DNA from: Candidatus Zixiibacteriota bacterium | Lineage (GTDB): Bacteria > Zixibacteria > MSB-5A5 > JAABVY01 > JAHJOQ01 | Direction: 5' to 3' | Assembly (NCBI GenBank): GCA_018820315.1 | Contig: JAHJOQ010000148.1 | Location: 1-35,261, forward strand | Length of the DNA: 35,261 nucleotides | Shown here: positions 1-35,261 of the stretch, in pieces | Layout of the letters: every line of letters begins with the position of its first letter | How positions within the stretch are numbered: the first letter of the stretch is position 1 | Notes under the pieces: model-generated | Told to the model about the DNA's origin: nothing | The model's input: only the letters and a program-made list of their open reading frames with translations | Database searches by the model: none | Program-made: the position numbers and the translations under genes

Positions 1-1
1 G

Positions 2-457
2 GAGCTGGGCCATGTCGAAGCCCTCTGCGATGTATGGGACGTCGACGATCGAGAGGCGAATCTGCTGCTTGCTACATTGAACCGCCTTGAGGGTCAGGAT
101 GCTCCGATCAGACGCGCTCAACTTCTCCATGAACTGCTCGGTGAAATGAGCCTGAATGATCTCGCAGGTCTGCTGCCCGAATCTGATCGACAGATCGAGG
201 AACTGCATGCGCTTCTGGAGTTCCCTGCTGATGAGGTAGCCATTCAGTTGGAGGAGCAGGCTGAAGAGGAGGAGAAGGTGCTGCCGCGTGTCATGACGTT
301 TGTGGTGACTCCCGATCAGGAGCGACTCATAGAAGAAGCCGTAGAGTTGGCCAGTGACGGAACACCGGGCAGAGATCGCAAGGCACGAGGCCTCTCAAAC
401 CTTGCTCAACACTTCATAGAGGAACGAAATGGGAAAGAAGCACACCAGGATTCGTGA
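2..457 (+). CDS. ParB/Srx-fold nuclease-like phage protein, 5' end missing
   Basis: The reading frame is open from the first bases of the window, so the start lies upstream. The visible N-terminal part (HVEALCDVWDVDD, then EANLLLATLNRLEGQD) resembles the ParB N-terminal-like domain found in many phage ParB-type proteins, where a valine-rich strand leads into an A-x-x-L-x-x-TLN-x-L helix. The rest is acidic and helical, with a glutamate-rich stretch around EEQAEEEEK. Phage proteins of this type often sit just upstream of terminase genes, as here. The 3' end overlaps the next gene by 29 bases. The specific role (nuclease, DNA modification or partition) cannot be told from this fragment. Confidence 0.6.
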   Translation, partial: ELGHVEALCDVWDVDDREANLLLATLNRLEGQDAPIRRAQLLHELLGEMSLNDLAGLLPESDRQIEELHALLEFPADEVAIQLEEQAEEEEKVLPRVMTFVVTPDQERLIEEAVELASDGTPGRDRKARGLSNLAQHFIEERNGKEAHQDS

Positions 458-998
458 GGAAGCACGGCGGATGTTTCTCACTGGAGAAACAGACACCAAT
501 GCCGAGCTTGCCGGTCTGCTCCATGTCAAGCCACACACCATAGGCAAGTGGCGCAAGGAGGAAGACTGGGACGACTTGAGGATGAAGATCGATCGGCGGG
601 CTGCAGAGATGTTTGTCGAGAAGATCGCCAACGACCGTGTTACGCTTAATGTTCGTCACTATCGAATGTGGGAGTTGCTTCTGGCTAACCTTGCTGAGTA
701 TTTGAAGTCAGCAAAGGTCACCGATATCAGGGAGCTGGAACGCATCGCAGGCATCCTGGAGCGATCACAGAAGGGACAACGCTTGGCTAAAGGTCTGTCT
801 CAGACTGGAGATACCGAAGAAGCCATCCGCGCCCAGTCACAAGCTGAGATCAGGCGTGTGATCGACACTTTCATCGATGCGGTCAAGGAGTATGTCACGG
901 ATGAGAAGACCAGGGATAGTATCCGTCGCCACATTCTCGCAGCGCTACCTGAAGAAAAGGGTACCGGAATTGGCGGCTCCGGCAACGCGAGCAATTAG
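429..998 (+). CDS. Phage terminase small-subunit-like DNA-binding protein
   Basis: The protein has 189 residues. The N-terminal third holds a helix-turn-helix region: EEARRMFLTGE, then NAELAGLLHVKPHTIGKWRKEEDWDDL at about residues 22-48. This is the arrangement of phage terminase small subunits and DUF1804-like proteins, in which a resolvase-type HTH is followed by a WxxxEDWDxL motif. The remaining helices contain no enzymatic motif and would provide oligomerisation. The ATG at 429 follows an AGAGGA ribosome-binding site. The gene lies directly before a large terminase and overlaps it, which supports a role in recognising the packaging site. Similar HTH domains occur in other small phage regulators, so the call rests partly on context. 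Confidence 0.65.
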   Translation: MGKKHTRIREEARRMFLTGETDTNAELAGLLHVKPHTIGKWRKEEDWDDLRMKIDRRAAEMFVEKIANDRVTLNVRHYRMWELLLANLAEYLKSAKVTDIRELERIAGILERSQKGQRLAKGLSQTGDTEEAIRAQSQAEIRRVIDTFIDAVKEYVTDEKTRDSIRRHILAALPEEKGTGIGGSGNASN

Positions 999-2502
999 TG
1001 ATCCGCTGGCGGAGTGGGCCGTGGAGCGTGTACGACTGGAAGGTCTCCCTTTCCGGTTTGAGGGACACGAGTACCTCCGGGCTATATATGACGACACCTC
1101 TCCATATGTGGTCCTGAGCAAGGCTGCACAGATCGGTGGCACAACATGGGCTATTCTCAGAAGTCTGCACGCATGTCTCACAGGACTCAATGTCGTCTAC
1201 TTCTTTCCGACCAGAACCGATGTCCTCGACTTCTCAAAGACCAGAGTCAGTCCGCTGCTTGCAGACAATCCCTTCCTCTCTGAAATGATGACCGATACCG
1301 ATACTGCGGGATTGAAGAGAATCGGAGATTCGTATCTGTACCTCCGAGGAATGCAATCGACTGTCGGCATGAAATCAGTCCCCGCTGACATGGTCGTCTT
1401 CGATGAGTTGGATGAAACCTCACCCGCGGCCAAGGCGATGGCCAAGGAACGTCTGGCTCATTCGGATTACAAGCGCATCATAGAACTATCGAATCCCTCT
1501 TTGCCAGAATATGGGATCGATGAGCAGTATCAGAAATCGGACCAAAGGCACTGGACTTTGCGTTGCCCGGCTTGTGGGCACTGGACGGCTCCGGTGAAAG
1601 AGTTCCCTGTGAGATTGGGTCAGGATGTTAAGATCATCCGACGACGAAGCGACGGTACCTACTTCCTTGCATGCACCAAGTGTGGCGGGGAACTCGATAT
1701 AGCAGCTGGCGAGTGGGTTGCTGACTTCCCGGGACGGCCCATTCATGGATACCGTATCTCACAGCTCTTTTCTTCGAAGATCGATCCGGGCGAGATCATC
1801 ACAGAGTACCAGACTACTCGGTATCCCGATAGATTCTACAACCTCAAGATCGGCATTCCCTGGGCTGATCTCGAGAGGCGTCTCGATATCATGTCTGTAC
1901 TCAAGCTCTGCGGTGATTCTCCGATGTTTGAGCGCTGCGACCGAGGCAGTTGCGTTATGGGTGTTGATACCGGTAAGCAACTGCACGTGACTGTTCTGAG
2001 AGAAGACGGCATTGATCGCGAGAAGCGCCATCTGATTCATCTGGCTGTTTGTCATGACTTCTCGGATCTGGATGAGATCATGGAGAAGTTCCGCGTATGG
2101 CGATGCGTGATCGATGGGCTTCCTGAGACTCATGCAACACGAGACTTTGCACGCAGACATCGAGGGAAGGTCTTCCTCTGCTTCTTCAACGAGAGCCAGC
2201 GCGGAGTACCGAGGTGGGACAACGAATCCTTCACGGTCCAAATGAATCGCACCGAGGCGCTGGATGCCTCAAGAGCTGCTGTTCGAGAGAAGAAACTGAC
2301 TCTGCCGCGTCATCAGCCGATCATCGAGGAGTTTGCGCGGCACATGGCCTCTGATGCGAAGATATTGGAGGAAAACGAGGAGACCGGCGTTAAGAAATAC
2401 AAGTACGTCCGCACCGGTGAGGACCACTTCAGCTTGGCATTCACCTACGCGTGGCTCGCCGCATCCGATCACCGACTGAGGGCAGGCACATGGGGGCACT
2501 AG
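901..2502 (+). CDS. Phage terminase large subunit, GpA family
   Basis: This is the ATP-driven DNA-packaging motor and nuclease. From the ATG at 901 it has 533 residues. The ATPase domain shows a deviant Walker A, SKAAQIGGTT (about residues 73-82), with its lysine near the front as in the lambda gpA type (KSARVGYSK). A Walker B, DMVVFDELDE, lies at about 163-172. Two Cys pairs (CPACGHW and CTKCGGEL) form a zinc-ribbon-like insert. The C-terminal half contains MGVDTGKQ and CVIDGLPET, which fit acidic positions of the RNase H-like nuclease. The start is uncertain: in-frame ATGs at 877, 892 and 901 all overlap the small-subunit gene, and a TTG at 970 would reduce the overlap. Confidence 0.85.
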   Translation: MRRPGIVSVATFSQRYLKKRVPELAAPATRAISDPLAEWAVERVRLEGLPFRFEGHEYLRAIYDDTSPYVVLSKAAQIGGTTWAILRSLHACLTGLNVVYFFPTRTDVLDFSKTRVSPLLADNPFLSEMMTDTDTAGLKRIGDSYLYLRGMQSTVGMKSVPADMVVFDELDETSPAAKAMAKERLAHSDYKRIIELSNPSLPEYGIDEQYQKSDQRHWTLRCPACGHWTAPVKEFPVRLGQDVKIIRRRSDGTYFLACTKCGGELDIAAGEWVADFPGRPIHGYRISQLFSSKIDPGEIITEYQTTRYPDRFYNLKIGIPWADLERRLDIMSVLKLCGDSPMFERCDRGSCVMGVDTGKQLHVTVLREDGIDREKRHLIHLAVCHDFSDLDEIMEKFRVWRCVIDGLPETHATRDFARRHRGKVFLCFFNESQRGVPRWDNESFTVQMNRTEALDASRAAVREKKLTLPRHQPIIEEFARHMASDAKILEENEETGVKKYKYVRTGEDHFSLAFTYAWLAASDHRLRAGTWGH

Positions 2503-2503
2503 T

Positions 2504-2746
2504 GTTTATTCTGTCCTACGTGGTAAGAACCTTGAAACTGAGAAGTTCAGCGAAGAAAGACGAGATCAGCAATTCGAAACGATGAAGAAGGCGCAGACTA
2601 AAGTCCTGAATCTTCAATACTGGCACGATTTTATGAACTGTGTACGAATGGCAGGCTACCGAGGCGGCAAAATGATTTGTTCGCAAAATAACTTGCTGTT
2701 CTCTTACATGCTATATCTGATCCCTTTCTCTTCTCAGTTGATCTAA
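2504..2746 (+). pseudogene. Fragment of a DUF262 (GmrSD-type) protein
   Basis: The frame starting right after the terminase stop reads YSVLRGKNLETEKFSEERR, then KVLNLQYWHDFMN, AGYRGGKMICSQNNLLFSY and MLYLI before a stop at 2744-2746. From memory of the family, this matches an internal block of DUF262 proteins (typically YSYLRGKDLETGKFSEERRE followed by KMISSxNAxxxSYxxYLIG). Only about 80 residues remain of a protein normally several hundred long. Both sides are cut: the left edge coincides with the end of terL, and the right edge degenerates within about 10 residues after YLI. DUF262 proteins include the GmrS/GmrD modification-dependent restriction enzymes, so this may be the ruin of an anti-phage system. 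It is not a functional gene. Confidence 0.65.
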
Positions 2747-2837
2747 GAACAACATCTGTATCGAGCACAGCCTCCAGATCGACCCTATTGACATATTTCC
2801 CCGGCCCATCACATCTGACTTTGATAATCTTCCCCAT
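2631..2837 (-). pseudogene. Small conserved-looking protein, 3'-truncated
   Basis: A minus-strand gene starts at ATG 2837 behind a good GAGGTG ribosome-binding site. It begins MGKIIKVRCDGPGKYVNRVD and continues LEAVLDTDVVLRSTEKR. This start looks like a real gene, and it resembles small uncharacterised bacterial proteins that begin with KxIKVRCxGP and end in a Cys-rich zinc motif. After about residue 42 the frame runs into the antisense of the DUF262 fragment (KRTASYFANKSFCRLG), and the expected Cys motif is absent. The simplest reading is that a deletion or rearrangement joined its 5' half to the DUF262 remnant. Function is unknown. Confidence 0.45.
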
Positions 2838-2961
2838 TTTCACCTCATGTTTGATCAGAACTGACAGTCAAAGATAGCGGCGTGCGGCAGTAAAGTCAAC
2901 CGATTCGCGAATTCCAAGTGCTTATGCTGCCGAGTCGATGCACCGATTCGGAAAGAATCGT

Positions 2962-3450
2962 CTACTTCTCTTCATCATCGAGTTTGCGCAATTCGCGCAG
3001 GATGCCCAGGGCGCTGTTGCCGGTCGCAAGTTCAGCTATCTTCTCGAGTCGCTCCTGATCGGCCTCGAACTTCTTCTGCAATCTCGCTTCATAAGCCTTC
3101 TGGAGCTTTTCGAGGAGGTGCTCCAGTTCGTATGGTTTCGGCAGGTAGTCGAACGCACCAAGCCGCGTGCATTCCACCGCAGAATCGAGCGAGCCGTGAC
3201 CGGTGAGGATTATGACTTCGAGATACTTATGTTCTTTCTTGAGGATTTCCAGCACCTGCTTGCCGTTGAGGCCGGGCATCTTCAGATCGAGAAGAACCAG
3301 ATCGAATCTCTCTTTGCGCGCGATTTCAAGTGCCTGCTCGCCATTAGTCGCCTTTGTTATTTCGAAATCTCGAAGTTCCAGTCGTTTCGCAATCGAATCG
3401 AGGAACTTCAGTTCATCATCCACTATGAGGAGCCTTATCTTGCCTAACAT
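2962..3450 (-). CDS. Stand-alone response regulator receiver protein
   Basis: The protein has 162 residues from the ATG at 3450, which follows an AGAAGG ribosome-binding site at good spacing; an upstream in-frame start at 3495 lacks support. It has one complete receiver domain: acidic pair D11-D12, phospho-acceptor D55 in LLDLKMPG, T83 in ILTGHG and K105 in LPKPYE. After the receiver comes only a charged helical tail of about 45 residues with no DNA-binding or enzymatic output domain. It is the last gene of cassette A, 29 bases after the receiver-transporter fusion. It probably takes phosphate from the kinase encoded upstream (6150-7826) and acts by protein contact or as a phosphate sink. Both roles are inference. 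Confidence 0.9.
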   Translation of the reverse strand: MLGKIRLLIVDDELKFLDSIAKRLELRDFEITKATNGEQALEIARKERFDLVLLDLKMPGLNGKQVLEILKKEHKYLEVIILTGHGSLDSAVECTRLGAFDYLPKPYELEHLLEKLQKAYEARLQKKFEADQERLEKIAELATGNSALGILRELRKLDDEEK

Positions 3451-3479
3451 ACGTACCTTCTTTCTATGATCATACCATC

Positions 3480-5513
3480 CTAGAATCCGATCCAACGCCA
3501 GTAACCGAGAAATGTCCAGAACCAGAGCACGGCAAATGACAATAGCAGAACAACGAATCCATGCTTAAAGAAATCAGACAGCGTCACCAATTGCTCACCA
3601 GTTTGCGGATCCTTTGCAAGCGCGAAAGCGATAGCATTATTGGGGGTGCCGATAACGAGCATGTGCGCAAAGGAGGACGCAAACGCCGTGGCGAATCCGA
3701 TCATCCATGGATTTGTGCCGGATATTGTCGCCATCGGAATCGTAATCGGACCGATTGCCGAAACCGTGGCACCATCACTCATGAAGTTTGTCGTGATACC
3801 GGTGAATAAACTTGTTGCAATCGCGAGTCCCGTGCCGCTCCGCAGGAAGTCCGGCAGCAGGCTGACAAAGCTGTCCGCAAGATAGAGTGCGGCGCCGGTA
3901 ACAGCCAGCCCCTGTCCCAAGGCGCATGCACTGGCATATAGCGCAACGACATCCCAGGGAATTCTGGCAACATCGCGCCAACGAAGGACTCGCAGTATGT
4001 TCAGCACGATAAGGCACAGGATAACCGGTCCGCCCATGCCAAGCTTATCACTGGCCGTAATCCACAGGATGATCAAGCCCACGAGAGCGAATGCTGTGAT
4101 ATACTCTTTCTGGTTCATCGGACCGATCTTCTTGGCTGCCTGTTTGACCACTGAGGAGACATCGAGATTGCCGACCTTCAGTTTCTTCCGGAAAATGAGG
4201 AAGAAGTAAGTCCCTATCACAAGAGCCATCACCGGCACGAAGGGCAGCCCATACTGCACCCATTCTCCGAATGACGGAGCCACACCATAATCGGTAAGAA
4301 TTCCGAGCATGACCGCATTGCGCCCGCCGGCAGCAGGTGAACCGGGTCCGCCACAATTGGCAACAAAGCAGAGCGAAAGCACGAACATCACTGCCAGCGC
4401 CTTATCCTGTTTGGCTCCCGCAGCGCGCACACATGTGGCATACACCATCATGAATAGCGGCATTATGAAAGCGATTAGCGCATGCTCGGAGACAAATGAG
4501 CAGGCCATCCCGAACATTGGGAGAACCAGAAACAAAAGCAATTTCAGATTTTTCGCAGGCCCGAGCAGCAGAAGCCCAATCCTCCTGTCGAGTCCTGTCT
4601 TCGATATGGCGGTTGACATTGCCAATACGCCGAATATGAAAATCACGGCATCTTTGGAGTACGCTTTCGCGATATCGTCCGGTTTCATCACACCGAGGAA
4701 GTACATGAACGCCCCCACGAGCAGGGCGGTGATGCCGATCGGGATTGCACCGGTTGCCCAGAATAATGCCGCAACCAAGAGCGTGCCGAGCATGACTCTG
4801 GCCCGAAATGAGGCGCCGGACGGTGTCAGCGGTTCGCTGACCTTGACACCTTGACTGTCGACTCGTGTCGAGCCAAGTTTGCTGGTACGACCGTAGTACT
4901 CGGCGATATTCTCACCAACTTGCATCTTCGTATAGCCGGAATAGCCAAGTATAGGATCGCTTGTCTGACCTACCTTGGGCGATGATATCAATTGCATCAT
5001 CCGGTCCGGTGCCGGTGCAAGAACGATTGCCGCAAACAGAACGATTCCAAGGATGATCACCCCGGGCCGCGAATTGTGCGATCCCTTCAGCCAGCCCCAG
5101 GTGGAACCTTTGGAACTCTGCGGTATTTCGTGCTTTGCCAGCACCTGGATCTTATCCTCGCGCGCTTCATCTATAGTCTGGATGAGCTTCTCGAATTCAT
5201 AAGGCTTCTCCAGATACCGATAGGCATCGAGTCGACCGGTCTCCATCGCCGACTTAATGCTTCCGTGACCGGTCAGCATTATGACCTGAAGTTCCGGACG
5301 AAAACGCTTCAGCTCCATCAAAACTTCCTCACCGCTCATGCCCGGCATCTTGCGATCCAGTATGACAACATCAATATCTTTATCACTGCGAACAAGCTTC
5401 ACAGCATCCTCACCGCTGCTAAGTTCGACAGTGTCGTAACCACGCAACTTGAGACGCTGTGACAGCGATGTCCGAAATTTCTCTTCGTCGTCTATCAACA
5501 GTAGTCTGGACAT
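3480..5513 (-). CDS. Receiver domain fused to an SLC13/DASS-type anion transporter
   Basis: The protein has 677 residues. Residues 1-125 are a complete response-regulator receiver: acidic pair D8/D9, phospho-acceptor D53 in VILDRKMPG, T81 in MLTGHG and K103 in LEKPYE. After a linker, a first membrane helix (about 150-168) and an extracytoplasmic loop of about 70 residues, the rest is a multi-spanning permease with the two inverted repeats of the divalent anion:Na+ symporter (SLC13/ArsB) superfamily. Repeat landmarks are SFVSEHALIAF and NCGGPGSPAAGG in the first half, and TTNFMSDGATVSAIGPI and VIGTPNNAI in the second. The usual SNT ion-binding triplets read SEH and SDG. The receiver would lie in the cytoplasm, where a kinase could reach it. 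No stop or frameshift separates the parts. The start at ATG 5513 has a GGAG ribosome-binding site. The substrate is unknown. Confidence 0.9.
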   Translation of the reverse strand: MSRLLLIDDEEKFRTSLSQRLKLRGYDTVELSSGEDAVKLVRSDKDIDVVILDRKMPGMSGEEVLMELKRFRPELQVIMLTGHGSIKSAMETGRLDAYRYLEKPYEFEKLIQTIDEAREDKIQVLAKHEIPQSSKGSTWGWLKGSHNSRPGVIILGIVLFAAIVLAPAPDRMMQLISSPKVGQTSDPILGYSGYTKMQVGENIAEYYGRTSKLGSTRVDSQGVKVSEPLTPSGASFRARVMLGTLLVAALFWATGAIPIGITALLVGAFMYFLGVMKPDDIAKAYSKDAVIFIFGVLAMSTAISKTGLDRRIGLLLLGPAKNLKLLLFLVLPMFGMACSFVSEHALIAFIMPLFMMVYATCVRAAGAKQDKALAVMFVLSLCFVANCGGPGSPAAGGRNAVMLGILTDYGVAPSFGEWVQYGLPFVPVMALVIGTYFFLIFRKKLKVGNLDVSSVVKQAAKKIGPMNQKEYITAFALVGLIILWITASDKLGMGGPVILCLIVLNILRVLRWRDVARIPWDVVALYASACALGQGLAVTGAALYLADSFVSLLPDFLRSGTGLAIATSLFTGITTNFMSDGATVSAIGPITIPMATISGTNPWMIGFATAFASSFAHMLVIGTPNNAIAFALAKDPQTGEQLVTLSDFFKHGFVVLLLSFAVLWFWTFLGYWRWIGF

Positions 5514-5541
5514 TGGCTCACTCCAATCAACTCTCGTTGAT

Positions 5542-6090
5542 CTATTCCGAAAGGTTCTTCATGTTCTCGGCAACTTCCTGGCATAAGTCCGAAAGTCGTA
5601 GAAGTCCGATCACTTTGTTTCCGCTGGTAACCGGAATAGACAGACATTCCCATTGTATTATCTTCGATATCGCCTCGCCAAGAGTAGCATTCTCGTCTAT
5701 GTTTTCACTGACGGGGTGCATGAAATCCTTGACGCGCTGTCTTGAAGCCCTCCTGCAGTAGTCGGACAGATTATTCTGAAAGAACCGATAGTGATCCATG
5801 ACGGATGACATGAACTGCTCAGTCACTCCGGCGCTAGCCAACCTGCTTGTATCTTTCATGAAGTCACGTCGCGGCTCAAGAGCCTTGAGAAAGGCCAACT
5901 GACCAAGTTTCCCGACTATATTGCCTGCGGCATCGACAGCAAGCACCGCCCGAAGGGGTTGCCTCTTCCTGTCCCGGCGAGCCTGAGCCTCCTCAATCGC
6001 GACAATTGCATCCAGCAGAGTGGCTTCCTGTGACACCACCGCGCACATTTCCAAAGGGATCATTATATCTCTGACGGTTTTGGTTTTCAT
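5542..6090 (-). CDS. CBS-domain pair protein
   Basis: The protein has 182 residues and begins MKTKTVRDIMIPLEMC, a typical start of a CBS domain. The second CBS domain begins at VKDFMHPVSENIDENATLGE and ends IPVTSGNKVIGLLRLSDL. Between them lies a helical insert of about 45 residues (LKALEPRRDFMKD to FFQNNLSDYCRR). CBS pairs bind adenine nucleotides or other ligands and commonly gate transporters and channels. The gene lies between the kinase and the receiver-transporter fusion, and its ATG is preceded by AGGAGG. A similar CBS pair with a similar insert is fused to a receiver in cassette B (14877-15764), so the two probably share a role in sensing energy state or ligand for the transporter. 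Confidence 0.88.
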   Translation of the reverse strand: MKTKTVRDIMIPLEMCAVVSQEATLLDAIVAIEEAQARRDRKRQPLRAVLAVDAAGNIVGKLGQLAFLKALEPRRDFMKDTSRLASAGVTEQFMSSVMDHYRFFQNNLSDYCRRASRQRVKDFMHPVSENIDENATLGEAISKIIQWECLSIPVTSGNKVIGLLRLSDLCQEVAENMKNLSE

Positions 6091-6149
6091 GAAAACCTCC
6101 TGCCTTCATCGTACGAGCATGCATTGTGCATTTGATACTCCTCTATAGA

Positions 6150-7826
6150 TCAATGACCATTTGACTTTGAGTCTAATGGAATTACCGCAGTAAACTCGCT
6201 ACCCTTGCCGGGTTCGCTCTCAACGGTGATCTTGCCTCCAAGATTGCGCACAATGCCGTAACTGACCGACAGACCGAGACCGGTCCCCTTGCCGACCGCT
6301 TTTGTAGTGAAGAACGGCATGAATATATTCTCCAATTGTGCAAGCGTCATCCCCTTGCCAGTGTCGGATATGGCAATCATCACATAGTTCCCGGCACGCT
6401 TCGTCTTGATTCTTATCGTTCCCGGATTGTCCTCCATCGCATCGATGGCATTGTTTAGAATGTTCAGAATCACTTGCTCCAATTGGTTGCCATCTGTCAG
6501 AAGCTCAGGAATATCCGTGGCGTAAGTTCGAACAATCTTGATGTTCGAGACACTCAGCTCATGACCAAGCAGCCCATCGACGACTTCGTCGATCAGCCGA
6601 TGAACATTCTGATGCCGCAGCTCAATGTCAGTCTTGCGGACAAAGCCTAGAAGTTTGCGCGTGATATCACGACACCTGAAGACCGACTCCTGTATTGAAT
6701 CCAGGTAGTGCTTCAGTTCCTCCGGTTTTACAGGCTCTCCCAAACTCGGATCCATGAGGTCTTTCATCAACCCGGCTTCTTCATTTATGGATGCCAGCGG
6801 GTTGTTGATCTCATGTGCTATGCCGGCAGCGAGTTCTCCCACGGATGCTAGCTTGGCCGCGTGACTGAGTTGAGCCCTACTGGAATCTGAGTCTCTTTGA
6901 AGTTCCACTCGTTTCCGTGAACGATTGACAATCACAAAGAAGCCGGCCAGCACAAGAACTGCGGCAACCGATATCACTCGAAATCGAAAACCGGACAGCA
7001 GGCCGCTCTGTTTGGCTGCAGATTGTTGAACAATCAGGACCCAATCGACTGTACGGAGCCACGAGTAACCATACACGGATAATGAACCATTGATCCGTGT
7101 CTGTTCGGCACCTTGTCGAGGATCCTGAGGCGGCAGAACCGGTGAGGCTTCCAACGGGCGGCCGACACTCGACGCGACCAACTGAAAGTCACCGAGATGA
7201 TTGAGGATTGACGTTACAACTTCCTGCGCACCATTGAGGGAGCTTATGTATTCGTACAGCCTCTCGGGATCGAGAGTCGCTCTCAAGACAACCACACCAG
7301 AATAAGTCACCCTGCTCACCGCAATTGTAAAATGAGGTTTCTGACGAAAGCCGAGATAAATATCCGTGACTATTGTGCTGGATTCGCCCTTTGTCAGATC
7401 GGAATACCATTTCTCGCCACTGTAGCTTTTCTTTTCCAGTGACGGAAACGGACCCGAATATGCCACCTGCACACCTGATGAGTCGAAGAACCCGATATCA
7501 ACGAAGGCTTCGCTTATCCTGCGCAACTCCGTCAGGTAATCTTGCATGTTTGAGGATGTGGGCGGAATCGGGAATTTGGGATTATCAATCACGTTGGATA
7601 AATTCACCCGGCGCTCGGTCATGAAAAGATCGAGAGTGTTCGCCTGACTCTCTGCAATTGCCCTGAGATGAAGCCTCTCGGTCTCTGAAATAAATGCGCC
7701 GTATTGAAGAACGAAGTACGCGGTCAGAAGTATTACCGGACTAAGATAGATTGCTGAGAGCCTCAGGATGGTCTTCCGCCTTAGATCGCGGTAGTAATCA
7801 GCCGATGTTCCCCATGTCAAATTCAC
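6150..7826 (-). CDS. Membrane sensor histidine kinase (cassette A)
   Basis: The protein has 558 residues. Membrane helix 1 lies at about 22-43 and helix 2 at about 284-300. The extracytoplasmic region of about 240 residues between them has dCache-like features ([19 protein letters not shown], then [11 protein letters not shown] and [15 protein letters not shown]). The cytoplasmic part has a HisKA domain with H338 in [13 protein letters not shown] and an HATPase domain with N box ([10 protein letters not shown]), G1 (DTGKGM), F box (FMPFFTTK) and G2 (GKGTGLGLS). This is a complete autokinase without a receiver. It starts at GTG 7826 with a GGAG about 11 bases upstream, so the start is somewhat uncertain. 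It is the first gene of cassette A. The other kinase in the window is also 558 residues long and shares its sensor-domain motifs, so the two look paralogous. Confidence 0.93.
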
Positions 7827-8053
7827 GAATGGTTACAATTCTCCCTGATCCTATTGACAAATGAACATTACTACTTCCGAATTCTTCGTGCAAGTATATT
7901 CTCACGCGAAATAGCCTTTTCCTTGTGAATAATCATGATAATTGCATCCAAAATTGCCAATGAGACACACCTATCCGTTGAATCATAACAAAAAGCGGCG
8001 TATTACATAGAATAGCATCGCAATCGTTCAATCCGAGACAATATCTCAGCAAA
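7827..8053. other. AT-rich intergenic region upstream of the cassette A kinase
   Basis: No gene is visible. This must hold the minus-strand promoter for the kinase at 7826. I searched for a sigma-54 -24/-12 pair (GG, ten bases, GC) in the minus direction and found only two candidates with 11-base spacing, so no promoter is called. Confidence 0.5.
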
Positions 8054-8717
8054 TTACTTCTTGTCTATCGCAACCTCTGCCATTTGAAACGTGATGTATC
8101 TGCTGTGCCTGACAACCTCCGCTCCAATCTTGATCAGTTTCACGAGGAGACTGCGAAGAGACCAGTGCTTGACTTTTCGGGGAAGAACCAGTCGTCGAAG
8201 AAAGTTTCCCAGATTATATGCCAGAACAAACAGCCAGAGCCTCACCTGATTCGAGACGAAATGCTTGCATGAGAGCCGTGTCCAGAATAACTCGTCGATG
8301 AGTGGTTTTGCCCATCGTTCTTTGAACCCACCTGCCATTGATATCTGACAGATTGTCGATGTCTTCCTTCTGGACCAGCATCTCGGTCTCGAAGCGTCCT
8401 ATCGTATTAGCACTTGCCGCGTGATTGCCCTTGCCCTTTTTCCCCGTGATCGCTCGCATGACAGGATCAACCGATAGACGCTGTGCATCATTGACGTCCT
8501 CATATCCAGCAAGACGACTATAAATCCATTGGCGTAAAAGCGTGGGCATATCATGTTGGATATTTCATCCAGTCCGGACATCGTAGAAAACGGCAGAGAC
8601 GGTGTCGAACAATCCAAGGGCGTCATCAAGGTCACGGTAAGCAAGGAGACCGCCGTCAGATGTCACCTTTGCACCGTGAAACTCGAGCTTAATACCTCCA
8701 TCAAAACCCATCTTCAT
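8054..8717 (-). pseudogene. IS1380-family transposase, frameshifted and missing its catalytic core
   Basis: Three minus-strand pieces in different frames together make an IS1380-type transposase. The N-terminus starts at ATG 8717 ([20 protein letters not shown]). The middle piece contains LLRQWIYSRLAGYEDVNDAQ, LSVDPVMRAITG and NTIGRFETEM. The C-terminus contains SNQVRLWLFVLAYNLGNFLR and ends near MAEVAIDKK. Such transposases usually have about 430-460 residues. Here the sequence jumps from RRVILD directly to the C-terminal RLSCKHFVSNQ, so some 150-200 residues with most of the DDE core are gone. There is also a frame break after about residue 50. The element is dead. No clear terminal inverted repeats were identified. 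Confidence 0.8.
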
Positions 8718-9192
8718 GCTTTCACCCTCTGAATGACCAATTCCTGTCCACCATAAACCAATGTTATTTCTTGTATAATAACATGTTATTGCAACTACGA
8801 AAAGTATTCTTCGGCTTTAATATGGGGAATGGGGGACTATATAAGGCACACTGATTCGCCCAACGAGAATTTCAATGCTGTCGCGCTATAGAAATGAGAC
8901 GGAGCTGCGGCATCGAAATCGCCTCGAGACAGTGAGGCGGCAGTTGACACGGCAGAGATCAGGTGCCGCCAACAGTTCATAGTTCGGCGTGTGCCTGTGA
9001 AATCTGCATACTTCAGAAATTCTCAAAGCGAAGTGACAGTCCCTAATACCTGCCCCCACGGTGCCACCTGAGCGTGAGCCTCACCACAATCCGAGAACCC
9101 CGAGCACGTTTTCGATTGAAGAAGGGGCATTCGAGAACAATTGCTGAATACAAGCCTTTGGCAAGCGGCTCCAGAAATGCAGAGGAACTTGA
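8718..9192. other. Gene-free stretch between the IS1380 remnant and the sigma-54 activator
   Basis: No convincing gene is present. Near the transposase start there is an AT-rich set of GTTATT/AATAAC repeats at 8763-8790. A short GTGAG-C-CTCAC palindrome lies at 9074-9084. On the minus strand the 9020-9060 part reads GCAGGTATTAGGGACTGTCA, a composition reminiscent of debris near repetitive or insertion sequences. This is not enough to name an element. The stretch also serves as the 3' flank of the sigma-54 activator, but no T-tract terminator was seen. Confidence 0.4.
8763..8790. repeat. Overlapping inverted repeats GTTATT/AATAAC
   Basis: GTTATT occurs at 8763-8768, AATAAC at 8777-8782 and GTTATT again at 8785-8790. 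The last two copies form a perfect 14-base palindrome, AATAACATGTTATT. The repeats lie about 45 bases upstream of the transposase-remnant start codon and could be an operator or part of an element end. Confidence 0.4.
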
Positions 9193-10170
9193 TCATGAGG
9201 GTCCCGTAGGTTTCAGTTTCCGCCACAGAGTCGACAGACCGATTCCGAGTATCTTGGCTGCTTTGGTTCGATTCCCTCCGGTCAACCGCAGCACCTCTCT
9301 GATGTGATCCAGTTCCACCTCCTCCAGTGTTCTCAGCGATTTGGCAATGTCCGACCCCGTGTATAATTCAGGCGATACCATTCTCGGAGGAAGATTCTTC
9401 ACTCGTATGATCCCATCCTCGCTTAGCACCGCCGCGCGCTCGATTGCGTTTCTCAGCTCCCGAACATTGCCGGGCCAAAGATACGACTGGAAGTAATCGA
9501 GGCATTCAGGCGCAATAGTCAGGTGCGGAAGATTCAATGCTCTTGAGAACTCTCTGACAAAGTGCGACGTGAGAAGCAGAATATCATCCGGGCGGTTACG
9601 CAATGGTGGTACCTCGATTTCGATGACCCGGAGCCTGTAAAGAAGATCCTCTCTGAACTTGTGCTGCGCGACAGAATCATCCAGATTGCGATTTGTCGCC
9701 GCGATTATGCGCGTGTCCACCTTTCGGGGGATGTTCTCTCCGATCCGGAGTATCTCCCTTTCCTGAAGAACACGCAGTAGCTTGACCTGAGTCGCGAGAC
9801 TTATATCTCCTATTTCGTCAAGGAGAATGGTGCCTCTCGCGGCCTGCTCGAACAGTCCGGTTCTATCTCGAATCGCGCCGGTAAACGAACCTGCCTTGTG
9901 CCCGAACAACTCGCTTTCGAGCAGAGTCTCAGGGAGGGCACCGCAGTTGACAGCCATCATTGGATACCGTGCCCTGGCGGATTCCCGGTGGATGAATCGC
10001 GCCACCACTTCCTTTCCCACGCCCGTTTCTCCCGAAATGAGAACCGACGAGTTGAACCTCGCCGCGCGGCGTGCGATATTGAGTGTGTTCCTGAACGCCT
10101 TGCTTCGGGCGACTTCGAACAATGGCTCGGAGTCGAAATGACGGTTATCGGATGAAGCACTGTCGGGCAT
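9193..10170 (-). CDS. Sigma-54-dependent transcriptional activator lacking an N-terminal sensor domain
   Basis: The protein has 325 residues from ATG 10170, which has AAGGA seven bases upstream. The possible longer frame to 10332 is Cys-rich and not protein-like. The AAA+ domain starts almost at once: Walker A GETGVGKE at 47-54, the sigma-54 contact loop as GSFTGA at 94-99 (usually GAFTGA), Walker B TILLDEIGD at about 114-122, and VKLLRVLQEREILRIG after it. The C-terminus has a Fis-type helix-turn-helix (GGNRTKAAKILGIGLSTLWR). There is no receiver, PAS or GAF domain, so control must come from expression or a partner protein. The gene is divergent from the cassette B kinase, whose upstream region has a sigma-54 promoter match. 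That operon is its likely target. Confidence 0.93.
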   Translation of the reverse strand: MPDSASSDNRHFDSEPLFEVARSKAFRNTLNIARRAARFNSSVLISGETGVGKEVVARFIHRESARARYPMMAVNCGALPETLLESELFGHKAGSFTGAIRDRTGLFEQAARGTILLDEIGDISLATQVKLLRVLQEREILRIGENIPRKVDTRIIAATNRNLDDSVAQHKFREDLLYRLRVIEIEVPPLRNRPDDILLLTSHFVREFSRALNLPHLTIAPECLDYFQSYLWPGNVRELRNAIERAAVLSEDGIIRVKNLPPRMVSPELYTGSDIAKSLRTLEEVELDHIREVLRLTGGNRTKAAKILGIGLSTLWRKLKPTGPS

Positions 10171-10189
10171 TATGCATCCTTCGTTTGAG

Positions 10190-10206
10190 TATGTCAGAAT
10201 GACATA
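10190..10206. promoter_or_regulatory. Perfect palindrome TATGTCA-gaa-TGACATA upstream of the sigma-54 activator
   Basis: Seven-base perfect arms with a three-base spacer sit 20 bases in front of the activator's start codon. The half-site TATGTCA recurs at 10294-10300 and ATGTCA at 10238-10243, all inside the same divergent promoter region. The arrangement fits an operator for autoregulation or for an unlinked regulator. The binding protein is unknown. Confidence 0.5.
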
Positions 10207-10265
10207 ACAGCATTTCATTATAGCAAGATATTTTCTCATGTCAAGATATTTCACAAAACATAAGC

Positions 10266-10290
10266 ACTTGCAATACAACATATTACAAGT
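10266..10290. promoter_or_regulatory. Inverted repeat, candidate activator-binding site for the cassette B promoter
   Basis: ACTTGCAATA, five bases, then TATTACAAGT: 10-base arms that match at 9 of 10 positions. It lies just upstream of the sigma-54 promoter candidate at 10304-10319. A binding site for the adjacent Fis-type activator is the obvious guess, although it is closer to the promoter than the usual enhancer sites. Confidence 0.45.
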
Positions 10291-10303
10291 ATCTATGTCA
10301 GAT

Positions 10304-10319
10304 GGGCATTCGGATTGCT
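10304..10319 (+). promoter_or_regulatory. Sigma-54 (-24/-12) promoter candidate for the cassette B operon
   Basis: The sequence GGGCATTCGGATTGCT has the invariant GG and GC pairs with exactly ten bases between them. It also has CA after the GG and the TTGCT -12 element of the consensus TGGCAC-N5-TTGCT. Transcription would start near 10330, about 55 bases before the kinase start codon. The neighbouring divergent gene encodes a sigma-54 activator, which supports the call. Confidence 0.6.
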
Positions 10320-10386
10320 TTTTGTCATGCAAAATGCCAGGATTCCTGGGAAGGAATGAACCGACAAAGGCGTGTGGAGTAATGGC

Positions 10387-12063
10387 ATGAGCGGAGGACA
10401 GAACTCAAAGGCACTTAACGTCACGAAGAGACTCCGTTGGAGAATTGTACTCGCACTCCTGACAGCCGCGCTCTTGCCACTTTTTTTGGCTGGCTTTGGA
10501 TCATGGGTTGTCTTCAGGGGAATGCTTGAACAGAAATCATCCGAGTTGATGATGAGTGTAGTCGAGAGCCACGCCAAAGCAATCGAATCACACCTTGCCG
10601 AGCAACTCCACCTTCTGGAGCTTGCCGCAAGCTCTTTCGATCTTAAGGAGATTGCATCGTCCGATAGACTCTCAAAACTGCTGATCGATCTGAATCAGTC
10701 CAGCAGCACCGGTTTTGTTGACCTGGGAATCATTGATGACAATGGCAATCACGCAGCCTACGTCGGCCCCTACGATTTGCGTGATCGTAATTATGCCGAA
10801 GCTGAGTGGTTCCGTGAGGTCATGGAATCCGGTACCCACATCAGCGATGTGTTCCTCGGATACCGCAAGGTGCCACACTGCATAATTGCTGTTAAAGCGC
10901 CATCGAAAGACAAACCGTGGCTGCTCCGTGCAACTATCAACAGTGAACAATTCGACAGGCTTGTGGAGACGGAGGTACTTGGAGAAGGTAGTTATGCCTA
11001 CATCGTGAACGGTGAGGGCTCTTATCAAACGACGCCCCTCGTCGGATCGTTGCTTGACTCGAAGCTGGAACCGATGATTGGTTACCACAGAGGCGTGCGG
11101 CAGAGCCGCATCGATGTGGACGGAGTCGAGAAGATCAGGGCGACGGCATGGATAAACGGTGGTCGCTGGATGCTCGGGGTTGAGCAGGATGTTAAAGCAA
11201 TTCAGGCGCCTGTTGACAAGGCGATTGCATATGGAGCACTGGTCGTTGCATTCGCGGTACTCCTGCTTGTGCTGACCACCTTCTTTGCCACATGGCATCT
11301 GACCGGCCAGATCAACAAAGCGACAGCCGAGAGAGATGAGATGTCGCTGGCTTTCCTGCGCTCGGCGAAACTTGCATCGATAGGCGAATTGGCAACCGGA
11401 CTGGCTCACGAGATCAACAATCCGCTGGCGATCATAAGCGCAGAACATACCAACATCTCGGATCTGATTCAACTCTCGGATAACAGCCCAACCTGGCGTG
11501 ACGAGATTCGCGATTCGGTCAAGCGATGCAAAGAGCAGGTGCGGCGGTGTGCCGGCATCACATCCAAAATGCTGCAGTTTGGAAGAAAGAGTGACTCTGC
11601 TGTAGAGCCGACAGATATCGTCCCAAGGCTTTCCGAGATAGTCGATCTGCTAAATCGTCATGCAAGTGTCCGTAACGTTCAGATCGATTGCACTATCAGC
11701 GGTGATATCCCGCGCGTGCTTGCCGACCCGATAGAGCTGGAACAGGTTCTGATCAATCTCATAAACAACGCTATCGATGCTATGCCCGCTGGCGGTAAAA
11801 TCACAATCAGTGCACATCGCCAGGATGAATATGTGCAGCTCGATGTCTCCGACAATGGTGTGGGCATAGCTTCCCAGGATCTCGATCGCGTTTTTGAACC
11901 ATTCTATACAACCAAGCCGCCAGGGAAGGGAACAGGACTTGGGTTGTCAGTATGTTACGGGATTGTTCAGTCGTGGGGTGGCCGCATCAGAGCCGACAGC
12001 AGAGTCGGTGAAGGAACGACGATACACATACTTCTGCCGTTTCATTCGTCAAAGAACGGCTAG
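10387..12063 (+). CDS. Membrane sensor histidine kinase (cassette B)
   Basis: The protein has 558 residues from ATG 10387, which follows GGAG at seven bases; an upstream GTG at 10372 is less likely. Membrane helices lie at about 19-42 and 282-303. They enclose a dCache-like sensor region with FVDLGIIDDNGNHAAYVGPY, EWFREVMESGT and VFLGYRKVPHCIIAV, clearly related to the cassette A kinase. The HisKA domain has H341 in [12 protein letters not shown]. The HATPase has NLINNAIDAMP, DNGVGI, FEPFYTTKPPGKG and TGLGLSVCYG. No receiver is fused. It starts a plus-strand operon whose next gene, 18 bases on, is a double receiver, its likely phosphotransfer partner. The conserved sensor core suggests both kinases sense related ligands. 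The ligand is not known. Confidence 0.94.
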   Translation: MSGGQNSKALNVTKRLRWRIVLALLTAALLPLFLAGFGSWVVFRGMLEQKSSELMMSVVESHAKAIESHLAEQLHLLELAASSFDLKEIASSDRLSKLLIDLNQSSSTGFVDLGIIDDNGNHAAYVGPYDLRDRNYAEAEWFREVMESGTHISDVFLGYRKVPHCIIAVKAPSKDKPWLLRATINSEQFDRLVETEVLGEGSYAYIVNGEGSYQTTPLVGSLLDSKLEPMIGYHRGVRQSRIDVDGVEKIRATAWINGGRWMLGVEQDVKAIQAPVDKAIAYGALVVAFAVLLLVLTTFFATWHLTGQINKATAERDEMSLAFLRSAKLASIGELATGLAHEINNPLAIISAEHTNISDLIQLSDNSPTWRDEIRDSVKRCKEQVRRCAGITSKMLQFGRKSDSAVEPTDIVPRLSEIVDLLNRHASVRNVQIDCTISGDIPRVLADPIELEQVLINLINNAIDAMPAGGKITISAHRQDEYVQLDVSDNGVGIASQDLDRVFEPFYTTKPPGKGTGLGLSVCYGIVQSWGGRIRADSRVGEGTTIHILLPFHSSKNG

Positions 12064-12081
12064 GAGAATGAGAGGGTGACT

Positions 12082-12939
12082 ATGAACGACAGGATGAAGA
12101 AGATCAGACTCCTGATGGTGGACGACGAGGAGGAGTTCCTGGTATCATCATCCCAAGCGCTTAGCCGAAGGGGATTCGATGTTGAGGTGGCCCCCAACGG
12201 GATCACTGCACTGGAGAAAGTAGATCAGCAGGGGTACGATGCCATAGTTCTGGATGTCAAAATGCCTGACATAGACGGTATACAGCTATTTAAGGAGATG
12301 CGTCAGAGATTGCCCGGTGTACCCATACTGCTCCTTACTGGATATGGCTCCATTTCGGATGCATTTCACACATCAAAGAATGGCGTAGCTGACTATCTGT
12401 TCAAGCCGATTGAGATGGATGACCTGGCGAACAGTATCCGCAGTGCGGTGGAGAAGGCGAGAACTCAGAAAGTGCTTGGCAATGAACGAAAAACGGAATC
12501 AGACCTTACCGTTCCGGTTCGAGTGATGCTGGTTGACGACGAGGTTCAGTTCCTGGACTCGATGATGAAGGTCCTATTGCGGCGGAACATGGATGTAACG
12601 ACCGCTGATGACGGTGAAAGGGCTCTGGCGCTGCTGAAGGAGAAGCTTGTGGATGTGGTGGTACTTGATCTTAAGATGCCCGGGATGGATGGGGTCGAGG
12701 TTTTGAGACGTATCAAAAGTGAATCCCCAAGTGTGGAAGTGATTGTTCTGACGGGTCACCCTTCTGTGGAAACGGCACTGGAGGTTGTCAATCTCGGTGC
12801 AAACGAATATCTGAAGAAGCCGCCGGATATCGAAGAACTGGTGAGCACAATTCGGAGATTGCACGAGGACCGTCAAAATGCAGTCAGGCGGCGTCAGCAG
12901 GAACTTATTGATGAGATTCGAAGAAGATATCCGGACTAG
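12082..12939 (+). CDS. Tandem double-receiver response regulator
   Basis: The protein has 285 residues from ATG 12082 (GAGGG five bases before; an in-frame GTG at 12076 is an alternative). There are two complete receivers. The first (about 7-125) has phospho-acceptor D58 in VLDVKMPD, T86 in LLTGYG and K108 in LFKPIE. The second (about 146-265) has D196 in VLDLKMPG, then VLTGHPS and LKKPPD. A basic helical tail (RQNAVRRRQQELIDEIRRRY) ends the protein. There is no DNA-binding domain. The gene lies between the kinase and the transporter. Two phosphorylation sites on one chain suggest a phosphate buffer or a bivalent adaptor towards kinase and transporter. Confidence 0.92.
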   Translation: MNDRMKKIRLLMVDDEEEFLVSSSQALSRRGFDVEVAPNGITALEKVDQQGYDAIVLDVKMPDIDGIQLFKEMRQRLPGVPILLLTGYGSISDAFHTSKNGVADYLFKPIEMDDLANSIRSAVEKARTQKVLGNERKTESDLTVPVRVMLVDDEVQFLDSMMKVLLRRNMDVTTADDGERALALLKEKLVDVVVLDLKMPGMDGVEVLRRIKSESPSVEVIVLTGHPSVETALEVVNLGANEYLKKPPDIEELVSTIRRLHEDRQNAVRRRQQELIDEIRRRYPD

Positions 12940-13008
12940 AGAGCATCGTGAGCAGACGAGATTCACTTGGTCGGAAATCGAGACCGGTGTCACGAACGGA
13001 GAATGATG

Positions 13009-14856
13009 ATGGCAGACAAAACAGCAGCAAGGGCTTCCTCATATGATAGGTACGTCGACTTCAGACGATTCGGCATCGTGATCGCGCTCTTTGTTATCAT
13101 ACTGATGCTGCCGATACCATCGAGTATGCTTGATGTAGCCGTCGAATACCAGATGGGGAAGACCTATGTCCTGGACTTCTATTCACAGGAGCTATTCGGG
13201 AAGTCCTTCAGTGAGACGGAGCAATGGCAGATGTTGACCGCCCAGGCCCTTGAAGCGTGTATGATGCAGGGTGCGAGTTCCAAAGCGACCGTGTTGAAGC
13301 GAAAGACTCGAGACTTGCAGAAAATGGGTATCCAGGTTCAAGCTGAACACTTGGAGAAATATCGCACATTCATAGAGAGCATGGATGATGAAGATGTCAA
13401 GGGGTTGCTGTTGCGCGGGCGGGAGCTGCGGCAAGAAAAGCTGTCATACAACATGCTCACCCCCGAACAGCAGCAGCAGGTTGACAGGAGGGCAAAGCAG
13501 CTTAAAGTCTGCATCGCACTCGTGGCCTTTGTTGTAATTTGTTTTGTGACTGAGGCGATCCCGCTTCCAGGTGTGGCATTTTGCATTGGTCTTATACTTG
13601 TTATGTCAGGCATAGTCTCGCGAGAAGAAGTAGCTCAGTTATTCTGGTCAGACGCCTGCTGGTTCATAATGGGAAGTCTCATGTTTGCTGCGGCTTTTGT
13701 TAAGACGGGAGTTGATAAACGGATCTGTCTTCTGATCTTCCGATCATTGGCAAAGCCGAGCGTCAAATGGGTGACTGCGATTATGATTTTGGTCATCTCT
13801 CCGGCGGCATCGTTTATATCCGACCACGCTCTGGCTGCAATTTTCCTACCGATAGGAATCATCCTGTACAATAACAGCCTCTCCAGAAATGTACCCGAAG
13901 ACAAAGAGCTGGCAAAGATGCTCATGATAACAATTGCAATGGCATGCAACATCGGAGGATTCGGTTCACCTTCGGGTGGTGCGCGAAATGTGATTATCAT
14001 GACCTACATGGAAGATATGTTTGGTTTGTCGATCGGTTACGGGCAATGGATACTCTATGGTGCACCGTTCGTAATTATCATGATGCCCTTGCTATGGCTG
14101 ACTATAAATTACAGATTCAAACCTCAGATCCATAGTCTGCAGCCTGCATTAGCCTCACTCAAATCGGATATCGACAGAATGGGCGGATGGAACCGAAAGC
14201 AAATCCTGGCAATAGCGATATTCCTCATAATGTTCATTGGGTGGGTGACAGAGAGCGGGCTGATTCTGCGACTGACCGGTATACGACTCGGAATAGGTGT
14301 AATCGCTGTTGCAGGAGCCATGGCTTATCTTCTGACCGGAGTCGTGAACTGGCGAGATTACCAGGAGAAAGTCGACTGGGGGGTTGTGTGGTTGTATGCC
14401 GGAGCGATCATCTTTGGTCGGGTGCTTGATTCGTCAGGAGCGGCATACTGGATAGCTCGTTCGATTGTCGAGTGGCTGGCCTCAATCGGTCTCAAGACGG
14501 GTACAGTGTTGCTCGGTGCCGGAGCTGCAGTTACGGCCGGTATGACAAACTTGATGGCCGACGGCCCGGCTGCGGCAGCCGTAGGACCGATTACGCTTAA
14601 TATGGCCGCCGCTGCTCAGCCGGGAACGACTCTCGTCCCATTTATGGGACTCGTGACCGCAGCGGCATCGTCATTTGCGTATCTTCTGATAATAGGCACT
14701 CCGCCCAATGCAATCGTATATTCGAGCGGCTTACTTTCGGCGAGAGACTTCCTGCGGGTCGGAATTATCTGTGTCGCGATATCATTTGCGGTTTTGCTGC
14801 TGCTCAGTATGTTTTATTGGCCACTAATCGGATTTGCTGGTTTGCCATCTGCTTAG
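13009..14856 (+). CDS. SLC13/DASS-type anion transporter (cassette B), no receiver
   Basis: The protein has 615 residues from ATG 13009, the last of three consecutive in-frame ATGs and the one best spaced from GGAG at 12998-13001. After a short cytoplasmic N-terminus, one membrane helix (FGIVIALFVIILMLPIP) and a hydrophilic, partly helical extracytoplasmic segment of about 110 residues, the permease begins at QLKVCIALVAFVVICFVTEA. The same landmarks occur as in the cassette A transporter: SFISDHALAAIFLPI and NIGGFGSPSGGARNV in repeat 1, MTNLMADGPAAAAVGPI and IIGTPPNAIV in repeat 2. The SNT triplets read SDH and ADG. Together with the porin at 15792-16976 it would form a two-membrane uptake route for an anion. 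The exact substrate (for example sulfate, phosphate or a dicarboxylate) cannot be read from the sequence. Confidence 0.88.
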   Translation: MADKTAARASSYDRYVDFRRFGIVIALFVIILMLPIPSSMLDVAVEYQMGKTYVLDFYSQELFGKSFSETEQWQMLTAQALEACMMQGASSKATVLKRKTRDLQKMGIQVQAEHLEKYRTFIESMDDEDVKGLLLRGRELRQEKLSYNMLTPEQQQQVDRRAKQLKVCIALVAFVVICFVTEAIPLPGVAFCIGLILVMSGIVSREEVAQLFWSDACWFIMGSLMFAAAFVKTGVDKRICLLIFRSLAKPSVKWVTAIMILVISPAASFISDHALAAIFLPIGIILYNNSLSRNVPEDKELAKMLMITIAMACNIGGFGSPSGGARNVIIMTYMEDMFGLSIGYGQWILYGAPFVIIMMPLLWLTINYRFKPQIHSLQPALASLKSDIDRMGGWNRKQILAIAIFLIMFIGWVTESGLILRLTGIRLGIGVIAVAGAMAYLLTGVVNWRDYQEKVDWGVVWLYAGAIIFGRVLDSSGAAYWIARSIVEWLASIGLKTGTVLLGAGAAVTAGMTNLMADGPAAAAVGPITLNMAAAAQPGTTLVPFMGLVTAAASSFAYLLIIGTPPNAIVYSSGLLSARDFLRVGIICVAISFAVLLLLSMFYWPLIGFAGLPSA

Positions 14857-14876
14857 AACTTAGCGAGGATACACTT

Positions 14877-15764
14877 ATGATTGAAGAGAGAAAGCACTTA
14901 AACCTACTCCTCGTAGATGACGAGGAGGATTTCAGACGAGTTACATCCTCCGTCCTCGGCAGGCGCGGTTTCGAGGTGACGGAAGCAGCTAACGGGGATG
15001 ATGCTCTCGATGCTGTCCGAGACGAGCACTTCGATATTGTCCTATTGGATCTTAAAATGCCCGGCAAGAGCGGCATCGAGACTCTCAAAGAACTCAGGAA
15101 GATTAAACCGAATCTGCCGGTGATCATCCTCACCGGACACGGTGACTTCGAGGCCGCTGTAACTACAATAAAACTGGATATCGTCGACTTCCTGCAGAAG
15201 CCGGTGGACATCGATCTCTTGGCAAATCGTATTCACGATCTGATTAGGCTGGGGATAGAAAGCGGACCTCTGCGAGAGCAAACAATATCGGAGTTGATGG
15301 TTCCGCCATCCGTATATCCACGAATCAACGTCGATGAGCCGCTTGAGAATGTGCTGAGTGCTCTCAAGAAGTCATTCACTCCTCCAGAGCCGCATGTTGC
15401 TCAACCGGGCGAAATTAGATCGGCTCTCGTGTATGATTCGAACGACAAGTTCCTTGGGATTATCCGTTTCAATGATCTTCTCAAATTGCTGCTCCCGCCC
15501 TATCTCGGAGATTCGCCGTACGCGACGTATTTCACCGGCATGTTTCTCGCACAGTGCAAGGTGCTGGGCAGCAGAAGAATCGAAGAGTTGGTAGGTGATC
15601 CAATTGTTGTCGAAGCGGATGCGCCGATTATGGAAGCTATTCACCTGATGGTTGACAATCGCTTGATCAATCTGCCGGTAGTCAAATCGGGGCAACTTGT
15701 GGGAATATTGAGAGGGCGCGATGTAGTGCTCGAAGTTGCGCGCAGCATGGGATCGATGAGATAA
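14877..15764 (+). CDS. Receiver domain fused to a CBS-domain pair
   Basis: The protein has 295 residues from ATG 14877, with GAGG eight bases upstream and 20 bases after the transporter stop. Residues 1-125 are a complete receiver: phospho-acceptor D58 in LLDLKMPG, then ILTGHG and LQKPVD. Residues from about 138 form a CBS pair: the first starts at ISELMVPPSVYPRINVDEPL, the second at IEELVGDPIVVEADAPIMEA and ends LPVVKSGQLVGILRGRDVV. The helical insert between them (LKLLLPPYLGDSPYATYFTG) resembles the insert of the separate CBS protein of cassette A. The protein could combine a phosphorylation input with nucleotide or ligand sensing, probably to control the transporter encoded just upstream. 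Confidence 0.92.
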   Translation: MIEERKHLNLLLVDDEEDFRRVTSSVLGRRGFEVTEAANGDDALDAVRDEHFDIVLLDLKMPGKSGIETLKELRKIKPNLPVIILTGHGDFEAAVTTIKLDIVDFLQKPVDIDLLANRIHDLIRLGIESGPLREQTISELMVPPSVYPRINVDEPLENVLSALKKSFTPPEPHVAQPGEIRSALVYDSNDKFLGIIRFNDLLKLLLPPYLGDSPYATYFTGMFLAQCKVLGSRRIEELVGDPIVVEADAPIMEAIHLMVDNRLINLPVVKSGQLVGILRGRDVVLEVARSMGSMR

Positions 15765-15791
15765 TAACCTCGGAGCACTTACGGGAGAGTC

Positions 15792-16976
15792 ATGACTAAT
15801 CGATACTTTCTTCTACTGATTGTCACCGGCGTGATTTGCATCTCGTCCGGCAGCGGCCTCGCGTCAATCGGGCCGTTCGAGATCTCAAATGCAGACAGCA
15901 GCAGCAAAATACGTCTGCAATTCGTCGGACAACTCCGAACGATTCTCGAAAGTCGTGATCAGGGTGCAAACCGTGACAGGCAGAACACCGGACGGACGGA
16001 GGCTAGACGTGTTCGTCTGGTTCTGAGCGGGAGCATTCTGAAACCGAACTTGTCCTACAAGCTGCATCTAAGCGCGGCTCCTGGCTCGTCAGAATTGATG
16101 GATTTCTATTTCGACTACCGAATTGCTGATCGCATGCAGATCCGTTGTGGGCAGTATAAAGTCCCGTTCACTCGCTACCGTATTCAGTCGTTCCAACAGC
16201 TTACATTTGCCGACTGGTCGATCGTGTCGACCTATTTCGGAGCCGAGAGGCAGATGGGCATTTCTTTACATAACGGCTATGAACAACCGGCGGAGTTTTC
16301 TTACGTTGTAGGGCTGTTTACGGGCGTCAACGCGCGTGCATCGCATGCAGTGGGGTTGTCGAAACTGAGCGGGATGGCTCTTTCGAATCCATCCGACCTA
16401 TCGGAACCGGGATCAAATGCGGGAATCCATCCAGAGCTGTTTCTCCATGCCTCATACAACGCCAACGGAATAAAGGTGCAGTCAGACAGCGATGAGGAGA
16501 GAGGCGGATTTCGTTATAGCGCCGGAGTGAGCGCGGCATGGGATCTGAATCCGGTATCGAAGAAAGATCTCGCGGGTCGCATAGCTCCCGAAGTCCTCAT
16601 GAAGTATCGCGGAGCTTCCGCTGCCTGCGTCGGTTACGCCGCATTCGGAGGAATCAGCGATCCATCGAGCTCAGAGCTTGTGCTGCTGGGCGGGTTGTTT
16701 CAGTCGGCATATCGATTCGTGCGGAATTGGGAGGTATCTGCGAGATATAGCGTCGTAGATGTCAGAAGTTCTCTTATCGATGAACTTCTGGAAGAAAAAC
16801 CCATCTCTGCCGATGCGCAGGTGCGTCGCGAGCATGAAATCACGCTGGGAGTCAACATATATGTTATGGGGCACAATCTCAAGATTCAGAACGATTTGAC
16901 CTGGTTGAGGCACTCGTATATCTCGAAATCACTTGATGATTTTGTTGCCAGGTCACAATGTCAGTTGGCATTGTGA
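15792..16976 (+). CDS. Outer-membrane porin, phosphate-selective OprO/OprP type
   Basis: The protein has 394 residues. It begins with a signal peptide (MTNRYFLLLIVTGVICISSG, cleavage probably near GLAS). The mature part has the beta-barrel repeats of the porin O/P family: KIRLQFVGQLRTI, RRVRLVLSGSILKPNLSYKL, DFYFDYRIADRMQIRCGQYK, VPFTRYRIQSF and GAERQMGISL. Such porins are trimeric and often anion-selective. The basic lysine/arginine arrangement that sets phosphate selectivity cannot be assigned without a structure. It is the last gene of cassette B, 27 bases after the receiver-CBS gene, so outer-membrane entry of the anion is probably co-expressed with the inner-membrane transporter and its signalling proteins. 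Confidence 0.85.
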   Translation: MTNRYFLLLIVTGVICISSGSGLASIGPFEISNADSSSKIRLQFVGQLRTILESRDQGANRDRQNTGRTEARRVRLVLSGSILKPNLSYKLHLSAAPGSSELMDFYFDYRIADRMQIRCGQYKVPFTRYRIQSFQQLTFADWSIVSTYFGAERQMGISLHNGYEQPAEFSYVVGLFTGVNARASHAVGLSKLSGMALSNPSDLSEPGSNAGIHPELFLHASYNANGIKVQSDSDEERGGFRYSAGVSAAWDLNPVSKKDLAGRIAPEVLMKYRGASAACVGYAAFGGISDPSSSELVLLGGLFQSAYRFVRNWEVSARYSVVDVRSSLIDELLEEKPISADAQVRREHEITLGVNIYVMGHNLKIQNDLTWLRHSYISKSLDDFVARSQCQLAL

Positions 16977-16977
16977 C
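16952..16977. repeat. Perfect 9-base inverted repeat across the porin stop codon
   Basis: GTCACAATG, eight bases, then CATTGTGAC form a perfect hairpin that includes the porin stop codon. No T-tract follows, so it is not a standard rho-independent terminator. It may be an mRNA 3'-end stabilising hairpin, a factor-dependent terminator or an operator for the next transcription unit. Confidence 0.5.
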
Positions 16978-17101
16978 ATAAGGATTGAGGAGAATAAGCA
17001 TATCTCGGTCGTCGCCACGCGCAAAATGTACTGATTACATAATGTAGTAGATACGCAAACATGCACTGCGCAGTTAGTGGGTTAGATTGCAGAGGGAAAC
17101 T

Positions 17102-17494
17102 ATGACCATCAAGACGCCACACGAAAAGACAGTTGCTGTTCTGGATACGAGCGATTTCCAGGCTCCTCTAAATGCGCTGGCTTCCAATGGATACGATCTT
17201 TCTCTAACCGAGATTGTCGAGGCGAATCGTCCGCTCTTCCTCCTTGATTCAGGTTCATTAGACAGAGCCGATCGATCAGCTAAGTGGGATTCATGTTATA
17301 CTACGGATTTCTCATATATACATGGAGGCAGCATACGGACTTCGAGTACGTTTCGTTATCGCCAGTGGATGCTGCACAAGCTCGCCTATTGGCTGGATCA
17401 GTTTCGAACATTTGGCTGTGGGCGATGCATTGCATGGTGTCCAGCGGCAATAGACATCACAGGAGAAGCCGGCATTCTGCGGGAGCAGGTGTGA
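17102..17494 (+). pseudogene. Internally deleted 4Fe-4S dicluster protein (HydB / sulfhydrogenase beta-like)
   Basis: The frame from ATG 17102 (ribosome-binding site AGAGGGA) gives only 130 residues, against about 350 in the family that accompanies group 3b-type hydrogenases and sulfhydrogenases. The first 30 residues (AVLDTSDFQAPLNALASNGYD) match the family N-terminus. The sequence then jumps to DLSLTEIVEANRPLFLLDSG, which matches a segment far downstream. The C-terminus (FRYRQWMLHKLAYWLDQF, then GCGRCIAWCPAAIDITGEAG) is the second 4Fe-4S site, but the first Cys of the usual CxxCGRCxxxCP motif is replaced: TFGCGRC instead of CVGCGRC. The remaining motif could not form the normal cluster set. 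The family assignment is from memory of conserved motifs. Confidence 0.6.
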
Positions 17495-17530
17495 TATCAA
17501 CCAGATCAGATATTGGAAGGTGAGAGCAGA

Positions 17531-17998
17531 ATGGAGAATCTTGAACGGATCTTGAGAGATCATCCCATCGTTGCCGGCCTAAGCCCAGAGCATGTCAGTC
17601 TGCTGGTTGGCTGCGCATCAAATGTCGTCTTCAAAGCAGGTGAGTTCATATTTCGGGAGGGAGATGACGCTGATTCATTTTATGTCATCAGGCAGGGCAA
17701 GGTGGTTCTTGAGACCTATGTCCCGCACATGGGTCCGAAAGCCATTCAGACGCGTGTTGCCGGGGAAGTAACCGGCTGGTCATGGATGGTCGAGCCTTAC
17801 AGGTGGCACTTTGACGCTCGAGCGCTCGAATTGACCAAGGCAATTGCGCTCGATGGCAAATGCCTGCGCGAGAAATGCGAAAAGGACCACGATCTCGGCT
17901 ATGCACTGATCAAGAAGTTCTTCGGAATAATCGCCCAGAGATTGGAAGCAACGCAGTTGCAACTCATGGATATTTACAGAACTAACTCCCATGACTGA
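17531..17998 (+). CDS. Cyclic-nucleotide-binding-domain protein without DNA-binding domain
   Basis: The protein has 155 residues from ATG 17531 (GGAAGGTGAG upstream; a TTG at 17513 is less likely). It consists of one cNMP-binding beta-roll: HPIVAGLSPEHVSLL, FKAGEFIFREGDDADSFYVI and RQGKVVLET, then GEVTGWSWMVEPYRWHFDAR and a helix ending in QRLEATQLQLMDIY. There is no helix-turn-helix, so it is not a Crp/Fnr regulator. The GWSW-x-PYRWHFDAR block, where the cyclic-nucleotide phosphate cassette would be, is characteristic of a small family encoded next to dicluster and gamma subunits of group 3 hydrogenases. Here both neighbours look decayed, but this gene appears intact. What it binds is unknown. 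Confidence 0.8.
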   Translation: MENLERILRDHPIVAGLSPEHVSLLVGCASNVVFKAGEFIFREGDDADSFYVIRQGKVVLETYVPHMGPKAIQTRVAGEVTGWSWMVEPYRWHFDARALELTKAIALDGKCLREKCEKDHDLGYALIKKFFGIIAQRLEATQLQLMDIYRTNSHD

Positions 17999-18359
17999 AG
18001 CAGTACAGATCGCAATAAGCACAAGCGCTATGGTCGTCCAGCCGTTTCTCGAACTGCGCGGAGTAGGAGAAACACCCAATACTTGCTCGCTGGAATCTGA
18101 TACACCAAACGAGATGGCGGTTTCCAGTTTCGCCCTGGGCGATTCAACATGCTTTAAGCCTAACAGAGTTCTAAGAGCTAAGGTAACGCCGGGCACGCTA
18201 TTTCACACATCGCCCGATCATTTCGGTAAGCATTTTGAGCGTGCTGCTGTTGGCACCCCGGCTCACAGCGCAAAGCTTGAGACTAAAATGCTTACCGAGA
18301 CAACTGATCCACAGGCTCAGGACATAATTCTTGATAGTATTGAAGTGGTGGAAGAGTGA
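17991..18359 (+). pseudogene. Possible fragment of a hydrogenase gamma (HydG-like, FAD/NAD(P)-binding) subunit
   Basis: An open frame of 122 residues overlaps the cNMP protein by 8 bases and hypF by 1 base, as expected for translational coupling. Residues about 15-57 (VVQPFLELRGVGETPNTCSL, then MAVSSFALGDSTCF) can be aligned with the start of hydrogenase gamma subunits (typically RPxxVxxxxxETPDTFTLxL, then SFAPGQFNMLY). After that the similarity disappears, and no flavin or Cys motifs of the family follow. In related clusters the gamma gene directly follows the cNMP gene, which fits. Alternatively it could be an unrelated short coupling ORF. It overlaps a 14-base inverted repeat at 18223-18298. 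Confidence 0.35.
18223..18298. repeat. 14-base perfect inverted repeat with 48-base loop upstream of hypF
   Basis: TCGGTAAGCATTTT at 18223-18236 is exactly complementary to AAAATGCTTACCGA at 18285-18298. The loop can form a smaller inner stem (GCTGT with ACAGC). It ends 60 bases before hypF. It may be an mRNA structure that affects expression of the hyp-hdr-mvh operon, or a footprint of an inserted element in the decayed gene. Confidence 0.5.
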
Positions 18360-20698
18360 TGCGCAGATATCAAGACACAGCCAACCTCTCAGAGAGGGCA
18401 GGCGCTGCTCTACGGCTTCGAATTGTCGCCAAAGGGTTGGTGCAGGGTGTCGGCTTCAGGCCGTTTGTCCATCGTCTGGCATCGGATATTGGTCTACCGG
18501 GTTGGGTGAGAAATTCCACTGAGGGAGTGCAGATCGAACTTGAGGGCGGCATCGAGAAACTTGATGAGTTTGTCAGTAGACTTGAGGCAGAGAGACCTCC
18601 TCGATCGCGCATAGATGAACTCGTGACAGAAACCCTGACTCTGGTCGGGTACTCCCGGTTCAAGGTAAGAGAAAGTCACGATGACTGTTCCACCGGGATC
18701 ACCCAGATAACGCCCGACATCGCCACCTGCAGCGAATGCATTCAGGATGTCTTCGACCCAGGAAATCGCCGTTATCGGTATCCTTTCACAAACTGCACAA
18801 ACTGCGGCCCCAGGTTCAGCATAATACAGTCCCTGCCGTACGACCGCGTCAACACTACCATGAACAAGTTTCCGATGTGCGGTGAGTGCAGAGATGAGTA
18901 TGAGAATCCTGAGAATCGCAGATTCCATGCGCAGCCAAATGCCTGTCCCAATTGTGGGCCACACCTCGAGTTGTGGGATGGCGATGGCAAAGTTGTGGCG
19001 ATGAATGACCAGTCCCTTGTTGATGCTTGTGCCTTCGTAACCAGAGGAAGAATAGTTGCATTGAAAGGTCTGGGCGGCTTTCAGCTTGTGGTTGATGCCG
19101 GAAACGAGGATGCTGTGAAGTATCTCCGAAAACGCAAGGCACGGATGGATAAGCCTTTCGCTTTGATGTGTCCGAGTCTAAGAGTTGCCAGGAACCACTG
19201 TGAACTATCGCATGCGGAGATGCACCTGCTTGCTTCACCTGAGTCGCCAATCGTGCTGCTAAAGCGCAAGTCCGGGACCCACAGGGAGCCTTCCTCAATA
19301 TCACATCAGATAGCACCGGATAGTCCGTATCTGGGCGTTATGCTTCCATATACCCCTCTGCATCATCTGATAATGGCAGATCTGAAGTCACCGGTCGTCG
19401 CAACCAGCGGGAACCTGGCGGATGAACCGATTTGCACCGATGAACGAGATGCTCTGGTGCGCCTGAGCAGAGTTGCCGACTATTTTCTGGTTCATGACCG
19501 TCCGATCGCACGACAGATGGATGACTCTATTGTGCAGCATGTTGCAGGAAGTGAAATGGTGCTGCGCAGCGCCAGAGGGTATGCTCCAGTGACCATACGA
19601 CTCAGAAAACCCGGAGCAGAATGCCTGGCCGTCGGCTCTCACCTGAAAAACACTGTGGCGATCTCGGATGGGCGCAACGCTTGCTTGAGCCAGTACATTG
19701 GAGACCTTTCAACTAAGCGTGCTCTCGACGTCTTAAGCGGTGAAACGAAGTCATTAGCGAGCATATACCGAATCCGTCCGAGGAAAGTGTGTTGTGACGA
19801 GCATCCTGATTACAATTCTGCCAGGTTTGCTGCCAGCCTTGGACAGCCTATAGCGCAGGTACAACATCACTTCGCGCATATCTTGTCGTGTATGGCAGAA
19901 CATGACTTGGGCGCGCCGGTCTTGGGTGTGTCCTGGGATGGCACCGGGCTTGGAACTGATGGTACCATATGGGGTGGAGAGTTCTTGCGAGTGACCGAAA
20001 GGGGATTCACACGCGCTGCACATCTGAGGCCGTTTCCCCTGCCAGGTGGCGACATAGCCGTTCGAGAACCTCGGCGCAGTGCAATAGGCCTGCTGTACGA
20101 AATCTTCGGAGATGCTCTATTTGCTACGGATAACGTCAAGTCGGTAAAAGCATTTTGCGAGAGCGAGCGAAGAATTCTCAGAAGAATGTTAGAGCGATCT
20201 CTGAACGCTCCTCGAACATCGAGCGCAGGCCGTCTCTTCGATGCGGTTGCATCCATCACCGGGATATGTCAGACTGCGAGTTTTGAAGGACAGGCGGCGA
20301 TGAAGCTCCAGTTTGCTGCAGAAGCCGGCGGCGATATGAGCGAATCGTACGAGTATCGACTGGTCGATTCATGCATTCCGTATTCGCTTGACTGGGAGCC
20401 GATGATTCGCGGCATCTTGCATGATATGCAGGAGTCAATACCGGTCGACACAATTGCTGCGAGGTATCACAGAACCCTGGTGAACATGATACTCTCTGTT
20501 GCCGGTCGCATAGGTGAGAGAAGAGTTGTCCTAACGGGAGGATGCTTTCAGAACAGGTTGCTGGTCGAGCAGTCGGTATCCGCGCTACAGGCATCAGGGT
20601 TCGAGCCGTACTGGCATCGACGCATCCCCCCCAATGACAGCGGTATCGCCATGGGGCAGATCTTCATGGCAACCGTCTGCACAGTCGAGGAAGAATAG
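18359..20698 (+). CDS. hypF: Hydrogenase maturation carbamoyltransferase HypF
   Basis: HypF makes the thiocarbamoyl group on HypE from carbamoyl phosphate, the source of the CN ligands of the [NiFe] centre. The 779-residue protein has all parts in order: an acylphosphatase domain (VQGVGFRPFVHRLA, about 25-110), two zinc-finger units (CSECIQDVFD, NCTNCGPRFS, CGECRDEY, CPNCGPHL), a YrdC-like domain (RKARMDKPFALMCPS) and a Kae1-like domain with the metal site VQHHFAHILS and WDGTGLGTDGTIWGGE. The ATG at 18359 overlaps the preceding stop by one base (TGATG); a GTG lies one codon earlier. It is the first maturation gene of the long hydrogenase operon and is followed after two bases by hypC. Confidence 0.97.
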   Translation: MRRYQDTANLSERAGAALRLRIVAKGLVQGVGFRPFVHRLASDIGLPGWVRNSTEGVQIELEGGIEKLDEFVSRLEAERPPRSRIDELVTETLTLVGYSRFKVRESHDDCSTGITQITPDIATCSECIQDVFDPGNRRYRYPFTNCTNCGPRFSIIQSLPYDRVNTTMNKFPMCGECRDEYENPENRRFHAQPNACPNCGPHLELWDGDGKVVAMNDQSLVDACAFVTRGRIVALKGLGGFQLVVDAGNEDAVKYLRKRKARMDKPFALMCPSLRVARNHCELSHAEMHLLASPESPIVLLKRKSGTHREPSSISHQIAPDSPYLGVMLPYTPLHHLIMADLKSPVVATSGNLADEPICTDERDALVRLSRVADYFLVHDRPIARQMDDSIVQHVAGSEMVLRSARGYAPVTIRLRKPGAECLAVGSHLKNTVAISDGRNACLSQYIGDLSTKRALDVLSGETKSLASIYRIRPRKVCCDEHPDYNSARFAASLGQPIAQVQHHFAHILSCMAEHDLGAPVLGVSWDGTGLGTDGTIWGGEFLRVTERGFTRAAHLRPFPLPGGDIAVREPRRSAIGLLYEIFGDALFATDNVKSVKAFCESERRILRRMLERSLNAPRTSSAGRLFDAVASITGICQTASFEGQAAMKLQFAAEAGGDMSESYEYRLVDSCIPYSLDWEPMIRGILHDMQESIPVDTIAARYHRTLVNMILSVAGRIGERRVVLTGGCFQNRLLVEQSVSALQASGFEPYWHRRIPPNDSGIAMGQIFMATVCTVEEE

Positions 20699-20700
20699 TT

Positions 20701-20952
20701 ATGTGTCTTGCAGTTCCAGGGAAGTTGATCAGCAAGAGCGACTGCGAGCCGATGTTGCGCTCTGGCAGGATCGATTTTGGAGGAATCGTCAAGGATGTCA
20801 GCCTGGCTTTCGTTCCTGAAGCTCGCTTGGGAGACTATCTGCTCGTTCACGCCGGCATAGCCATTGGCATCGTCGATGAAGAAGAGGTATCAAGAATTAC
20901 TGACTACCTCAAGGAAATTCACCTTCAGGATTTGGGAGATGATCGCAGATGA
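20701..20952 (+). CDS. hypC: Hydrogenase maturation chaperone HypC
   Basis: The 83-residue protein begins [11 protein letters not shown]. The conserved N-terminal Cys2, exposed after Met removal, binds the Fe(CN)2CO unit. The following [20 protein letters not shown] and [20 protein letters not shown] are family hallmarks of the OB-fold. HypC works with HypD to assemble the iron moiety and delivers it to the large-subunit precursor (MvhA, 31441-32904). Start and stop lie two and minus four bases from hypF and hypD, so it is translated with them. Confidence 0.97.
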
Positions 20953-22070
20953 AATTCATAGATGAATTTCGTGATTCCAGAGTTGCTGCGCGCTATATAC
21001 GAGAAATCGAACAGATTGCCAGCCAGCCATGGACAATCATGGAAATCTGTGGCGGGCAGACGCACACCATTGTCAGGAACGGTATTGACAGACTCCTGCC
21101 GGAGCAGATACGTTTGCTGCATGGCCCCGGCTGTCCTGTGTGCATTACGCCTGCTAATCTGATCGACAAAGCGATAGAGATTGCCCTACAGCGCAATGTT
21201 ATCTTCTGCTCATTCGGAGATATGCTTCGAGTTCCGGGTTCGACCACTGACTTGCTTCTTGCCAAAGCCGCTGGAGCTGATGTAAGGGTCGTATACTCTC
21301 CCCTCGACTCCGTCAGCATTGCTCTGAAGAATCCGAAGCGCGAGGTGGTGTTCTTCGGTATCGGATTTGAAACGACAGCTCCGGCTGTAGCCGTAGCTTT
21401 GCGCCGCGCGAAGCAGCTTGAAATAGCCAACTACTCTGTACTACCTGCCCTGGCTCTTGTCCCCCCAGCCATTGAGACACTCCTGTCGGCTCCTGCCTGC
21501 AATATCAATGGCTTCCTTGCAGCAGGCCATGTTTGTACCGTGATGGGCTACAGGGATTACGAACCGATAGCGGAAAGCTTCGGTGTCCCAATCGTTGTTA
21601 CAGGGTTCGAACCTATCGATATCCTCCAGGGAATTCACATGACCATCGCTCAGTTGGAGCAGGGTGTGGCCATGGTCGAAAATCAGTATTCCCGCGCTGT
21701 CAGGAAAAATGGCAACAGCGAAGCCAGGAAGCTTATGGGAGAGGTTTTCTGCACTGTCGACCGGGACTGGCGAGGCCTGGGCAGGATCAAGCGCAGCGGA
21801 CTCGCATTGAGCGATGCATACGCTGGTTTCGATGTTGATAATCGCTTCACTCTGTCTCACGTCAGTACCGAAGAAAAGAGCCCGTGCATTAGCGGTCTCA
21901 TTCTTCAGGGGAGGAACAAACCGTACGACTGCGCAGCGTTTGGCAATCTGTGTACGCCTCAGCGTCCTCTTGGAGCAACAATGGTATCGTCAGAAGGCGC
22001 CTGCGCTGCATACTATCGCTACAGGCGCCATGAGTGCGGTGTCATAAGAATGGCGAAGGAGGAAGCATAA
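20949..22070 (+). CDS. hypD: Hydrogenase maturation protein HypD
   Basis: HypD is the [4Fe-4S] scaffold on which the Fe(CN)2CO group is built. The 373-residue protein has the typical motifs: [60 protein letters not shown] and [13 protein letters not shown]. The C-terminal cluster region carries [20 protein letters not shown]. The ATG overlaps the hypC stop by four bases (ATGA), and the stop overlaps the hypE start by one base (TAATG). Length and motifs are normal. Confidence 0.97.
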
Positions 22071-23119
22071 TGGAACCAACCAGTTCGATGGGATTCGACT
22101 ACGCTGCACCTGCCTTTGGTCAAGAGAAGATTCAGCTTGCTCATGGCGGTGGCGGCAGGCTTATGCATCAACTGATTGATGGCCTTTTCTCCGCCATACT
22201 GATCGACCCAGACTTTGGTGTTGAACATGATGGTGCCGTATTCGAGTCGCATGGCACAAAGATGGCCTTCACAACCGATTCGTTCGTTGTCCATCCATTG
22301 TTCTTTCCCGGCGGCGACATCGGGACTCTTGCTGTCTACGGCACCGTTAATGATCTCGCCATGTGTGGTGCTTGCCCACTGTACTTGAGTGCGGGGTTCA
22401 TCATCGAGGAAGGGTTTGAGATCAAATATCTCAGGAGAATCGCACAGTCGATGCGAGCTGCAGCAGACATCGCCAGCATCAAGATTGTTACAGGCGACAC
22501 AAAGGTCGTTGATCGCGGCAAAGGGCATGGAGTGTTCATCAACACGGCTGGTATCGGTGTTGTGGATCATGATCTTGATATCGGTCCGGGCAGTATTGAA
22601 CCGGGCGACGTTATTATTCTCAGCGGTGATATAGGAAGACATGGTATCGCAGTTATGGCGGAGCGGGAGGGTCTATCCTTCGAGTCGCGAATTAGCAGCG
22701 ATGTTGCTCCCCTCGCTGAGCCCGTGGCTAGATTGATTGAGTCGGGCGCCAAAGTTCATTGCCTAAGAGATCTGACACGAGGCGGTCTGGCCACAGTGCT
22801 TGTGGAGCTGGCTACTTCCTCCGGCAAGGGCATTCAGATCGAGGAACGAAACATCCCTGTATGTGAGGAAGTGAAAGGCGCATGTGAAATTTTGGGCCTC
22901 GACCCGCTCTATGTCGCCAACGAAGGCCGTTTCGTGACGTTTGTGCCTGCAAATGATTCTGACACAGCACTGGAGATAATGCAATCGTCTCAGGTAGAAT
23001 CGTGCGTGATTGGATCGGTTACCGACACGAGATCGGGCTTGGTAACGATAAGGACTCATCTTGGTACTGAGCGAATGGTGGATATGCTGAGCGGCGAGCA
23101 ATTACCGCGAATATGCTGA
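22070..23119 (+). CDS. hypE: Hydrogenase maturation protein HypE
   Basis: HypE dehydrates the C-terminal thiocarboxamide to thiocyanate and donates cyanide to HypD-bound iron. The 349-residue protein has the PurM-like ATP-binding fold: LAHGGGGRLMHQLIDGLF, FTTDSFVVHPLFFPGGDIG and LAVYGTVNDLAMCGA, then GDTKVVDRG, LRDLTRGGLATVLVELA and NEGRFVTFVP. The chain ends in PRIC, the conserved C-terminal cysteine that carries the carbamoyl group. Start: ATG 22070 with GGAGGA upstream, overlapping the hypD stop by one base. An earlier in-frame start at 22034 inside hypD is unlikely. Confidence 0.97.
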   Translation: MEPTSSMGFDYAAPAFGQEKIQLAHGGGGRLMHQLIDGLFSAILIDPDFGVEHDGAVFESHGTKMAFTTDSFVVHPLFFPGGDIGTLAVYGTVNDLAMCGACPLYLSAGFIIEEGFEIKYLRRIAQSMRAAADIASIKIVTGDTKVVDRGKGHGVFINTAGIGVVDHDLDIGPGSIEPGDVIILSGDIGRHGIAVMAEREGLSFESRISSDVAPLAEPVARLIESGAKVHCLRDLTRGGLATVLVELATSSGKGIQIEERNIPVCEEVKGACEILGLDPLYVANEGRFVTFVPANDSDTALEIMQSSQVESCVIGSVTDTRSGLVTIRTHLGTERMVDMLSGEQLPRIC

Positions 23120-23159
23120 GAAGCTCGCAACAGAAATTGCGTTGGAGAGGAGGATTGAT

Positions 23160-23792
23160 ATGGACGAGTGGCGTGGATGGCACAAGATACGGTACGAATC
23201 GGAGCTCGACCCGCATTTCGCGAAACAGATTATGTCGATACCGGGAGGAGATAAGCTACTGTCGTGTATCCAGTGCGGAACGTGCAGCGGTACGTGCCCC
23301 TTGAGCCAGTACATGGACTACACCCCGCGGCAAATCATCGGTATGATCCGAGCCGGCTTCAGGGGAGAGGTGCTCAGCAGCTACACTACCTGGCTGTGCG
23401 CTTCATGTTATTCATGTACCGTCGAGTGCCCGAAGGAGATCAAGCTAACTGACATCATGTATGCCGCTAAGCGGCTGGCGATCAGGGGAGGGCTCTATCC
23501 GAAACGTTTTCCGATCCCTGTCCTCGCGAACGAGTTCTTCAAGATGGTCGAGCGATCAGGACGCAATAGCGAGGGGCGGCTATTGCTGCGTCTGTTCCTG
23601 AAGACCAATCCTTTTCAACTTTTCAAGCAAATGGGACTCGGCATGCGCCTTTTGCGACGGGGGAGGTTTAGCTTGAAACGGGAATCCATTGAACGCAAAG
23701 ATGAACTGCGAAACATCTTTCAGGTACTCGAGAAGGAACACATGGTCAAAAAAAGGACCAATATGACTCCTGCAGAGGAGGTTCCGTCATGA
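23160..23792 (+). CDS. hdrC: Heterodisulfide reductase subunit C-like (HdrC)
   Basis: The protein has 210 residues from ATG 23160, behind a strong GAGGAGG. It has two 4Fe-4S binding sites: CIQCGTCSGTCP and, after about 40 residues, CASCYSCTVECP. The segment between them (YTPRQIIGMIRAGFRGEVLS) and after them (IKLTDIMYAAKRLAIRGG) is typical of HdrC, which conducts electrons from HdrA to HdrB. The C-terminal extension is basic and contains no membrane helix, so this is the soluble HdrABC type and not the membrane-bound HdrDE or DsrK type. Its stop overlaps the hdrB start (ATGA). Confidence 0.92.
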   Translation: MDEWRGWHKIRYESELDPHFAKQIMSIPGGDKLLSCIQCGTCSGTCPLSQYMDYTPRQIIGMIRAGFRGEVLSSYTTWLCASCYSCTVECPKEIKLTDIMYAAKRLAIRGGLYPKRFPIPVLANEFFKMVERSGRNSEGRLLLRLFLKTNPFQLFKQMGLGMRLLRRGRFSLKRESIERKDELRNIFQVLEKEHMVKKRTNMTPAEEVPS

Positions 23793-24682
23793 GCTATCTC
23801 TATTTTCCCGGCTGCTCACTCAGAAGCACCGGCAGAGCGTACGAGGAATCGATGCTGTCGCTCTTTGCGAACCTGGGGGTACCTTTAAGCGAGATTGACG
23901 ACTGGAATTGCTGCGGCGCCACGGCCTATATGTCAGTCAGTGAGCTGAAATCATTTGCGCTCTCGGCTCGAAACCTGGCTCTGGCCGAGCGGCAATGCAA
24001 AGATTCAGGCACCGTGGATATAGTTGTCCCGTGCGCTGCGTGTTATCTCGGGTTGAACAAAGCTCAGCATTACCTGAATGACAACCCGGAGATCCGTACG
24101 AAGATCGATACGGCTCTTTATGCCGCCGGTCTGAAGTACACAGGCCGTGCCCGTATCAGACACCCTCTCGATGTTCTGGTGAATGACATAGGGTTGAAGG
24201 AAATGGCTTCGCGGACCGTGCATCCTCTAGAAGGGTATCGAGTCGCATGCTACTACGGATGCCAATTGATCCGGCCGTATGCCGATTTCGACGACCAGCA
24301 TCAACCTTCCACGATGGACAGGTTGATGAAAGCGATGGGTGCTGAAGTCGTTGACTGGCCGCTGAAAACTCGATGCTGCGGCGGGTCATTGACCGGCACG
24401 GTTCAGGAGGTCGGACAGAGACTGAGTTACATACTGCTGAAGGAAGCCACGAGGCGTGGATGCAATGTCATCACGACCGCGTGTCCTCTCTGCCAGTTCA
24501 ATCTCGAATGCTATCAATCCGAGATGAGCCGGCGATTCGATGACACGGTAAATGTGCCAGTGGCATACTTCACACAGCTTATCGGCCTGGCACTCGGCAT
24601 ACCTCAGAAGAAACTGGGTTTACAGCGCCTGTTTGTGCCATTACGGGAATCCCACCAGGTAAACGTGGTGGCAGGGAGGTGA
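23789..24682 (+). CDS. hdrB: Heterodisulfide reductase subunit B-like (HdrB)
   Basis: HdrB carries the disulfide-reducing site, two non-cubane 4Fe-4S clusters held by CCG domains. The 297-residue protein starts SYLYFPGCSL. The first CCG domain has DDWNCCGATAYM and PCAACYLGL; the second has YYGCQLIRP, TRCCGGSLTG and ACPLCQFNLECYQ. The Cys pattern of both domains is complete, so it could reduce CoM-S-S-CoB in a methanogen or, in a bacterium, an unknown disulfide or related acceptor. No coenzyme M or B biosynthesis is visible here, so the acceptor is open. Start ATG 23789 overlaps hdrC; the stop overlaps the alternative GTG start of the next gene. Confidence 0.93.
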   Translation: MSYLYFPGCSLRSTGRAYEESMLSLFANLGVPLSEIDDWNCCGATAYMSVSELKSFALSARNLALAERQCKDSGTVDIVVPCAACYLGLNKAQHYLNDNPEIRTKIDTALYAAGLKYTGRARIRHPLDVLVNDIGLKEMASRTVHPLEGYRVACYYGCQLIRPYADFDDQHQPSTMDRLMKAMGAEVVDWPLKTRCCGGSLTGTVQEVGQRLSYILLKEATRRGCNVITTACPLCQFNLECYQSEMSRRFDDTVNVPVAYFTQLIGLALGIPQKKLGLQRLFVPLRESHQVNVVAGR

Positions 24683-24684
24683 CT

Positions 24685-25656
24685 ATGCACACAACTGAAA
24701 CGAAATCAAACGGTACGCCGAAGATTGGCGTGTATGTCTGCCACTGCGGTGTCAATATCTCTCATACTGTTGACGTGTCTGGTGCTGTCGAATTCGCACG
24801 CCATCTGCCGCATGTGACTGCAGCAAAAGAGTACAAGTTCATGTGTTCCGATCCCGGACAGGAGATAATTCATCAGGACATTCGCGATGGCCTGGTGAAT
24901 CGGGTCGTAGTTGCCTCCTGTTCACCTCTGATGCACGAGCCCACTTTCAGAAACGCGATGTCTAATGCAGGGGGGAATCCATTCCTTTTCCAGATGGCGA
25001 ATATTCGTGAGCACGTGAGCTGGGTCACGCACGATAAGAACGCGGGCACACTGAAGGCCAAAGCACTGATTGCTGCGGCGGTTCATCGGGTGGCACTCCA
25101 TCAGCCGCTCGAACGCAGCCGTGTACCGGTCAACCCGAATGTCCTAGTCGTTGGTGCCGGGATTGCCGGAATTCAGGTTGCTTTATTGCTGGCACAAGCC
25201 GGCAAGAATGTCTATCTGGTTGAACGCGAACCGTCAATCGGTGGTCACATGTCCAGATTCGACAAGACCTTTCCCACCCTCGATTGTGCGGCCTGTATCC
25301 TGACCCCAAAGATGGTATCAGTCGGCCAGAATCCTCGGATTCACCTGATGACATGGGCCGAGGTCGCATACGTTGAAGGATATGTTGGCAATTTCAAGGT
25401 GAAAATCAAGAAGAAGCCGCGATACGTTGACACGGAAACATGCATCAGCTGCGGTCTCTGCTATGAGGCATGTCTCAGCCGCCCGTATCCGAAATACAGG
25501 AGAATGATCCTGGGAAAACAGATCATCAAAGAGGGGAAGGTCCTGGAGATGCATCAACCCGATGACACGAAGCTCGAACAGGATTTGGCGGCTGTCATTG
25601 AATCTCAGCCTGAGCCAGAAGCGGTTTCGGCCACACGAAAAGGAGATTCCAGATGA
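24685..25656 (+). CDS. hdrA: N-terminal half of a split HdrA
   Basis: The protein has 323 residues from ATG 24685 (GGGAGG upstream); intact HdrA has about 650 or more. Residues 1-145 are the HdrA N-terminal domain (KIGVYVCHCGVNISHTVD, CSDPGQEIIHQDIRD, VVASCSPLMHEPTFRN). The FAD-binding Rossmann core begins at NVLVVGAGIAGIQVA (about 152-166) and continues to SIGGHMSRFDKTFPTLDCAAC. The inserted ferredoxin domain has its first cluster motif CISCGLCYEAC (C253, C256, C259, C263). The protein ends soon after this with a charged tail. The rest of HdrA (second inserted cluster, remaining flavin domain, C-terminal ferredoxin) is encoded 2.5 kb downstream in the gene at 28196-29959. The stop overlaps the nuoE-like start by four bases, so this is a clean gene split, not a frameshift. 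Confidence 0.93.
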   Translation: MHTTETKSNGTPKIGVYVCHCGVNISHTVDVSGAVEFARHLPHVTAAKEYKFMCSDPGQEIIHQDIRDGLVNRVVVASCSPLMHEPTFRNAMSNAGGNPFLFQMANIREHVSWVTHDKNAGTLKAKALIAAAVHRVALHQPLERSRVPVNPNVLVVGAGIAGIQVALLLAQAGKNVYLVEREPSIGGHMSRFDKTFPTLDCAACILTPKMVSVGQNPRIHLMTWAEVAYVEGYVGNFKVKIKKKPRYVDTETCISCGLCYEACLSRPYPKYRRMILGKQIIKEGKVLEMHQPDDTKLEQDLAAVIESQPEPEAVSATRKGDSR

Positions 25657-26174
25657 AAACGGCTGTAGACAGACATTATGACTTAGAGCAGGCTATAAGC
25701 GTAGTTGTTGATAAGTATCAGGCCAAGCCAACCGCTTTGATCATGATCCTTCAGGATGTTCAGAAGCATCATCGGTATCTTCCCGTGGATACTTTAAAGC
25801 TGGTGGCAGAGAAAATGGGCATTCCGATTGCTCAGATCTATGGTGTGACTACCTATTACAGATCATTCAGCCTGAAGCCGAAGGGTAGGAACCACATCTG
25901 TGCGTGCACCGGCACCGCCTGCCATGTGCGCCAGGCGCAAGTCATTGTCGATAATCTGGAAACTGAGCTTGGCATTAAGGCAGGCGAAACGACACACGAT
26001 CTGGAGTTCAGCCTTGAAACGGTCAATTGCCTTGGCGCTTGTGCGCTCGGTCCTCTTGTCACTGCAAATGATGTCTATTATGGAAACATGACCGTTTCCA
26101 AAGTTGACAAAATGTTGAATGAACTGCGCCGCAAGGAAACCGCGAACAAGATAGCACGGGAGGAGGAGGCATGA
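25653..26174 (+). CDS. nuoE: NuoE-like thioredoxin-fold [2Fe-2S] subunit
   Basis: The protein has 173 residues. The N-terminal helical part (ALIMILQDVQKHHRYLPVDT) leads to MGIPIAQIYGVTTYYRSFSL and KPKGRNHICACTGTACHVRQ. The four [2Fe-2S] ligands are in CTGTACHVR and, after about 35 residues, VNCLGACALGPLV. This is the 24-kDa-type subunit of complex I, HoxE/HydC and HndA-type diaphorases. It conducts electrons to or from the NuoF-like subunit encoded next. Its start overlaps the stop of the hdrA half by four bases, and its stop overlaps the nuoF-like start (ATGA), so all are translationally coupled. Confidence 0.94.
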   Translation: MKTAVDRHYDLEQAISVVVDKYQAKPTALIMILQDVQKHHRYLPVDTLKLVAEKMGIPIAQIYGVTTYYRSFSLKPKGRNHICACTGTACHVRQAQVIVDNLETELGIKAGETTHDLEFSLETVNCLGACALGPLVTANDVYYGNMTVSKVDKMLNELRRKETANKIAREEEA

Positions 26175-28183
26175 GTACGAATAGGATTTCTTCTCCTAAG
26201 GAACTGGACCGATTCAGGGATCGTCTAGTCAAAGAGCGGCAGCAACAAAAGACGATTATTACTGTCTGTGCCGGTACAGGTTGCTTGGCCTGTGGGGCCG
26301 AATCTGTCATTGCTGCCTTCAAGGATAGCCTCAGAGACTGCCGTCCAGGTGACAATGTCCAGGTGAGAACGACCGGTTGTCATGGTTTCTGTGAACGCGG
26401 CCCCCTGGTAGTGATTCAGCCGGAAGGAATATTCTACCAAAAAGTGAAACCTGTCGATGCCAAATTGATTGTCGATCGCACGATTAAGGATGGACAACTT
26501 GTCAAGAAGCTTCTCTACTGCGATCCGCTAACCGACGAAGTTATCGTCCACGAGAAGGACATACCTTTCTACAAGAAACAGATGCGCTTGGTCTTTGGAA
26601 AAAACGGCCTTATGGATCCCACATCTATCGACGACTATGTTGCCTTGGGAGGGTACCAGCCATTGGCAAAGACTCTGACCACAATGACTCCCGACGAAGT
26701 TGTGGATACGATCAAGAAGTCAGGCTTAAGAGGCCGCGGTGGCGGTGGTTTCCTTACCGGCAAGAAATGGGCGTCATGCCGGAGAGCCAAAGGACATCCT
26801 AAATATGTCATCTGTAACGCAGATGAAGGCGATCCCGGAGCGTTTATGGATCGTTCTTTGCTGGAAGGCAATCCGCATTCGGTAATCGAAGGAATGATTA
26901 TAGGCGCTTATGCCATTGGCAGCAATGACGGTTTCGTGTATGTTCGAAACGAGTATCCGTTAGCGGTCAAGAACCTCGCTGTTGGCATAGCTGCTGCCCG
27001 CGAATACGGTTTCCTCGGAGATGATATCCTTGGAACCGGCTTTAGGTTCGATATCGAGGTGTCCAGAGGTGGTGGAGCTTTTGTCTGCGGTGAATCCACA
27101 GCTCTCATGGCATCGCTGGAAGGCAAGACCGGCGAACCTCGAGCAAAGTACATCCATACCGTCGAGGCCGGCCTCTGGGACAAACCGTCCAATCTGAACA
27201 ATGTCGAAACTTGGGCTAATGTGCCCTTGATAATCGAAAAGGGAGCTGACTGGTACGCTAGCATCGGCACCGCTGGCTCAAAAGGCACAAAAGTGTTCGC
27301 CCTGACCGGTAAAGTCAACAACACCGGCCTGGTGGAGGTGCCGATGGGAATAACCTTGCGCGAGATTGTCTACGATATAGGTGGAGGCATTCCCGGAGGC
27401 AAGAGACCAAAGGCGGTGCAGACCGGCGGTCCTTCAGGTGGAACATTGATAATCGAACCCGGCGATTCGGACAAACCTGAGAGTCTTGTTACTCATGGGG
27501 ACGCACGGAAAGATGAGGAAGCGGTGAGTCTCCTCGATTTACCGGTCGATTTTGACAAGTTGACCGAGGTGGGGTCGATGATGGGATCCGGCGGAATGAT
27601 CGTCATGGATGAGGATTCGTGCATGGTCGACGTAGCCAAGTATTTCCTCAACTTCCTGCAGGAAGAAAGCTGTGGCAAATGCCTTCCGTGCAGAGAAGGG
27701 ATTCGCATAATGCTGAATACCCTGACTCGAATCAGCGATGGCAAAGGAGAGGTGGAAGATATCGCTTTTCTGGAGGAGATCTCTCACGTGGTATCTGACA
27801 CCAGTCTGTGCGATCTTGGCGGTAGCGCTCCCAACCCGATTCTCTCAACCATACGCTATTTCCGTTCCGAATACCTGGCTCACATTGTGGAGAAGCGTTG
27901 CCCTGCCGGGGTTTGCAAGGCGCTGGTTTCACACGCTATAGATGAGAACTGCAACGGCTGCCACGCTTGCTTAAAGCCCTGCCCGACAGACGCCATAGTA
28001 GGCAGCCCGAAACAGCTCCATATCATCGATCAGGACAAGTGCATTCAATGTGGTGCATGTTATCAGATCTGCAAGCGAAATGCTATCAAGCGCATGAAAC
28101 GAGGCGAGGGTGATGCAGTCCAGCGTCGGGCGCAGGAAATCTGGAAACCGAAAACGAAGGCAGAAGTTGCCGCTATGGCATAG
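26171..28183 (+). CDS. nuoF: NuoF/HydB-like NAD(P)H-binding flavoprotein
   Basis: The 670-residue protein has the long form known from electron-bifurcating hydrogenases (HydB, HndC). The N-terminal thioredoxin-like [2Fe-2S] domain has CAGTGCLACG and TTGCHGFCERGP (Cys from about residue 33 to 74). The NuoF core follows, with the FMN/NADH site LRGRGGGGFLTGKKW (about 186-200) and NADEGDPGAFMDRSLLEGNP, then VCGESTALMASLEGK, and the 4Fe-4S motif EESCGKCLPCREG. The C-terminal double ferredoxin has CNGCHACLKPCP and CIQCGACYQICK. It should exchange hydride electrons with NAD(P)H. Specificity for NADH or NADPH cannot be read safely. It lies between the two halves of hdrA and is followed after 12 bases by the NuoG-HdrA fusion gene. 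Confidence 0.95.
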   Translation: MSTNRISSPKELDRFRDRLVKERQQQKTIITVCAGTGCLACGAESVIAAFKDSLRDCRPGDNVQVRTTGCHGFCERGPLVVIQPEGIFYQKVKPVDAKLIVDRTIKDGQLVKKLLYCDPLTDEVIVHEKDIPFYKKQMRLVFGKNGLMDPTSIDDYVALGGYQPLAKTLTTMTPDEVVDTIKKSGLRGRGGGGFLTGKKWASCRRAKGHPKYVICNADEGDPGAFMDRSLLEGNPHSVIEGMIIGAYAIGSNDGFVYVRNEYPLAVKNLAVGIAAAREYGFLGDDILGTGFRFDIEVSRGGGAFVCGESTALMASLEGKTGEPRAKYIHTVEAGLWDKPSNLNNVETWANVPLIIEKGADWYASIGTAGSKGTKVFALTGKVNNTGLVEVPMGITLREIVYDIGGGIPGGKRPKAVQTGGPSGGTLIIEPGDSDKPESLVTHGDARKDEEAVSLLDLPVDFDKLTEVGSMMGSGGMIVMDEDSCMVDVAKYFLNFLQEESCGKCLPCREGIRIMLNTLTRISDGKGEVEDIAFLEEISHVVSDTSLCDLGGSAPNPILSTIRYFRSEYLAHIVEKRCPAGVCKALVSHAIDENCNGCHACLKPCPTDAIVGSPKQLHIIDQDKCIQCGACYQICKRNAIKRMKRGEGDAVQRRAQEIWKPKTKAEVAAMA

Positions 28184-28195
28184 GAGGACAGCTTT

Positions 28196-29959
28196 ATGGC
28201 CAAAGTGAAAATAATAATCGACGGTTGTTCTGTTGAGGTTGAAGAAGGGTCGTACGTGCTTGATGCCGCCCGAGATTTGGGGATTGATATCCCCACGCTC
28301 TGTCACTATCCGTACATGACGCCATACGCAGTCTGCCGAATCTGTGCTGTGGAAGCGCGTGATGGCAAGGGCTGGAGCAAGATCGTCACTGCGTGCAACT
28401 ATCCGGCCTGGGATGGCTTGGAGATTCTGACGAATACTCCCAGGGTGCTCAACGCTCGCAAGGTTAATCTTGAGATGCTGATGAGCCGCTGCGCCCCTAT
28501 TCCGGTTCTGCAACAGCTTGCAGAGCGATTCGGCATTGAGAAACCGCGCTGGGGGGTAGGCGAGGATACCTGCATTCTCTGCGGACTCTGTGTCCGGGTT
28601 TGCGATGAGGTTGTAGGCGCTCATGCTCTCACGTTCAGCGAGAGAGGTATTTTCCGGAAGGTTTCAACGCCATTTGAAGAAGAGAGTAGTGACTGCATTT
28701 TGTGCGGCGCTTGCGCGAAGGTCTGTCCGACGGGACACATTGTGATGGAAGACATCGAGAAGCGAGCCTTCGTTCATAGAGAGATAAGCCTCAGCCCGAA
28801 CGCGGCTATTACCGTACCGTTTCTTCAAGCTGTGCCGAATGTACCGCGAATTAACCCGGAGCATTGCATTCATTTTCACACCGGTGGCTGCAAGATCTGC
28901 TCCCAGGTCTGCCCTAAGGACTGCATCAACTTCGAGGAAACCGATCAGTTCGAAGACATCGAGGTTGGAACAATAATCCTGGCGACAGGCTTCAAGACTT
29001 TCGATCCCTCCCGACTTGTTCAGTACGGTTACGGCCGGTATGATAATGTCATCACCTCCGAACAGTTTGAGATGATGAACCATGCGTCTGGGCCAACCGG
29101 AGGAAGGATTGTGCTTGAAAATGGCAAGGAGCCGAGCGCAATCGCTATTGTTCACTGCGTTGGCAGCAGGGACGCAAAAACCAACCGTTACTGTTCGCGC
29201 GTTTGCTGCATGTACTCGCTGAAGCTCGCTCACTTGACGAAAGAGCGTACCAATGCTGAAGTCTACAACTTCTATATTGACATGCGTACTCCCGGCAAGG
29301 GATATGACGAGTTCTACGACAGACTACTGAAGGAAGATGTGCACTTCATCCGTGGACGTGTTGGCGAGGTCACCGACTGGGCGATGGCACCTGAGGAAGA
29401 GGGCAAGCTTATTATCCGGGCCGAAGACACTCTTGTTGGGGTAGTGCGGCGCATACCGGTCGACATGGTCATCCTATCGGTTGGTTTAGAACCGCAAGCC
29501 GATGTCGAAGAAGTGCGCCGTCGCTTCAACGTCACCTGCGGCCACGAAGGATGGTTCATGGAACGACACCCCAAACTCGCCCCAGTTTCAACATTTACCG
29601 ATGGAGTTTTTCTGGCCGGTACTTGCCAGGGGCCTAAAGATATTCCCGATAGTGTCGCCCAGGCTGGCGCTGCCGCTGCGGAAGCTCTCGCTCTCATTGA
29701 TGCAGGTCACGTCGAACTCGAACCGAATACGGCTTATGTTCGGGAGGATTCCTGTTCCGGGTGTAGGACGTGCATGAATGTCTGCCCATACAGTGCGGTG
29801 ACGTTCGACAGCGAGAAGAACACAGCCTCTGTTACCGGAGCTCTATGCAAAGGCTGCGGCACCTGCGTGGCGACCTGCCCGTCGGGTGCTCTTCAGCAAA
29901 ACCTGTTTACCGACGAACAGATCTTCCAAGAAATCAGAGGGTTGGTTAACTATGTTTGA
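28196..29959 (+). CDS. Fusion of a NuoG-like N-terminal module with the C-terminal half of HdrA
   Basis: The 587-residue protein joins two families. Residues 1-185 are the NuoG/HoxU-type module: a plant-type [2Fe-2S] site (C36, C47, C50, C67 in CHYPYMTPYAVCRIC and TACNYP) and a double ferredoxin (CILCGLCVRVC from 126, CILCGACAKVCP from 167). The NuoG His-Cys cluster (N5) motif is absent: the segment around 92-115 reads LEMLMSRCAPIPVLQQLAER. From about 195 the sequence is the second half of HdrA: FLQAVPNVPRINPEHCIHF and CKICSQVCPKDCINF, then VGTIILATGFKTFDP, VHCVGSRD, YCSRVCCMYSLK and GVFLAGTCQGPKDIPDSVAQ. Two C-terminal ferredoxin motifs (CSGCRTCMNVCP, CKGCGTCVATCP) end the protein. TAGGAGG precedes the ATG. 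It should assemble with the hdrA half at 24685-25656. Confidence 0.93.
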   Translation: MAKVKIIIDGCSVEVEEGSYVLDAARDLGIDIPTLCHYPYMTPYAVCRICAVEARDGKGWSKIVTACNYPAWDGLEILTNTPRVLNARKVNLEMLMSRCAPIPVLQQLAERFGIEKPRWGVGEDTCILCGLCVRVCDEVVGAHALTFSERGIFRKVSTPFEEESSDCILCGACAKVCPTGHIVMEDIEKRAFVHREISLSPNAAITVPFLQAVPNVPRINPEHCIHFHTGGCKICSQVCPKDCINFEETDQFEDIEVGTIILATGFKTFDPSRLVQYGYGRYDNVITSEQFEMMNHASGPTGGRIVLENGKEPSAIAIVHCVGSRDAKTNRYCSRVCCMYSLKLAHLTKERTNAEVYNFYIDMRTPGKGYDEFYDRLLKEDVHFIRGRVGEVTDWAMAPEEEGKLIIRAEDTLVGVVRRIPVDMVILSVGLEPQADVEEVRRRFNVTCGHEGWFMERHPKLAPVSTFTDGVFLAGTCQGPKDIPDSVAQAGAAAAEALALIDAGHVELEPNTAYVREDSCSGCRTCMNVCPYSAVTFDSEKNTASVTGALCKGCGTCVATCPSGALQQNLFTDEQIFQEIRGLVNYV

Positions 29960-30458
29960 AAACAACGAGACAAACCGGTCGTTTGAGCCTAAGATCGTTG
30001 CATTCTTCTGCAACTGGTGCACATACACCGCTGCCGACCTCGCCGGAACCGCGAGAATGGTCTATGCACCCAACGTGCGCGTGGTGCGCGTGATGTGTTC
30101 CGGGCGGGTGGATCCGCAGTTCATTCTGGCCGCGTTGCGTGAAGGTGCTGACGGAGTTCTGATCGGGGGCTGCCATCCGGGTGATTGCCATTATCAGGAA
30201 GGTAACTACAAGGCTCTGCGTCGATTCACACTGCTGAAAACGCTCCTCAGATCGATGGGTGTCGAAGAGGGACGGATGCGACTCGAATGGATCGCGGCGT
30301 CTGAAGGCGACAAAGTACAGAGGGTCATCAACGAGATGACTGAGGCTGTACGCAAGCTCGGTCCACTGCATCTGGAGTCAGCATCGCAATTAGCGTTTGA
30401 AAAAGCTGAATCGACACAACCGGCAGCGGTAGCAGCTGGGCAAGGAGGAAAAACATGA
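29952..30458 (+). CDS. mvhD: Methyl-viologen-reducing hydrogenase delta subunit (MvhD/FlpD)
   Basis: The protein has 168 residues from ATG 29952, which overlaps the preceding stop by eight bases and has AGAGG upstream; earlier in-frame starts lie inside the fusion gene. MvhD is the [2Fe-2S] link between hydrogenase and HdrA. The conserved Cys are present in AFFCNWCTYTAADLAGTARM, VRVMCSGRVDPQFIL and IGGCHPGDCHYQEGN. The C-terminal 30 residues are low-complexity (alanine and glutamate rich). Its position between the HdrA C-terminal half and the hydrogenase small subunit mirrors its structural role in MvhADG-HdrABC. Confidence 0.95.
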   Translation: MFENNETNRSFEPKIVAFFCNWCTYTAADLAGTARMVYAPNVRVVRVMCSGRVDPQFILAALREGADGVLIGGCHPGDCHYQEGNYKALRRFTLLKTLLRSMGVEEGRMRLEWIAASEGDKVQRVINEMTEAVRKLGPLHLESASQLAFEKAESTQPAAVAAGQGGKT

Positions 30459-31444
30459 GCAAACCCAAAGTCAGTTTCTACTGGTGCGCTTCGTGCGGTG
30501 GATGCGAGGAGGCCGTCGTTGACCTTGCTGAAGACATCCTGAAAGTGGTAGAAGCCGTAGACATCGCCTTCTGGCCAGTCGCTCTCGATTTCAAGCGCGT
30601 GGACGTCGAAGCCCTTCAGGATGGTGAACTGGCCGTTAGCTTCATTAATGGTGCAATTCGCAGTTCAGAGCAATTCGAGATGGTGGAACTGCTGCGCAAG
30701 AAATCGCAACTTATCGTAGCTTTTGGAAGCTGCGCGCATCTTGGAGGAATTCCCGGATTGGCGAATTTATCTGACCGTCAGGGAGTGTTTCAGGAGGCCT
30801 ACATAGATGCTCCCAGCGTAGTCAATGACGACAAGGTCTTGCCGCTTGAGGAGATCGACGTGGCGGAGGGAAGACTCACACTCCCCTCATTATGGAATAC
30901 GGTGAAGACACTCGACCAGGTTATTGAAGTGGACTACTACCTGCCGGGCTGCCCGCCTCCGGTCAAGCTGATACGCGATGCTGTCAACGCCATAGTGACC
31001 GGGCAGTTGCCGGCTCGGGGGGCGGTTCTCGCGCCTGATATCGCTCTCTGCGAGGAGTGCCCTCGCCGTGATACCAAGCCGGAGAAACCCACACTGCGTG
31101 AGTTCAAGAGGCCCCACGCGGTTGATATTGATCCGGAAGAATGCCTGCTTGCACAAGGGTTGCTCTGCATGGGACCTGTGACGCGTAAGGGGTGCGAAGC
31201 TGCCTGCGTAGCGGCAAACATGCCGTGCACCGGGTGCTTAGGGCCGACAAGCCGTGTCACCGATTTCGGCGCAAAAGCACTTTCGGCCATCGCATCGCTG
31301 GTGGATTCCAACGACGAAAAGGAGATAGCAGCCATTCTTGATCAGGTCGTCGATCCTATCGGCACATTCTATCGCTATAGCCTCCCCGCGTCGCTGTTGC
31401 ACCGGCGCTATCAAGGACCCGACCACGGAGGAAAACAGCAATGA
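30455..31444 (+). CDS. mvhG: Group 3 [NiFe]-hydrogenase small subunit (MvhG)
   Basis: The 329-residue protein carries the electron-transfer clusters that connect the NiFe site to MvhD. There is no Tat signal peptide, so it is cytoplasmic. The proximal cluster ligands are visible in YWCASCGGCEEAVVDL, FGSCAHLGGIPG and LPGCPPPVKLI. Further clusters are suggested by CEECPRRD, CLLAQGLLCMGPVTRKGCEA and CVAANMPCTGCLG. This Cys-rich C-terminus is typical of F420-non-reducing group 3c enzymes. AAGGAGG precedes the ATG, and the stop overlaps the large-subunit start by four bases. Confidence 0.95.
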   Translation: MSKPKVSFYWCASCGGCEEAVVDLAEDILKVVEAVDIAFWPVALDFKRVDVEALQDGELAVSFINGAIRSSEQFEMVELLRKKSQLIVAFGSCAHLGGIPGLANLSDRQGVFQEAYIDAPSVVNDDKVLPLEEIDVAEGRLTLPSLWNTVKTLDQVIEVDYYLPGCPPPVKLIRDAVNAIVTGQLPARGAVLAPDIALCEECPRRDTKPEKPTLREFKRPHAVDIDPEECLLAQGLLCMGPVTRKGCEAACVAANMPCTGCLGPTSRVTDFGAKALSAIASLVDSNDEKEIAAILDQVVDPIGTFYRYSLPASLLHRRYQGPDHGGKQQ

Positions 31445-32904
31445 CCAAGAGAATTACGATTGATCCGATAACGCGGCTTGAAGGCCACGGCAAGATCGAC
31501 ATATTCCTTGACGACAAGGGAGATGTCGAAAAAGCATACTTTCAGGTTCCTGAGTTGCGCGGCTTCGAGAAATTCGCTCAGGGACGTCCCGCCGAAGATA
31601 TGCCTCAGATAACCTCGCGAATCTGTGGAGTCTGTCCTACCGCACACCACATGGCATCCACAAAAGCCCTGGATCATCTCTACAAGGTTGAGCCTCCATC
31701 AGCAGCTAAGAAGGTCAGGGAACTAGTTTACCAGATGTTCTATGTTGAGGATCACGCTCTACACTTCTTCTACCTCGCCGGGCCTGATTTTATTGTAGGT
31801 CCGAAAGCTCCCAAAGGGGAACGGAACATTCTCGGCGTACTGGGCAAGGTCGGAAAAGACGTCGGCTTGAAGGTGATCGGAATGCGCAAGGAGTTACGCA
31901 ACCTGATGAGCCTTGTGTCCGGGAAAGCCATTCATCCGGTCTTTGGCCTGCCAGGTGGCATTTCAAAACCGATTGCGAAAGAAGATCAGCAACAATTCAA
32001 AGACGCTGCCCAGCGCGCCGTGGAATTCGGGCAGTTCTGTCTCAATGCGTTCAATGATATTGTCCATAAGAATCCGGAATACGTGGAGTACATCACCTCA
32101 GATATGTACACGCACAAAACATATTACATGGGGCTTGTGGACAATGAAAACAAGGTCAGCTTCTACGATGGTGATCTCAGGGTGGTTGGCCCGAATGGAA
32201 AGGAATTCCTGAGGTTCCCCGGGCGGGAGTATCTGGATCACATGGCCGAACACGTCGAGCCGTGGAGCTACGTCAAATTCAGCTACCTGAAGGATATCGG
32301 TTGGCACGGTTTCACTGATGGCCCGGATAGCGGCGTGTTTGCTGTTGCACCGTTGGCGCGCCTTAACGCCGCCGATGGCATGGCTACACCACTGGCTCAA
32401 GAAGCATACGAGCGATTCTTTGATATCCTCGGTGGCAAACCAGTACATCATTCACTGGCCACAAGCTGGGCTCGTCTGATTGAGCTTCTCTATTCGGCGG
32501 AGCGGATGCAGCAACTCGCGAATGACCCGGAAATCGTCAGCCCCCATGTCCGCACGATACCTTCTGAAACGCCCGAGGAAGGGATCGGCGTGGTCGAAGC
32601 TCCGCGTGGAACACTGATCCACCACTACAAGACAGATGAGCGAGGTCTTATCGAACGGGCGAATCTGATTGTCGCCACGCAGAATAATTCGGCACGCATT
32701 GCGCTGTCGGTCGACAAGGCGGCTAAAGGTCTTATATCCAACGGTCGGTTTGATGACGGAATACTGAACATGATCGAGATGGCGTTTCGCGCTTACGATC
32801 CGTGTCATGGCTGCGCGACCCATGCCCTGCCGGGTCAAATGCCGCTGATCGTGCGTGTGTATGACACTGAACGCGAACTTGTACAGGAAATCAGACGCGA
32901 TTAA
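31441..32904 (+). CDS. mvhA: Group 3c-type [NiFe]-hydrogenase large subunit (MvhA)
   Basis: This is the H2-activating subunit, 487 residues. The N-terminus ITIDPITRLEGHGKIDI is the classic large-subunit signature. The NiFe ligands are C62 and C65 in RICGVCPTAHHMAS, and C455 and C458 in DPCHGCATH near the C-terminus. After H461 there is a 26-residue tail (ALPGQMPLIVRV and so on) that the maturation protease encoded next should remove once nickel is in place. All four Cys ligands are present, so the enzyme is probably active. It pairs with MvhG and MvhD and lies in one operon with its complete HypABCDEF set. The group 3c call follows from the neighbouring hdr and mvhD genes and from the soluble small subunit. 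Confidence 0.96.
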   Translation: MTKRITIDPITRLEGHGKIDIFLDDKGDVEKAYFQVPELRGFEKFAQGRPAEDMPQITSRICGVCPTAHHMASTKALDHLYKVEPPSAAKKVRELVYQMFYVEDHALHFFYLAGPDFIVGPKAPKGERNILGVLGKVGKDVGLKVIGMRKELRNLMSLVSGKAIHPVFGLPGGISKPIAKEDQQQFKDAAQRAVEFGQFCLNAFNDIVHKNPEYVEYITSDMYTHKTYYMGLVDNENKVSFYDGDLRVVGPNGKEFLRFPGREYLDHMAEHVEPWSYVKFSYLKDIGWHGFTDGPDSGVFAVAPLARLNAADGMATPLAQEAYERFFDILGGKPVHHSLATSWARLIELLYSAERMQQLANDPEIVSPHVRTIPSETPEEGIGVVEAPRGTLIHHYKTDERGLIERANLIVATQNNSARIALSVDKAAKGLISNGRFDDGILNMIEMAFRAYDPCHGCATHALPGQMPLIVRVYDTERELVQEIRRD

Positions 32905-32907
32905 GCT

Positions 32908-33381
32908 ATGAAGATACTGGTACTCGGATTGGGAAACGACCTGTTAAGCGATGACAGTATAGGTTTGCTCGTAGCTCGAGAGCTATCCAAAGAATGCTCT
33001 AAAGCGGTCGACGTCATCGAGAGCGATCTCTGTGGTCTGGCACTTCTGGATTTGCTGGTTGGCTATGAGCGGGCGATCATTATCGATGCCATGCACACAG
33101 GGAAACATCGGCCGGGAACAGTTGTCGAACTGGCTCCTGACAGCTTCAGCAGAATCCCGAACCCTTCGCCCCACTACGCAGGCCTGCCGGAACTCACAGC
33201 GCTGGCCCAGCAGTTGAACCTGAAATTTCCAGCACAAATCAAGATCCTTGCCGTCGAAGCAGGCAACCTGCATACAGTCGGCGGTGATCTGAGTCGACCG
33301 GTGGTGAAAGCGCTGACTGAAGTCGTGCATCGTGTCAGGATGTGCCTGCAATCGTGGGAGAAAGATGCTGCCGATAACTGA
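32908..33381 (+). CDS. Hydrogenase maturation endopeptidase (HycI/HyaD family)
   Basis: The 157-residue protein begins MKILVLGLGNDLLSDDSIGL, the family signature. The metal ligands used to sense nickel are visible: D in GNDLLSDD (usually E or D), D in IIIDAMHTG, and a His near the middle (PHYAGLPEL is the likely segment). KILAVEAGNLHTVGG is a late conserved block. It should cleave the C-terminal tail of MvhA after H461. It lies three bases after mvhA, and its stop precedes the hypA start by 21 bases. Confidence 0.93.
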   Translation: MKILVLGLGNDLLSDDSIGLLVARELSKECSKAVDVIESDLCGLALLDLLVGYERAIIIDAMHTGKHRPGTVVELAPDSFSRIPNPSPHYAGLPELTALAQQLNLKFPAQIKILAVEAGNLHTVGGDLSRPVVKALTEVVHRVRMCLQSWEKDAADN

Positions 33382-33402
33382 ATGTTTGCGAGAGTTTGTG
33401 AT

Positions 33403-33759
33403 ATGCATGAACTGAGTATCGCGAATAACATTATTGATATCGCACTGGAGGAGATTGCGAGACGAGGTCTGGATGTGATCGAGTCAATCGGCGTCAGGAT
33501 CGGCGCTCTGACTTGCGTATGCCCTGAAGCACTATCGTTTGGTTTTGAAGCGGCGACCATTGATACGCCCCTTGCCCTCACAAAGCTCATTATCGAGCAG
33601 GTACCCATAAAGGGAAAGTGTAAATCGTGTAATAGCGAATTGGCAGTGAAGGAATTCGTGTTTCTATGCCCCTCTTGTGGTTCAAGGGATCTGGAGATAA
33701 CACAGGGGGAGGAGCTGGAAATAGCATATATGCAGGTGAGATATGAAAGTGTTTCTTAG
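33403..33759 (+). CDS. hypA: Hydrogenase nickel-insertion protein HypA
   Basis: The protein has 118 residues from ATG 33403. This start is chosen because HypA must begin MHE, with His2 and the N-terminus binding nickel; an upstream in-frame ATG at 33382 would bury it. MHELSIANNIIDIALEE is the family start. The zinc site is formed by CKSCNSEL and CPSCGSRD, two CxxC pairs. HypA delivers Ni to the MvhA precursor together with HypB, the next gene. Length is normal. Confidence 0.95.
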   Translation: MHELSIANNIIDIALEEIARRGLDVIESIGVRIGALTCVCPEALSFGFEAATIDTPLALTKLIIEQVPIKGKCKSCNSELAVKEFVFLCPSCGSRDLEITQGEELEIAYMQVRYESVS

Positions 33760-33812
33760 TTGGAGCATTTTTGCCCAAGTGCACGGTAATCTTGTCATAT
33801 TGCAGGTGAATC

Positions 33813-34493
33813 ATGAATGAGAAGATCTCTATTGAGAAGAAAATCCTTTCTGAGAACGATCGGTTGGCTGTCCTGATTCGAGAGGGGTTGAGCGAAAGGC
33901 AGATTGTATCGCTAAATCTTGTAAGTTCCCCTGGATCGGGGAAGACATCTCTACTAGAGAAAACCTTGGGAACGCTGAACGATGAGTTGCGAATAGCAGT
34001 ATTCGCCGGAGATGTGCAGACCGAACACGACGCCGAACGCCTCAGACGGGCCGGGGGCAGAACTGTGAAACCGATCATTACCGGTGGCGCCTGTCACCTT
34101 GATGCCAGGATGGTCATCCAAGCGCTGGATCAGCTCGATCTGCGTAACATCGATCTGCTATTCATCGAGAATGTCGGAAACCTGGTTTGTCCCGCAAGCT
34201 ATGACCTCGGAGAAGAGATGAAAGTCGTGCTGATCAGCACGACCGAAGGAGATGACAAACCATTAAAGTACCCGGCGATGTTCCGTCGTTCATCGGCACT
34301 GGTGATAAACAAGACTGATCTGTTGGGACTGTCCGATTTCGATGTGAGACAGGCAAGGGAGAACGCTCTCAGGATCAATGGGAATTTGAATACGTTTGAG
34401 ATTTCTTGCAAAACCGATGAAGGACTGGAATTGTGGTACGACTGGCTGAGGAAATTGGTGGCACGGAAAAGGCAGACTGTGCCGAATGGCTGA
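33813..34493 (+). CDS. hypB: Hydrogenase nickel-incorporation GTPase HypB
   Basis: The 226-residue SIMIBI-class GTPase has its P-loop in NLVSSPGSGKTSLLEK (about 36-50). The metal-binding switch region has GGACHLDARMV, then FIENVGNLVCPASYDLGE and the base-recognition NKTDLL. The N-terminus lacks both the CxxCGC nickel site and the histidine-rich stretch found in some HypB proteins, so only the shared G-domain metal site is available. AGGTG precedes the ATG. It is the last recognisable gene of the operon. Confidence 0.96.
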   Translation: MNEKISIEKKILSENDRLAVLIREGLSERQIVSLNLVSSPGSGKTSLLEKTLGTLNDELRIAVFAGDVQTEHDAERLRRAGGRTVKPIITGGACHLDARMVIQALDQLDLRNIDLLFIENVGNLVCPASYDLGEEMKVVLISTTEGDDKPLKYPAMFRRSSALVINKTDLLGLSDFDVRQARENALRINGNLNTFEISCKTDEGLELWYDWLRKLVARKRQTVPNG

Positions 34494-34925
34494 GCATCTT
34501 CAAACGAGTGCTCGTATGGGCTGTGTCCTCTGAGCTAGCAGGCTGCGGCGATACAGTCGGACGAGCGATAGCTCGCGGTCGGAACTGGCGAAGTGGCAGG
34601 AACATGGATGTATCCATAGAACTTGCCTCGCATTTCCGGGAGCTTGCCGTCCGCGGCTGGTAATTGTGGGGAAGGGATAATAATCATGGCCGTATTCACA
34701 TTCAAGGACGGGCAGTCTCAGGTAGGTATTGTAGATATATCAGATCTCGTGAGACATTTTGTGATTATCTTAGGTCACACCATGGAGGTATGTATGTCGA
34801 AGAAGGTCATGCGATCTGCGCCCATCTGGGATCGACGACGGAACAGAGAAGGGTTATGAAGAGGGTTGCACGAGGGGAGCTATTGTTAATTCTCCTAACT
34901 CTATCTGCTTTTTATTTAACTCGGA

Positions 34926-34957
34926 ACCCCTTAGGGTGAATCCCTCGGGGTCTTCTT
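34926..34957 (+). terminator. Probable rho-independent terminator after the hydrogenase operon
   Basis: ACCCC...AGGG-TGAAT-CCCT...GGGGT forms a two-part GC-rich stem with a five-base loop and a small internal mismatch (TT opposite C). It is followed directly by a T-rich run ending in TTGTTTTT. It lies about 430 bases beyond hypB, so the operon transcript may include an extra untranslated or degenerate tail. Confidence 0.6.
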
Positions 34958-35042
34958 GTTTTTACCGTCTAATCAACAACTTACGCCGTCTCACACATTC
35001 CGTCTGATTCTCCGTTTCGAATACGAAAATGTTGAGTATTGA

Positions 35043-35061
35043 CGCAACCGTGGGGGTTGCG
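35043..35061. repeat. Seven-base-pair hairpin CGCAACC-gtggg-GGTTGCG
   Basis: Perfect complementary arms with a five-base loop, not followed by a T-tract on either strand. This suggests an RNA structure or protein-binding site rather than a terminator. Confidence 0.4.
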
Positions 35062-35261
35062 CAGGGTAGCCTTAGATATCATCTCATGATTCTCCGATTC
35101 TCTATTTGACATGCCTCCTTATTTAACAGCCCGGTTGCACGACGGCACCCTGTCCGACATTCCGAACTCCTTTCCGGTATGTATCTGCTGGAAGCCGGAT
35201 GTAATGAACCCGGCTCTAAGCGGATCACCAGACTGCGGAAGCGGCCGTGAGAACGGAGACC

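Follow-up and report, generated by a model that had tools for sequence, protein, structure and literature searches.

Two-component systems usually act on transcription, enzyme activity or motor switching. Transporters are on the input side of such systems in the known transporter-kinase fusions (CbrA, CrbS and the Amt-kinase) and in the DctA-DcuS pair, where a non-covalent complex provides the coupling and a transcription factor serves as response regulator. The functional coupling of the dicarboxylate transporter DctA to the sensor kinase DcuS has been described (PMC5703999), as have the SLC5/STAC histidine kinases (CbrA, CrbS, RpuS), which carry a two-component protein and a secondary-transporter domain in one chain (PMC7096432, PMC9100948), and the ammonium sensor kinase of Kuenenia, in which an Amt domain is fused to a histidine kinase (PMC5764959). 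Among secondary transporters, the DASS proteins contain two Ser-Asn-Thr (SNT) motifs through which both carboxylates are bound and which contribute to the Na1 and Na2 sites, and the INDY proteins are dimeric, with a scaffold made of TMs 1-4 and 7-9 (PMC7553777).

Here we describe a response-regulator receiver fused to a permease of the DASS/SLC13 fold, encoded on a stretch of 35,261 nucleotides from a Candidatus Zixiibacteriota bacterium (contig JAHJOQ010000148.1), which was analysed as a whole and is referred to as the window. Unlike the SLC5/STAC proteins, in which the transporter domain is joined to the kinase and serves the input side, this chain holds a receiver only, and the kinase is a separate gene product with its own sensor. 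The Kuenenia protein also joins a transport fold to a two-component domain, but there the fold is Amt, the fused partner is the kinase and the role is that of a sensor. A complete receiver is shared with response regulators of the NtrC, DctD and FixJ types (NtrC1 and DctD are among the closest receivers of solved structure), whose outputs are DNA-, RNA- or protein-binding or enzymatic, whereas the output domain here is a polytopic transporter. The fold and the Pfam family Na_sulph_symp are those of DASS/SLC13 proteins (VcINDY, LaINDY, NaS1, NaCT), from which the fusion differs by having SEH/SDG for SNT/SNT, an N-terminal receiver and linker, and some 60 residues that form a mini-domain between TM1 and TM2. 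It is likewise distinct from CBS-regulated transporters, the CBS domain being located on a separate protein of 182 aa outside the transporter chain. No description of a receiver-DASS fusion, or of a receiver on any secondary transporter, was found in the open-licence PMC texts searched, and an earlier mention elsewhere is possible. The combination probably appears in automatic domain databases.

Features of the fusion gene, of its module and of the second module in the window (residue numbers refer to the protein encoded by the feature)
Feature	Position	Strand	Details
Receiver-DASS fusion	3480..5513	-	677 aa; receiver 1-127, linker 128-149, TM1 150-170, mini-domain about 171-230, DASS core 231-677; Pfam, alignments, AlphaFold2 model, Foldseek
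Fused receiver domain, residues 1-127	5133..5513	-	Long alpha5 helix; phospho-acceptor D53
Conserved linker, residues 128-150	5064..5132	-	W141, G144, R149, P150 invariant or almost invariant
DASS/SLC13-fold permease core, residues 231-677	3483..4823	-	S342-E343-H344 and S579-D580-G581 replace SNT/SNT
Sensor histidine kinase	6150..7826	-	Extracytoplasmic dCache-like domain; putative phosphodonor; Pfam
CBS-domain protein	5542..6090	-	182 aa; one Pfam CBS at 120-174
Companion single-domain receiver	2962..3450	-	162 aa; sister paralogue of fused receiver
Second-module dCache histidine kinase	10372..12063	+	Pfam
Second-module tandem receiver-receiver protein	12076..12939	+	Not fused to transporter
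Second-module DASS paralogue	12967..14856	+	No receiver; SDH and ADG motifs; long insert separating TM1 and TM2
Second-module receiver-CBS protein	14817..15764	+	

The minus-strand frame from 5513 to 3480 is a single ORF without interruption, starting at an ATG with a ribosome-binding site (GGAG) 7 nt upstream. Pfam assigns Response_reg to residues 5-114 (E 1.4e-24) and Na_sulph_symp to residues 231-675 (E 7e-41). In the AlphaFold2 model (mean pLDDT 85.8, pTM 0.77) the receiver is N-terminal to TM1 of the DASS fold, and a Foldseek search with this model matched NaS1, VcINDY and receivers. At the outset the fusion was known from a single assembly, in which a missed stop, a frameshift or a chimeric contig could have joined two separate genes, one for a receiver and one for a permease. 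This reading is now extremely improbable: in related genomes of the same class, homologues at 64-72% identity align over residues 1-677 with no stop between the domains, and the same full-length frame recurs in dozens of assemblies that are independent of one another and cover many phyla. Since these homologues share both the full-length frame and a conserved linker, the fusion is not an assembly artefact, and a chance run-on is ruled out along with a frameshift or chimeric contig. The preliminary description of this DNA, which had reported one uninterrupted receiver-permease frame with D8/D9, D53, T81 and K103 and had named a stop, a frameshift or a lack of homologues as what would overturn it, is thus borne out in each of these respects.

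The architecture is widespread. Within the class, full-length homologues extend to other families and orders, and the fusion occurs in 34 of the 133 genomes in the Zixibacteria sample (35 matching rows minus one receiver-less paralogue). A search of about 85,000 species genomes returned 192 relatives; of the best 80 of these, which were analysed, 78 carry the receiver in frame, the exceptions being one with an N-gap (L051) and one in which the contig ends where the receiver would be (L118). Both Pfam families were matched in 57/57 diverse members scanned. According to binning labels, the homologues come from Zixibacteria, Acidobacteriota, Planctomycetota including Phycisphaerae, Calditrichota, Gemmatimonadota, Desulfobacterota (Desulfobacteraceae/Desulfobacula/Desulfotignum), Fibrobacteria and Myxococcales. 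Spread on plasmids was considered and rejected, as tblastn against plasmids found no match.

The fused receiver has the residues expected of a response-regulator receiver: the acidic pocket, the acceptor Asp, the Thr and the Lys. In an alignment of 78 sequences that includes the fusion of the window, D8 and K103 are present in 78/78, D53 and T81 in 77/78 and D9 in 75/78, and the full set is intact in 75/78. The linker is nearly as conserved as the receiver (majority-residue conservation 0.66 for residues 119-151 vs 0.68), with W141 found in 77/78 sequences and G144, R149 and P150 in all 78. The earlier proposal of a receiver as a built-in domain of a secondary anion transporter therefore stands in part: a phospho-competent N-terminal domain of a protein with a secondary-transporter fold is kept across phyla, but the label "anion" is not established.

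The DASS/SLC13 fold extends over the whole permease, which is a complete DASS core with conserved hairpin motifs. Its best Foldseek matches are all SLC13/INDY proteins, led by NaS1 (E 3.7e-18), NaCT and VcINDY; the TM-score to VcINDY, normalised by target, is 0.77-0.80, and VcINDY was also matched by phmmer (E 9e-22). Identity to DASS/SLC13 transporters is about 20-24%, and the NCBIfam DASS model TIGR00785 scores 171.7 bits, below its curated cut-off of 198.6. Both SNT motifs are replaced, S342-E343-H344 and S579-D580-G581 being invariant in 78/78 fusions, and the remainder of the pocket is extremely conserved despite this replacement. The complete-looking SLC13-type permease of the preliminary description thus holds as to its fold, but "anion transporter" should not be asserted, because the replacement of both motifs is invariant; as the canonical ligand and Na+ motifs are gone and each now contains charged residues, transport itself is putative. 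The second DASS paralogue of the window and the receiver-less CBS-linked relatives (SAH or SAP with SDA) also lack the canonical motifs, so the whole clade has departed from the canonical site. Involvement of protons or metals would be a guess, and the neighbouring genes offered no consistent candidate for the substrate. The mini-domain, which is conserved, would be extracytoplasmic if the receiver is cytoplasmic. Two receiver-less DASS relatives about 40% identical, L036 (G036:C39) and L039 (G057:C32), adjoin a CBS gene and may represent an unfused outgroup to the fusion clade.

The fusion gene belongs to a module of four genes on the same strand with operon-like spacing: 59 bp separate the kinase from the CBS gene, 28 bp the CBS gene from the fusion and 29 bp the fusion from the companion receiver. 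The last was listed as 2962-3495, but its most probable start is the ATG at 3450, downstream of the fusion stop. In the kinase, the Pfam domains HisKA and HATPase_c score above their cut-offs and dCache_1 just below; the N-terminal half of the CBS protein looks like a divergent second CBS. Of the 58 loci that had sufficient flanking DNA, 54 have a same-strand histidine kinase within 2.5 kb (upstream in 52), 50 have a single-domain companion receiver immediately after the fusion and 43 have a CBS gene; after clustering, no fifth neighbour gene was common to more than five loci. The distance matrix of the DASS core correlates with those of the kinase (r=0.78), the receiver (0.63) and the companion (0.60), values which shared descent alone would yield and which therefore show co-inheritance rather than contact. 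The four-gene module has no DNA-binding domain, which leaves the transporter as the sole candidate effector and fits the idea of membrane signalling without transcription. Sites resembling promoters say little: sigma-54 matches before the module are uninformative (19 loose matches in the window vs 18.4 expected), and sigma-70-like sites there likewise have little weight.

In a tree of 237 receivers, the fused ones form a single clade (84/84, support 0.998), with the 74 companion receivers as the sister clade (support 0.978, joint node 0.988). It follows, as the simplest reading of the tree, that one receiver was duplicated in tandem and that one copy was then fused to the permease, each event having occurred once. 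Two sister paralogues beside one kinase also suggest that both are its substrates.

The loss of kinases links receiver chemistry to the kinase. In four fusion copies the receiver is degraded, by D9Q in L021 (locus L033), L056 and L060 and by D9P, D53A and T81S in L112; each of them keeps the fusion and has no kinase in its neighbourhood. A fifth kinase-less copy, L114, has intact catalytic residues. Loss of D9 or D53 thus affects 4/5 kinase-less copies, whereas 46/46 kinase-linked fusions scored have an intact DDDTK set (Fisher p ~1e-5, taking 0/54 kinase-linked loci as degraded). The genomes of the three D9Q copies are related, and each also holds an intact kinase-linked copy. Decay thus occurred independently at least twice, and when it is counted as two events, p is ~0.002. 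The test itself was conceived only once the data were known.

We propose that the fusion is the effector of the two-component module, a model to which we give a roughly even chance. The dCache kinase would sense an extracytoplasmic ligand and phosphorylate D53 of the receiver, which the transporter carries at its cytoplasmic N-terminus, altering the surface and self-association of the receiver. By way of the long alpha5 helix and the linker residues W141, G144 and R149-P150, this change would reach TM1 in the scaffold domain and would alter how fast or in which direction the elevator cycle runs. The companion receiver may act as a trans-regulator, sink or buffer by competing for the same phosphoryl groups, and a nucleotide or energy input may come from the CBS protein. 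The observations on which the model is built are the architecture, its conservation and single origin, the gene linkage, the catalytic residues and the co-loss of kinase and receiver chemistry. Counting against it are the second module, whose receivers are not fused to the transporter, the persistence of copies with degraded receivers and the replacement of both ligand and Na+ motifs. Under this model the signalling pathway may switch transport directly at the membrane and not via gene expression. More tentatively, with somewhat less than an even chance, the family would be a widespread class of response regulators with a secondary-transporter output, in which a four-gene module controls solute movement by aspartyl phosphorylation; the DASS binding site, re-engineered and charged, would hence serve a new substrate or coupling ion. 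A phospho-acceptor located covalently within a transporter, in a conserved multi-phylum family, would widen the output repertoire of two-component systems to direct control of membrane transport. The question of gating is approachable with one purified protein and its kinase, and the family offers a handle on the physiology of Zixibacteria and other poorly cultured phyla and on the ligand of a DASS pocket without SNT.

In the main alternative, information would flow in the reverse direction, the permease being a sensor (transceptor) whose ligand or turnover alters phosphate handling by the fused receiver or its engagement with the kinase, with the companion receiver as output through competition. 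Because the SNT motifs are replaced, invariantly and within an otherwise extremely conserved pocket, a sensor-like role is a real rival. The retention of the companion, a sister paralogue, in 50/58 loci speaks for it too, as do the precedents of transporters acting as co-sensors of kinases or as fused sensors: DctA/DcuS (PMC5703999), Amt-kinase (PMC5764959) and SLC5/CbrA (PMC7096432). We nevertheless consider it rather unlikely, since the kinase already has a dCache sensor of its own, the companion likewise has no effector domain, the permease core retains the complete DASS fold with its conserved hairpin motifs, and in the known transporter-sensors it is the kinase that is fused and not the receiver. 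The degraded copies raise another alternative, in which the receiver mainly recruits the kinase, the companion or the CBS protein to the transporter and phosphorylation is secondary. Copies with a degraded acid pocket or without the acceptor Asp (L021, L056, L060, L112) keep both the fusion and a CBS neighbour, and their persistence means that the receiver may have a phosphorylation-independent role. As the main function of the domain, docking is improbable given that the full catalytic set is maintained in 75/78 sequences and that decay is seen only where the kinase is missing.

The second module (10372-15764, plus strand) contains the same parts as the fusion module in another covalent arrangement. 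Like the CBS protein and the duplicated companion receiver, it goes beyond what the preliminary description of the fusion mentions. The two modules are adjacent also in L072, L073, L085, L088, L094, L105 and L113 and co-occur in several phyla. In Zixibacteria, the fusion is carried by 7/8 genomes with the second module vs 34/133 overall (Fisher p 2.8e-4, uncorrected for relatedness), and the two modules probably act together or on related solutes. An outer-membrane protein of the Porin_O_P family (15792-16976, plus strand) lies directly 3' of the second module, and a similar porin is found near the fusion module in L057; this neighbour is a possible hint at the solute.

Between the two modules, at 9193-10332 on the minus strand, the window encodes a sigma-54 activator without a receiver domain. 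A perfect TTGACA-16-TATAAT promoter-like site at 10244-10217 falls within this listed ORF, and the real start of the activator is therefore probably further downstream. A fragment of a DDE transposase (DDE_Tnp_1_4; 8054-8549, minus strand) is situated between the kinase and the sigma-54 activator. On the other side, adjoining the fusion module, the large subunit of a phage terminase (GpA family; 877-2502, plus strand) marks what is probably a prophage remnant. Beyond the porin gene, a long NiFe hydrogenase / heterodisulfide-reductase-like cluster with hypF, hypD, hypA and hypB-like maturation genes occupies 17087-34493 of the plus strand.
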